Shown piece by piece: positions 1-64,000 of a DNA stretch of 64,000 bases; position 1 is the first letter of the stretch; each line of letters begins with the position of its first letter. Position numbers and translations under genes: made by a program. The notes below the pieces were generated by a model, which searched no databases, had not been told where the DNA came from, and saw nothing but the letters and a program-made list of their open reading frames with translations. The stretch is from Panorpa germanica (Eukaryota; Arthropoda; Insecta; Mecoptera; Panorpidae): the NCBI GenBank assembly GCA_963678705.1, contig OY783209.1, positions 9,858,001-9,922,000 on the forward strand, given 5' to 3'.

Positions 1-70
1 CATATAAGGAGTTATCAAAAATAATTGAACATTTGAGGTTCTAGTAACCCACTTTATCAATTATTTATTA
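1..70 (-). repeat. Fragment of the AATGGGCTTGTGTCCT-TIR repeat family
   Basis: The reverse complement reads as the internal part of the repeat seen in full at 15250-15764 and 50078-50717 (a stretch with GGGTTACTAGAACCTCAAATG and ATAACTCCTTAT). Only the part inside the window edge is visible. Confidence 0.6.
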
Positions 71-1870
71 CAGCAAGTAGGTACATACCAAAGCTTTATT
101 TCATAGGTTTGAACCTAAAACTTTATAGCGTCGCTTCAAAGTCCTCTTCGCTCGCAAATATATAATTCTTTATTATGTGTACCGCAAGCAACAGAGAACC
201 AAAGCACAGCATGAGAGCTAAGACCTTTCAAAAGGTTTAGCACAGTTAATACCATCGGATATCACGATTGTACATTTGATTTAATTTTTCGATTTAAATC
301 TTTTACGATAAAGAACGAACCCATACTCTCTTTGATAGATTACGGTCGTACAAAGTTGTGTCACCCAATACAAGATATTACGTATCACAAGGCGGATGCT
401 GCTTTTATCTCATCTAATACTCTTCCCGTGTAATTTATTTCTAGAGCACTAGTTTGTGGTACACCTTTTGGTGGTATTACTCCGCTAACTGTTAAGTGCT
501 ACCTGAGGCTGAGACCTCGAGCTGGAGCTGGAGCTGGGGCTGTGACTGAGACTGGGGCTGATCACATCAGAATGAATCCATGCCAAGGATCTTCTACAGC
601 TTTTGTTATAAGGCACTAAATGTTGGTTCTGATAGAAAAGGGAGTGAGAGAAGGGTGGCGATAATGTAGAAGAGGTGACACAAAAACAAAGTAGTTAAAC
701 ACCAAGTAAAATGGTAATTTGAGAATTTAGATGGCATCACGTTCGGTTGTGATGAGAAACAGAAAAATTGTGGCTGGTAAATGAGATGGATGATGTAAAT
801 GAGGTAGCAAGTGATTGGTTTGTTCATTTCAACGATCTTTTAGAAGATTTTCTGCAGACATTTGAGGTTTTCAATATGTATGCTGTCTTACTATTACTTT
901 CTACTTCAGAAGTGGGTGCTTCAATTGGAGCTGCATTTTAATAGAACAGAATCTAGAGCAAATTCACACTTTCCTAAAAATCAATTCTGTTTGGAATTTG
1001 CAATTTCTGTTGTTTCTTCTATGTTTTTTAAACGACACGTTCAACTTTCACCTTATTTTTTTTCAATGCTGCACCCTTCATTGTAATCCGATGCCATCCC
1101 TTTTCTATTTTTCTATTCTTCCTTCACACTATTTTTATACAACCAAAACCCTTATCCTCTACCCACTATTGGTTTTATTTTTCACCCTTTTCTTTGTTAA
1201 ACATCACCTTTTAGCCTTCACCTTTCACAATATCATTCTTCTCTGCACAATACACTTGCCATATAATAGTAGTGTATACATGACTTTGTGGAAAATGTAC
1301 TTCAATTTATAGAACCGGGTGGGCGAGCGGTCGGTCGGTCCGTCGGTCGTTTGCTAGGCTAATAAACTGCATCAAACACAGAAAACATAGTACCCTGCTT
1401 TCTAATGCTTCGTACACATTGGTGCGGCTTCAACATGTAACACTAATAAAAACTCTTTTTATGCTATCCTTGAAAATTCTACGAGTGTTTTTAATGTATT
1501 GAAATGTTTCAAAAGCTTGGCGGTAAACCTTAAAAGATTTGCGATTTTGTATATGATCTGGAACAAATACATCGACTAGATTCTCAGTCTCTAGTATAAT
1601 CTCATAATTATGTATTATCACACAAGCAACCGCTGCCAACAGAATGTCTTCATTATCGCACATAGTATATGAAATTGAGCCCTTCGACTTACAAGATTCT
1701 AAATCCAATATCAAAAACAATTAGCATAAATAAATGAAATATTATCTCCGTTTTGAGGTAAGTGTTCACAAAGTAATCACCTACATGGCACGCAGCCAAC
1801 GCGTTGGATTTAATGAAAGAAGATACTGCGGCATACGCCTTCAATGCGTTCCACTGCTTTTGTTAGAACA
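71..1870. other. Intergenic, no gene recognised
   Basis: AT-rich sequence. A short GCTGGA/GCTGAG simple repeat lies at about 500-560. A minus-strand reading frame of 96 codons at 1430-1720 has a faint look of the N-terminus of a PIF/Harbinger-type transposase, but it has no motif I can defend. Nothing else is supported. Confidence 0.5.
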
Positions 1871-2909
1871 GGGGCCCTATTCTTGAATTATGCGAGCAAT
1901 GTTCGCAATCGAACAGATTCGATCGAAACGAGTGAATAAGATTCGATCACAAATCTAAACACTATTCCTGAATACAATCGAAACTAACATTCTCCATTCG
2001 ATTGAATATATTGTGTAGAACGTTTTGTAGACCAGCAAAATGCGGGAAATTTAAATTAATTTAAATATTTTTTGTAAGTTGGATATCATTATCTGGTTAA
2101 ACTATTATTTCTACCGTTTTTCTGGATTTTAAAAGAAGCATTTATCTTTGTATAGTACAAATTTAATATTGAATACAGAGTTTGCATAATAATTTATATA
2201 TTCTCCTATTTATTAATTTTATAGAACTACTAATCATTTAACAATTGAATTTTAAAAATTATATGCATTAATAGAATATTAGAATACATTATATTAGTTA
2301 AATTACGATAGATTAAAAAAACAGCACTTATTTTAATAAGTATATTTAAGAATAAACACAATATACTGTTTCTAATTTTATTAATAAATAAACAGTATAT
2401 TCTATTATAAATAAGATCTATTAATTAAGTGTTTTGGCTGCGTCTAGTTTCTGATTCTAATGGTTGTATTTTCTTAACTGTATTTCATATTCCATATAAT
2501 TTAACACCGTTTCTTTAAGCGTACCTAAATTATTTAAAGCCATACTTCTTAGAGATGTCATTTTTATTAAATTAATATAAAACGCAATAAAAAGTAATAG
2601 AAAAATTTTAGGTTAACTTCAACAAATATTTATTTTATTGACATTTCTAGAAAATTAAAACAAACAACACAAATTTTACTAAATACTCTTGTCTGAAACA
2701 GTGATAACTAATAAAAATCACTAAAATTTACTGTTCGATCGTACATTCGCAAGCTAAATAGTCGACGAACAAATGTTCACTTTTTTGCTCGATTTCTCTA
2801 CTCGTAAATTTTCGTAAAATTTTCAGGAATAGCACTTTTGAGTAAATCGAGTGATTTTTACGGAAAGAAGAAGAGTTTACGATTCGATTGAAGTCAGGAA
2901 TAACGCCCC
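1871..2909. mobile_element. Candidate TIR DNA transposon remnant or MITE, about 1.04 kb
   Basis: The left end starts GGGGCCCTATTCTTGA. The reverse complement of the right end starts GGGGCGTTATTCCTGA, giving an imperfect terminal inverted repeat of about 16-20 bp. GATTCGATCG-like motifs recur near both ends. The interior is AT-rich and has no reading frame. The flanking bases do not give a clean target duplication, so the superfamily is uncertain. PIF/Harbinger is the best guess. Confidence 0.45.
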
Positions 2910-4430
2910 AGATATTACAATTATATTATATTACAATTAATGCTTGATATACTTTAGCTATTGGAATCGAAGTAATAATATAATAAATAATATATATTAG
3001 TTTTCATAGTGAGATTCGTCTGTATATATTATATTCCTTATATAATTATAATCGCAATGTTACGTAAGATAACTAGAAATTACGTAATATGTAACTATTT
3101 TACAACAGATTCTGAAAATTTCTCACCGTGTTAATACGTGGAATATGAATACTTTTTTTCTATTATTCTTGTTAACATTTTCTTACCGAGTTTTCCAAGT
3201 ATTAATCTCAATGCCATGTGTGTGTGTGGTATTGGCACATGCCGTGACACTTGACGATGATTTCCTTCTGCCACAGTTCTGTGTCATTCTCCAGACATGT
3301 CCGTCCTTCCAGAATTCATTTAACAGCCTCAAGGCTAACAAACTGACGTGGACCTGTCAGCAGGTTCCTTTTTCTAAGGACTCGGTACACTCCTGATCAA
3401 TATCTTATCACGATTCCCGTGATGGTGCTTCTTAGTAAGGTCCAAAGGAAAGTTCCAGAGAATTTCAATACCTTGACAAAGACTTTCTAAGTATTATATT
3501 TACGGGTATTATATTGTGATGGCAAAGTAACAATATACGGTAAGATAATGTCAATTCATGCTGACAATCATGTCAATCAATACCTCTTCTTCTTCTTCTT
3601 CTTATGAAGCCTCACTTATATGAACGGATGTATAAAGAAGCTTAAAATATCTATCTTAAAGTTCAAGTTTAAGTTTCAGTTAAGTTATTGATGGCATTGA
3701 GGGATTTGTAAGAAAAAAAAACAAACATTTTTCTTGGTTTTTATTCCGCCTTACTTTTAGTTTCGTAACTGTTAAAGTTTTAATCTTTTTAAAGTTCAAA
3801 AATCGTGGATCTTGTGAGATAAATTGCTTCATGCGTGTGTGAATTTTGATTATTGCACAATCTATTAGAAGGAGTCTAATATTTAACTAATTTACTACAC
3901 ATTTATTTTAATCTATTTAATTTCAACTACTTAATTATTATTAAAGGTCAAACCCTACCTTATAAACTTTATATTATTAATTTCGATTAAAAATATTTTT
4001 ACGAAAATACATAAAATATGCAAATGAGTAGTTCCCCCTTTAAAGGAATACAAATAAATAGTACTGTTGTTTAATTATTGTAAATAATATATCAAATTAT
4101 TGTTACTGTTCTAATGAGACCGACCGAGCTGTCACATTATAATCACAATTATTATTACTAAATTAATTTGATACCCCACAGGCCACAAACCATTTCAAAG
4201 GCTCACATTTCAACAGGATCACGTTATGTTCGAGTTCGTGTATATACCACGAATGTACAATAAATATTTATTATGTATTTGGTAATGCAACCTAATTATA
4301 ATATTTTGGACTCGAATTCATATTCATAATTATATTGGATTAAAATGAATTCGTTATTAATTCTATCTCGCTAATTTAGTTATTTATTAATGTTTATATA
4401 ACATAAGAAATGAGTTTTTGTAACTTGTAC
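2910..4430. other. Intergenic, no gene recognised
   Basis: AT-rich sequence with a CTT microsatellite at about 3585-3603. The open frame at 3145-3396 has no recognisable protein features. Confidence 0.5.
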
Positions 4431-4650
4431 TAATTGTACTACATATTGATAAAATTAGCTACCAGAACCTCACATGTCCAATAATTTTTTAAAAACTCCT
4501 TATATTTTAGGAGATATTAACAATTTAAAATAGTCATTTTACCTCTTTTCTAATAAAACGGATCCATACTTATAAGAAAATATCACAGCATTGTACGTTA
4601 CGTCCGATGATTTGCCATCTCTTTTATACAACAGAGTAGCATACGGGTGT
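4430..4650 (+). repeat. Partial copy of the AATGGGCTTGTGTCCT-TIR repeat family
   Basis: The block with TATTGATAAA, CTACCAGAACCTCACATGTCC, AACTCCTTATATTTTAGGAGATATTAACAA and a following GACATCT/GCCATCT segment matches 15290-15400 and 55010-55210. The terminal repeats are not present here. Confidence 0.55.
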
Positions 4651-4654
4651 ACCC

Positions 4655-4775
4655 CGTACCCCAGGACGACCACCAACAAGATAGCTGGAGAGTTGCTTTG
4701 GATCGGTTGAGTTGGAAGAAGCGTGCTGTTGAGACAGCTAAGACCTGCAATAGGTTGTTACGCTCTTAAAGAAGA
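4655..4775 (+). mobile_element. Short LINE C-terminal remnant (tentative)
   Basis: One forward frame reads a short peptide of the type W-x-x-A-L-D-R-L-x-W, which resembles the very C-terminus of RTE/CR1-like reverse transcriptases, and it ends at a stop before an AAGAAGAAGAAG tail. It is only about 35 codons, so the assignment is tentative. Confidence 0.3.
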
Positions 4776-5704
4776 AGAAGCATACGGGTGTGTGTGTGAT
4801 ACGTCATATGCAGAATACATATTATGCAGTTGTTAGGTCTCCCACTGTGAATTCTTTTACGTACACCAATGTAAAAAACTCCTGCAATTCAATACATATG
4901 TGTACGCCACAACAGAATCTGACAACTATACTACATTTGTCATTTTTGAAAATAGGGGAAATTGATGTATACAACATACTCCTATATGGTATACACATCA
5001 GACAGCAATATTTTTTACATTTTCATATTTTTATTTCAATACAGTTTCGAAAAATATTTTGAATTTATTATTCTCTGTCATGTTTGACAAGTTATCCTCA
5101 AATAGACAGAACTTATATATTTATACAGAGGCGTTCGTGAAAGGGGCAATCAGTGCGGCCCAAACATTTTTTGCTAGATTTCGGTGCTCTTATAAAATGG
5201 CGACCCGGTTCTAGGGACAATACTGAAGCACTGTTTATCTACTAATTTTACGCCAAATGTCTATATGCTTTAACAATCACACGAATCAAATCCCGATCTT
5301 TGTCCTTTACTCAGAACCACACACCCCCTCCCAATCGAATCAACAAACCGTCAGGACCGTCAGTTTACAATAAGTTATTGTTATTGTAAATCATTTCACA
5401 TTCAACGCTCATTGTTGCCACTACAACCAGACATTAAATTGAGAACTCCATATCAGTGAATGAACAATCGCATCAGTTTGTTTTGATTATGAACATATGA
5501 ACTCATCTCCCTCTTCCTCCCTTTGTGTGTGTGTGTGTCTATTGATCACAGCGTTCAATATTATTAACTACATGTTAATAAAACTAATTACCAAGCTATA
5601 AATATGTTTTCTGAAATTAATGATGTTGTGATCCCATTTATAACTAATTGTTTCGATTGTCATCACCCACTATATTGAAGGAGCTTGACTAGTTTATCTT
5701 AATA

Positions 5705-5918
5705 TAGTTCAAATTACGAGAGTTCGGCGGCCACTCATACTTAAAACAAGTTGTGGGGAATAAGCTGCCGATATAACTAAAAAGCACTGACTCACTTATT
5801 TTTCTATAATGTGTATAAAAACGAATAAGATAAAATTCATTATCGTATTATAGATTTATATCGCTCTCATAACCTCTTTTAAGTAAATGTCGCGGCTGAA
5901 CTATCGTGATTTTGACTA
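5705..5918. mobile_element. 214-bp MITE with TA target duplication (copy 1)
   Basis: Imperfect inverted ends of about 30 bp (TAGTTCAAATTACGAGAGTT against TAGTCAAAATCACGATAGTT), flanked by TA on both sides. A second copy in reverse orientation is at 48570-48782. The TA duplication and small size suggest a Tc1/mariner-derived MITE. Confidence 0.75.
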
Positions 5919-7050
5919 TACAATGAATGAACTTGTGAATCATGACTTAATTTTTATAAAATCGTACTATAAATTGATAAAGTTGGACCTCAACCAACCC
6001 CAGGACCTCAAATGTCCCTAAAAAGAATATAATAACCAATGTAATTTATTTTTGTTATACATTATAGGTCGACGGACCAGATGCTATAGCTTTGACGTCT
6101 AATACTGCATCTCTTATGCACTTCTCTTGTTTAACAGTGATTGTAAAAGTTGAAAAATAGTAGTAGGGAAGAATGTGAGAAAGCAATGACGAAAAGAACA
6201 AAAATGACAATTTCAATTGTTAATAACTTCTATAATATTGCGAATTGAATAAAAATAATTGAATCTTTGAGGTTTTGATAGGAAACTCTATCAATATACT
6301 CTAAACAACTACCTTAATTTCCAATTATCCTACAATTTCTACACCTATTAGTCTAATTTTAAATAAAAGCTCAAAAAGCTCATCATTGCTTTACATTTAA
6401 ACTTTTAATTATTTCAACAAATAAAAGATAATTCATTCAATTATTCATCAAGTTTTATAAAATGCATAAAAACACTATGCGATGGTGGTGTTTGTTTCAA
6501 ACCCTATTTTTACGAAGCTTAAACGGAAGAGCTTCTCCTTCCTCACTCCCCTTCCCTCTGTAGTTAACAAAACATGTTAACTTGTTTGATACTTTCCTGA
6601 CATCATATGAATTTTTTGTTTGTTTTAAAGCAAAACTTTTACACGTACTCGTATGTAAATATGACAAAATGTTAATAAATATGTAAATTTCGTTTTTCAT
6701 TTTTTACATGCGCCCTTATAATAAACATAATTTTTGATATTTGCTTCGATATACTCGATATACATGATGCATCATAAAATAGCATGGAATTTTCTGAAAG
6801 AAATTTCTTACCATGAAAAATATTTAAATAAGAGAATAATTAAATTTGTGACATTAAAGTGATACTGATCGTGCATTGGAATACGTTGAATTATTCACTG
6901 TCAAGTTTTATTTCTTAGACTCATGTACTGGGTCTCAAAAATTAATGAATAGTGTGCAGAGAATATGAACCTACAACCAAGATATTCCAATCAAAAATTT
7001 AAAAAATAAGTCCCTTGAATAAAACCATTTTTGAGCTTTATCTAAGGTAT
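5919..7050. other. Intergenic with fragments of the TTGTGTCCT repeat family
   Basis: Partial matches to the repeat family are at about 5957-6035 (plus) and 6225-6310 (minus). No supported gene. Confidence 0.45.
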
Positions 7051-7557
7051 CATTCCCACTCACTGCTTTAATTTAATTTTGTATTTAACTTTAATTGTTG
7101 AGCCACTCGTCATTCACAGTACCATTTTTAATTTAATTTATTTTTTAAGTTTTCTTAGTTTTTTTTAGAACCTTACAAGGTCCAATGTTTTAAATTAAAA
7201 ATATTAAATTAAGAAAAACTATGTTATATTATAACCTCCAAAATGTGACAATCTGTCAAAATGCAGTAGAATTTATATTTAAAGGAAGTTTAATGTCAGT
7301 TTGTCAAAAATAAAGAAATATAAACAATTTCTATTACTAATTGTTATTAAAAACAGCAATTTTAATTATTTCACCTTCAATTTTTTCCAACTTTCGAACT
7401 GTCAAAATTACTAAAGACGCATGCGCACCAATTAAATTAACTAAACTCAAATTAAAACACGATTGTGACTAGGAATGCCTATTCTGAAAACCTGAAATCT
7501 AGATTAAAATATTAGATAGAAACAGTAAATAAAATATCAAAACAGTGAGTGGGAATG
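7051..7557 (+). mobile_element. About 507-bp MITE with CATTCCCACTCACTG ends (copy 1)
   Basis: It starts CATTCCCACTCACTG and ends with its exact inverse CAGTGAGTGGGAATG. A second copy at 16586-17082 shares the ends and most of the AT-rich interior. No coding capacity. No clear target-site duplication is visible. Confidence 0.75.
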
Positions 7558-8102
7558 AGGCTTTAAGCTTTATGATTTAGTTTAACTGGAAATAAAAAGA
7601 AAGGCCCTTAAGAGTGCACACAGTACGAATAATTGAGCGATTAAATAATATTTGAAGTTTTACGAAAGTAAAGTAACTCTTCTTGTACTTTTAGCTTCAG
7701 TGTGTCAACAATGTCACAAGACAAGGTCTTACAAAGTTATAAATACGACCTATTGTTGCTCTATAACAATGTTCTAAAGCTTGATAAATGTTGAGAACAC
7801 AATCAGATTGTTTCTGAATTCAACAGCCTCATCGTCAACATCTCCCCCTTTATCTCTCCTTACCACCCCTGTCCTATCTTTCAGCGAACGCCAAGTTGTA
7901 AATACAGTTTAGTATTTCATACATTTTCATTTTCAATTGATTTAAAATATACTGTACTGTCTTCGGAAAGTAAAGTTGTAGATAAGACGGAAGACAAACT
8001 GCCACAAATGAAGACGGAAGAAGTGGGAACTAGGTGGCGGAACCATAAAGGCATTCGTAACACACAGTAGCGGACTACCTAATGCGAAATTTACGTAAAA
8101 TA

Positions 8103-8390
8103 TTATTTTTCATGTGAGAGAAAGGTAATAAGCGAAAAGAATATTAGGCAGTTCTTAAAGGGAGGTAGTGAAGGGAAGAGATGGATGGTGGAGATAGAGA
8201 AAAGGAACGAGGGAAGAGAAGAAATGGCAGAGTAGAAACAGAAAGGAGAGTAGCAAGAGGAGCGAAGCAGTAGCAGTTTTGTTTTTATTTTTTCAACTTT
8301 CAAAGGTTTCAATTTATTTTTTGTTTATTTTTTTTTATATTTATATTAATATTATGTTTTATATTTATATTATATATTTTTTGTATATTA
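8103..8390 (+). mobile_element. LINE 3'-end fragment (coding strand plus)
   Basis: A purine-rich stretch (GGCAGTTCTTAAAGGGAGG onward) matches in reverse complement the 3' end of the LINE at 20660-21500. It ends in an A/T-rich tail. It is truncated at the 5' side and not coding. Confidence 0.5.
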
Positions 8391-9075
8391 TTGTACAACA
8401 TATTACGTTTATTGTGTAAAAATTTGAAGTCAATTGGAGTAAAACTGTCGAAGATATAGAGTTTTAATTATTCACCTCTCTGGTCTGCTTTCGTCTTACT
8501 TTGAAACTTTTAAAAGCGGTTTCTTGCACATAGCTTTTTCAGAGTCGGTGCCCTCTCTAGCTCAAAATCTACTGGACCGATTCTTTTGAAATTTTGTACA
8601 CTCTTTCTTTATATAAATGCCAAGGTAACACTGTTGTCTTTTTTAATTTTTTCATTTTAACGTATTTTAAAATAATAAAGTTTCTGATTTTTTTCAAGAA
8701 AAATCGATATTTTGATTTTTAAGTGCTGTAAAAAACTTAAAAATGATTAAAAAAAGAAAAACTCGACAGCGTTACCTGCAATAACCTATCAACTAATAAA
8801 ATCATTTTGATTTTTCGATTTCAGGAAATCCAGTTGCCATGAGAGTATAAGATAGCAGATGAGTTATGAGCGGCACCGCAATGTTACTTTTTTTGTGACG
8901 TATGCGGAGATTCGTTGTCAATGCCTCATTTCTTAATATTTATTTCTGAAAATTTCACAAAGTATTCTTCAAATGTCATTTATTATGTAGTAATTATAGA
9001 AATTATTATTATTAACTTTTATAATTTAGATTAAATTATCGAAAATATGCTTCTTTTTATCGTTTTGACCTACAC
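8391..9075 (+). repeat. Dispersed repeat B, copy 1
   Basis: It runs from TTGTACAACATATTA through a GTCGGTGCCCTCTC block to ATCGTTTTGACC. It matches 36665-37303 in the same orientation and 18692-19373 and 42410-42810 in reverse. No conserved open frame runs through the copies, and no terminal inverted repeat is visible. The class of element is unknown. Confidence 0.7.
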
Positions 9076-10099
9076 CTCCCCCTCACCTTAAGTAGAGGTG
9101 TAGCCCACGTCAACATAAATACTGTCAATATCAGAATTATGCCGACGTTAAATAAATTAAATTTAAAAAAATACTCGGGGTCTTAGTCTGATTTTCAGTG
9201 TCCAACGCGAAGTGAAACGAATATATTACAAGTGAGCCACTTCCTGAATCCTTCCAAAGTGTTAATCGACTCCCCCCTTCCTCTGATTTCCCCCACTACA
9301 TAATCCGCCACTGACCACAACACAACACTTCAAAAGTAAATGAAATAGACGCGGTGTACAGATATAGAGTTATATGTTTGTTTGTGGTATACTCGTATAT
9401 CTAAAAATAGATGGGAAATTGGAAATGAATTGGCTACGACTCTTCGTGTTCAACGTTCGATGTTCCACGTTCAATGGATGACGACCGACGGCCGATACTC
9501 GACGCTCGACGCTCGACACTGGCGTCTGTTAGGGAAGTCGTCGAAGTCGAGTTAAGAACTTATATTGACTTTAGACAGTTACAAGTTGAGTTTTATGAAC
9601 AAAATCGTTGTAGACAAGAAATAACTCATTTCTTAATTACTTTTACAAATGTTTTGACCTGTAATGTTACCATTTTGTGCTTTAAATCTCTAAAGAAAAC
9701 TAATTCACGTGGTTACTGGTTTATTATTACATCATTTACTTTATTTTTCTGTTTATTTAATAAATTATTGAATCTTATTTTTAAAACGTTCACAAGGAAA
9801 TCATTTTTCTTGCGATCACCTTGCGATAAATTTAAATATATATGTTTATTAATATCCTTTATACGTAGAAAAAGTTTCAATACCACTTGCGGTACGAAAT
9901 TTTTAGATATAAGAACCCTCACCGACCTATGTTGAAACGGAAAATTAAAAAAAATACAGTCCTGGACATATTTCACTTAGATTTAATAAAATGGTATAAA
10001 AAGGGTATGAGGCAAATTCAAAACCAGTGCTGGACGCAAATAAGTAACAACAAATTAAGATGAATTAAGGAGAATACAACCAAATGGGAAACTTCTTAC
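9076..10099. other. No gene recognised
   Basis: A 153-codon forward frame at 9474-9935 starts in a GC-richer stretch and ends in AT-rich sequence. It has no domain or composition that supports a real gene. Confidence 0.4.
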
Positions 10100-10385
10100 C
10101 ACAGCAATAGACCATTCGAAAATTCGAAATCTTTGGATTAAGAACAGGACATACGACATTGACGCATCAACATCTAATCAGTAAAACAACAGCTCCGCAG
10201 TGCAGTAACTGTCACACACAAATAACAGTTCATCATCTACTAATAACCTGCCCACAATATCAAACGCAAAGAACAAAACACAACATCAGTGGTGAATTAA
10301 AGGACATACTTTCAAACAATACAGAATGAATTCAAAAAGTGCTGGAATTCCTAAATGATATAAATACGAGTATAATAAACTAAAT
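10100..10385 (+). mobile_element. Jockey/R1-like LINE C-terminal remnant
   Basis: A forward frame reads LRTGHTTLTHQHLI, then CSNCH, then VHHLLITCPQY. This is the characteristic C-terminal segment after the RNase H region of Jockey/R1-type LINEs (R-x-G-H-x-x-L-T-H, C-x2-C, H-x-L-x-x-C). An in-frame stop occurs further on, near NNTE. It is 5' truncated and dead. Confidence 0.7.
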
Positions 10386-11150
10386 TTAATTAAAATAAAT
10401 TAACTTCAAGCGAATATGACCATGTTGTTGGAATCGCCTCAAATTCTAAAATAAAAAAGTCCACCTTATTTTATTTTAAATTTTAAAATAGATTACTCTA
10501 AAGTAAAGACAACAATTTTTATTTTAAGTTTTTATTGAGCATAAAAATGCAAACAATATTTAACCGAATATGAAAATAATTTATTCACATCTTTGTATAC
10601 CGTTTACGGCATAAAGTTCGCAGTACCTCCTGCCCCTTCCCCTCTGTATGTAAATACTGTCAGCTATTTACTTAACGGGCATGAAGCCACAATCCGCGTA
10701 AACCGACTACCGTCGCGTCGCCGTCACGAAGGAAGAACCGCGGAGAGGCGCTCACGGAGGCCCCTCTTTTGAGGAGTTAATACTAGTTGTCTATTTTTTC
10801 TTCTTTATGTATCAAAGTAGCATTATTATGAAATCAGAATATATGAATATTTTAAACTATTAGGTAAAAGATGTAAATCATTTTTTCTAGTTTAAAACTG
10901 TAAATAAAGTTATAGAATAAAATTATTACAAAAAAAGAATTCTATCACGCGTTTCGAATTACAGGGCGTCCACAGTGGTTTATATTTTAAAAGACTTTAT
11001 ATTTTGAAACAAATAATATAATTTAGAGCTTAAGGACTCAATAAATATATATGGTTTGTATGTTTATTAATTTAACATAGGTGTCGTTAAACATTTCATT
11101 CTTCTGCCTGAAATTCACAGAATACATTTCATTTTATTACATTTCTAACT
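10386..11150. other. Intergenic, no gene recognised
   Basis: A GC-richer patch at about 10680-10775 stands out from the AT-rich background. I could not match it to any gene or element. Confidence 0.4.
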
Positions 11151-11585
11151 TCATTCATCTATTTTATCCCCTCCTTCTTCGCCTGTAATATCTCTATCAG
11201 CTCTTGATGTGCTCTAATTTTTGTACTTCCTTGCCACACGTCCTACAATGTCATTCTTCCTCTGCACCCCAATATATATTGTCTCTTTCTTCATTCCCAA
11301 TAGTCCAAACCTCGCGATCATTTTCTTTTCTTTACCTCCCTGTTTTTCTAGGTACTGTGGCATTCTTTTTGACTATAATTGACCTTATCTGGTATTGTAC
11401 TTTGCTTCATCAATCCTCTTCATCTTATGCTGTTGTTAGACGCTTATGTCTCTTTCCTTTAGTAGATTCCGTACCTCTCTTCGTAAGGTCTTCTCCTCTT
11501 TTTTCGCATCTTGTATTTCCTCCAATTAAATTTCATTTCACCCACTTTTGTCACTCTCATAAATATATAAATAATCTTAAATAAA
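11151..11585 (-). mobile_element. LINE 3'-end fragment
   Basis: The pyrimidine-rich plus strand (TGATGTGCTCTAATTTTTGT and TTCTTCCTCTGC blocks) corresponds to the zinc-knuckle region of the LINE at 20860-21160, read from the minus strand. It is heavily decayed. Confidence 0.4.
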
Positions 11586-12575
11586 GAGAAGCAACTTGAT
11601 TAGTTTTAGACGTCTCCTAAGCTAAATACGGTCTTGCTATAGTTTTAGGGATACATCTTATCTGCAAAATTACCCAAAAATGATGTTGAAAAATGACTCT
11701 TGTTCAGAAGAACATCTTAGTATACGAACCATCTTTTTATTTAGAAACACATTGTTTTAGAGAGAAATGAATAATCTAAGAAGCTATGAAAACGTTCCCA
11801 CATCTCAACCAAATATATAACTCAATTCCCTGTATTCTTGTTGACCCTGTGATTTATCTTTCCTTGCGAGAACTTTCTTGAGCGAGCAACCCATGCTACG
11901 CATTGAATCTGCTGGAAACCGACGAACCCACAGAACTAGCCGAGATGCTTGTTTGAAAAGCGTTGCCGGCTTAGCAGAAGTGTCGGGTATGAGAAGGATG
12001 AAGAGCCAGAGATGGGGGAGGAGACTCTAGGAAGAAATGTGATCCGTACTTATGCACACATTATACCCATATTCAAGAAGCACGATGTACGATGCTTCAG
12101 CCAAAATATTTTATGCAGGCGTACCAACCGCATGGTGGCTGATGGGTTTGCGCGTAGTTGTATGTAGTGTAGTGTCTTCGTATACAGTCCGCAAATGTAA
12201 ATATAAAAAATGTATGGCGATAAATTTTAAGAATAAGACGTACTGAATTTACAATTTATAAGTGATTTACATAGTAGATGCATTACAGTAGAACCGTACT
12301 GTGCGCAGTGTGAGATAGACGCCAGAGATAGATGATAATGAGTTTTAAGAGAATATTAAAAAAATCGTAGAAATATATAGGAATCAGAACATAGATAGAA
12401 AATGTTACGCTTTAATTAGCGTATAGTAAGCTAGCTTCTACCTGAGAAATAAGAAAATGATAATATAAAAGAATCGGTTAGATCAAAAATTGGTGTAATA
12501 CCTTAAAAATTTAGAGTTTCGTAACTCTTTAAAACTTATTAAACTTTAAGATAGACAGGAACTTCTGAAATACAT
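11586..12575. other. No gene recognised
   Basis: A GC-richer stretch at about 11880-12170 carries short overlapping forward frames that I do not recognise. There are no convincing splice sites or domains. Confidence 0.4.
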
Positions 12576-13015
12576 CAGTAGTAGAGGCTTGGATCAAACT
12601 TAGGAAGTGGGAAGAATAGAAACAAATGAGAAGTGTAGATCGTAAAGGGAGTAAGGAGTTGCTTAGAAGAGAGAATAGCAAGTGAGAGCAAGGAAAGAAC
12701 ACAAAGGAAAACGGTAATAATGATATAGTACAAAAGGGAGGTATACGAAACACTGAAGTAGATGAAAGATAAAATACGTAATGAACGAAACAGAAAGCCT
12801 GATAAGAGGCCAGAATGAGAGAGACGCAAGGAAGACGATAATGAAGTTACTTCAAGAAAATAGGAGCAGTAAAAACGCTTGAACTGAAAAATGAATGTGT
12901 GAGGAAAGTAGATAATGAATAGAGATAGATGAATTGTTGGAAAGAGGCAGAGAAAGAGTGGGAAGAGTAGAGAGCAGGAAAATATAGGCACAAAAGGAGA
13001 AAATAGAAGAGACTA
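12576..13015 (+). mobile_element. LINE 3'-end fragment (purine-rich, sense plus)
   Basis: A long purine-rich stretch of the same character as the sense strand of the LINE at 20860-21500 (AGAAGAGAGAATAGCAAG, GAAAGAACACAAAG). All frames are broken. The assignment rests on composition and weak similarity. Confidence 0.35.
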
Positions 13016-14562
13016 AAACCCCAATTTTGTAATTGTGTAACTTTTGAAGATTTTTCAAAGGCCTATATTTTCTAAATTCCTCCACTTATGTCCTCTCCAA
13101 AGTATGGGGTTTATTTTGTCCTTTATTTAAAGTCGGCTGATGGTTTTAGGGAAACTTAACCTAATTTAGAAAATATAGATTGATTAAGTTTATTTAATGA
13201 GTAAATTAGGTTAGATAAAAGAACGAATTTTTAAGCTGTAATCATTAAAAGGTGTACTATAAATTCCTTATGATTAAACAATTCATTTAAAAAAAAAGTT
13301 GTTAAACACCCTGCAAGCAAATAAATTTGAAAGAAAACCATTTGTTATCTTTACTGTGTTCGATATTATAACGATAAAATAACAATCTAGTGAAGTTGTT
13401 TTGAAAACTATCATAGAAAATGGTTCAATAATATCATGTACGAGTATACATTGCCTATTAGAGTTGTGTCAGCAGCAATGCTTTAACTAGCGAGCAAAAC
13501 ATACATCACAGCCTTTACCCAAGTCTGACTGTGAGGGACAAGAGATTTAGGGATGGGGAGGGTGTAATAAGGGTGGACTACTTACTCCCTCTTCAACAGA
13601 ACCACAAGTCTCTGTCTCATTCGCTGTGATATACGACTTGCTTGTACTTAGCAGCTTAACGGTATTTTTTTGAAGTAAGTTGAAATCCGCCAGTATGTTT
13701 TGTTGCTATGTCAGTCGAGATGGAATCACTTTTCATTTTTTAGTACTAAATTTTTTTATTGTTATTTGATGATATCTGTTGTTTATACCAATTTAACAGC
13801 CAGTAACAGTAAAACATATTATTCTTCAATGCTCCAAGTAATCATTCCACAGACAAAACTGTAATATGTCTGAAAAGTATAAGCAGATATTTGAAGGCAG
13901 AGACAGTCTTAAAAACCTTATTGACTTTATCAATGAAACAAATTTAATCTCTTTATTTTAAATATCCATACTCGTGTCTATAAGTTGTGAATGTTTATAA
14001 ATGTATATATTGTTTTAAGTGCTAGCAACTGCTGAAAGTTGATGCACTCAAATAAATATTAAAGAAATATATCATCCCTCTCTCCATCCTAATTATCACA
14101 TCTTGTGAAATATACATTTCAAAAAATAATTTTTTGGTCTTATATTATGTTTTGAAAATCGACCATATGCTTTCAGTGTGCCGAACTTTATTAGATGGCA
14201 AACTAAATAAAATCTTTGATGGACCAAATAATTTCTTATTGACAGTGACAAAGAATTGTATTCATACGTGTAAATCCCACTTCTGATCTCTAATCAAGGT
14301 CATTTCTACAAGAAAAGTATTGCGAAACCAGCCCAAACTTACCATAGATTTAGTAGTAGCTCAAATATTGGGTCAATAAAAACTGTCGCACTTTTCCACA
14401 TCCTCGAATCTCATCTCAGAGGCCGCGCTGTATCAATATGTTCAATAAATCATTTCAGCTCTGAGGTTCAACAGTTTTATGCCCTTTAATGGATTTCGTT
14501 CCGCACATACGAATCTCACATTTATTTCTTATGTGGTCTGCGCTCTATTTTAACGATTTCAG
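13016..14562. other. No gene recognised
   Basis: AT-rich, with no supported coding or structural feature up to the acceptor at 14561-14562. Confidence 0.4.
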
Positions 14563-14587
14563 CCGCGTCTATTGACATGGAATAACT

Positions 14588-14752
14588 ATGGAGAAGTTCC
14601 CCACGTTGATCAGGCAACCACACAAACATCAAACGTACGAAGAAGTCGCCAAAGAAGTCAGCCAATCACTTACAAATTTTCTATCTGAGAATTTCGGTAT
14701 GAAATCAAATATATTAATGACATTGAATGAAGCACTTGCAAAATTTATACAC
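14588..14752 (+). CDS. First coding exon of an unrecognised gene (candidate)
   Basis: Exon with a good acceptor (ATTTCAG ending at 14562) and a donor GTATGT from 14753. The ATG at 14588 is the first in frame after an in-frame TGA at 14573, so it is the likely start. It encodes 55 residues (MEKFPTLIRQ... to ...LAKFIH) that are helical, polar and soluble-looking, with no signal peptide. The donor is in phase 0. The next phase-0 acceptor followed by a long open exon is at 43188, which would give a 165-residue protein across an intron of about 28 kb packed with repeats. I recognise no family. The exon composition is less AT-rich than its surroundings. The linkage to 43189-43617 is inferred, not shown. 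Confidence 0.45.
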
Positions 14753-15249
14753 GTATGTATTCATTACATTCTTCCGGTACCGGGTTTGTACTTAAAAGCT
14801 TTTAAGTTTTAGGCAAACAATACAAAAAGGTACAAATTCAATAATCGACCTCGTCCGTCCGTCCTGTGCAAACAAAATTGAATATCCATGTCAACCCCTA
14901 ATTTAATTTTAATCCCTAAAATGATTTTCAGAGAAATTATGCACTCTATTGAAAGTCGCGCAGTGAGGCGATTTTGAAACATTTTTTTGACTCTTGAGGT
15001 ATTCATTTATTATAGAGTAAGATGCAAGAGCCACCAGACCTACCTCGTTTTAGAAAGGTGAAATTTTGAGAATAAATAGTGTTTACACATAAGTTATTCA
15101 TTGTCAAAATTTCAGCTTTGTTATAAATAAAAATTAAATCCTGTTTGTTGGTAAGCGCATCGCTTGAAAACGGCTGAACCGATTTGTCCAAATTTTTCTT
15201 TAAATATTCATAATAGTCTGAATAAGGTTTTTAGGGCAAAGCATTTAAA
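14753..15249. other. No gene recognised (candidate intron)
   Basis: Two short minus-strand frames (14809-15006, 15003-15191) have no recognisable features. Confidence 0.4.
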
Positions 15250-15764
15250 AATGGGCTTGTGTCCTATGTCTTAACTTCTATAAAAGAAAAAGTGGGTTAC
15301 TAGAACCTCAAATGTTCAATTATTTTTTAATAACTCCTTATATGTTAAGAGATATTAACAATTAAAAAAATCATTTTGTCTATTTAATTATATTAAGGGA
15401 TTCAATGTTGTACACATTCCAAATGCATGTGACATCACAATCGCAGCCAACCTCTGTAAGGTCTGCTATATGTATTTATATAAAAAAAAAATCAAATATT
15501 ATTTACAGCTGTTTCAAGGAACAATAAAATTTCATTTGACTTGATTATTTGACTACCAACAGCTACAAAACATTACCACAGCACTGACCTACTCAACAAA
15601 TAACTGACGTTAAAATGCATTTCACGTCATACAAATATGGCCGACCATTTCTAGCGCACATTTAGATATTTAATAAAATAGACACGCCAATACACATTTA
15701 TTAACATCAATTTCAATCAACAATTGAAAAATCGACCACTAAAAAATGAGGACACAAGCCCATT
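15250..15764 (+). mobile_element. Non-autonomous TIR element, AATGGGCTTGTGTCCT family (copy 1)
   Basis: It starts AATGGGCTTGTGTCCT and ends with the exact inverse AGGACACAAGCCCATT (16 bp). The 640-bp copy at 50078-50717 has the same ends and shares the interior, including the block with ACCTACTCAACAAATAACTG. No transposase frame. No clear target duplication. Confidence 0.8.
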
Positions 15765-16585
15765 TGCCCAGAAAATTCTGGAAAAGGTAAAGTGTTTCTT
15801 TTTTATGGAGATTTTTGCTACTATGTGTGCAAATTTCCTTTTACAGCTGATTGTCACGAAAAATTGATTCACTTGAATTGTGAAAAGATTTATTGAAATT
15901 TGGACATTCGGATGATTCGAAATTTGGATGATTTCAGTGATTCGATTTTCATAAGTTAATGCTTGAGACTGTACAAATATATCACACTCCCACAATTTAA
16001 AAGAATCTTTAAAATCTAAGTTTTTTTTATTTTGAAGTAAAAACTTGAAAAACCATCTAAATAATTCAAAAGCCACATCGTCCGTAGTCTTTCAATCTCG
16101 GCAACTCCACCGTCAACTAACTCACACAGGCACAGACACACATATTGTCTGGAGGGAACTGGAGCTGGAGTGGATTCGCACACTTCAGCTCCAGAAGAAT
16201 GAATGCGTATAAATAAAACATCGAGGATTAATTGTATCCTAAATACGTTGTTTACACACGCTTAAATAAATAAACCGTTGAAAAACACTGAAAACATTTT
16301 AAAGGATACTTAGAATTTAGAGCTTTAAGCTTTTTTTAGTAACAAAAGCTTTTTTTGATTTTATTTTATTTTAAATGTTTAATTTTTAAATGTAATTAAG
16401 ATTTGATGCTAGATTATAAAGTAATGTATCACTGAAGAAGGTTTCGTGTGCTACTTTTATTATAATTGTATTGTTTAGATTTAATTAGTTGTATTTTATA
16501 AGTCATACATAGTAATGTATTAATATTTCCTGCTATTTGCCTAGGCACATCATTCCAGAAATTGGTCTCTAAATCACTTAACTAC
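15765..16585. other. No gene recognised
   Basis: A minus-strand frame of 119 codons (15717-16076) partly overlaps the repeat end and looks like chance. Nothing else is supported. Confidence 0.4.
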
Positions 16586-17082
16586 CATTCCCACTCACTG
16601 CTTTAATTTAATTTTGTATTTTGTATTTAGCATATGGCAATACGCGTAGTCATTCACACTACCATTTTTAATTTAATTTATTTTTTAAGTTTTCTTAGTT
16701 TTTTTAGGACCTTACAAGATCCAATGTTTTAAATTAAAAATATTAAATTAAGAAAAACTATATTATATTATAACCTCCAAAATGTGACAATCTGTCAAAA
16801 TGCAGTAGGATTTACTTTTTAAAAGAAGTTTATTGTCAGTTTTTTGAAAAATATAGAAATGAAAACAATTTCTATTACTAATTGTTATTAAAAACAGCAA
16901 TTTGAATTATTTCACATACAATTTTGTCGAACTGTCAAAATGTATATTACTATCGATGCATATGCACTAACTAAATTAACTAAACCTAAATTAAAACACA
17001 AATGTGAAAAGGAATGCTTAAATCTAGATTACAATAATAAATAGAAACAGTAAATTAAATATCAAAACAGTGAGTGGGAATG
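16586..17082 (+). mobile_element. About 497-bp MITE with CATTCCCACTCACTG ends (copy 2)
   Basis: Same perfect 15-bp inverted ends and interior as 7051-7557, with small substitutions and indels. Non-coding. Confidence 0.75.
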
Positions 17083-18691
17083 AGCTTTAAAGTGACAAAT
17101 TGGAGGAAAAGCTCTAAAATAAACTATTCTGACAATATTTGTTAGGTTAAAAATTGGTTAAAATAAGTTTCACGTTAGTTAGTTAAATTTAATAAAGGCG
17201 ATGGTGGAATTAATGTAGAAGAATGTAATGCCTAACATTAACTAACCAAGCAAACAACTTGTCTGACTACTTGGGATAAACTACTGGGATAATGGAAGAC
17301 CTAATGGAGAATTTTAAAAACAACTTTAAACTAACGATATCTCGAAGACCATGCCACTTTTACTAAGGTCTACCTCCGTTGTCAGTTAGACTTGCTACTT
17401 TTGAGACATTATGTATAATTATTTTTATTTCACAAGCTGAAACTTACATTTAATGTTAAAACGTAAAATTGAAACTATAACATAGTAGCTGGGAATGTCC
17501 CTTTATACTCATGAATAATTTCTTCCAACGTAATAATAAAATTTATAAATATTTCTCAATAGAGTTTGTGAGTTTGTGAACATCTGGATATTTAAATTTA
17601 TTTTTATTTTCACGGGTTTTATTCACAACTTTCCCCAACCAGGAAAACTAAAGTGGAAACAGAGATGGAAAGTTAAGCCACATGTGTGACACGATTATCA
17701 TTCGCGAATAACTTGACGTAGCTGGTGCTGGGTGCCCCACATCACGCGTAGCAGCCTGTGTACGGAAACTACGGGAGCTTCTTCGTAGCCATAATAATAT
17801 AACAATTTATAAAACTAATAAATAATTTATAATTCTAACATACACTGTTATTTCACAGTATTTATGTGCTTTTAAGTTTTATGTCGTATATTATAATTAG
17901 AAGTGTAGCAAGTACCTTGTGAGGAAGATAGGATATTACATAAACAAAAGTTATATTAGGATTTAAAGTAGGCGTACGGGGCGGGGGCGATGGGGGTGAG
18001 GGATACATTAAATATATGAGTATATAAGCCGTTTTCTAATGAATTATTAAGCTAACATATCTTTATATGGTGCTGACTAAGTCTTTAGAAGTTTGTTGTA
18101 TAGATAACAAAGACTACTGGTAGTTAGAACCCTATTAAACAGTATATCATCAGTATATGAACATGAGCGTCCTCAGGGGAGAACAAATAGAACAATTTAC
18201 TACCATCCGTGGTGAATTTACACTAAATACAACGAAAAGGAGTGACAAATTAATATTGGTAAACAATACACATGATATTTAATAAATTTACTAGACGACA
18301 CAGTGTCTTTGGGCTCGATCATCGGATTCTGTGTTTATATGTTATTAAATTAAATTGATTATATACATACATAATCATAAACTTATTTGGAAACGGTGTA
18401 CTGCACATATACATAGTAGGAGCCCAGCAAAGATTTTTTTATCATGAAACAATTCAATTTGATTTCACTTGTTCAAAGGAAATGTCAGTGTATGATCTAC
18501 AAATAGCAAAATCACTGCAATTGAATGAAGTTACAAAGAAACTATTAAAGTGTAACAGAGACAGATATATCTTGTTTCTTTTTCTATGATGTTTTGGTGA
18601 AATTAATGTAAAATGCTCTACTAAAATAAACATTTTCAAATGTAAAAAAGAAACAACTATATCTCCATTTAATTCTTAAAAAGATTCTTAA
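17083..18691. other. No gene recognised
   Basis: AT-rich with a GC-richer patch near 17700-17790. A CACAAGCTGAAA-CTTACATTTAA block near 17440 has a weak match near 50005, suggesting another old repeat. Confidence 0.4.
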
Positions 18692-19373
18692 GGGGGGTAA
18701 GATCAAAACGATAAAAAAGAAGCATATTTTAGATAATGATTTTTGACGAAACAGTTAAAATATAATTATTTCTATAATTACTACATAATAAAATTACATT
18801 TGAAGAATATTTTGTGAAATTTTCAGAAATAAATATCAAGAAATGAGACATTGACAACGAATCTTCGCAGAAGTCGCAAAAAAAGTTACATTGCGGTGCC
18901 ACTCATAACTCATCACTGAATTTTCTGAAATCGAAAAACCAAACTGATTTTATTAGTTCATAAGATTCTGTAGGTAACGCTGTCGAGTTTTTCTTTTTCT
19001 ATTGATTTTTTCAGTTTTTTACAGCACTTATAAATCAAAATACCGATTTTTTATAAAAAAAGATCAGAAACTTTGTTATTTTAAAATACGTTAAAATTTA
19101 AAAATTTAAAAAACTCGACAGCGTTATCTTGGCATGTAAATAAAGAAAAAGTGTGTAAAGTTTCAAAAGAATCGGTCCAGTAGATTTTGATCTAGAGATG
19201 GCACCGACTCTGAAAAAGCTATGTGTGAGAAACCACATTTCAAAGTTTCAAAGTAACACGAAAGCAGACCAGGGAGGTGAAGACTTAAAACTCTATATCT
19301 CCGACAGTTTTACTCCAATCGACTTCAAATTTTTACACAATAAACTTAATATGTTGTACAATAATATAAATAA
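18692..19373 (-). repeat. Dispersed repeat B, copy 2
   Basis: Reverse-orientation copy of the repeat at 8391-9075. An 83-codon frame at 19198-19449 is open here, but the same positions are interrupted by stops and lack the ATG in copy 1, so it is not a gene. Confidence 0.7.
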
Positions 19374-20659
19374 ATTTAAAAAAAATGAAACCTTGAACCT
19401 TAAGAGAGAAATTAACTTAGCATTGCCATTTCATCAAAATGATTACTGAGAGGAAAAACTGAAAGCGCTTTTTTCTACAGAATTTTTGCTACTATATACG
19501 CATATGTCCTTTACAGTTCCATCGTCTAGCAACTTTCCAGTTAAATCAAATCATTATTTTCGGTAACAAAAACTAATAAGTTATTAAAAAAAAAGCTTTA
19601 AAAAGTCGTAAAAAGAAAAAGTTCTACATTCACAGAATCAAAGTCAAAGATCAACAAAATAATATAAATAAAAATTGTTTACGATTTTTGACTCTGAGAA
19701 TATATAACAAATAAGCCTTTTGTTAAAGGCAGAATAAAAGGAAATTCTAAGTAAGGCTATTCATCAAATAGAGATAGTCCGATGGTAGTAAACAAGTTGC
19801 GAGAACTCCCGAAGATAACCGAACCGAACATATTAGAAATGAAATCCCGACTCAAAGAAGCTCGAATAGAAGAAAATACTGGAGAAAGGAAAGCCAAAAG
19901 AAAAAAGGAATAAGTAAAAGTCTGAAGTAAGGTTTATACTTAGAAGCAGAGCCGTATTTACATTAGGGTGAAATTGTTGTGTGCTTAGTGCCCGTTGAAA
20001 AGATGAGATTGGAAGGCCAGGTTAAGTGTTTTTACCATTTGTAGCTCATATCACTGATCAATATATATGATGTCAAAGCGACTCCAAAATGTTTACTGGA
20101 ATAGTTCCGTTTTATAGAAATTAAGTTATGATTCATAAGCCCATTGTTCAAATAATCTCTAGTTTCATTCTTGTGTATATAAGAAGAGCCCCAGGCCGAA
20201 TAGCTTCGAATTTGAACCTGTTCATGAAACTAGAAGAGGTCAGAGTTCAATTGCAATCGGTGCTTCCTTGTAAACGTTGAACCGTTTTACATGGATATTT
20301 AATACTTTAAGTTTAAACTAAAAAAAGGTAAAGATTTAAAATCTTGTAAACCCTGAACATTATAAAGTGTGGCAGTTTACTTTACCTTGCGCCTTCTCTG
20401 GATACATTTTATTAAGTGCTGTTTAAATATTTATCAGTCTAACAAAGTAATAAGCGATAATCAAGAGTAAATTGATATTAATTAGTTAAGAGGAACTTGG
20501 TATTTATATTTCCTTTTTTTTAATATTATTTTATTTTTAATGTTTTTGCCATTATATACATGTCATTGTGCTTAATTCAATTTTGATCCTTATTAAATCT
20601 AAAGATTCTCAATTTTTTCAAACGAAAAGAAATATATATATAAAATTCCTTATAAAAAT
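19374..20659. other. No gene recognised
   Basis: AT-rich, with no supported coding or structural feature. Confidence 0.4.
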
Positions 20660-21503
20660 AAAAACCAAACTGCTACTGCTACTGCTTCGCTCCTCCTGCT
20701 ACTGTCCCTCCTGTTTCTACTCTGCCATTCCTTCTCTTTCCTAGTTCCTTTCCTCTATCTCCGCCATCCACCTCTTCCCTTCACTTTCGGCATTACATTC
20801 TTCTGTCTTAAAAAGATTTAAAAAGCTTCCGCCTTCCTTCTTTTAATTATTTCTGCCATTCATCTGTTCCCTTCCTTGCCCCCTTTTAAGAGCTGCCCAA
20901 TATTCATCTCACTTCCTACTATTTCCTTACAATCAAACTTAATGTGCTCCAGTGTTTCGTCCTCCGTTCCGCACACTCTACACATTCTTTCCTCTCTACA
21001 TTCCCAGTATCTGTTTCCTTTTTCCTCATTGCCCAATCTAAACCTTGCTGTCCTTCTTATGTTTTTTATGTCTTTTTCTATTAAGTACTTACTAGGTATA
21101 TTACTTTCCAAAATCCTTTTATATCTTGTATTGTAATTGCTTTTCTCGATTTTTCCCATTCTTTCCTGTTGTTGTATCTCCTTAGCTCCTCTTCCACACT
21201 TGCACCTCTTTCTCTTTTCCTCTCTGCCTCCTTGATCGCCATTCCATTCCTTTCAAAGTACTCCTTTCTCTTTTTCGGGCCTCGTCTTCTCCCCCCCCCC
21301 ACCTTCTTTATACTTTCCTCCCATATTTTCTTTAAAATTTTGCTTTCAGCACTGCTCATTTTCTCCTCATATTTTATTGCTCTTTCACCTGCTTTAATTC
21401 TTATCTTGTCCCTTTTTAGCTCCTCCATGATCATGTACCCTTTTTTTAATATTAAGTTTCGATAGTTATAAGCACTAAAAACAATATATATATTTATAAA
21501 CAT
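20660..21503 (-). mobile_element. 5'-truncated LINE, C-terminal region with a frameshift
   Basis: Two overlapping minus-strand frames (21503-21081, then 21159-20860) read the end of one reverse-transcriptase polyprotein interrupted by one frameshift near 21150. The first part is highly charged (Lys/Glu/Arg). The second contains RRTARFRLGNEEKGNRYW, then a C-x2-C-x8-H-x4-C knuckle (CRVCGTEDETLEHIKFDC). This is typical of the C-terminus of LINE polyproteins abundant in hymenopteran genomes. A C-homopolymer lies at about 21292-21301. No reverse-transcriptase core remains, so the copy is 5' truncated and inactive. Confidence 0.7.
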
Positions 21504-21661
21504 TTGTAATACATAATTTATAGTTTAATCATTGAATACTGCAGCGGTAGTACCAGGTGAAGTGATTTTGCCATTTGTAGTTCGTATCATTTCTCAAGAA
21601 CGAGTGAAATCAAATACAATTGTTTTATCACAAAAAATCATACGCATCTTAATATAATGTC
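21504..21661. other. No gene recognised
   Basis: Short AT-rich spacer between the LINE fragment and the hAT element. Confidence 0.4.
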
Positions 21662-22077
21662 ATAGTGACCAGTGGCAGCCTCAGGGGGTGGCAAGCAGGG
21701 CAACCGCCCGGGACCTCGCTCTTGTAGGGGCCTCGCATTCTCGCGCAACAACCCAAGTAGAAAAATTCATTACTATATATGTATTTGAATCTCTTGCCTC
21801 GCTCTTTAGAAATCCCACTAGAATCACTGCGTATATCTTTTAAGGCATTCATGAACCTTAGTTTATCATCATTAATATTTGTCGTCTTTGTGCTTGTTAA
21901 CTTTTATAAAACTTCCAATATAAAATTTATTTCTCGTTAATTATCATCAGAAATACTTACTTACAATTTACATAAATTATACAAAGAACAAGTGCCTCGC
22001 AATGAGCGACCCCGGTTCCTCGAAAATATCTGCCACCCCGGGGTCGTGCAATGGCTAAGGCCGCCCCTGATAGTGAC
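21662..22077. mobile_element. 400-bp non-autonomous hAT element with 8-bp target duplication
   Basis: The element spans 21670-22069. The left end is CAGTGGCAGCCT and the inverted right end is CAGGGGCGGCCT, a classic hAT terminus. It is flanked by a perfect 8-bp duplication ATAGTGAC at 21662-21669 and 22070-22077, as expected for hAT. Subterminal regions are GC-rich (GGGCAACCGC, CCCCGGGG); the middle is AT-rich. No transposase. A related copy is at 43637-43998. Confidence 0.9.
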
Positions 22078-23952
22078 TCCAAAATCGTCATGCGTTATGA
22101 TTTGGACTAGTGTGACATTCCTTTGGTTCTTCAAGATATTTATTTGTTTTTTCACTACAATTTTATTTTCCAGTACAAAATACAAAATAAGACCCTTAGT
22201 TAAAGTGTCCACTATACGACTTCTTTGCTTTAACAATGTTTTCATATTCAATAGTTTAACATGAATTGGATATAGCAATGTCTTCCAATATATTCATCCC
22301 TTAGAAATTAATGTAGTCTTTTTAAAATAACCCTTTGTTGTATCTCAACATGAACAACACAAGTTTGTTCAGTTTGTTCAGTTTGTTCGACGTGAGTTAA
22401 CCTTTGCATACGACATTTTCTTCTCCTACAGCCCCCCCCCCCCCTCCATATGACGTCATCCTCTGCATCCGGTTAAACACAAACACTAGTTTTTCTTGAT
22501 TTCGTACTTCTGCATTTTATATTGTAAGCTTTGTGCGACTATATTGTATTTTAAAAGTTTCACTGGCATTTTATTCAAAGACTTGAGCTTTATGAATTGT
22601 TAAGCTTCAAGCGAGCTTTGTCAGTCCTTTTACATATATGTCAAGATTTTTTTTGAATTTCCTTAGTGAGAAGAACATTCTCCGAGGTATAGCTACAACA
22701 AGTAGACTGTATCGGTGCAGTGTATTATCATATTTTTGATTTGAAATATTTTCAGAATTTTAAGCTTGCATACTTCTATCAATAAGGGCCGAACATAAGT
22801 TTTGTCACACACAAAGGGGTGAGAGAGTCTAGGAATTGTGAAGTAGGCAAGTGGTCAAAAGCGTTGTGATAAATATATCAAAAAATTGGTAAAAATGGAG
22901 TTTAAAAAAAAATTATTTCCTCAAAAATGTTATAAATTTCCATGAGATCTAAAAAAAACAAAAGATCATTTATTCTCAAAACTATATAGGTAATATTACG
23001 CAAAATGTGACAAGGACGTTGAAACTCAAGACGAAATACCACTCAAATTAACTACATTAGCCTGATTCAAAAATATCATGCTATCTAATCACAATAACCT
23101 ATTCTCATCACGTAAGAGCTAAAAAAAAAATGTATAAAAGTTTTCCAAAAAAGCATATTTTTGTCTCACCAAATTTACCGCGAGAACCTACGTCGGACCG
23201 CAAGTTGTATTTATGGTTTTTCTTACATCAAAAAAGTATCTGCTAAGCAAACAATTTTACCTAATATACAACTTTTTGTGACTTATTTTACAGCTTTTTG
23301 AAAAATGAATCTATCCGTTTGCGGATTAGCGTAATCATATCTTCATAAAGAACTTTTTAAGGGTGTAAGATTTTTATATGGTAGCTAAACAATTTAATAA
23401 TATGATCTTTTCATTTTAAATATTACAATGTTTCACTTAAGTATATTATATGAATGTAAATTAACACTTTTCTTTGATATTTAGTTTTTGTTCTACTTCT
23501 TCAAAATACCTTTTAATTGAGCCGTTTTTGAGTATTTGAAATTATTAAATAATAAAAAAATTTAACTAATAAGTTTAATTAGGCAGCAATGTTGTTCACC
23601 ACAAAAAACTGCCGACTGTATTGACAATACGCCAACGTTAAATAAAAATTAATAAAAGAGAAATTCTAAAAAATTTTATACAAATTCTTTACGAATTAGT
23701 AAGAAAATTGTAATTTTTAGTAAATATATAAAAAACGAATTCATTCTTAAATGCGAAGTATTGCAACCTTCATATTTGAAATAATTAGCACTTGAGAAAG
23801 AGAAAATTTATATTTATTCTTATCATTATTATTATTATTTTCTTTAAATAGATATTCCCCTTCTAAAAATAAACATAAACTCCTTGGTATAGAAAACATC
23901 ATTGTACTAAATTTCTGACTAAAGCAGTTTACAGGTGTTGAATTACGAATCG
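22078..23952. other. No gene recognised
   Basis: AT-rich. There is a threefold AGTTTGTTC tandem at about 22362-22389 and a run of C at about 22432-22444. No supported gene. Confidence 0.4.
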
Positions 23953-23956
23953 CTAA

Positions 23957-24959
23957 TGTAACCCTACCCCTTATATCTACTATCTATAGATGGTGGTAGT
24001 TACTTATTTTATGAGAGCGATACTACAATCGTCTCATGCGAAAGTTCGTTTATGGGGATCTGGTTCCCCTTGAGTCGGATGACCAAGCTAATTCTGCTAA
24101 TTGTGGAGGCTTCTTTATCATTCAGGACTTATTACCTCATCTAATTATATTTCATAAATATATTAGGTTTTACTTACTTTTTGTACTTTCTCTGCAGGCA
24201 GCTTCCTCTGCTTTGGACAATCACTTTATTTAACGCGACACGACCGTTAATTCTAAGTACTTTTACAATTAAAACAAGGGAATCCTTAACACTTAATTCT
24301 TTATTATTCAAAACTTAATTAATACAAATCTTAGTAATTTTAATAATCTTTATGTCAAAGCGACTGACTAATACCCGAACCACCGACTAAGGGGCGCTAC
24401 TCCCTTATTAGACGGGGCTGATTAGACAGACCTTTCGATTGACGTCTCGACGTACTAACTGGCTGATTGATCTTGATGGACTGACCCCCTCTACTCTCTT
24501 AAACTAAGCTTATATAGATTAAAACCCTTTGTTTGAACATATGAACTCGTTTGAACTCAAATGTTATTTCGTCATCACTACTAAAATCAGATGACATTCC
24601 GTCATCAGTTCTTTGGACTTTTCATATTTGGTTTTAATATAAACATTATTTGAATCTCCACGTGCCTCACGCCCAAAAGCTACACGTGTCTTAAACAAAG
24701 GAAGTTAATTAATATTTCTCTTAAAAGTTATTGTAAATACTGCGTCAGCAATTTTGATTATGATACTAATATACGGACATGGTTCTCTCGATAAAGCAAT
24801 ACTAAATGTAAATAATGTTCACGACATTTAGACGCCTAAAACTAATAAAAATACAAAGTATTTGAATCTTCCAATGGTTCTTAAATAGTTAGTTAAAATA
24901 TATTATCAATAATTAATGAATCTATAATAATCTATATATATATATATGGGACTGTTACA
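23957..24959 (-). repeat. 3' LTR of the Gypsy element
   Basis: Direct repeat of 34455-35457, 1,003 bp, with TGTAAC/GTTACA ends (TG...CA). Candidate polyadenylation signals AATAAA on the minus strand lie at 24300-24305 and 24225-24230, downstream of the inferred start equivalent at 24482. The 65-codon plus-strand frame inside it is antisense and not supported as a gene. Confidence 0.95.
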
Positions 24960-24974
24960 TTGCTTCCCGTTTTT
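24960..24974 (-). other. Candidate polypurine tract
   Basis: Minus-strand AAAAACGGGAAGCAA directly abuts the 3' LTR, where the plus-strand DNA primer is expected. Two C residues make it an imperfect tract. Confidence 0.4.
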
Positions 24975-27104
24975 AAATTAAAATCTATAATCCAATGATT
25001 ATAATTTTATTAGTCTTTCCCGTATTTCTAGATTCATTCATAATTGAAACCTTAATAAAATAAATGTAATTTAAAATTTAAATCAATCATATATAGTCGT
25101 TGATAATCAAAATAATTCTTCTTTATCTGCTTTATGTAGGTGATTTTGTTCTCATAGTTTCATAACAATATGCGAGTAACTTTGATAAATAAGTGAATAC
25201 TTTTCTTCGTTTCGAATACGCTCTGCCTCAGTTTGTTTTCGAATGCGTCCTTCCCTACTGCTTTGCGGCTTAGTTCTCATATTTCGTAGCTCGTATAAAC
25301 AATACTGATAGTTTTTAATGGTCCATCACATTTGTAAATTCTTGTTCTGTTTACAATACTTGTAGATCAATACACACATCATATATGTTTTCTTCTTAAG
25401 CGATTACTGCTTCACTTAGACCCTTAATTTCTTCTGGATTATTCACGTACTTCGTCATTTTCGTATTGTTTTCTTCATCTTTTTCAATTTGCATCGATTT
25501 CATCGGAATCTTCATCTACTTAACGACTTGCATTCTGGTAGTTCCTCTCGTACCTTCGATCATTGACTCGTTCAAGTATTCACACTTATTACCTTAGTCT
25601 TACGCATTATGAAAATCAACTACTAGTCTATCCTTCAGTTCCTCGTTGTTGTAAATGCTGCAATTTATACCCTTACGTAATTATTATAATTATAAATTCA
25701 TTTTCTGTCTTCTTTTCTATAATTTCTTACAATTGACATAACAAATTTGGCTCTTGTATAGCTCTTTTACTTATATTTTGATTAACTTTACTTAGAAGTT
25801 ATAGTCATTACAAAATATGAATTTATTTCATAACATATCTTAATTTTCTAGTTATTTTAATTATATTTTAAACATAACATGTAAATATCTTACGGCATGT
25901 GTTTCTTTTTTTTTTAAATATCATCAATCTCTTCTTATTACTTTTTTTTTTCTTTTTGATTGTTCTATACATGTTTTCCAACTTTGCAATATTTATGCCA
26001 TAAATTATTTTCATTTCTCTTACAAATTACTTGTTAGTTCTACATAATAATGAAATTTAATGTAAACATATTTTTTTTCCTTTAATTCAAATACAAATTT
26101 AACTTTTCTTTTAAATTTAGAATCAATATTCCATACTTTAGTTTATACTTTTATTAACGAATATTTTATTGAACTTATTCTCATTTACTGTATTTTTCCC
26201 ATTTAACAAATTTATTATATTTTTTTCTTTCAAATCAAAACATTATTCTAACATGGTTATATCAAAAATTATTCTTAACTCTATTTATTATTTTTTAAAC
26301 AACAAAATCTTAATTTTATAGATACTTTACTCAAATACTATAGTCAAGGTAAACATAATTATTAAACTTCAACACTTGTTACTTGAATTTAAAACAACTT
26401 TTTATATTCGCATGTAGTAATACATGTGCTTCACAAAATAAAATTTCTCTTTCTTTTTACTATATTATATCTCAATGCAATTTAACATTACAAGTGTTCA
26501 AATTTTCAATGAATACCTCTTATCAATTTTCAAATCTTCTTCTTTCTTTATTAAAGTTTCCAAAACAATCTGTGAACAGAAAAACATTTTAATTTATTCA
26601 ATATTTATGATATAAAATCTTCAAATAAGTCATCTCATCCTGTTTGCTGCATTTATTATGTATCTTGTCCATCTGAAATTATATAGCATTAGTATATCTC
26701 AATAAAACATAAAAATAATTATTCTTTAAACGTTATTGTTACTCATGTTTCGTACATCTGTAACTTCTGGTCTAATTTGTATATTATTGTACCCTTATCT
26801 AATTTATGTTCTCCAACCCCCTGTTAGAAATCTTATTTATGTTCACTTATATTCTCAAGTGTTAATTTCTTCTATGACCTTTCTGACTCGAATTTCAATA
26901 CATCTGTTACAAATAACTTTAGTCTCTAATTATATGTTTATTTTCTCAACTCATGACCTTTCTGTTTTTATGTTTCTTTTACTCGTAAAATATTAAAGTA
27001 CCATATTAGTCCCTTTAACAACTACTTAAACGATAAAATAATCCCTTTTTCAAATTGACCTTAACTAATTTATATCCTATTGAAACTCTGACAGTTATAA
27101 TTAG
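24975..27104 (-). other. Non-coding 3' region of the Gypsy element
   Basis: About 2.1 kb between the pol stop and the 3' LTR. The sense (minus) strand is A-rich and has no open frame above about 60 codons, so no env or other third gene is visible. Plus-strand frames here are short and unsupported. Confidence 0.6.
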
Positions 27105-30100
27105 TTATATTCTACTATTCGATATCCACGGTTGTTTTGGTGCAACGCATCGGCTGCGCAAAGAGTAACTATGCCCAATTGTATCTTCAACTGGATTTTC
27201 TATCTCAATATCAATATTCTCTATATTGTCATTATTATCAATATTCGTGTCTATCTCGATTATTTCTTCTATCTCATCTGATATATCATTATTCGTATCA
27301 CTAGTATAACCAAAATTCAATAAATTACCGAAACCTGTATTTAGATTCGTATCATTTTCTTCATCTTCAGATTCACTTTCTGAATGAACTTCATTATTTC
27401 CTGAAAATACTTCAGCTGTGTTACCTTTAAATTTCTTGAGGCGATTAACATGCACTCGTTCTTCCCGTTTTCCATAAATTTCCTTTATTAAAAAGTTTAC
27501 TTCGCTGGTTCTATCAATAATTCTATAAGGCCCTCGCCATACTTTTCCAAGTTTTCTACTTAATCCCGGTGTGTGCGTCATATGTTTCAATAGCACATGA
27601 TCACCTATTTTAAATTTTACCGGTTCCGACTTTTTATTATATTGTTTAGCCTGTCTATCTTTTGCTGTTTCTAACCTTTCTGTACATAACTTAAAAGCGT
27701 TCTTTAATCTTAAAATTAATTCGGCGGCATAATTATCATCGAGGTCGTATCTAACTCTTTCAGGTTTTAATACTTCACCATATGGTAATACCATATCACG
27801 ACCATGCATTAGAAAAAATGGTGTTTCTTGTGTCGAACTATGTATAGCTGCATTGTATGCCATGACAGCGTAGTTTAAGCAGGAATCCCAATTCCTTTGA
27901 TCAGAATCCACGAAATGTGACAAATAGTCTTTTAATATACGATGACAACGTTCTAAACTTCCGTTTGTCGAAGGAGAATACGCTGATGTTGAAAGTTGCG
28001 TAATGTCTAGTCTCTTACAAACGTTTCTAAATAATTCGGACAAAAAGTTAGTACCTCTATCTGTCAATAAAGCTTTAGGAGTACCATAACGTGCTATAAC
28101 TTGTTCACAAAATACCTTTGCTACCGTTTCTGCAGACTGATCAGGTATTGCAAACGCTTGCAAGTATTTTGAGAATGCACATTGAACTGTTAAAATGTAC
28201 TTCATTCCTGAATTACTGAGTACTAATGGTCCTACAATATCTAGTGAAATTCTTTCAAATGGATAAGTAAGCGGTTTAAATTTCTGTAACGGTGCTCGTT
28301 TTAAATGAGGTGACGTTTTTCTCATTTGACAGCTCAAACATTCTTCACAATATCTTTTTATGTCTTGTCTCATTGCTGGCCATACAAAATGTTTCTTTAT
28401 TATCTGTAGTGTCCCTTCAAATGCCCTATGCCCTGCTGAAGGCGTATTGTGAAACATATACAATATATTCGGTACCATTCGTGTTGGTGCTACTACACAG
28501 TCATTTCTATCTGTTTTTTCATTACTTTTCTTATACAATATACCCCTATCATCTAAATAATAATCATTTTTCTCCCCATACTTAGTTTGCGTTATTAATT
28601 GTTTAATATGGGAATCACTAGCTTGTTCATTTTTAATTTGACACCAATCCCAATATGGAACTTCTTCAGCTGCTACGGCTGCAATACTTTCTGTTTCTAT
28701 TCTACTTAATGCATCGACATTACCGTGTTTTACCCCTGGCCTATAAATAATTTCAAAATCGTAATCTGCTAAAGTTAAAGCCCACCGTGCTAATCTACTT
28801 TTCATTGGATCTTTCATAGTCATTAACCAACGTAATGATCTGTGATCTGTTTGAATCTTAAATTTCTTACCATATAAATATGTACGAAAGTGTGATAAAC
28901 TCCATAAAATCGCTAAACATTCCCTTTCTGTGGTTGAGTAATTTTTCTCACATTTATTTAATTTACGAGAAGCGTATGCGACAGGACGTTCTACTCCATC
29001 CTGAACTTGGCTTAGGATTGCGCCTAATGCGATTCCTGATGCATCTGTCCCTAATATAAATTCTTGACTAAAATCTGGGTAAGCTAAGACTGGCTCAGAA
29101 CATAACGCGTTCTTTAATGCTTCAAAACTTTTCTCTTGTTCAGGTCCCCAAATAAATGACTCATTTTTACAAGTTAGTTTTGTTAGGCTTGATGATAATT
29201 CTGAAAAATTCTTTATAAATCGTCTATAAAATGAAGCTAACCCTATAAAAGATCGGATTTGTTTAACTGTTTTCGGACGCGGATAGTTTCTAATTACTTC
29301 CGTTTTTTCTGGATCTGCCTTTACACCATCACTAGAAATAATATGACCAAGATATTGCGTTTCTTTATTCATAAATTCACATTTGCTAGGCTTCAATGTC
29401 AAACTTGCTTCTCTCAAGCGATCGAAAACCTCTTTAATTCTCTGGATATGTGAATCTACATCATCGTTACTAAATATTATAATATCATCTAGGTAAACTA
29501 AACAATGTACTCCGGTTAAACCCGCTAACACTGCATACATAAGTCTCTGAAATGTAGCAGGAGCTGATACTAACCCAAACGGCATAACATTAAATTGAAG
29601 GTGTAAATCAGGTGTTGAAAATGCTGTTAATTCTTTAGATTTTTCGTCCATTTCAATTTGCCAAAATCCCGATGCTAAATCTAATTTGGTAAATAAACTT
29701 GCTTTGCCTAATTTATCAAGAGTGTCTACTAAGTGTGGTAATGGAAAGTAATCTCTTTTTGTTATTGCGTTAAGACCCCTGTAATCTATGCAAACTCTAA
29801 CCTTGTTTTCCCCATTTGCTGCTTTCTTATTTACAAGAACAACATTACTGGACCACGGTGACATTGATGGTTCTACTATGCCATCTTCAAGCATTTGATC
29901 TATCTGTTCTCTCAGTACCTGTAACTGTGCATGCGGAACTCTATATGGTTGTTTAGTTATAGGAGGAACATCTTGAATTATTATCTTATGTTTAACTATC
30001 GAGGTAGTTTTCAATTCTTGACCCTCTGTTAAGAATATGTCGCGATATTCGTAAATTAAATTTTCCATTTTACTTTGGTCTCTAGCACTTAAATGATTTA

Positions 30101-32015
30101 ACTTTATTTTACTAAAAAGTTCCGTTATTCTCTGTGTTTTATTTATATCATCATTCTTATGACTTTTTTGCTTCCACTGATTGGTAACTTCATGTATAAT
30201 TTTATCTTCTTTAGCTGTTAAATTATTATAACCTATTTCATCAAATAATTGTATATTTTCAAACCCTGTGTTTATTTCTGCTGATCGTACAGCACCAATT
30301 AAAATATTTTTATTTCTTTGTCGGACGTGCTCTCTTAATAATTCAACTGTTTCAGTATATTCGTTATCATATGGCTCTATTATACCTATCTTAGTATTTA
30401 TTGGTATATTTATACTCTTTTGCGTAACATTGGTTATTCTACATATTAACCTACCCTTACATATTGAATTTACACTTCTTGCTACTAATACTCCATCTAT
30501 ACTCAATTCTGGGTTAAAAATCCCATGACCTTCCTTAATGTCTTTTTGAAATGCATGAACATTTATTGTACATCGGGGCGGTAACGTTTCTTGACCTAGT
30601 AACCTAACACTATACCGATTACTACTACACATGTGTGCGTCTGTTCGCTTTCGAGTGGTTTCAGATTTCTCATTCATAGTTGTGTTTATTTTTTCAGCTC
30701 GCTCAGCTGTGTGTATTCTTTTTAACCACTTTGTTTGTAAGTTCTTCCATTTCTTTACCTGTTCTTGGGATTTAACATTCTTTCCGTCAATGTTATCTTT
30801 TAAATCATTATCATTTTTACTTATTACACAGTTCATATACCTTTTTTCATTTTTTTTCGATTCGCCATCATAGAATGCTATCTTTATTTTACTTTCAGAA
30901 AATATATATTCAATCATTTTACTCACTATTGTAAAATCTAATTTATCTAGCCCACATGCTATGTATGGTAATGCAATAAATTTCACTTTATTTTCTAACA
31001 TATGATCCCGTAATTTAATTATTGACGAATATAAATCTGCGTAGAGAGGTTTCTCGTTACTCCTCTTTTTTGTCACTAAATAATATATAAAACGATTTTC
31101 ATCTTTTAATATAGCTAATCCACCCTTTTTCTGTTTCTGTCTCAAAAGCTGCTCAACTCTGCCAAATCTTTCTTTAAATTCAACTGCTATTCCTTGTGAC
31201 ATACGTAAATCTGAGGCTACACAATGACCCAATGCATACTTGCTAGATGCATTAAACAAATCTCCCTTATTATAATTTATTTTGCACAACGTCTCTATCG
31301 TTGGAAATCTACTAATTTTCCATTTTAGAAAATCATCAAAACTTTTATATTCGTGCCCTATCTTATCAATTCGCTGATTATTTACTTCTCTTTTTACGTC
31401 AATATTTTCTGTTTCAGTACAACCTATATTTCTACCTTTTCTATTCTTTTGTACGATTTTCCCTGACTTTGATATAACACGCTTTTGCCTTCTAATGATA
31501 CCATTTACATTTTCTCTAATCATATTATTAATATTCAAATTATCTCTCTGAAAATCATGTACAGTATTACGATTAATGTCGTAAATAACGTTTCTGTATA
31601 TTAAAATACCCTTTCCAAAATCTACAATTATCCCAAATTTACGAAGAAAGTCTAACCCAATTATACCTGTCCAATTTTCCATATTTTCTACAATTTCAAA
31701 ATCAAAAGTCACATTATCCCCAAATAAATCTAACTTTAATCTGCTTTTACCAAGTGTATGTATTTTATTATTTTGTGCATCTCGCAAGATATTTTGCGAT
31801 TCTGTAATTTTTTCTGTTTTTAAACATTCTCTAGTTAGTAGGCTGGCGCCTGCACCACTATCTATAAGAACGTTACAATTTTGACCATTAATTACTAAAT
31901 TAAGAAACCATTGATTATCATGAAATGCCGGTACATACAACTCTGTAAGATTACCCTTTTGATTACTTATTGAATGGCTTCTACGTCTCGGGTAGTGAGT
32001 GAAGCCATCAATCCG
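27105..32015 (-). CDS. pol: Gypsy Pol polyprotein with embedded TARG1-like macro domain
   Basis: Expressed by -1 frameshifting from gag (frame open from 32021). Residues are numbered from the TTG codon at 31940, giving 1,611 residues to the stop. Aspartic protease at 1-115 (IDSGAGASLL, Asp27; IIGLDFL 93-99). Basic linker. Macro domain at about 219-366. Charged linker. A beta-rich region at 440-525 usual between Gypsy protease and RT. Reverse transcriptase at about 640-910 (LDLASGFWQI, YLDD at 816-819). RNase H at about 960-1080 (Asp966, Glu1005, Asp1032, Asp1076). Integrase has a zinc-binding H/H/C/C (1164, 1171, 1201, 1204), a catalytic D1234, D1294, E1330 with 35 residues between the last two, and GPY at 1470-1472. 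The tail at 1515-1590 is acidic. Every catalytic residue I can check is present and there is no internal stop. The macro domain is the odd feature: it is not a standard part of Gypsy Pol. Confidence 0.95.
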   Translation of the reverse strand, partial: RIDGFTHYPRRRSHSISNQKGNLTELYVPAFHDNQWFLNLVINGQNCNVLIDSGAGASLLTRECLKTEKITESQNILRDAQNNKIHTLGKSRLKLDLFGDNVTFDFEIVENMENWTGIIGLDFLRKFGIIVDFGKGILIYRNVIYDINRNTVHDFQRDNLNINNMIRENVNGIIRRQKRVISKSGKIVQKNRKGRNIGCTETENIDVKREVNNQRIDKIGHEYKSFDDFLKWKISRFPTIETLCKINYNKGDLFNASSKYALGHCVASDLRMSQGIAVEFKERFGRVEQLLRQKQKKGGLAILKDENRFIYYLVTKKRSNEKPLYADLYSSIIKLRDHMLENKVKFIALPYIACGLDKLDFTIVSKMIEYIFSESKIKIAFYDGESKKNEKRYMNCVISKNDNDLKDNIDGKNVKSQEQVKKWKNLQTKWLKRIHTAERAEKINTTMNEKSETTRKRTDAHMCSSNRYSVRLLGQETLPPRCTINVHAFQKDIKEGHGIFNPELSIDGVLVARSVNSICKGRLICRITNVTQKSINIPINTKIGIIEPYDNEYTETVELLREHVRQRNKNILIGAVRSAEINTGFENIQLFDEIGYNNLTAKEDKIIHEVTNQWKQKSHKNDDINKTQRITELFSKIKLNHLSARDQSKMENLIYEYRDIFLTEGQELKTTSIVKHKIIIQDVPPITKQPYRVPHAQLQVLREQIDQMLEDGIVEPSMSPWSSNVVLVNKKAANGENKVRVCIDYRGLNAITKRDYFPLPHLVDTLDKLGKASLFTKLDLASGFWQIEMDEKSKELTAFSTPDLHLQFNVMPFGLVSAPATFQRLMYAVLAGLTGVHCLVYLDDIIIFSNDDVDSHIQRIKEVFDRLREASLTLKPSKCEFMNKETQYLGHIISSDGVKADPEKTEVIRNYPRPKTVKQIRSFIGLASFYRRFIKNFSELSSSLTKLTCKNESFIWGPEQEKSFEALKNALCSEPVLAYPDFSQEFILGTDASGIALGAILSQVQDGVERPVAYASRKLNKCEKNYSTTERECLAILWSLSHFRTYLYGKKFKIQTDHRSLRWLMTMKDPMKSRLARWALTLADYDFEIIYRPGVKHGNVDALSRIETESIAAVAAEEVPYWDWCQIKNEQASDSHIKQLITQTKYGEKNDYYLDDRGILYKKSNEKTDRNDCVVAPTRMVPNILYMFHNTPSAGHRAFEGTLQIIKKHFVWPAMRQDIKRYCEECLSCQMRKTSPHLKRAPLQKFKPLTYPFERISLDIVGPLVLSNSGMKYILTVQCAFSKYLQAFAIPDQSAETVAKVFCEQVIARYGTPKALLTDRGTNFLSELFRNVCKRLDITQLSTSAYSPSTNGSLERCHRILKDYLSHFVDSDQRNWDSCLNYAVMAYNAAIHSSTQETPFFLMHGRDMVLPYGEVLKPERVRYDLDDNYAAELILRLKNAFKLCTERLETAKDRQAKQYNKKSEPVKFKIGDHVLLKHMTHTPGLSRKLGKVWRGPYRIIDRTSEVNFLIKEIYGKREERVHVNRLKKFKGNTAEVFSGNNEVHSESESEDEENDTNLNTGFGNLLNFGYTSDTNNDISDEIEEIIEIDTNIDNNDNIENIDIEIENPVEDTIGHSYSLRSRCVAPKQPWISNSRI
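30843..31286 (-). other. Macro domain (TARG1/OARD1 type) inside Pol
   Basis: Residues about 219-366 of Pol, between protease and RT. Motifs in order: CKINYNKGDLF (a GD at 226-227 that in the family contacts adenosine), HC-x4-D-x-RM-x2-GIAVEFKERFG (substrate loop), a basic KKGGLAIL segment, FIYYLVTKKR (Lys291) and IACGLDKL (Asp332). In TARG1/OARD1 the equivalent Lys and Asp form the catalytic pair that removes ADP-ribose from acidic residues. Both are conserved here, so hydrolase activity is predicted. About 150 residues matches the complete cellular OARD1 length, so the whole protein seems to have been captured. Biological role (for example opposing host PARP-mediated restriction) is inference only. 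Confidence 0.85.
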
Positions 32016-33088
32016 TTTAAATTATCCTCATAATTATTGGACGCGCGTAAATTTCTTTCTTCTACTTCGCTTGGCTTATTTTCGATGCTGCGAATATTTC
32101 TGTTACTTTGGAAAGTCACTTGTCTCTGATTTCTCGCAGGACTACGGCTATCATTATATTCTTGGAGGACTCTAACTCTCCCTAATCGGTCATTACTTTG
32201 ACTACGGTTTCCATACCTATTTAAACTGCGATTTCTTTGAAATCGATCTCTTACGTCTCTTATCTCCCGTTGAGGACGACTACGACAATCTCTCTGAAAA
32301 TGTCCTACTCTGTTACAATTGTAACACCTTACTCCATCTCTTTGCCTATTATTTAACCTTCGGCTTTGTGAACCGCTACGCGAGTTGCTAGGTCGCATAG
32401 ACGATTGATTATTTTGAGATGTGCGATTTACATAATAGTGGTCGGTTCTATTTATTCGGTTTGTACCACCTGTAGCAATCTCTGCTACGTAGCCTTGCTT
32501 CGATGAGACTAAATCATCGGTTTCTACTCTTTCCGCAATTTCAACGGCACTATTAAAACTCTTGGGATCCACGGCCCAAATAAACTTAGAATATCTCGGC
32601 GATATCCCTTCTTTAAATCTTTTTAAAACGGCTACTTGCAACTCAACTGTAAGCTTCTTTTCTTGCTCTTTATCAATTGCTTCTGGTACACATTTTGACC
32701 CTAATGCCCATAACCTTTGTGAAAATTCATAAACAGTCTCGCCATGTCTTTGTTTACAACCCCCGAACTCAATTTCTGCTTGTCTCAGAGCAGATGGTCC
32801 TTTTCTGCTATATCTAGACAATAATGCATTACGAATACTCATATAACTACGGTTCTCACTTTGAACCTCCGAATTAGACAAAAGATATTCAGCTACATCA
32901 GGCGACACTTTCGCAAATACGGTAACTGATTGTACCTTATCGGTCCAATCCAACAATTCTGCCATTTGATCCACCGCATTTAAAAATGTTGCTATGCTAC
33001 CTGTACCGTCAAAGAATGGTATATAATTCAATCCTTTTAATTTAGGAATTTCTGGGGCAATAACTACGTTTGGTTCATTAGTTGTCAT
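31967..33088 (-). CDS. gag: Gypsy Gag protein
   Basis: 373 residues from the ATG at 33088, the first ATG after the leader. The N-terminal two thirds (about 20-195) has the pattern of a retrotransposon capsid (FFDGTGSIATFLNAV, RQAEIEFGGCKQ, YEFSQRLWALG). An Arg/Asn/Ser-rich nucleocapsid follows with one C-x2-C-x4-H-x4-C zinc knuckle (Cys255, Cys258, His263, Cys268) for RNA binding. The stop at 31967-31969 is bypassed by the -1 slippery site over codons 356-358. Assembles the particle that packages the element RNA. No mutation is visible. Confidence 0.93.
   Translation of the reverse strand: MTTNEPNVVIAPEIPKLKGLNYIPFFDGTGSIATFLNAVDQMAELLDWTDKVQSVTVFAKVSPDVAEYLLSNSEVQSENRSYMSIRNALLSRYSRKGPSALRQAEIEFGGCKQRHGETVYEFSQRLWALGSKCVPEAIDKEQEKKLTVELQVAVLKRFKEGISPRYSKFIWAVDPKSFNSAVEIAERVETDDLVSSKQGYVAEIATGGTNRINRTDHYYVNRTSQNNQSSMRPSNSRSGSQSRRLNNRQRDGVRCYNCNRVGHFQRDCRSRPQREIRDVRDRFQRNRSLNRYGNRSQSNDRLGRVRVLQEYNDSRSPARNQRQVTFQSNRNIRSIENKPSEVEERNLRASNNYEDNLNGLMASLTTRDVEAIQ
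31974..32021 (-). promoter_or_regulatory. Programmed -1 ribosomal frameshift signal (gag-pol)
   Basis: Minus strand: the heptamer TTTAAAC (32021-32015) lies exactly in the gag frame as T TTA AAC, the canonical X XXY YYZ form. After a 6-nt spacer (32014-32009) comes ATGGCTTC (32008-32001), a 19-nt loop, then GAAGCCAT (31981-31974), a perfect 8-bp stem extendable by ATTGA/TCAAT with one bulge. The pol frame is open from 32021 and gag stops at 31967, so slippage here joins the two frames. Confidence 0.88.
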
Positions 33089-34432
33089 TTTAACTATTTG
33101 GAATAAACTTTAAATCAAATAAAAACCTTTAGTAAGCTTCAATAAACTACTACAAATATTTTAAAATCTATTTTTTTTTTTTAAAAGTAAACAATATCTT
33201 ACACGGCCTTAGTTATTTTAACAAAACTGTACGCTTGTGATTTACTTTTTGAAACGAAATGGAACGTCTGGTTGTTTATATATACATAAAAATAAACAAA
33301 CAAATTATTTTTAAGTAGGTCAAACAAAATGCTAGTATATTTAATATAGACTGTTTTTAGAACAATAAAAACCCAAATAAAAATTATGACAAACAATATT
33401 TATGACAAAAGTATATTAACGAATTGTAAATTGATAAAATTATTTTTAATTATTAGTTAAATAAAATCAAACAAACTATTTTATGTATTACTCAATATTT
33501 TCTCATATAATCTAAAAATAAATTCAAAATAATTTCAAATAAGTTGTGTTACAAATTTTTTTAATCGTTCCAATCACTTAATAAAATTACGACAAAACAA
33601 AAACTACTTATTTTTTCAATTCCTGTTACAATGACTCTAAACTTTATACTTTATAAAAACGTGCCACTTTACTTGTGAATTACAAAAACTATTTTAAAAA
33701 ATATCCCTTATTTAGTTACGGTTAAAACAAAATATTCAACTTTAACAAGTTATGGTTTAGAAAAATTATCTACTGTTTAGTTCCTTAAATTTATTCCCTT
33801 TTTACAAAACTTAAAATACCCCACTCTTTGATTATTTAAATATTCCCTTTTCTTTAATTATGCTGATATCTTTTCTTTTTCTAATTATTAATATGCAGTT
33901 GCTAGTTGCAATTAATAAACTATATCTCTTTTTTAATTATTAATATGCAGTTGCTAGTTGCAATTAATAACCTATATTTCTTTTTCCCAATTAATACAAT
34001 TTTATCCTTTTTTTCCCAGTTACTATAATTTATTCCTTTTTTCACAATTATCTTTCTTCCCAGTTACTACAATTTATTCCTTTTTTCACAATATTTCTTT
34101 TTTCCCGTTACTAAGATTATCCCTTTATTTTCTCAAATTATTTTCCACTTAATGCCTTTTTTCTCAATTACTCAAATTTCTGCCTTTTTTAATATCCCAC
34201 AATGTTAATACCTTTTTTAACGTATCTCTCTTTTAATATATCTCTCTTTTAAAATACCTTACAATTTCTATACCCTTTTTCTTTTAAATGACCTCACAAT
34301 TTCAATACCTCTCTTTTAATATATCCCACAATTTTCGTATCTCACGTATTTTCGTATTTTAACGTATCCCTCTTTTAATGCACCCCTTTTTATACGACCC
34401 AACAATTTTTAAATACCCTTTTTCTTTTAATT
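33089..34432 (-). other. Leader (5' untranslated region) of the Gypsy element
   Basis: About 1.35 kb between the primer-binding site and gag. It is strongly A-rich on the sense strand. It contains a direct tandem duplication of about 52 bp (copies starting at 33883 and 33935, each with TTAATATGCAGTTGCTAGTT) and, from about 33988 to 34430, a degenerate array of pyrimidine-rich units (CCCAGTTACTAC-AATTTATTCC and variants). No ORF on the sense strand is supported. Confidence 0.7.
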
Positions 34433-34451
34433 GATCCCACTTCTGACACCA
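34433..34451 (-). other. Primer-binding site, tRNA-Leu type
   Basis: Minus strand TGGTGTCAGAAGTGGGATC, 3 nt inside the 5' LTR. Its complement ends CCCACTTCTGACACCA, the acceptor and T-arm 3' end of eukaryotic tRNA-Leu plus CCA. Confidence 0.8.
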
Positions 34452-34454
34452 AAA

Positions 34455-35457
34455 TGTAACCCTACCCCTTATATCTACTATCTATAGATGGTGGTAGTTA
34501 CTTATTTTATGAGAGCGATACTACAATCGTCTCATGCGAAAGTTCGTTTATGGGGATCTGGTTCCCCTTGAGTCGGATGACCAAGCTAATTCTGCTAATT
34601 GTGGAGGCTTCTTTATCATTCAGGACTTATTACCTCATCTAATTATATTTCATAAATATATTAGGTTTTACTTACTTTTTGTACTTTCTCTGCAGGCAGC
34701 TTCCTCTGCTTTGGACAATCACTTTATTTAACGCGACACGACCGTTAATTCTAAGTACTTTTACAATTAAAACAAGGGAATCCTTAACACTTAATTCTTT
34801 ATTATTCAAAACTTAATTAATACAAATCTTAGTAATTTTAATAATCTTTATGTCAAAGCGACTGACTAATACCCGAACCACCGACTAAGGGGCGCTACTC
34901 CCTTATTAGACGGGGCTGATTAGACAGACCTTTCGATTGACGTCTCGACGTACTAACTGGCTGATTGATCTTGATGGACTGACCCCCTCTACTCTCTTAA
35001 ACTAAGCTTATATAGATTAAAACCCTTTGTTTGAACATATGAACTCGTTTGAACTCAAATGTTATTTCGTCATCACTACTAAAATCAGATGACATTCCGT
35101 CATCAGTTCTTTGGACTTTTCATATTTGGTTTTAATATAAACATTATTTGAATCTCCACGTGCCTCACGCCCAAAAGCTACACGTGTCTTAAACAAAGGA
35201 AGTTAATTAATATTTCTCTTAAAAGTTATTGTAAATACTGCGTCAGCAATTTTGATTATGATACTAATATACGGACATGGTTCTCTCGATAAAGCAATAC
35301 TAAATGTAAATAATGTTCACGACATTTAGACGCCTAAAACTAATAAAAATACAAAGTATTTGAATCTTCCAATGGTTCTTAAATAGTTAGTTAAAATATA
35401 TTATCAATAATTAATGAATCTATAATAATCTATATATATATATATGGGACTGTTACA
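34455..35457 (-). repeat. 5' LTR of the Gypsy element
   Basis: 1,003 bp, identical in length and in every stretch compared to 23957-24959. TG...CA ends with 6-bp inverted repeat TGTAAC/GTTACA. It carries the promoter listed separately. Confidence 0.95.
34978..35014 (-). promoter_or_regulatory. LTR promoter: TATA box and initiator
   Basis: Minus strand TATATAAG at 35014-35007 is followed about 32 nt later by TCAGT (34982-34978), the arthropod initiator consensus. The predicted start is the A at 34980. Confidence 0.6.
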
Positions 35458-35461
35458 CTAA

Positions 35462-36295
35462 TTGTATTTTGTCGGGCTCTACAACACAAAAAATATTACA
35501 AATTCTTACAATACATAAAATATGTTAAACTCAGTGCTAGATAATAAATAATCATTGTCATGTTTATTTTTAAATTCTAACAATACATTCATGTAACTCA
35601 ATAAATTACAATTAAACTATTTTAACAACAACAAACACAATTAGTAACAGATATTACTATATCTCAAAAACTTACCATTAGTAAATATTTAAATTAATTT
35701 ATCCAAATTGTTTATAATATTAATAAAAAAAAACATTCATCACCAATCACAATTAATTTATTTAATAATAATTAACAACACACTGAACTCATTATCACTA
35801 ATTAAAAACAATTAAATATATTTTATAAAATAAATAAACGCTGTCTGTCACCGAAACTGTGTTTTGATTCTACTCGCAGGCTATCGTATCATGTGGCCCA
35901 CTAAATCGCGATATTTACTGCGCATTTCAAGAAACCGTCTGTTTCGGACAAGGGTTGACGCCCGTCTGAACATCCCTGCGTTGCGGAGCGTCGATTTTGA
36001 GTGTGACACTATGTAAGGGTAGGTTAGAGCGAAATAGATATATACTAAAATTATTTTAATATCTTTTACTTATATGTTAAAAAGAAACAGATATATTTTA
36101 TCTGTCTGTTATAAATGAAGATGATATCGCTCATCAGGTTTTTGTCTTTCTTATCACTCGTGTAAGCGAGATATAATGATTTTATAAAAACTATTTTTTT
36201 CTGTTATATATTTAATGCTTGTTTTTCTATAGGGTTAAGTTTCAGTAAAGAAAATTATCATGAATGAATTGACCAGTATTATATGGGGTGCTAAG

Positions 36296-36328
<33 letters not shown>

Positions 36329-36664
36329 TATTCATATATATGTGAGTGTTCAAAGAAAATAAAAGCACATAGTGTGGATAGGAGTATGTGAGATAGACAT
36401 ACATGTATTTCATAAACGATAGAATGAGAGAGAACGATGTTTGTTTAAAGATATAGCATAGCATATGTAAATAAGAATTCTCTGTGCAAATACTCGTATA
36501 TGGGAATTTAATTAAGCACCAATGGAATCTAGAATTTATTAGTATAAAGCTCAATAATATTACTTCTTCTTTTCTCATAGAAAACATCAAGACCGGAGTA
36601 AGTAATACAGTAAGTAACAGCTAAAGGGGGAGGGGTAAGGTTTCAACTTTTTATTTATATAATA
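35462..36664. other. No gene recognised
   Basis: AT-rich. A TA-dinucleotide array lies at about 36296-36330. A GC-richer patch at 35870-36005 follows a TTCTACTCGCAG acceptor-like sequence but gives no recognisable peptide. Confidence 0.4.
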
Positions 36665-37303
36665 TTATTGTACAACATATTAAGTTTATCGTGTAAAAAT
36701 TTGAAGTCGATTGGAGAAAAACTGTCGGAGATATAGAGTTTTAAGTCTTCACCTCCCTGGTCTGCTTTCGTGTTACTTTTAAACTTTTAAATGCGGTTTC
36801 TCACACATAGTTTTTTCAGAGTCGGTGCCCTCTCTACCTCAAAATGTACTAGACCGATTCTTTTGAAATTTTGCACACTCTTTTTTTAATTTTTTATTTT
36901 AACGTATTTTAAAATAACAAAGTTTTTGATTTTTTTCATGAGAAATCGGTATTTCGGTATCGTGTTAAACTTTTAAATGCTGTAAAAAATTGAAAAATAA
37001 TTAAAAAAAGAAAAACTCGACAGCGTTACCTGCAGAAAGTTATCAAGTAACGAAATCATTTTGGGTTTTTGATCTCAGAAAATTCAGTGATGAGTTATGA
37101 GGGACACCGCAATGTTACTTTTTTTGTGACGTCTGCGGAGATTCGCTGTCAATGCCTCATTTCTTGACATTTATTTATGAAAATTTCACAAAGTAATCTT
37201 CAAATGTCATTTTATCATGTAGTAATTATAGAAATAATTATATATTAACTGTGTCGTCAAAAAACATTATCGAAAATATCCTTTTTTAACCGTTTTGACC
37301 ATA
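36665..37303 (+). repeat. Dispersed repeat B, copy 3
   Basis: Same orientation and blocks as 8391-9075, with small deletions (for example after ACACTCTTTTTT). Confidence 0.7.
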
Positions 37304-38171
37304 CTGAACTATATAGCCACGTCCTTCTAGCCACCCTGTCCTTTAGCCACTATTTAGCCACCCTGTATTAAATTGTCACTAAACTGTGAGAAATATACTT
37401 TAAATATTACTATGTGACAGTGATATCGTACCATAGTGCTATAATATGTATAATTTCAATAAAATTAAGATGACAATTATGGAGCCACATCCACATAATC
37501 CGGCACTGACTATTCCATAAGTACAAACCCTATCAGACCATAAATTGCTTTCCAAATATGAAGTCAAAAGGTGCAGGATTACATTAAGTCTAAACGATTT
37601 AATCCTTGTACCTAAATAAATGCCCTAAATCTTCCGCTTTGTAATACGTGAATAAAATATTTAACATATTTAACCATAGGCCAACAACCTCCACCCTCAC
37701 TCCATCGAGGATGAGAAGGTCAAAGGTGGTTTACATTTTTGTCATAATGAAATATATCACAACTTAACTAAGAGACCTTTCAAAAATATTTCATATACTT
37801 GTTCTTGGGGTGACATCATGAAAAACACAAATAACCAAAAATTAATCGGATAGTTCAGCATTCGATGGTGTCCAAGAGAACCTAGTGGTTTATGATAGGC
37901 TGTGGTAATATAAATTGAAAATTAAAATCTATCAAGTGTATCATTGAGCCTGTGAGACCTAAGGGAGCATGCAAACCATCTGGCTTTTTCAATGTAGGGA
38001 TGGGATTAAGCTATGTGGAACTATGAGAGAGCAGGAGGAGTTGGAATCAAGCTACATAATTTTCTTCATTTATATATTGAAAGAATCTGAAGGAGGAAGG
38101 GATTCTTTGACTGTAACTGAAAAAGATATTTTCAGGAGATATAGGAGGAGCTTTTTAATTGTGAATTAAAC
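37304..38171. other. No gene recognised
   Basis: A short tandem of AGCCACCCTGT-like units lies near 37325-37370. A 66-codon forward frame at 37969-38169 is not supported. Confidence 0.4.
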
Positions 38172-38595
38172 CTTAAATACAGTGACGTAGCGTGCCTTAG
38201 CGAGCCCTGTATCAAAATTGGTTGGGGGCCCAAATGATGGGTAAAAAATTTTCGCAAAAGGAACAAAAACGCTCGCATTTAATTATAATAATTATATATT
38301 AATTCGATTTCTTCTTTCTTTAATTTTTGAAAACTTATGTTACTCCCCACTCTTTTGCTAGATCTCTGGACTCGTTCAGCAAACCATGGAATGAATTTTG
38401 ATTTCTTATTTCGTTCAGTCTACTCAAGAGATTACTTAGAAAAATGCTAGCTTTCTGTAAGTCATTAATTTCATGCAATAAAGCTCTAGAGACAGGATTA
38501 ATGATTTGAAATAGTGAAGAAAAAAAGGTTTTTGCTTACACACGTCTGGGGCCCCGTATCATTGATACGGCGGTAGCTACGCCCCTGCTTAAATC
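38172..38595. mobile_element. 408-bp non-autonomous hAT element
   Basis: The element spans 38180-38587. The left end is CAGTGACGTAGCGTGCC and the inverted right end is CAGGGGCGTAGCTACCG. The 8-bp flanks CTTAAATA (38172-38179) and CTTAAATC (38588-38595) match at 7 of 8 positions. No transposase. Confidence 0.8.
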
Positions 38596-39269
38596 CATGT
38601 AACTGTGTTTAGTAGGAGCTATACCTCTCACTTCCCTCAGACGTCTGGCAACTTCTAAAATATGAAATCCTTTACAAAAGCCACATATTTTAAATTTTCT
38701 TATAAAATTCTAAATTCAGAAATTCAGGTTCGACATTGACCTTTGTGTTTACGGAATTTTCATTTCTTAGAAATAACGAAACAAATATTCAAAAAATTTT
38801 GAATTCCATAAATTTTTGGCATTTTAACTTTTTACCCTTTTCATTTTAATATTGATCAAAATACCACCGTAATAAAGTTATTGTGAGGCTTTATTTAATC
38901 CACCACCTCCCAAAATATCTCTGCCTGTCACGAAAAACATTGACATTGTTGTATTGGTTTTTATTAAAAGTAATTAAAATCAACTTTACAGCTCAGCGCC
39001 ACAGAGAGACCACATTGTGACAAAGTGAACACTGAACTGATAATTTTGTTTTTTTATATTTGGGAGAATATGAGGTTCAAAAACATCGCATGTAAATGTT
39101 ATGTCTCATATGTAAATATATCTCAGAACACTTTAAATCTTCATTTTATTTATTTATTATATTAATTGTGTGCCTTTCGGCTTACAATCTACATTATTAT
39201 ATTTCTTAATGCATTTCATATAAATTCAAAGTTAAAAACTAAACTTAAACTATTCTAGACTATTACTAC
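38596..39269. other. No gene recognised
   Basis: AT-rich, with no supported coding or structural feature. Confidence 0.4.
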
Positions 39270-39640
39270 TTCGAATAGTACTTTCTGTTTCTTGATCCTC
39301 TCTCTTCATGTCCCCTACTCCTCCTTTATTCACACCGTTTCCTGCTTCTCCTTCCTTATTGCCTGTATCTTCATCTATCACCTCTTGCTTTCCTTGTCTC
39401 CTCTCGACAAACCCTCTATTATCTCTTCACTATCCTTCCTGCCTTCTCTCTTCGTTTTCACTTCTCCACTTATGTCTATTACTCTATCTTTACTATTTCC
39501 TCTTGACTCTCTTACTTTACTATTTCTTCTTGACTCTCTACCTTTACTATTTTATTATTGTCTCTATTTCCGTCATCCACCTCTTGTCCTTATCTCCTTT
39601 CCGCAAATCCTCTATTTTTCTGAACTGAAGTTTAACACTT
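39270..39640 (-). mobile_element. LINE 3'-end fragment
   Basis: Pyrimidine-rich plus strand (TCCTTGTCTCCTCTC, CTATTTCC, CCATCCACCTCTT-like blocks) resembling the antisense of the LINE at 20660-21500. It includes a threefold CTTTACTATTTCxTCTTGACTCT tandem at about 39486-39550. The plus-strand frames are composition artefacts. Confidence 0.4.
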
Positions 39641-39728
39641 TAAATCTTCATATTGAGAAGGAGATTAAAGTATCTTACTGGATCTCAATGGCTGTAAAAT
39701 GGGCTACGAATTGCTAATCTCCACTACT

Positions 39729-39912
39729 ATGCTACTCAGGCCCGGATTTGAAGGAGGGTAGGCGGGGCCTCCACAATAGAGATAAAAGCAATAAATTTTT
39801 GAAAGACTTGACGGAAAGAAATTGTACCTTTTATTCGGAAAATAATTAGGGGCCTCCACTCCTTCATTGCAGCAGAGCCTCCACACCTGTAAATCACAAC
39901 TCTGATACTACT
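39729..39912. mobile_element. 168-bp non-autonomous hAT element
   Basis: The element spans 39737-39904. The left end is CAGGCCCGGATTTGA and the inverted right end is CAGAGTTGTGATTTA, both of the hAT CAG-GGATTT type. The 8-bp flanks ATGCTACT and ATACTACT match at 7 of 8 positions. Confidence 0.7.
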
Positions 39913-41429
39913 ATCTAGCATATTTTCCAGATTTAGCCCCCTACGACAGTTTCCCGTTTCCAAACTTGAAGAAATGGCTGTGCAATAAGAGATTATGCAT
40001 TACTAAAATCACTGAAACAAACGCCTATTTTGAGGACATTGAGAAAACCTGTTATTAAGAGGGAATAAATGTATCGAGCTTAAAGAAGGCTATGTTGATA
40101 AATAAATCGCTTTTTCAAAACTTTTACAAGCTACATCTGTAAATAGTAATGAAGCATCTTAATAACTTAGTAATAAATAATTAATACAACATATTAAAAA
40201 ACTATAGAATTAGAGAAAAGAATTGATGGGCAATTCCCTAATATAAGGCCCATTATAAGGCTAATGCGTCTCTTCATGTGTAGCAAATATATTCGCACCA
40301 CATATTAACAAATTCATAATAGCGATTATTTTGTAAAGCTTAAATTTTATCAGTTAATTTTAATTATACCTTAATTTAAATTAGCAAACAAAAATCTCCT
40401 CCTCTTCTCATTTTATTCGCGGTTTTCAATCCTCGAGATACGCGAAACGTTGTAGGAGATCAGATCATTTACACTCGAATACATTTTGTGAGATCTGCTC
40501 CACGCTACCGTCTACATCCACGTCCTCATCTGCGAACTAAACGGTTGATGTTTTCAATTTTTTATTATATTTTTAATTTACAATTAAATTAAGTCGCCAT
40601 TATCCTTATCTTGTATTTTATGTTGTTCTTACCAGTTCGTAGGATTATGAAATGTTTTTCATTAAAATTATTAATTAGTATTTGCGTACAATGTTGATCA
40701 GTGATTCCCAAACCATTTTTCGCTTGAACCGCGTTCCTTGTTATTCTGTTTTCTTTCATTTTGCTAGAAAATGAGCTTGTGAACTTTTTTTTTAGGGTCG
40801 TTTCTTTGGTTTATAGAATGGCTCGACCAAGAATTGGTTCTATACTGTTCTATTTACACATGATGTGTTGTTAATGCATATTCAAAGAGTTGTGCGTGTT
40901 AATTCCGCAGTGCGTGTGTCCACAATCAACAATATGTTGTACAAAAGAAAGATAAGGTTTTGAGAAAAAGTAAAAACTATGGAACCCCTTTCAGGTCCGG
41001 TCTGTATGGCTAAAGCAAGACATTTATACGACGAACCAGATACCCCCTCTCCCCACTCCTTTCTTCTTTCCTTTATATATATTCAATTATAATAATAAAT
41101 TCATTTCTCCCAGTTTTCAGGAAACGACAAAGAAATTTAATTTTGCTAATTAATCAAATCAAAAAATGGATTTAGTGAGATGCTAATTAAATTGACAAGT
41201 TAATTAAATATAAATTAGAATATTTCTTAGCAGACTGGTTGACTTTGTGAGCTTCTTGTCAGTACAATCACGTAAAACACAAAAGTTAAATATAGAAATA
41301 CAAAAACTAATTTCTGTATTTGTTAAAATTGTTTTATATAAGCTATTGTATGTATTTATGGTTATTTATTGCGTTTTTCCGTTAGGTATTACAGTCTTTT
41401 ATATAAATTCTACCATGTAATGAAAGTAA
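39913..41429. other. No gene recognised
   Basis: AT-rich with a GC-richer patch at about 40420-40545. No supported feature. Confidence 0.4.
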
Positions 41430-41830
41430 TGAACCTTCTCTTTTCCACTCCTTCTTCTCTGTATCTCTGCCATCCTTCTCTTTCCTTCCTTGTCTCTTCT
41501 CAAAAATTCTTTTCACTGATATCCTTAGTTCATTTACAGCACTCCTCCTCCTCTACTTCCATCCTTCTTGTATATACTTCCGCCAACCACCTCTTCCCTT
41601 TGTTTCACCCTCTCATCAACTCCCCTTTCTTCTTTTCACTCCTTATTTTGCTTTCACATATTTCTTTAATGTGCTCCAACGTTTCTATTTCTTTCTTGCA
41701 CACTTTGCATAACCTTTCCTCTCTTTTTTCTCAATGCCATGCTGTCTTTTTCTTTATTTTCCATTCTGAATCTTGTTCTTTTCCTCCTATATATTCTGGT
41801 ATCACTTAATTATTTTCTCTCCTTTCCTAT
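41430..41830 (-). mobile_element. LINE 3'-end fragment with zinc-knuckle region
   Basis: TTTAATGTGCTCCAACGTTTC and the following blocks match 20938-21010 (antisense of the C-x2-C-x8-H-x4-C region). The copy is older and out of frame. Confidence 0.55.
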
Positions 41831-42409
41831 GTCTCTTCCGCCGTCACTCCATATAAACATTTGTGAAATAAGCACAAATATAACGAGATATTTAGTCTAC
41901 TTCAAGAATATAAATGTTTCAAGTTAAAGCCGGTATCGCTATTTAAACTACCTATATTGATTATGTCGACTTATTGGCTTATACATATACTTAATAATGT
42001 CCTGCTATGAATGCAGTACTTAAAACTAAAATAATAGTAAGCATAATCATAAGTGTGACCCTGCCTACAATAGATATGTCAACAATTATGTTTCCAAAAA
42101 TAGTTTTACAGTTACGTCATATGTGGGATCCACGAAATACAATTAAGAAATAATAATTATAAAAAATCAAAATGATTAAACTATATTTCATAATATTTAT
42201 GTAATTCAAAATAAATTACGAATGTTTCAAGGTTGCAAGTCAAAGTGCGCATTATCCAAAGGTTGAAAGGTCAATGTAATCTATCAGGCTTTAGCACACG
42301 CTGCGTGTGATAATATTGTGATTCCAAATATTTAATAAAATGAATGTGGTATAAGTTTACAGTTAACAAAAAAAAATGTTAAAAATACTTTATAATTTTG
42401 TCTTTAAGA
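41831..42409. other. No gene recognised
   Basis: AT-rich, with no supported feature. Confidence 0.4.
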
Positions 42410-42810
42410 GGGGAGTAAGGTCAAAACGATAAAAAAGAAGCACATTTTCGATAATGTTTTTAGACGACACAGTTAATATATAATTATTTCTATAATTACT
42501 ACATGATAAAATGACATTTGAAGAATACTTTGTGAAATTTTCATAAATAAATATCAAGAAATGAGGCATTGACAGCGAATCTCCGCAGACGTCACACAGA
42601 AAAGTAACATTGCGGTGCCACTCATAACTTACCACTGGATTTTCTGAAATCAAAAAACTAAAATGATTTTATTAGTTGATAAGTTTCTGCAGGTAAAGCC
42701 GTCGAGTTTTTATTTTTTTGTTGCTTTTTCAATTTTTTACATAACTAAATCAGAAACTTCGTTATTTTAAAATACGTTAAAATTAAAAAATAAAAAAAAA
42801 ATTTCCTATC
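42410..42810 (-). repeat. Dispersed repeat B, copy 4 (truncated)
   Basis: Reverse-orientation copy starting GTAAGGTCAAAACGATAAAA. It matches 18692-19100 and stops before the GGTGCC block. Confidence 0.65.
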
Positions 42811-43188
42811 GTTATCATCCTATTGGTCGTCATTCCTTAAAAAACAACTTTTCTTGAGAAATATTCAGATGATCTCATAGACCACACTAATGAGTAGTAA
42901 TTATCAACCAGTATTTCTTATATTTAATTAATTAACTCGTTTAACAATTTAAATATTCAACCTTCACTAATCGCAAATCTTACATTTCTATTTAACAAAC
43001 AAAACAATATCTTTGTTCCAACAATGTAAAAAACTCTAAGATTGCTCTTAAAGAATATCACGCTAATATACGTGTTACACGAATTTCTTGTATACAAAAT
43101 TGTATGTAAGGAGAATCTCTAAGCATATCTAATTTTATCTTTGATTTAAATGTTTTCATTCTTCTGAATATTGGACATATATTTACAG

Positions 43189-43617
43189 TGCACCTCGCGT
43201 TTACAAGCGAAAGTATGGAAGGAGCAATATCGGCGTGCTAGCCAAGTCCAGTTAGTTGAATTGCCTAACTTGGCTGCTAAGTCAAATGCAGAAGGATACA
43301 ACCTTGTGATAATAATTTTAATAAATGATGTTTTAGTTTTTGATTTACATTTATGTATACTTTACTTTATGTTAAGTATATAATATACTTTTTATTCACA
43401 GTCCGAATATTTACAATACGAACGTTTGATAATCGGACCACCTGTCGGCGAGACATTTGTCGATGTGCCGAGAATGAACATCGTATTGGTCTCACCTCTC
43501 GTTGCCTTTCACTTGTGTCAAAATACCACTCATAAACGAAGGAAAGCCAACGCGAGGCGAGAACTACTGTACACACTCGATCTCGCCTGTATCGTCGAGA
43601 GTGAACTGTCGGCATAA
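43189..43617 (+). CDS. Second and third coding exons of an unrecognised gene (candidate)
   Basis: Exon 43189-43305 (39 codons) has acceptor TATTTACAG and donor GTGATA. Exon 43402-43617 (71 codons plus TAA) has acceptor TTATTCACAG. Both junctions are phase 0, and the frame runs through both exons and joins in frame with 14588-14752. The peptide starts CTSRLQAKVWKEQYRRASQ; later it reads GPPVGETFVDVPRMNIVLV and ends VESELSA. It is rich in charged residues, with no obvious membrane span. The sequence is less AT-rich than its flanks, as expected for coding DNA. I recognise no family. A hAT fragment begins 20 bp after the stop. The donor GTGATA is weak, and the gene model needs transcript support. 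Confidence 0.45.
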
Positions 43618-43636
43618 TATACATATACCCTCTAAA

Positions 43637-43998
43637 CAGAGGCGGCCTTTGGGGGTGACAAGCAGGGCAACCGCACGGGGCCTCGCATTCTCGCGCAACA
43701 ACCCTTTGAATCTCGTGCCTCGCTCTTTAGAAATTCTACTAGAATCACTGCGTATATATTTTAAGGCATTCATGTACCTTAGTTTATCATCATTAATATT
43801 TGTCGTTTTTGTGCTTGTTAACTTTTATAAAACTTCAAATATAAAATTTTATTTCTCGTAAATCATCATCAAAAATACTTACTTACAATTTACATAAATT
43901 ATGCAAAGAACAGGTGCCTCGCAAAGATCTGCCGCCCGGGGCCTGGCAAATATCTGCTACCCCGTGGCCTCGCAAAGTTCTCCTGCCCGGGGTCTCGC
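43637..43998. mobile_element. hAT-derived fragment related to 21670-22069
   Basis: Starts CAGAGGCGGCCTTTGGGGG and shares GACAAGCAGGGCAACCGC, CCTCGCATTCTCGCGCAACA and the AT-rich core with the element at 21670. The right terminal repeat and a matching 8-bp flank are missing, so the copy is truncated or rearranged. GCCCGGGGCCTxGCA-like units are repeated at its right side. Confidence 0.7.
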
Positions 43999-44560
43999 AT
44001 CCATCTAACATAACAAAAGTTACCAGTTGCTTGAACAATGTTACCTAATATATAACGTTTTGAGACGTATCTAACAATAAATCTATCTTTTTGTTCATTA
44101 ACATAATCATAAAAATTGTTAAGCAGCATTTTTTAAATTATGACGTCCTTGGGGATACGACATCGACTTTAAATAAATTTTAAAAAGATTATGCAGTTTT
44201 CTTGTAAGCAACTTGGAGATTGGTAATTTCTACTGGGTACCAAATTTTCTACACTTTCAACATTTTAAAGAATAATATAATGAGGATAAATTTGGTCTAG
44301 AGACCTATATTTGTCGACCACTGTTCTACTCTGTTTTTATTACAACAATAATTGCTACAACATAACAACTTTTATTTTTTCTTAACTTTATTCAAAAATA
44401 TTATTAGCTATCGTTTAAAAATGAATAAATGAAAATAATGAATAATAATTAATCCAATAGTGATAATTGGTTGCCAATCCCTGATTGCTCCCCACTTCTG
44501 AATTATGACATCATCACTTTATGCGGAGTGTTGGGTCTGCGGGTTTGTCATTGAAGCATT
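43999..44560. other. No gene recognised
   Basis: AT-rich sequence before the candidate 5' exon of the Gly-rich gene. Confidence 0.4.
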
Positions 44561-44768
44561 GGTATGGAGAGCGTTGTTAGTAGAAGTCCGTGATTTTTAA
44601 CAAACACAATACAACAGCCGAGCCTCGAACTGACAACTAACAACTGACGCAGTGTGGAGTGAAGTGAAATCGAACAATTATTATTATTTGTTTTGTTAGA
44701 AGTGTCAAATTGTGTTAAGCTGACAAGTGATATAACGAACTCTGGAGTAGATTTATTTTAAAAAAGTG
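44561..44768 (+). other. Candidate 5' UTR exon and promoter of the Cys/Gly-rich gene
   Basis: A compositionally distinct, less AT-rich stretch (ACAACAGCCGAGCCTCGAAC, CAGTGTGGAGTGAAGTG) ends at a strong donor GTG|GTGAGT (44769 on). It has no ATG-led long frame. The next acceptor before a signal-peptide ATG in the same orientation is at 49653. The transcription start is not determined. Confidence 0.4.
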
Positions 44769-46104
44769 GTGAGTTTTGTCAGTTTATTTTATCGAAAAAG
44801 TGTTAAGAGCAAAGGTTATATTTAGATAACATCGCAGATCGCAGTTGTATGGTAAATTACACTGTAAATAATATTCGCTTCAATTTTCAAAACACTCAAC
44901 CAGATTTCTTAGTCTTGGACTCTGTCCCAGTTTCCTTTTATTAAATGTTTCGAAGAATCGTAGTTATTGAAAGACATTTAATCAGTACCGGATTAGGTTG
45001 TATAAGTAGACAGAAATATAAGTGAGGTATTACATTAATTTTATGAAAATATATATATTAGACAGTATATTTTATTTTAGGGGTCGTTTTTTTAATTTTC
45101 GATTGAAATAAACTAATACATGTATATTGGCGTTATTATTTTTTTAAATATCCAAAAGTTAACGGAGGTAAAGCTATATCAAATTTCAGTTTTATAATTA
45201 TTTGCATTTTTCTATCAGGATTCCAAAAAATCGCTTCTATCTTTCATAGTAGATTTAGTTGTATCTGTTCAAAAGTTACTGAACTGGAAGCTCCATCCCT
45301 TTAGGCTCTGAACAACATGAATATTACCTTAAATACATGTAAAGTTTTCTATAAGCGATACTTACTAATATTTAATGTCATTTTTTAACTTACCTTACAT
45401 ATTTAACATATTTTGTTACATTGTCATTAAATAAATACGGAATATTCTTTAAATATTTTACTAATATAACATAAATATTGCATAAAAAGTTTAATTTACA
45501 TTAGAAAACGCAAATGTATATCTAAAGTTTTTTTAATGTAATATTATATTATATATACGTAAAAATGTTCTGTAACCTAATATATAACGTTTTATAACTG
45601 ATTTTTCGACTTCTTGAAAAATAAGTCTTATTAACATATTCATATCTATAATATATTAAAATAAGACCCTTTTAGATTGAATATGGTTAGCTTTGGTTTA
45701 GTAAAATATTATATTTAATGTACGAAACATCCATGTTTAGTGTTTAGCGTGTTATGGAACTCTCCACGTTCCACATTCGCCTAATCCGCTCCTGTTAATG
45801 TAGTTTTTTAGTTCAACTATTTCACTTTATATAATTACATATAATAATAAATTTATTGTAAAGAATTTGAAATAAATTGATATTAATCTCTTCACGGAAA
45901 TATGATTAACAACAATTACGATTGCTTTGAGCAAAAAAGAATGGTATGCTACAGTGTACTTTGTTGAAATGTATGGCTTCATCACCTTGAAACATCAGAA
46001 CCGGCGCGGCGCGGCGACGACAAACCTATGACGTCAGATTCAATGAAAAAATTCTATATAAAGAAATATATAATATATGTATATAATAAAATGCTAAGCT
46101 ACTT
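44769..46104. other. Candidate intron, no gene recognised
   Basis: AT-rich. A short GC block GGCGCGGCGCGGCGACGAC followed by TATGACGTCAG lies at about 46003-46036. Confidence 0.4.
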
Positions 46105-46260
46105 ATTTATTTATTCTCAAACTATGGGTACCAGAGCCTTAAACGCCATTTTTTTTTAATAACACCTTATATTCTAGGAGATATTAATAATTAAAAAAGT
46201 AATTTTGTCTCTTTAATTGTTAAAGGAATTCAACGTTATAGAAAATTGGGTAATTATTCA
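46105..46260 (+). repeat. Partial copy of the AATGGGCTTGTGTCCT-TIR repeat family
   Basis: The blocks GGTACCAGAGCC, ATTCTAGGAGATATTAAT and AATTTTGTCTCTTTAATTGT match the interior of 50078-50717. Confidence 0.5.
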
Positions 46261-46804
46261 ATATGGCCACCTTTAGTTTTGAATCTCATAAAAAAACTAC
46301 TGCATTTTTTTATGTTTTATGGCGATTGTTGTATACTAAAAACACGTACAAATCTTACGTAATATACATTATACCATTTTTTATTTAGGAAAAGACAATA
46401 TTAATGGTTAAAGTTAAAATTTCAATTTTTGAGGTTAGAAATAATATGACAATGTTCCATATATAAATGAAAATGGCGTCATATTTCACATTTATTGATC
46501 AACTTTAATCAGAAATACTGTCTATTTTTTAATAAGAAATGGTATAAGGTATATTACGAAGGATTTGTACATGTTTTTACTATATTAAAAGCACCAGAAA
46601 ATATACGAAAGTGCAATAGTTTTTTTATAAAATTCAAAACAAAAGGTGTAGCTATATCGAATAATTATCGATCATTTGTTTATTCTCAAACTATTTAGAC
46701 CAGAGATTCAAAACTTTCTTTTTCATTTATGTCTGTTATCTCTTATTTTTTATGTATCCATTTCAATTATTTCAATAATGATTTTTTTTATCGTTCGCTA
46801 TTCT

Positions 46805-47501
46805 TAAGGCCTGTCTCAGTAAGGGACCGTATTTAAGCGTCGGCGTATTCGGACGTAAATCGGCGGATTGGAGTAGCTATAAAGGAAACCGCTTATGTGT
46901 GTCACAATACATGTTTATACTAATTTATTTATCTATATTTATGATACAGTATTCTGTTGATGTTACGTCATAAATCTGGGTAATAAGATAAGGGTATATT
47001 ATCTTATTATGTTATTAGTTTTTAGAATTGTTATTGTTTTATTAGCCTCTCAGATAACTAACTTGTGAACTGTAGGGGTGTATTGGAGTTCTTTAGCACT
47101 AATATAATTTATTATGAGAGCAAACTTTAACTTTAATTTTTATCGATACACTACTGGTATACGATGGTACGCTATGTCGCGATAGAGGCGAAAAGACCCG
47201 TATAGCAGCGAAAGAAGAAGCGTTGTTAGGTATCCCCTCCAGTCTAGGCGGCTGTTTGTATTTACAAAGGTTTTTATAGTATATCGTTGTAATAGTAGTA
47301 ACGCTTGGATAAAATTCGCCTTTATACGCTTCTACTGTGCGAGGTAGTGCCTCCCGTATTCGGACGGCTTTGTAGCGTGCAGTCTGAGAGCTCCAGAGCG
47401 ATCTCATTACATTTACATGGTTCGGATAGGTAAAGCGTAGTAGCCCGTATACGTCCGGCAGAAATTCGCTTAAATACGGTCCCATACTGAGACAGACCTA
47501 A
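46805..47501. mobile_element. 691-bp PIF/Harbinger-type MITE with TAA duplication
   Basis: The element spans 46808-47498. Ends: GGCCTGTCTCAGTAAGGGAC against inverted GGTCTGTCTCAGTATGGGAC, continuing to a terminal repeat of about 32 bp with 2 mismatches. It is flanked by TAA (46805-46807 and 47499-47501), the 3-bp duplication of PIF/Harbinger. The interior is GC-richer with subterminal GTATTCGGACG-like motifs. A 128-codon minus-strand frame inside has no transposase motif. Confidence 0.85.
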
Positions 47502-47580
47502 TAATCGTGTTTACGCTAGAACGTTTAAATAATTGTTTATCGATAAATAATTAATTAAACGTTTAAGATGCAATCGTTTA

Positions 47581-47642
47581 AGAAATTTAAGATGCAAACA
47601 TGCAATAATGATCATTATTGCATGTTTGCATCTTAAATTTCT
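47581..47642. repeat. Perfect 62-bp palindrome
   Basis: The 31 bases at 47581-47611 are followed without spacer by their exact reverse complement at 47612-47642, centred on ATGATCAT. Just upstream (47530-47575) are smaller inverted repeats around TTTATCGATAAA and a partial TTTAAGATGCAA repeat of the same unit. Confidence 0.95.
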
Positions 47643-48569
47643 ATAGAATAGATATTAAAAATAATTTATTACTATTTTAATTGATATATAACATTATAAT
47701 TGTTGCATAAAAACTTTATTGATGGAAATGTAAATATATATTGAAAGCCAATTTTTTTATATAATCTTACATATTATTATAAATAATAACGTAAAAGATA
47801 TGCTTCTTTCATTATACGTAAATGTGTTTAGCGGGTTATTTGAAAAAACATTTTTTTTTAATGAAAACCGGTTTTTTTTAAATCTATTTCTAAGCATGCA
47901 TCAAACTAAAATTTTGTCTAAGCTAAAACACATTTTCGTTATTTTATGATTTACAAGGCATTAGAACAGCACGCTTAATGTAATAATAAATCGTTAAAAT
48001 ACCGGCCCCTTCATATAGGTCACCATTATATCATTGAAAATTATAATTCAAATATTATGCAGCGAAATTCATTCAAATTATCATTGTAATTTATACCCCA
48101 AGCAAGTGCCTTTGTTCGCATTCTGTAGTTGACCATGAGATATCAAACAACCTCAGACAGCGCTCGACGGTCTTGGGAACGGACGTAAGGAAGTTGATGG
48201 TCAAATGCGTTTCCTGTTATTCATCAATTATCTAAATGTAGTCTAATTATAGTCGTAGATCGTTTGCTTAGGTATTAGACGTTTCTAATACAATTGCACC
48301 GCACCTTTAGAACTACTAAGAACTAGTTCAGCACCATGAAGTATTGTATGTAAACAAGAGTTACTAGTGTTGCGTTTTATTATTTAAAGGCGCACTAAAC
48401 TGTAAAATATATCGCCTACTTTAATTTAATTCACAGTAGATTATTCTAAGGTAAAAGTGGAGGTTATATAATTTAAATTTAAATTAAAACAGCAGCTGAG
48501 AATGATACTTCAAGCATAAGTTTGAGAATCGTAATATAGATTTTAAATTAAGGGCAAAATGTTATATTA
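47643..48569. other. Candidate intron, no gene recognised
   Basis: AT-rich. A segment at 48395-48500 has weak similarity to 10440-10510, suggesting another old repeat. Confidence 0.4.
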
Positions 48570-48782
48570 TAGTCCAAATCACGATAGTTCGGCGGCAACT
48601 ATACTTAAAAGAGGTTATAAGAGCGGTATAAATCTATAATACGATGATGAATTTTATCTTATTCGTTTCTACATACATTATAGAAAAATAAGTGAGTCAG
48701 TGCTTTTTAGTTATATCGGCAGTTTATACCCCACATCTTGTTTTTAGTATGAGTCGCCGCCGAACTCTCGTAATTTGAACTA
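48570..48782. mobile_element. 213-bp MITE with TA target duplication (copy 2)
   Basis: Reverse-orientation copy of 5705-5918 with the same inverted ends, flanked by TA at 48568-48569 and 48783-48784. Confidence 0.75.
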
Positions 48783-49656
48783 TAACTAACTATTTCTATT
48801 CTTAGTATTTGTGTGTGCCTTTTATTTACTTTCCCATTCATTTCATATCAGACTGAGCCACACCGAAGCGTGTGTGAGATTAGTTAGTACAATATAAAAA
48901 TTATATAACTGTAAATTGACAATTCATATGCAAATTTAAAAGTAACTGCAATTTAAATTGAAGCAATTGTCTGCAAGTTAGTAAGTGAGATGGTAATCAT
49001 TCATAAGTACCGGCACTTAAGTACTTGAAATAATCTGAAGAGGCTTATCTAATAAATAATTTATAGTAATAGTTTTATTAATAGCGTTACTTAATGGCTT
49101 TACTTAAGTGTGGATAATAGGTTTGTTGTTATTTACATTTATGTTTATCCGGTGTTGACAACTTGTGCATGAGGGCTACTAAATAGAACTGTGACGTTTG
49201 ACATATGGTAGGGTGTATAAACCATATGTAGGTTTTGAGACAACTTTAGGGTGTCAATATACAAGTATTTACAGACTTACAGCTGGGTATCTCGAATTCC
49301 GAGATTCTTACCTAATTTAAGCTTAAATGACTTAAGGACCAATAGTGAAATATTAGATGTGGTTAAAACTTTTCCTGTTAATACTTAATTTTTGTTAAAT
49401 GATTCAAAATTAATTAGTGAATTATATAAATATTTAGAAATTTGTAAAATAGAATGTTTGATGGTGGCTATGACGAATAAAAGTCAATGCAAATAAATAA
49501 ATAAATAAAAATAATAATAATAATGGTCATCTTGGAAATTTTGGAAGTCGTAACACAATTCTGCGAAATAATTTTATTAATGTATATAACTTTAACTTTA
49601 TATATAAACTTCTAATCATCAATGATACTATTAATAGCTTCGTTTTGTTACAGATC
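48783..49656. other. Candidate intron, no gene recognised
   Basis: AT-rich sequence up to the acceptor TTGTTACAG at 49645-49653. Confidence 0.4.
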
Positions 49657-52600
49657 ATGAAGCCGCTATTCGCGCTTCTCGTGTTATCTGTGGCCGTACT
49701 CATCAGCGACGTGAGCGCCTACTCAAGTAAGTAATAACAGTAGGTTAAGATTACAAAGGTCAGGCTAATCTAACGAAGGTCAACAACTATAAATGGTTTT
49801 AATCTAATAATATTATTCAACAATTAAACAAATACGCATTATTTCAAAGATATTTTATTATTCCGCAAAACAGAAAACACTGATGTAACCTTACTTTTAT
49901 GTCACATATTACTTCAGCAAAATCTAGTAATATTTCATCTAAAAAGGTCTTATTTTATTGCCAACATTAAAGTTCTGCTGGTTTAGTTTTAGTAATATAC
50001 TACCACAAGCTGAAATTTACATTTAAGGTTAAAACATATAATTAATAAACTAACTTATAATACTTAACCTTACTTCTAATGGGCTTGTGTCCTATGTCCT
50101 AATTTCTATAAAAGTGTACTATATATTGATAAAGTGGGTTACTAGAACCTCAAATGTTCAATTATTTTTTAATAACTCCTTATATGTTAAGAGATATTAA
50201 CAGTTAAAAAAGTCATTTTGTCTCTTTGATTATTAAAGGGATTCAACGTTGTACACATTCCAAGTGCATGTGACATCACAATCCATGTGTAAGGTTACCA
50301 ACCTTACAGCTCATAAATCTCTGCTATATGTATTTATATATCAAAATATCAAATATTATTTACAGCTATTTCAAGGAACAATAAAATTCCAATATTATGT
50401 CTGCCGTAACAGGGTTAAATAAAATAAAAACTTATTATTCTTTGACTTGACTTGATTATTTCGACTACCAACAGCTACAAAACATTACCACAGCACTGAC
50501 CTACTCAACAAATAACTGACGTTAAAATGCATTTCAAATCATACAAATATGGCCGACCATCTCTAGCGCTAAAACTACAATTCAAACTTTTAATTGCTAT
50601 ATCTCCGTCAATATTTAGATATTTAATAAAATAGACACGCCAATACACATTTATTACCATCAATTTCAATCAACAATTGAAAAATCGACCACTAAAAATT
50701 GAGGACACAAGCCCATTTGGATCCTACAGCGGACACTCTCTCGATATGCACTCAATTTTAGAAACTTTCATTTATTTGCATGTACATTTTGTGTATCTTG
50801 CAATCTGTAAAGACAGACATTCAGATAGCTATTGGTTTAAAAATGTTTCATTCGAAATCACTCCTCCTCTATTTTACCTAACTCTATATATAACTCATCA
50901 TTACTATATTCTATTTTTAGAATATGGAAGAACTTGCAAAGACATAGGATGTACTCCAAGCGAAGAATGTGTCATCGTGGAAGATCGCTGTAGCTATGGC
51001 CAAACAGATTCTTGTGGAAGTTACCCCACTTGCCGACGAAAGACCTCAAGCTGTAAGTTATACCTGTTAAGGGGAAAAACAACCCATTTAATCAAAGTAA
51101 TATGGTTGATAGAAGAAAAACTTCAAAAAAGAAACTCAATTCATGGCCTTATATCGTGTCCGATAGTTCTAATTTTTGAATAAGTTGAGTGCGATTCTGG
51201 TCGCCATTTTTTCAAGATGGCGTCGGATTAAGACATATCCAAGAATTAGATGTAAGGTAGTACCTTTTTATTTGCTCCAGCTGCTTTAATTTGCAGCATA
51301 GCCAGTACGTCAATTTTTTTCTAAATTTCATATTTATTTACACATAAAGGCTCCTATTTTCCAACGCCACCTGGGCTGTACTATCTATAGTTTCAAAAAT
51401 CGTTTAAAGCAGATACATTTCCATAATTCATCTTCCAGCTTCTTCTCAACCAGCGCAACCATCTTCTGGTACTGACGATACTAGACAAACGGTACGTACT
51501 AAACCTGCAGCAACTACATACACTGGCACTAACATGGGGGGAGGTTCTGCTCCAGCATACAACAGTGGAGGATACCAAGGTGGTTATCAAGGCACAACAG
51601 GTACTGGAGGAAGCTACCCTGCCGGAACACATCAAGGTGGTGGAGGATATCAAGGTGGTGCAGGATATCAAGGTGGTGGAGGTTACCAACAACCTGGCTA
51701 CCAGCAACCTGGAGGAGGATATCAATCAGGGGGTGGAGGATACTCCGGGGGAAGCAGTTATGGAGGATCTCAACCTAGCAGTGGATCTACAGGTTCTGGT
51801 TCTGGTTCCGGATTGAATTTCAACAGTTTGTTAAATCAAATTAATGGTGGAGGTGGTCTAGGAAATCTACTTACTGGATTGACTGCAGGAGGAAGTTCTA
51901 AATCAGGACATCCTAGTTCTACGGGTAAGATATTTATATTTGGCAACAGCATGGGTAATCTCAATCATTGGTAAACTCCACATATCAATAAGTAAAATAC
52001 CACCTTCAACGTATCGAAGGTATACATTTATATTACATTTTTTTTATTAATATAAAAATGTTACATACAAAATTTCATGTTAAAATTTAATCAAAATTTT
52101 AAGTTAGTCATATCAGTTTGGATAGCTCAGAGTTCTAGTCTTGCCCTACACATATCAAAACTCTACTAAATACATTCTATCATTTTCAGCATATCATCAG
52201 CCAATGGGATTCATACGCATGGCAGTTATTTTAACAATGCTGTACAAATTATTACTGTAAAAAGTACTTATAATTCAAAGATGCATTACACCCCAGTGCA
52301 GCTAGATTCATAAACGTAACATTTTACCCAAATACTGAAATTATTAACACAATTTTTTTTATTTTAAGATTATATAAAACCTTTTTACAAAACAGGGAAT
52401 ATCAGTTATATAAAATTATCGACGAAAACTGTTAAAAATTATTGTAATATTATGTACAAATGATTATAAGTAGATTGTAGAATATTTAGCAGAAACTTTT
52501 AAATAGAGTACTTTGTACTACAGAATTAATTTGAATTAAATGTTCTACCACAGCTGATTTTGAATCAAAAGTATTAATAATATATATATACAAAAATATA

Positions 52601-54191
52601 TATGTATGTAGCTTAAGATATCATAAATTTTGTGATGAATAGTATTTTTATTTTTAGATACTAACAAGTTAAGTATACTTATATTTAAAGACAGGAATGA
52701 CACCTTTGTACAGATAAAAATATATGAAATTGAATATATGGCTGTATTATATTTTTGTTTAAATATATAAAATGTAAATATAATCATAATTCAAGAGTTT
52801 CATTTTTATTGTTTCTAATTTATGTTTCTTCAATCTCAGCTGTATTTAACATTTATTTCTATGTATTCTTTTTATTAATATCTACTCTTTTTAATAACAT
52901 TTTCATTAATATTTATATAATTACTTTGGCATTGAATTATATAATTCAAGTGAAAGTAAACAGGTTCAAGTTAAAACATAAATTATTCTAACAAATTAAA
53001 TATTATCAAAGTATCAAACCAAACTAAAGCAGTAATCTTTTTTATGAATTTAAATAGAGGTGAAAACAATATTTCGCAGCTTATAAATGTATATATTTTT
53101 ACAGCCTCTGGAGGTACTTTAACATCACTTCTTGGAAATTTAGCAGGCGGAGGAAGTCATGGCGGCTCTCAAGCAGGACATGCATTGACATCAATTTTAG
53201 GAAACTTTGCTGGTGGTGGAGGTAGTGGTGGTTCAACATCTGGAGGAGGTTCATCATTATCTTCTATTTTGGGATCATTTGGAAATAAAGGAAGTAAATC
53301 TACTTCTGATTCTGCAGCATCTGGTTCCCAAGGTTTAGGTTCTCTTTTAGGAAGTCTAGCAACTGGAGGAAGCAGTCCGTCATCTGGAAGTAGTTCAGGA
53401 AGTACTGGATTGAGCTCTATTTTTAACAGCATTTCATCTGGAAGCGGAGGTCAAGGACTTAACTTGGGATCTTTATTAGGTACTTATTTTGTAAGATTAA
53501 ATAAACCGGTTTAATACGATCGATAAAATAGTTTTCTAATTGTTGAATATACTCTCAATAATTAAAGCCATAAATATGGTCTATTTACTCTGACGGCTCA
53601 CAGAAACCGTAGTCAAGAATCACACCTTTGCAATTTCGGTTGCCGCTAAACAGGAGTATACTTTTACACCAGATGGTATAAAAGCTCATTCATTTTACAG
53701 GATCTATTACAAGCGGTGGTGGTACTCGTCCAGTTCAAAGAAATGATCCTCCACCTCAGCGACCCAAGTCACATGAAGGAGGAACTTACCGAACACAAGG
53801 AGGTGGTTATCCAACACAAGGTGGTGGATATCATGCACCTCAACCAGGAGGTTATACACCACAAGGAGGGACCTATGGTCAACAAGGTGGTTACGGTGGT
53901 GGTTATGCTCCCCAACAAGGTGGCGGATATTCTGGATATCAAGGACAAGCCTATCCAGGAGCTGCACAACCAGGTTATAATCCTGCTGGTTATAACCCTG
54001 GTGGATATAATCCTGGATATAACCAAAATGGACAGCAGGTTCCTGCATCGTCTAATTTATACCCTAGCTTAAACAGCGCTCCAGCTACTAGTCAATCAAG
54101 ATCTACTTTGAACAGCAGACCAGCGTCAACGCAAACACAATCTTCAACAAGACCTAAATATGGCTGGAATGTTTCCTCAACAGCAGTGTAG
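49657..54191 (+). CDS. Secreted Cys- and Gly-rich repeat protein, long isoform
   Basis: Exons 49657-49726, 50921-51052, 51439-51924, 53105-53479 and 53701-54191 join to 517 residues. All introns are GT-AG and phase 1. Residues 1-22 (MKPLFALLVLSVAVLISDVSA) form a clear signal peptide. A six-cysteine module follows (RTCKDIGC, EECVIVEDRC, DSCGSYPTC), probably disulfide-bonded. The rest is low complexity: GGYQGG/GGGYQQPGGY repeats in exon 3, SLLGNLAGGG/SSILGSFG repeats in exon 4, and GGYxPQGGGY then GYNPGGYNPG repeats in exon 5, ending KYGWNVSSTAV. This resembles extracellular structural proteins such as silk, cuticle or egg-coat glycine-rich proteins, but I cannot name a family. AATAAA signals follow at 54565. 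Exon 4 could be skipped without breaking the frame. Confidence 0.8.
50078..50717 (+). mobile_element. Non-autonomous TIR element, AATGGGCTTGTGTCCT family (copy 2)
   Basis: 640 bp with the same perfect 16-bp inverted ends as 15250-15764. It lies in the intron between the first two coding exons of the Cys/Gly-rich gene, ending about 200 bp before the acceptor of the Cys-module exon. It has a TGCCGTAACAGGG-type segment absent from copy 1. Confidence 0.8.
52190..52260 (+). CDS. Alternative terminal exon of the Cys/Gly-rich gene (short isoform)
   Basis: Acceptor CATTTTCAG ends at 52189 and the reading phase is 1, compatible with the donor at 51924. It encodes AYHQPMGFIRMAVILTMLYK plus three Leu and a TAA stop. 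Joined to exons 1-3 it gives 252 residues ending in a hydrophobic segment right at the C-terminus, with no cytoplasmic tail. That is the layout of a GPI-attachment signal or a tail anchor. The long isoform skips this exon and continues at 53105. Choice between the two ends would switch the product from membrane-attached to secreted. Confidence 0.65.
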
Positions 54192-56594
54192 CGTTGATGT
54201 TTTAATCCCTATTGCCTTCTAATTTCTATTATCACTATCGCTGAAGGGAATTCATTTCCAAATGTTTTTGTGATGTAAAAAATAATGTGGAATAATCATT
54301 TGATAGACTTTAAAGTAACTCAATATTTGTTTAATTATTAATGTTCTCATATAATCACAATATTTCTTCATTATTCTGTGACACTAATAAATGCTCACAG
54401 AAATTCTTCTCCTTGCCATAATATTTAAACTCTTCGAATTATTTATTGACTCTTAATAGCAGAAACCGCAAACATCCTAATACTTTATTAATACTCTTAA
54501 ATAATATATAAACAGTGCCTCGTATTGTAAATGTTTCCAAATCAAAATTTCATAAGATTTATTCAATAAATATATTTTATTTATATACTTTTTTTATTGA
54601 TTCTGCTGTAAGAGTGTACTCTAAATATAATCTCACATCTTTTTATATATAGTTCTACAAGAATCTATACTGGGTGTAAGTTGTTACCCAGTATACATTT
54701 TGGAGTCACTTTGACATCATATTGAAGATGTGTCATTAAAGAGTTCATTTATAGTTCAGTTTCTCACATTTTTTCATATAAAATGTCTACTTTATCGGCT
54801 AGAAATGGCGAAATTACTCCACCTGTCGGAATACAAATGAAGATAAAGTTGATGCGAACTATAATTGAAGTGAAATAGTGATAGAAACGTCACTAAATAG
54901 GGCACTTCACCAAATTGTTTACTGGGTACTCAGCTCAAATAAATTTACCGCCAGCAATGTCAATTATTTCAAAGACGGCCCTGCCTCGCAATAAACGATG
55001 GGATTGGAAACCATAACTTAATTTCTATAAAACTACTACACATCAAATGTCCAATTATGTTTTAATATCTTTCTTACATTTCAGGAGATGTTAACAATTA
55101 AAATAGTCATTTTGTCTCTTTTACAATTAAAAGGGTTCAACGTTATATAAAATTCTAATGCATTGTATGTCACGTGCGATGATATGACATCTCCTTTATA
55201 CAGCAAAAAAGCATACTAGTGTGTATGCGGTTATGAAAAAGAAAAATAATCTTGACTAATTATATCTTATATGACGGAGAGCTAAAACAAGGCAAAACTG
55301 AAATTCAAATTTGAAATAGGTGAATTTGAATATTTAAAACAAGTAAAAAAGTCAATACATATATATTAATCTTTATTTCAATCTAAATAACAACACCTTA
55401 GTTCACAAGCCCTTTTAAAACTTGTACAATATATTGACAGCTTTATTCCATTTGAACCCTGTATGATCAGACATATTATATATATATTTCATAACAAGCA
55501 ACATTAAATGGTAATTCATCAGTATCTCAACGATAGTTTAAGAAAACAGGGAATGTGTGTGTATGTGTGGAAATGCTTAAAGTCCGGTTCCAGGTTTGGG
55601 TTCTAGATTATAAAATGCGTTTTGAAGTATAGTTGAGCACAATGCAATTATCGTATAATCTGCTGAAATTTAATATCGATATATGAGCTCCGGCTTAATC
55701 CTTAGGCATATTAGGCTGACTCTTCACCTAAGATTCTAGTCTGACGTAAAAGGTACTCCGAACTGAAATTATGGGTGTTAAAAATGGATTTAGAAAATTG
55801 GTGGCTTAAATGCTCTATGATCGTTTTGTAGTATTGTGCTTTCATTAAAATAAATAAATATTCAATAAAATTACATTTTAATAACAATAATATTCTTATT
55901 ATTGATAATTTGGAACATAACAAGAAACTAGTCATTCTACTTTAATTTAACGGTATTATATATTTAAAAATTATATTACCCACTTAAAATTATGTGTTAC
56001 TACACTGAAGTAATACAAATATTAGTTTTTGTAACTTTCGTCACTTTAAAGCACACATAAAACTTTGTTATGTCCCTCTAAAACGAAAAGAAAAGTTACT
56101 AAAAACTAACTTAACGTTACGTTTTGTGTTCTGTTACATTTTCAATACTGTTACATCATAATACTTTTACAAATATCATCATTTATTGTATTGTGTAAGC
56201 TTTATTAACTTCAGAAAACGTAAATTTATATGGAAAGATAATTTTTGGTATATAACCTTACATTATATCAAACTAAAAAATATTCTGTAACAGGAAAACT
56301 TTTTATTGTCAAATAAACCTTCAATATATATAACTGTGCTTAGCGGGATAGTTATTCAAAGTAATTTTATGTTTTCAATTTTAGAACCAAGTAATTCAAT
56401 TGTTAGGAGTGAAGCTTTTTACAATTATTGTTTTTTCAAGGATTCAAGGATTCCTAGAGAGATAATTATAGAATGATTAGAATATTTATGTCTACTCAGC
56501 AGACAGCGAAAGAAATAGACCTATATTTATTTAGAACAAACTTATTTTTTATAAGTTATTATTTTTTCACATAGTATTTGCTTGAGCTTTGTGA
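54192..56594. other. 3' UTR of the Gly-rich gene, then intergenic
   Basis: Polyadenylation signal AATAAA at 54565-54570. A partial copy of the TTGTGTCCT repeat family is at about 55010-55230. The rest is AT-rich with no gene seen. Confidence 0.5.
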
Positions 56595-59498
56595 TTATTC
56601 TGTAGATGTTGAAGGTTCTGTAGATTTTAAAGCTTCTTCTCTTCTTAATTGAGCCCTCTTTCTAGCTTTTTGTTGTTGCAGAATAATTCTACCACCAATA
56701 TACATACCTATCCATAATATATATCCGAAATGATATACGGATGAATAATAATGTAATATTGTTTCGGTATGTAATAATAAAAATGCGATTCCCATGTATG
56801 AGAAGGCAAACATTTTAGACACCCAGAATATTTTATCCCAAATTTGTCGAGCCTGAAAAAATAATTACAAGGATTAAAATGTACTATATTTATTTTAAAA
56901 TGATAATGATTAATAAAAAACTTTCTTACCAAGCCTACCGAATCCTTCCTGAATAGTTTATTGTAAATATCTTCTATGGGAAGGTAAAAAGGGGCACCGA
57001 GAATGCAGAAATAGTATCCAGCATATATTCCGTGCCACACAGTAGAAATAATCATCGTAATCAGAACCCTGTTGGAAAATGATTATTAATTTTACACACT
57101 AAAAATCATTTTCTACTTTTGGCATTCTCTGTTGCTAATTCATTTATGAATCAAATGCAAATATAGAGTACAATCTCACCGGTATTTATTCCCAGCTAGT
57201 CTTTTATGAATATTCACTGCTAGCCAATACTGCACACACATATTCCAGTGTTTCATTCCATCTCGGAAAGTGATACAGAAATCTGAACCGTAGGCATTAA
57301 TATTATGTATTGTTTCAAAATTCATTTCTTCCTTTTTCAAAGTATCACTAAAAAATAAACAAAATGATTAAAAACTTACAATTATGTTTTATATATAAAT
57401 ATAGATATTGTTATGAACCTGTCTATTTCTCTATAAGGTTCAGTGGGACCGTTTCCTGGTTTTGGGTTTGTGCTTGTAGGATATGCTCCCAGACCAGCCA
57501 TTGTGCATACACATTCACTTAATGTTAGACCAATGTAAATACGCATTCGGAAAATAAAAAAACTGGGCCAAACATACCAAAGTCTATAGAAGAATGAGCG
57601 ATCATCGAAATCGGATGTTGTTGCGTACTAAAAAATATGCAAATATTATTAATTAAAATTACCACCAACTTAAAATATTGTTAGCGAAAGTTAGAAAGCA
57701 ATAAAATGAAAAGCTAATACATCTAAAAGCATATCATGAAATATAGTTCATTTAACGTTCTACTTAATACAATTTAAAATATTAAACAATGCATATGTTA
57801 CCTCAATAGGCCAATAATGATTAGCTAACAAGTATAAAACAGCATAAAAGGGCACCCATTTTAGTTTTTCAAATGTTGCAGAGCCGCTTTGTGCCAAACG
57901 AGAAAATGGCAATGTCAAGAAGTCATTAAATGTCCGATAACTAAAATAGGGGCCTAAGAATTGAAAGACAGAAAAACTATTTAAGAACATTTGAAACCTA
58001 CTTATATGAATTACAATATTAAGAAACTAGCAATAAAATTCATAAACAAATGTAATCAACATAACATTGAGAAACTGTAATCTATATTAGACAAACATAT
58101 TTTTTTAGTTAGATAAATAGTAATTAAGATATCGATATACATTTCTCAATGAGACTAGCATAATTAAACCTTTACAGTAAAATTTCTACATCCTAAGGAA
58201 CTAAAATCTAGATAAAGTTTAGAATCTACAATCACTATAATTAGTTGTTGTTAGTTAGGTTCAGATAGATCAAACGATGTTATATGCAGGTTTTTGCTGA
58301 GTCTGAAAAGGACATCGCAGATTTCCCGGTGCAAAAAAATTTAAAACCGAAGTTAATATATTATTTTATAATTATTATTTTGCAGCTTATTTCTGAACAG
58401 TGTACAATTTCATTTGCAAATCAAATAATTGCATTTGCAATACAATCTATAGGTCAAGTGTGCAAAACAGGAAGTGAAATACGCCTGGTAATTATGCAAC
58501 AATTATAATTCAATTGTATGCAAATTATACAATTTAAAATTAATAGTATTCATCCAGAAAAACTGTTTACTCATTTATTTTAACTTTTTATTAGTGTTTT
58601 ATTTCATTTATTTATTATTATTTTTTGATGGATTTTTTCGAAGGATTTAAATTCAATAATTTATAAAATACTTTTTATCTAATTATAAAAACGACAATAT
58701 TAACATTGTATCAAAGGTTACTAAGATAAAAAATTCTAAGAATTTAAAGTGAACGCTAAAGAGAAATATTTGTATAAATCAAGTCTGAAAAAAAATAACT
58801 AGTTTAAACTAAATCTTACCAGTTAGGAGCCCAATATAATTAAATGCATAGTGGAACATTTCAATGATGTTTATGTTTAATAAATACGTGTCCTCCTTAT
58901 TAGATATTTCGCCTTTTTTCTCTGATTCCTTTTGCCTGGTATATGCAGAATTAATTTCAAATGCAAGCCCGACATGCTTAAAAAATAGTTTTTATAGATA
59001 ATAATAGTTGTATACATATAATAAAACAAAATGATATGTATTCATACTTTAAGTGTAAGAATCATTTGTATCATATTTGTATGACCTGGAGGAGCTGGTA
59101 TTCCAAAATATTCAGTAGTCCGGAAAAAGAATAAATACAAGAAGAAAAATGTAAAACTTACAATATGGCATTTTCTGTAAATAGAATGGTTACATTTTCC
59201 TTTTAAAAATATTCATACAATAGATTGAGATAAAATAATAAATTACATAGAATACTACTTAAATATTAATTAAAAATTATACAAACCTTTTGTCTACAAA
59301 TAAAATTATTAAAGAATTTATTAAAGTAGATATAATAGGATGTATGAAATGTATCCCGGATACAATTAGCACAATTAAAAGCCCTAAACCGGTACCAATG
59401 ATTTTTTTCTTTTGAACATCTTCAATATCTTTATAGAAATAACCGGCGCCGATACAAGCAAATAACGAGCACATATAAATAAAATCATCTAAATTCAT
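56595..59498 (-). CDS. Mboat7: Lysophospholipid acyltransferase 7 (MBOAT7/LPIAT1; fly farjavit orthologue)
   Basis: Eight exons on the minus strand: 59498-59287, 59174-59048, 58976-58820, 57953-57802, 57627-57419, 57347-57180, 57068-56930 and 56852-56595. All introns are GT-AG and the frame is continuous, giving 473 residues, close to the usual length of the family. It is a multi-span membrane protein of the ER. Motifs: FRTTEYFGIPAPPGHTNMIQ near the N-terminal third, RMRIYIGLTLSECVCTMAGL with GAYP, YGSDFCITFRDGMKHWNM with the conserved Asn321, and STVWHGIYAGYY with the catalytic His354. MBOAT7 transfers arachidonoyl and other polyunsaturated acyl groups to lysophosphatidylinositol in the Lands cycle. 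The GAYP and GSDFCIxFRDGM signatures favour MBOAT7 over MBOAT1/2/5. The C-terminal tail is charged and short. It is divergently arranged with CDK2AP1. Confidence 0.92.
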
Positions 59499-60008
59499 TT
59501 TTAATAAATTATAATAAACAAATTAGTCACAAAATTGATTAATAAATTTAAACGAACAATTACTACTTGTATCTGTAAATATTATAGAGTTATAAATAAA
59601 ACAATCGGCCTTCTGTCATTCACATTTTATTAACAATTAACTTATTATAATATAATTGACAAATAAGGATAACTCCATGACATAGTATGCAAGATAATAT
59701 ATATCAATATGTGTGTATATGATAATTTCCAAAGAGCTCCGGCTCACGCCAGCTGCGCACTAAAGTAAATCACGGCGAATATCTTAAAATAACTCCATCT
59801 CTAAGACAATAATACAACTACATTTCTAAAAAATAACCATCTTCACTAAGTATTACTAAGTATCACTAAGTATAAAGAATGCTTTCTTTTCGTTACGTTT
59901 TCATTTTGGATTGTCCTTCTTCTTTAAGAAGTGTTTGTTTTAATAACTGAGATAATTTTTTTCTTTTATTGTGGATAAAAGTTACTAATTAACAGTTTAA
60001 TCTAACAA
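59499..60008. promoter_or_regulatory. Shared promoter region of MBOAT7 and CDK2AP1
   Basis: MBOAT7 starts at 59498 (minus). A candidate 5' UTR exon of CDK2AP1 ends at a donor CAAG|GTAAGA (exon end 60009 or just before). The interval is therefore at most about 500 bp between opposite starts and includes a GC-richer patch (CCGGCTCACGCCAGCTGCGC, 59742-59758). No TATA box is convincing. Transcription starts are not determined. Confidence 0.45.
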
Positions 60009-60317
60009 GGTAAGACGACATTTAAATATAGCATGGTTCATAAATAAATATTATGCATGGATCAAAGTTATTTTTGAGGTTATGTCAAAATTATGTTTCA
60101 AGTGTTTTCTGAAACTGATACAAGAGGTTTAAAGATTATTTTATTTTTAAATGAAATACGTATTCTTCTATTATTAAGTTACAACTTTGTATTAAGTTTG
60201 TTTATGACCCATTGAAAATATTTATAAAATACGTGAAACATAATTGTGTTATTTAGTTTGTCGAAAAATATAAAATCTTACCTCTTGCTCTTTTCAGATA
60301 ACACGTTCAGTTTAACA

Positions 60318-60635
60318 ATGGAAACAATGGATATACAAGCAGTTGAATCTAAATTAAGTGATGTTACTGTCACAGCGGTTCCAATGACAATAAAATCGAT
60401 ACCACCTGTTCAAAATCAGCCAACAAACCAAAATCAATCATCAAATAATACAAATAGTAACGGGTTAACTAAATACGCTCAACTTCTGAGTGTAATCGAA
60501 GAAATGGGCCGTGATATTCGTCCTACATATTCTGGGAGTAAGAGTTCTGCTGAAAGATTAAAACGTGGTATTATTCATGCTAGAATTCTTGTGAGAGAAT
60601 GTTTAATGGAAACGGAACGTTCTGCTCGGCAATGA
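60318..60635 (+). CDS. CDK2AP1: CDK2-associated protein 1 (CDK2AP1/DOC-1)
   Basis: 105 residues in one coding exon. The acceptor CTTTTCAG at 60299 precedes the ATG, and a 5' UTR exon probably ends near 60009. The N-terminal half (1-50) is Ser/Thr/Asn/Gln-rich and disordered. The C-terminal half is the conserved CDK2AP fold: [38 protein letters not shown] and [15 protein letters not shown], including the TER motif linked to CDK2 binding in the mammalian protein. CDK2AP1 is a dimeric helical subunit of the NuRD chromatin complex and a negative regulator of CDK2. A polyadenylation signal AATAAA is at 60884. The start at 60318 is the first ATG after the acceptor. A second in-frame ATG follows three codons later. 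Confidence 0.93.
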
Positions 60636-62134
60636 ATTGTTCACCAAACATATTTACAGGATCTTAATCCAAATACTTCAATAGAATATAATTTATATTA
60701 ATTACTTAACTTATTTGTGTATACTAAAATTATATACGATTACTACCGTTACAAAGATTTTAAACTTTTACGATCCTAGACTCGTTAGTTAAGTTGACTC
60801 TAGAATGTGTTAAATACTACCAAGAGTGAATTGTTAATACAGGAGTCAAATAGAAGTACCCAACTTATAATAATGCATCAGATAATAAATCTAGAAGAAT
60901 ATAATGGGATATGTTTTTTCTTAATATAAAGTGAACTGTGAAAAAATAGTATATATATTTAGGCATTATAAAAAATATATCCTTATTAATGTAATCTGAA
61001 TGCAATGTTATTTAATGTATATGTATTATTAGATTAAATTAAGTAGTTACCTAGAGCTAGACAAATTTCTTGTGAAGATAAAATGTTAAGATTTTCAAAA
61101 TAATTTGGCCGTTCTAAATGAAAGTACAAACAAATTATATCAGTTATAAAAGTGGACCAATATTACCATTATATCATAAAAATAACACCAATATCATAAA
61201 TAATTAGCAATTGATGAGCATTAGTTATATAATAATAGAATCCAAATATTAGATATTTTTATTACAATATGCATGTATGTAGTGTATCATTTATTTATAT
61301 GTATTATTCTATTTGATGGAAGGTACATAAAAATTATTTTAAGTAATGAGTTAGTCATGACAGGAAAAGCAATATATTGGAGACTTTGTATACGACGTAG
61401 TGTTAGAGTTAAGAAATAGAAGTAATTAAGCACATATAAATGTGAAATACAAAATTAAATATAAATTGATAGGTTTAAAACTTTATACTCGATAAAATAA
61501 TACTTTATTATAAAATTTAATATGTGTACCTTCCAAAATGTTCATGTTGCTTTAATAATTGATAATTTAAATACTTCCATTTTGCACTAAAATTCCATAC
61601 TCATTTATTTTAATCTAAAGAAATATATCATTTAAAAAGTTAAATAATTATGTAGAAGTTGAATTTTATAGTATTATAACTACAGAAATCCAAATAAATA
61701 AATACCTTTTATAAACTCAGGAAATGTAGTAATATTTTTAAAGAAAATTATCAAAGACATAGAATAATTGTAAAGATATTTTCAATGTAACAGAAAGCTA
61801 TATTATTAGATATTAAATTTTAAATATAAAAGAAAGTGTCTTGTTTTTCTTGTTTGTATTTACCTGACTACCCACCTGATTTGTTAAAAAATAACTTAAC
61901 AAACGTTCTTGGCTTATATATTTGCGGTATCAACATCTCACATAAGTTATTATGTGTAAGTCTTATAAATAAGATTTTTTTAGATTATATATTACTAGGT
62001 TTCATTTCAGTAAATTATTACATGAATATAACGTAACATTCATATAATGTGTTTTCGAGGAACTTATTTTGGTAATTACAAAACATCGTTAGGTTTTTAA
62101 ATTGTATAATATTTGTTTCAGGTAATATTTAAGA
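60636..62134. other. CDK2AP1 3' UTR and spacer before DPH7
   Basis: AT-rich. A candidate 3' end lies near AATAAA at 60884. An acceptor TTTGTTTCAG at about 62112-62121, just before the DPH7 start, implies an upstream 5' UTR exon that I cannot place. Confidence 0.45.
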
Positions 62135-63351
62135 ATGACTTCTAATAATTGGAAAACGTTGCAAACATGGGATACAGAATATAGCGCTGATTCTGTTGAA
62201 TGGTGTCCACATGAACCATATCAAAACATGTTTGTCTGCGGTACCTATCAACTTGTAAAAGAAGAACCAAATAATGAAACAGCTGTAAAAGAAAATGATA
62301 AACCAGTTGAAAGACGTGGAAGAATATTATTATTCTCCGTAATTGAAGATGAATTAAAAATAGAACAAACTATAGAAGTTCCTGCTGTTTTAGATCAAAA
62401 ATGGTGTCATAATCAAATAAATGGAAAGTCAGTTCTAGGTGTTGTAAACGCTTCAGGGGTTTTACAAATTTATGAGTTAAATGAAATCAGTTTAACACTA
62501 GTAACGCAGATTAATATAAATTCAGAATGTACGGATTTATTAGCGTTATCGCTTGATTGGTCTACGGGAAGAACTAATTCCTCCGAGCCAAATATTATTA
62601 TCAGCGATTCAAAAGGAAACATTTCTATATGTAAATTTACAGAAAATAATTTGTTAATGGAGATGGAGATGCATGCACATGATTTTGAAGCCTGGATAGC
62701 AGCTTTTGATTATTGGAACACAAATATTGTTTACACGGGTAATATTATAATGTGGAATTGATAGTCTGCAATCATTTTTAAGATAACTTTTTCTGTTATA
62801 GTTTTATTTTATAAATATTATAGGAGGGGATGATTTAAAATTCAAAAGTTTTGATCTTAGAATGGGAACAACTCCTGTATTTGTCAACAAAGTACACGAA
62901 GCTGGAGTAACTAGTCTTCACAGTAATTCCAAAACGGAACATTTATTAGCCTCAGGAAGGTTTGTTATTTTACCACAAATAGTAAATATATCAATTTGAT
63001 TATAAATTATAATTAATTTTTAGTTATGATGAACATTTATATATCTGGGATACCCGAAAAATTAAAAACCCGGTGAGCAAAACAAATTTAACTGGAGGAG
63101 TTTGGCGTTTAAAGTGGGATCCTTTTCATTATGATCAGATTTTAGCAGCCTGTATGTACGGTGGATTTAAAACAATTTCTTGTAAGAATATGGAGAATCC
63201 CCAAATTATTGCGGAATATCAAGAACACGAAAGTATTGCTTACGGTGTTGATTGGTGTCATCTAAATACAGATGTTAACGATTTTTTAATAGGGACCTGC
63301 TCTTTTTATGATCATAAGTTATGTTTATCGAAATTAATTGTAAATCCATAA
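62135..63351 (+). CDS. DPH7: Diphthine methyltransferase homologue DPH7 (WDR85)
   Basis: Exons 62135-62738, 62824-62959 and 63024-63351, with GT-AG introns in phases 1 and 2, give 355 residues. It is a WD40 beta-propeller: TEYSADSVEWCPHEP at the start, LALSLDWS, then AAFDYWNTNIVYTGGDDLKFKSFDLR, HLLASGSYDEHLYIWDTR, GGVWRLKWDPF, ILAACMYGGF, YGVDWCH and GTCSFYDHKLCL near the C-terminus. The GGVWRLKW and CSFYDH segments are characteristic of DPH7. The enzyme removes a methyl ester from methylated diphthine on translation elongation factor 2, allowing the final amidation to diphthamide; the family name is historical. It acts in the cytoplasm. Both the start and the stop are well supported by homology, and no truncation is seen. 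Confidence 0.93.
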
Positions 63352-64000
63352 TTAAAAATTAATACTTATTTAATAGTTTTATTCAAGTTTAGCACTACCA
63401 CATTGCTTCTTTTATTTAGCTATTCACCGCGAGATGGCTCTGGAAATTCAATTTTTAAACTCCCCTGCTATTCCACCACCATCTAACCCCATTATCAATT
63501 ACTAAAACTTTAGAGAAGGAGTGCTTTGTGTATGCTCCTGTCAAATTAAATATTTTTATATAATATTATTTTAGTGACTTATAAAGAGTGTAATAATTAT
63601 TTATGTGACAGATAACAAGTTTTAAATACATTGTAGCAGTGTTTATTAACAATATAATGTGTTATAATCTTAAGTATGTGACAATAATTCAGCTTTTGGA
63701 TGTCTTATAATACATAAATGACAGTGGGCTTGTTTAATTTGCTTCGGTGAACATTAGGTATTGTATTACATTTTATTTATATAGCTTAGATATTTTACAT
63801 TTTAATATGATACACATTAATTTTATTATATACCATACATGTATGAGATGTTATGTTTTTCTGTGTGATCCATTTATGTTATTTTTCCCACATGTATTAT
63901 ATACAAAGGAATTTTTGTGGCAGCTATTTTAATAACAAAAGTGAGCTTTCAATTTAATATATTTATTTATAATTTATATCCTGTTTAATTTAGTGAATAA
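63352..64000. other. 3' flank of DPH7, no further gene seen
   Basis: AT-rich sequence with the DPH7 3' UTR. The short forward frame at 63747-63932 has no recognisable features. Confidence 0.4.

What the first reader, a model, noticed from the sequence alone, without database searches (positions are those of the whole stretch)
30843..31286. TARG1/OARD1-type macro domain inside the Pol of a Ty3/Gypsy retrotransposon
Between the aspartic protease and the reverse transcriptase, Pol contains about 150 residues that read, motif by motif, as a complete cellular TARG1/OARD1 ADP-ribose glycohydrolase. It is in frame, has no stops, and is encoded without introns. Macro domains are known in positive-strand RNA viruses, where they counter host ADP-ribosylation, but they are not a standard Gypsy domain. 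Inference: the element captured a host gene copy and may use it to strip ADP-ribose that host PARPs place on its Gag, integrase or nucleic acid, or on host repair factors during integration. I cannot exclude that related elements have been reported.
Basis: partly seen in the sequence, partly recalled or inferred. Interest (0 to 1): 0.93.

Follow-up and report, generated by a model that had tools for sequence, protein, structure and literature searches.

The report
TARG1 enzyme inside a jumping gene
A Ty3/Gypsy-type retrotransposon that looks intact and recently inserted carries, inside its Pol protein, a complete domain of the animal enzyme TARG1, which strips ADP-ribose tags from proteins and nucleic acids; it may use it to undo marks placed by its host.

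The parts
23953..23956 (.). target-site duplication CTAA, left copy
   Evidence: sequence read; the same 4 bases follow the other LTR
35458..35461 (.). target-site duplication CTAA, right copy
34455..35457 (-). 5' LTR of the element (TGTAAC...GTTACA), 1003 bp
   Evidence: 0 mismatches to the other LTR
23957..24959 (-). 3' LTR, 1003 bp
34434..34451 (-). primer-binding-site-like sequence 3 nt inside the 5' LTR, shaped like the complement of a tRNA 3' end
   Evidence: read; the tRNA was not identified by a tool
31967..33088 (-). gag ORF, 373 aa, with CCHC zinc knuckle
   Evidence: Pfam zf-CCHC E 2.1e-6
32015..32021 (-). -1 ribosomal frameshift-like heptamer T TTA AAC, in gag phase, at the start of the open pol frame
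31974..32008 (-). stem-loop 6 nt downstream of the heptamer (8 perfect pairs ATGGCTTC/GAAGCCAT)
   Evidence: MFE -13.3, z -1.32; 20 of 200 shuffles fold at least as well
27105..31940 (-). pol ORF, 1611 aa: PR, macro, RT, RNase H, integrase
31620..31913 (-). aspartic protease, Pol residues 10-107, DSG motif at 27
   Evidence: five Pfam protease models match, all below their cut-offs (nearest RVP, 20.0 of 20.7 bits; best E 2.2e-5, gag-asp_proteas); motif
30861..31283 (-). TARG1/OARD1-type macro domain, Pol residues 220-360
31068..31070 (-). codon of Pol K291, equivalent of the catalytic K84 of human TARG1
   Evidence: alignment, position; K in 76 of 78 relatives; K84 role in PMC8501950 (passages)
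30945..30947 (-). codon of Pol D332, equivalent of D125 of human TARG1
   Evidence: alignment, position; D in 74 of 78 relatives, a count raised by one search pattern that asks for GLD; role of D125 recalled
29337..29828 (-). reverse transcriptase, Pol residues 705-868, YLDD at 816
   Evidence: Pfam RVT_1 E 1.5e-37
28761..29075 (-). RNase H, Pol residues 956-1060
   Evidence: Pfam RT_RNaseH E 1.6e-41
27972..28487 (-). integrase: H2C2 zinc domain (1152-1210) and rve core (1227-1323)
   Evidence: Pfam E 6.1e-18 and 8e-12

Best explanation
An LTR retrotransposon of Ty3/Gypsy type has captured an animal-type TARG1 (OARD1) coding sequence, without introns, into the stretch of pol between protease and reverse transcriptase (shown: sequence, fold, clade with human TARG1, position, open frame). 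Ribosomes slip by -1 at TTTAAAC near the end of gag and make a Gag-Pro-Macro-RT-RH-IN polyprotein (inferred from an in-phase signal), so a few macro domains per particle are packaged together with RNA, reverse transcriptase and integrase. There the domain removes mono-ADP-ribose from the element's own parts: acidic residues of Gag, RT or integrase, and bases or terminal phosphates of its RNA or cDNA, so that host ADP-ribosylation does not block reverse transcription or integration (inferred from what TARG1 does elsewhere and from where the domain sits).
Against: Pocket and core residues differ from nearly all relatives: S for G41 (G in 76 of 78, S in 1), Q for A42 (A in 68, Q in 0), A for G121 (G in 76, A in 2), F for W129 (W in 78 of 78); binding or turnover may be changed or lost. 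No assay. Only one copy seen; no relative of this element and no insect host gene could be fetched, so selection on the domain is untested. The window row is a long branch (1.3 and 1.8 changes per column), bootstrap had not settled, and warns of long branches meeting. Pfam Macro below its cut-off. The frameshift stem is not exceptional by energy (z -1.32), gag holds four other in-phase heptamers, and one falls in such an overlap by chance in 7 to 14% of trials.
Confidence: 0.52

Rival explanations
1. The domain no longer hydrolyses ADP-ribose but binds it: it acts as a reader that holds the integrase complex at ADP-ribosylated chromatin or DNA breaks, in the way chromodomains are thought to steer other Gypsy integrases (recalled).
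For: Changes sit in the ligand loops (G41S, A42Q, G121A; loop roles recalled) while the fold is predicted to be kept. Chromodomains are known accessory domains of LTR elements (passage of PMC6338049).
Against: Both catalytic residues are kept, which a pure reader need not keep; the domain lies next to PR, far from integrase in Pol, and PR may cut it free (not tested).
Confidence: 0.2
2. Passenger: a functionless capture of a host TARG1 copy that has not yet decayed.
For: Only one copy seen. Identical LTRs mean that a functionless insert in this copy would not have had time to decay since its last jump. Long branch of the window domain (1.3 and 1.8, against 0.4 and 0.38 for human) and the rare changes fit relaxed constraint.
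Against: In-frame placement between two domains, no stop or indel against human TARG1 over 138 residues, GC3 (0.227) and codon use within the range of the rest of pol (GC3 0.18-0.30), which speaks against a very recent insert.
Confidence: 0.18
3. The domain works outside the particle: released by the protease, it lowers ADP-ribosylation of host factors (PARP signalling, repair or silencing proteins) in the cell.
For: Macro domains of RNA viruses counter host antiviral ADP-ribosylation (background passage of PMC7729036; start of the abstract of PMC7232374 in the listing).
Against: Placed in pol, so made only as the minor frameshift product if the signal at 32015-32021 is used; an element acting on the cell at large would be expected to make more of it (inference).
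Confidence: 0.1
4. Assembly chimera that joins a host OARD1 exon with a retrotransposon.
For: Only a single copy was available; whole genome and reads not at hand (and 13 unanswered genome-search runs).
Against: One uninterrupted 1611-aa frame across both junctions, intronless domain, homogeneous codon use, complete LTR/TSD structure round it.
Confidence: 0.02

Closest known systems
Human TARG1 / OARD1 (C6orf130; PDB 4j5q, 4j5r, 4j5s)
   Same: 47% identity, predicted fold within 0.8 A, equivalents of K84 and D125
   Different: stand-alone cellular enzyme; here a domain inside Pol with altered loops G41S, A42Q, G121A
DarG antitoxin macrodomains of bacteria (PDB 5m31, 5m3e, 5m3i)
   Different: 21-23% identity; bacterial toxin-antitoxin partner
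Fish epsilon-like endogenous retroviruses with a macro domain (Basta et al. 2009, seen only as a sentence in PMC4977317)
   Same: a macro domain gained by a reverse-transcribing element of an animal genome
   Different: vertebrate retroviruses, in an additional open reading frame according to that sentence; type and place of that macro domain not seen by me; here a Gypsy-type element, inside Pol between PR and RT
Kadipiro virus VP8, an isopod iridovirus protein and proteins of thrips-associated RNA viruses (BFVD predicted structures)
   Same: VP8 is the best viral structural match (45% identity); iridescent virus 41% over 107 columns; thrips-associated viruses 21-31%
   Different: viruses with other replication; their domains were not typed or put in a tree here
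dUTPase-carrying LTR elements (Juno, Vesta, TelKA of rotifers; basidiomycete elements)
   Same: extra enzyme in the same slot between PR and RT (passages of PMC5408684)
   Different: dUTPase, not a macro domain

Membership tests
TARG1/DarG-type macro domain | macro fold closest to TARG1 and DarG | tested here: met
TARG1/DarG-type macro domain | catalytic lysine (K84 of human TARG1) | tested here: met
   aligned K; K in 76 of 78 relatives; role from passages of PMC8501950
TARG1/DarG-type macro domain | catalytic aspartate (D125) | tested here: met
   aligned D; D in 74 of 78 relatives, (count raised by a search pattern); its role is recalled
TARG1/DarG-type macro domain | small residues in the ligand loops (G41, A42, G121) | tested here: inconclusive
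   S, Q, A here; these letters in 1, 0 and 2 of 78 relatives; effect on binding unknown
TARG1/DarG-type macro domain | ADP-ribosyl hydrolase activity | not testable with these tools
   needs purified protein
Animal TARG1 (OARD1) lineage | groups with animal TARG1 apart from phage and bacterial relatives | tested here: met
   100/96 with human TARG1 against 63 others; only one animal sequence was available, and the window row is a long branch
Pfam PF01661 Macro | score above the gathering cut-off of 22 bits | tested here: not met
   14.7 bits in Pol, 17.7 and 18.7 for the domain
MacroD-type macro domain (class given for several viral macrodomains in PMC7729036) | closest relatives of MacroD type | tested here: inconclusive
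   the 50 entries listed begin with TARG1 and DarG; absence of MacroD from a list is no proof
Ty3/Gypsy LTR retrotransposon | LTR pair with TG..CA ends and target-site duplication | tested here: met
Ty3/Gypsy LTR retrotransposon | gag with CCHC; pol order PR-RT-RNase H-integrase | tested here: met
   this order excludes Copia but is shared with BEL/Pao and retroviruses (recalled)
Ty3/Gypsy LTR retrotransposon | RT groups with Ty3/Gypsy in a tree | not tested
   no retroelement references were fetched
Ty3/Gypsy LTR retrotransposon | tRNA primer binding site | tested here: inconclusive
   tRNA-like complement 3 nt inside the LTR; no tRNA gene found in the window to compare
Errantivirus (env-bearing insect Gypsy) | env ORF 3' of pol | tested here: not met
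   no minus-strand stop-to-stop frame of 60 aa or more between pol and the 3' LTR; a spliced or decayed env was not searched for

The most novel reading that the evidence does not exclude
The element carries its own nucleic-acid and protein de-ADP-ribosylase in the particle, as a counter-defence against an unrecognised ADP-ribosylation defence of arthropods against reverse-transcribing elements; together with the similar domains in Kadipiro virus VP8, thrips-associated RNA viruses and an iridovirus it would show repeated capture of TARG1-type domains by unrelated arthropod parasites.
Probability: 0.3. Interest if true: 0.88.

Novelty: new variant of a known kind. Interest (0 to 1): 0.7.

Why it matters
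If active, this is an LTR retrotransposon with its own ADP-ribose eraser. It would point to ADP-ribosylation as a brake on retrotransposition in animals with few PARPs (recalled), and would make that brake testable with one small soluble domain whose catalytic residues are known. It adds another kind of enzyme, beside dUTPase, to the slot between protease and reverse transcriptase, and it is of the TARG1/DarG type, known to act on DNA as well as protein, whereas the macro domains of coronaviruses, togaviruses and iridoviruses are classed as MacroD-type (passage of PMC7729036).

Tried and rejected
Homologous-protein search: two requests, whole Pol with region 200-375 and then the domain alone, both answered that the shared database is switched off; these queries could not be made. 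Genome search for the Macro family in the window's own assembly: the same request 13 times, never answered, so other copies of the element and the host OARD1 gene remain unseen. Viral contigs with the domain alone and with the RT/RNase H stretch gave no relative. With alignments they gave 3, 15 and 80 loci (the last the best 80 of 132); genome contigs gave 0 and then 35. In the 129 loci held, tblastn with the RT/RNase H and integrase stretches found nothing at E 0.01.

The first structure job, on the single sequence, failed (pLDDT 42.1) and was not used. A second macro copy in the window: nothing better than a 17-residue match at 19668-19718 (E 0.21), taken as chance. No solo LTR in the window; the element's non-coding parts gave self matches and one 34-base match at 16008-16041 that was not pursued. 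A pseudoknot between the frameshift loop and GGGTA downstream was considered and left out as likely chance. My unreported first guess that the ORF at 60237-60635 is a Mediator subunit was wrong: it is CDK2AP. That no retroelement and no MacroD shows among the 50 rows listed is no evidence of absence. Passages of a zebrafish endogenous-retrovirus survey (PMC8672886) and of PMC10499221 (reference list only) gave nothing further on macro domains in retroelements.

Rows: of 129 loci, 95 were entered, 34 were not (14 macro proteins of other type others, 15, mostly near-duplicates or lower scores). Of the 95, 11 were left out because the matched stretch holds a stop and 5 as identical, leaving 79. 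Alignment A4 holds the window and 78 of these. One search used 85 rows (window, human, 79 loci, 4 outgroups); one search used 65, after 16 of the 79 loci (distant, long-branched or near-identical) and the 4 outgroups were dropped by me. The search patterns allowed the window's letters at 41, 42 and 121, so the counts there are not biased against them; they do favour G43, the GLD motif and, A or Q at 42. All 78 rows are phage or bacterial, not insect.

Full report
WHAT IS THERE. The finding lies in an LTR retrotransposon on the minus strand. Its two LTRs, 23957-24959 and 34455-35457, are 1003 bp, begin TG and end CA, and differ at 0 of 1003 positions (gene conversion or an assembly error could also make them identical). 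CTAA stands directly outside each LTR (23953-23956 and 35458-35461), a 4-bp target-site duplication. A tRNA-complement-like primer site follows the 5' LTR by 3 nt (34434-34451); the tRNA was not identified. Gag (31967-33088) is 373 aa with a CCHC knuckle; pol (27105-31940) is 1611 aa with reverse transcriptase, RNase H and integrase above Pfam cut-offs, while five protease models match below theirs (nearest RVP, 20.0 of 20.7 bits) and the DSG motif is present. No minus-strand frame of 60 aa or more lies between pol and the 3' LTR. The domain order is that of Ty3/Gypsy; no RT tree was made, so clade and the line against BEL/Pao or retroviruses rest on Pfam models and order.

ORIGIN. In a tree of 65 rows the domain and human TARG1 form one branch with 100/96 support against 63 phage and bacterial TARG1-like proteins (bootstrap reported as not settled); in the quick tree of 85 rows SH-aLRT is 91, short of that program's star, with a warning of long branches meeting. 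Tyr at human position 80 is shared by both, whereas 75 of 78 phage and bacterial rows have Asn. Against this, human TARG1 is as similar to one phage-contig protein (48-49%) as to the window (46-48%) in those same trees, and the window row is a long branch (1.3 and 1.8). With a single animal sequence I can say animal-type, not which animal. GC3 and codon use of the domain are within the range of the rest of pol, so the capture is probably not fresh on the scale of codon drift; the codon scoring set was RT plus integrase of the same gene, and the host gene's codon use is unknown.

ACTIVE SITE. The equivalents of K84 (Pol K291) and D125 (Pol D332) are present. K84 is needed for TARG1 to rescue cells from thymidine-linked DNA ADP-ribosylation (passages of PMC8501950); the role of D125 is recalled. 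Four usually constant positions are changed: G41S (G in 76 of 78, S in 1), A42Q (A in 68, K in 9, Q in 0), G121A (G in 76, A in 2), W129F (W in 78). G41/A42 and G121 lie in ligand loops by homology (recalled). So the chemistry residues are kept, but ligand handling may be altered. Whether insect TARG1 proteins share these letters is unknown.

EXPRESSION. The open pol frame begins at 32021 and overlaps the end of gag by 55 nt in the -1 frame. The heptamer T TTA AAC sits at 32021-32015 in gag phase, 6 nt before an 8-bp perfect stem (31974-32008). A heptamer of the general kind would fall in such an overlap by chance in 7% (gag codons) to 14% (pol codons) of trials, and gag holds four other in-phase heptamers; the stem is only modestly stable against shuffles (z -1.32; 20 of 200 as good). 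The combination of place, phase, heptamer type and stem makes frameshifting the likely route, so the domain would be a minor, packaged Gag-Pol component (inference).

FUNCTION. TARG1 removes ADP-ribose from Asp/Glu and from thymidine in DNA and is active on ADP-ribosylated RNA and DNA (passages of PMC11920425). Co-packaged with RT, integrase, RNA and cDNA, the same activity would clear such marks from the element's own intermediates. This is inference; a reader role, a role on host factors, and a functionless passenger are ranked as rivals.

COMPARISON WITH WHAT IS KNOWN. Macro domains in retroelements have a precedent: fish epsilon-like endogenous retroviruses with macro domain proteins in additional open reading frames are mentioned in PMC4977317 (one passage), citing Basta et al. 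2009, which is not held. The macro domains of coronaviruses, togaviruses, iridoviruses, rubella and hepatitis E virus are classed as MacroD-type in PMC7729036 (passages). The closest viral predicted structures to this domain are Kadipiro virus VP8 (45% identity), with proteins of thrips-associated RNA viruses (21-31%) and an isopod iridovirus (41%) further down; this may mean repeated capture of TARG1-type domains by arthropod parasites, but no tree of them was made. Rotifer and basidiomycete LTR elements hold a dUTPase in the same PR-RT slot (passages of PMC5408684). Ten searches of the held open-access library showed no report of a macro- or TARG1-bearing Gypsy element. The sharpest were macro domain, retrotransposon, gypsy, ADP-ribose: 0 papers; 1 paper, the fish review; O-acetyl-ADP-ribose deacetylase and retrotransposon: 1 fungal genome paper, listing only. 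Several others held far more papers than were listed (20 of 153, 20 of 4,703, 8 of 1,417, 10 of 1,650, 12 of 43), so they prove little. Most subscription papers, and Repbase reports as far as I know, are not in that library.

LIMITS. The protein database was off and the genome search did not complete (13 calls), so abundance, age, selection and donor are open.

VERDICT. Real and unusual, in an element that looks intact; new variant of a known kind (captured accessory enzyme; macro domain in a retroelement), with the TARG1 type and the PR-RT position as the new points.

Noticed in passing
window 33874-34113 and 33974-34440: The element's 5' untranslated region holds tandem repeats (52-bp unit x2.2, 29-bp x2.4, 44-bp x2.4) and a 66% self-match over 367 columns.
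   Followed up: no
window 32015-32021 and 31974-32008 (minus): In-phase TTTAAAC with a stem 6 nt downstream: a -1 frameshift-like signal at the gag/pol junction.
   Followed up: partly
BFVD A0A8E0KJF2 (Kadipiro virus VP8), A0A068QL15, A0A7G9IR66: Similar macro folds in Kadipiro virus VP8 (45% identity), an isopod iridovirus (41%) and a thrips flavi-like virus (31%): possible repeated capture by arthropod viruses.
   Followed up: no
L004-L007, L019-L053, L054-L129; phages LP65, LpeD, G, LC76P1, Fnu1: Stand-alone TARG1-like macro proteins occur in large phages (12 phage records; 132 confirmed stretches in viral contigs, 80 kept) and Paenibacillus (20 of 35 loci); an anti-DarTG role is a guess.
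   Followed up: partly
window 20860-21252 (minus): ORF with a weak zinc-binding RVT match (E 0.0051, below cut-off), perhaps a LINE fragment.
   Followed up: no
window 60237-60635 (+): CDK2AP gene segment (Pfam E 2.2e-35).
   Followed up: partly
window 51408-51974, 52975-53514, 53682-54191 (+): Glycine/serine-rich frames, perhaps exons of a repetitive protein; the first and third were scanned and have no Pfam match.
   Followed up: no
window 62126-63351 (+): WD40-like ORFs with weak Pfam matches below cut-off and no PDB sequence match for the first.
   Followed up: partly
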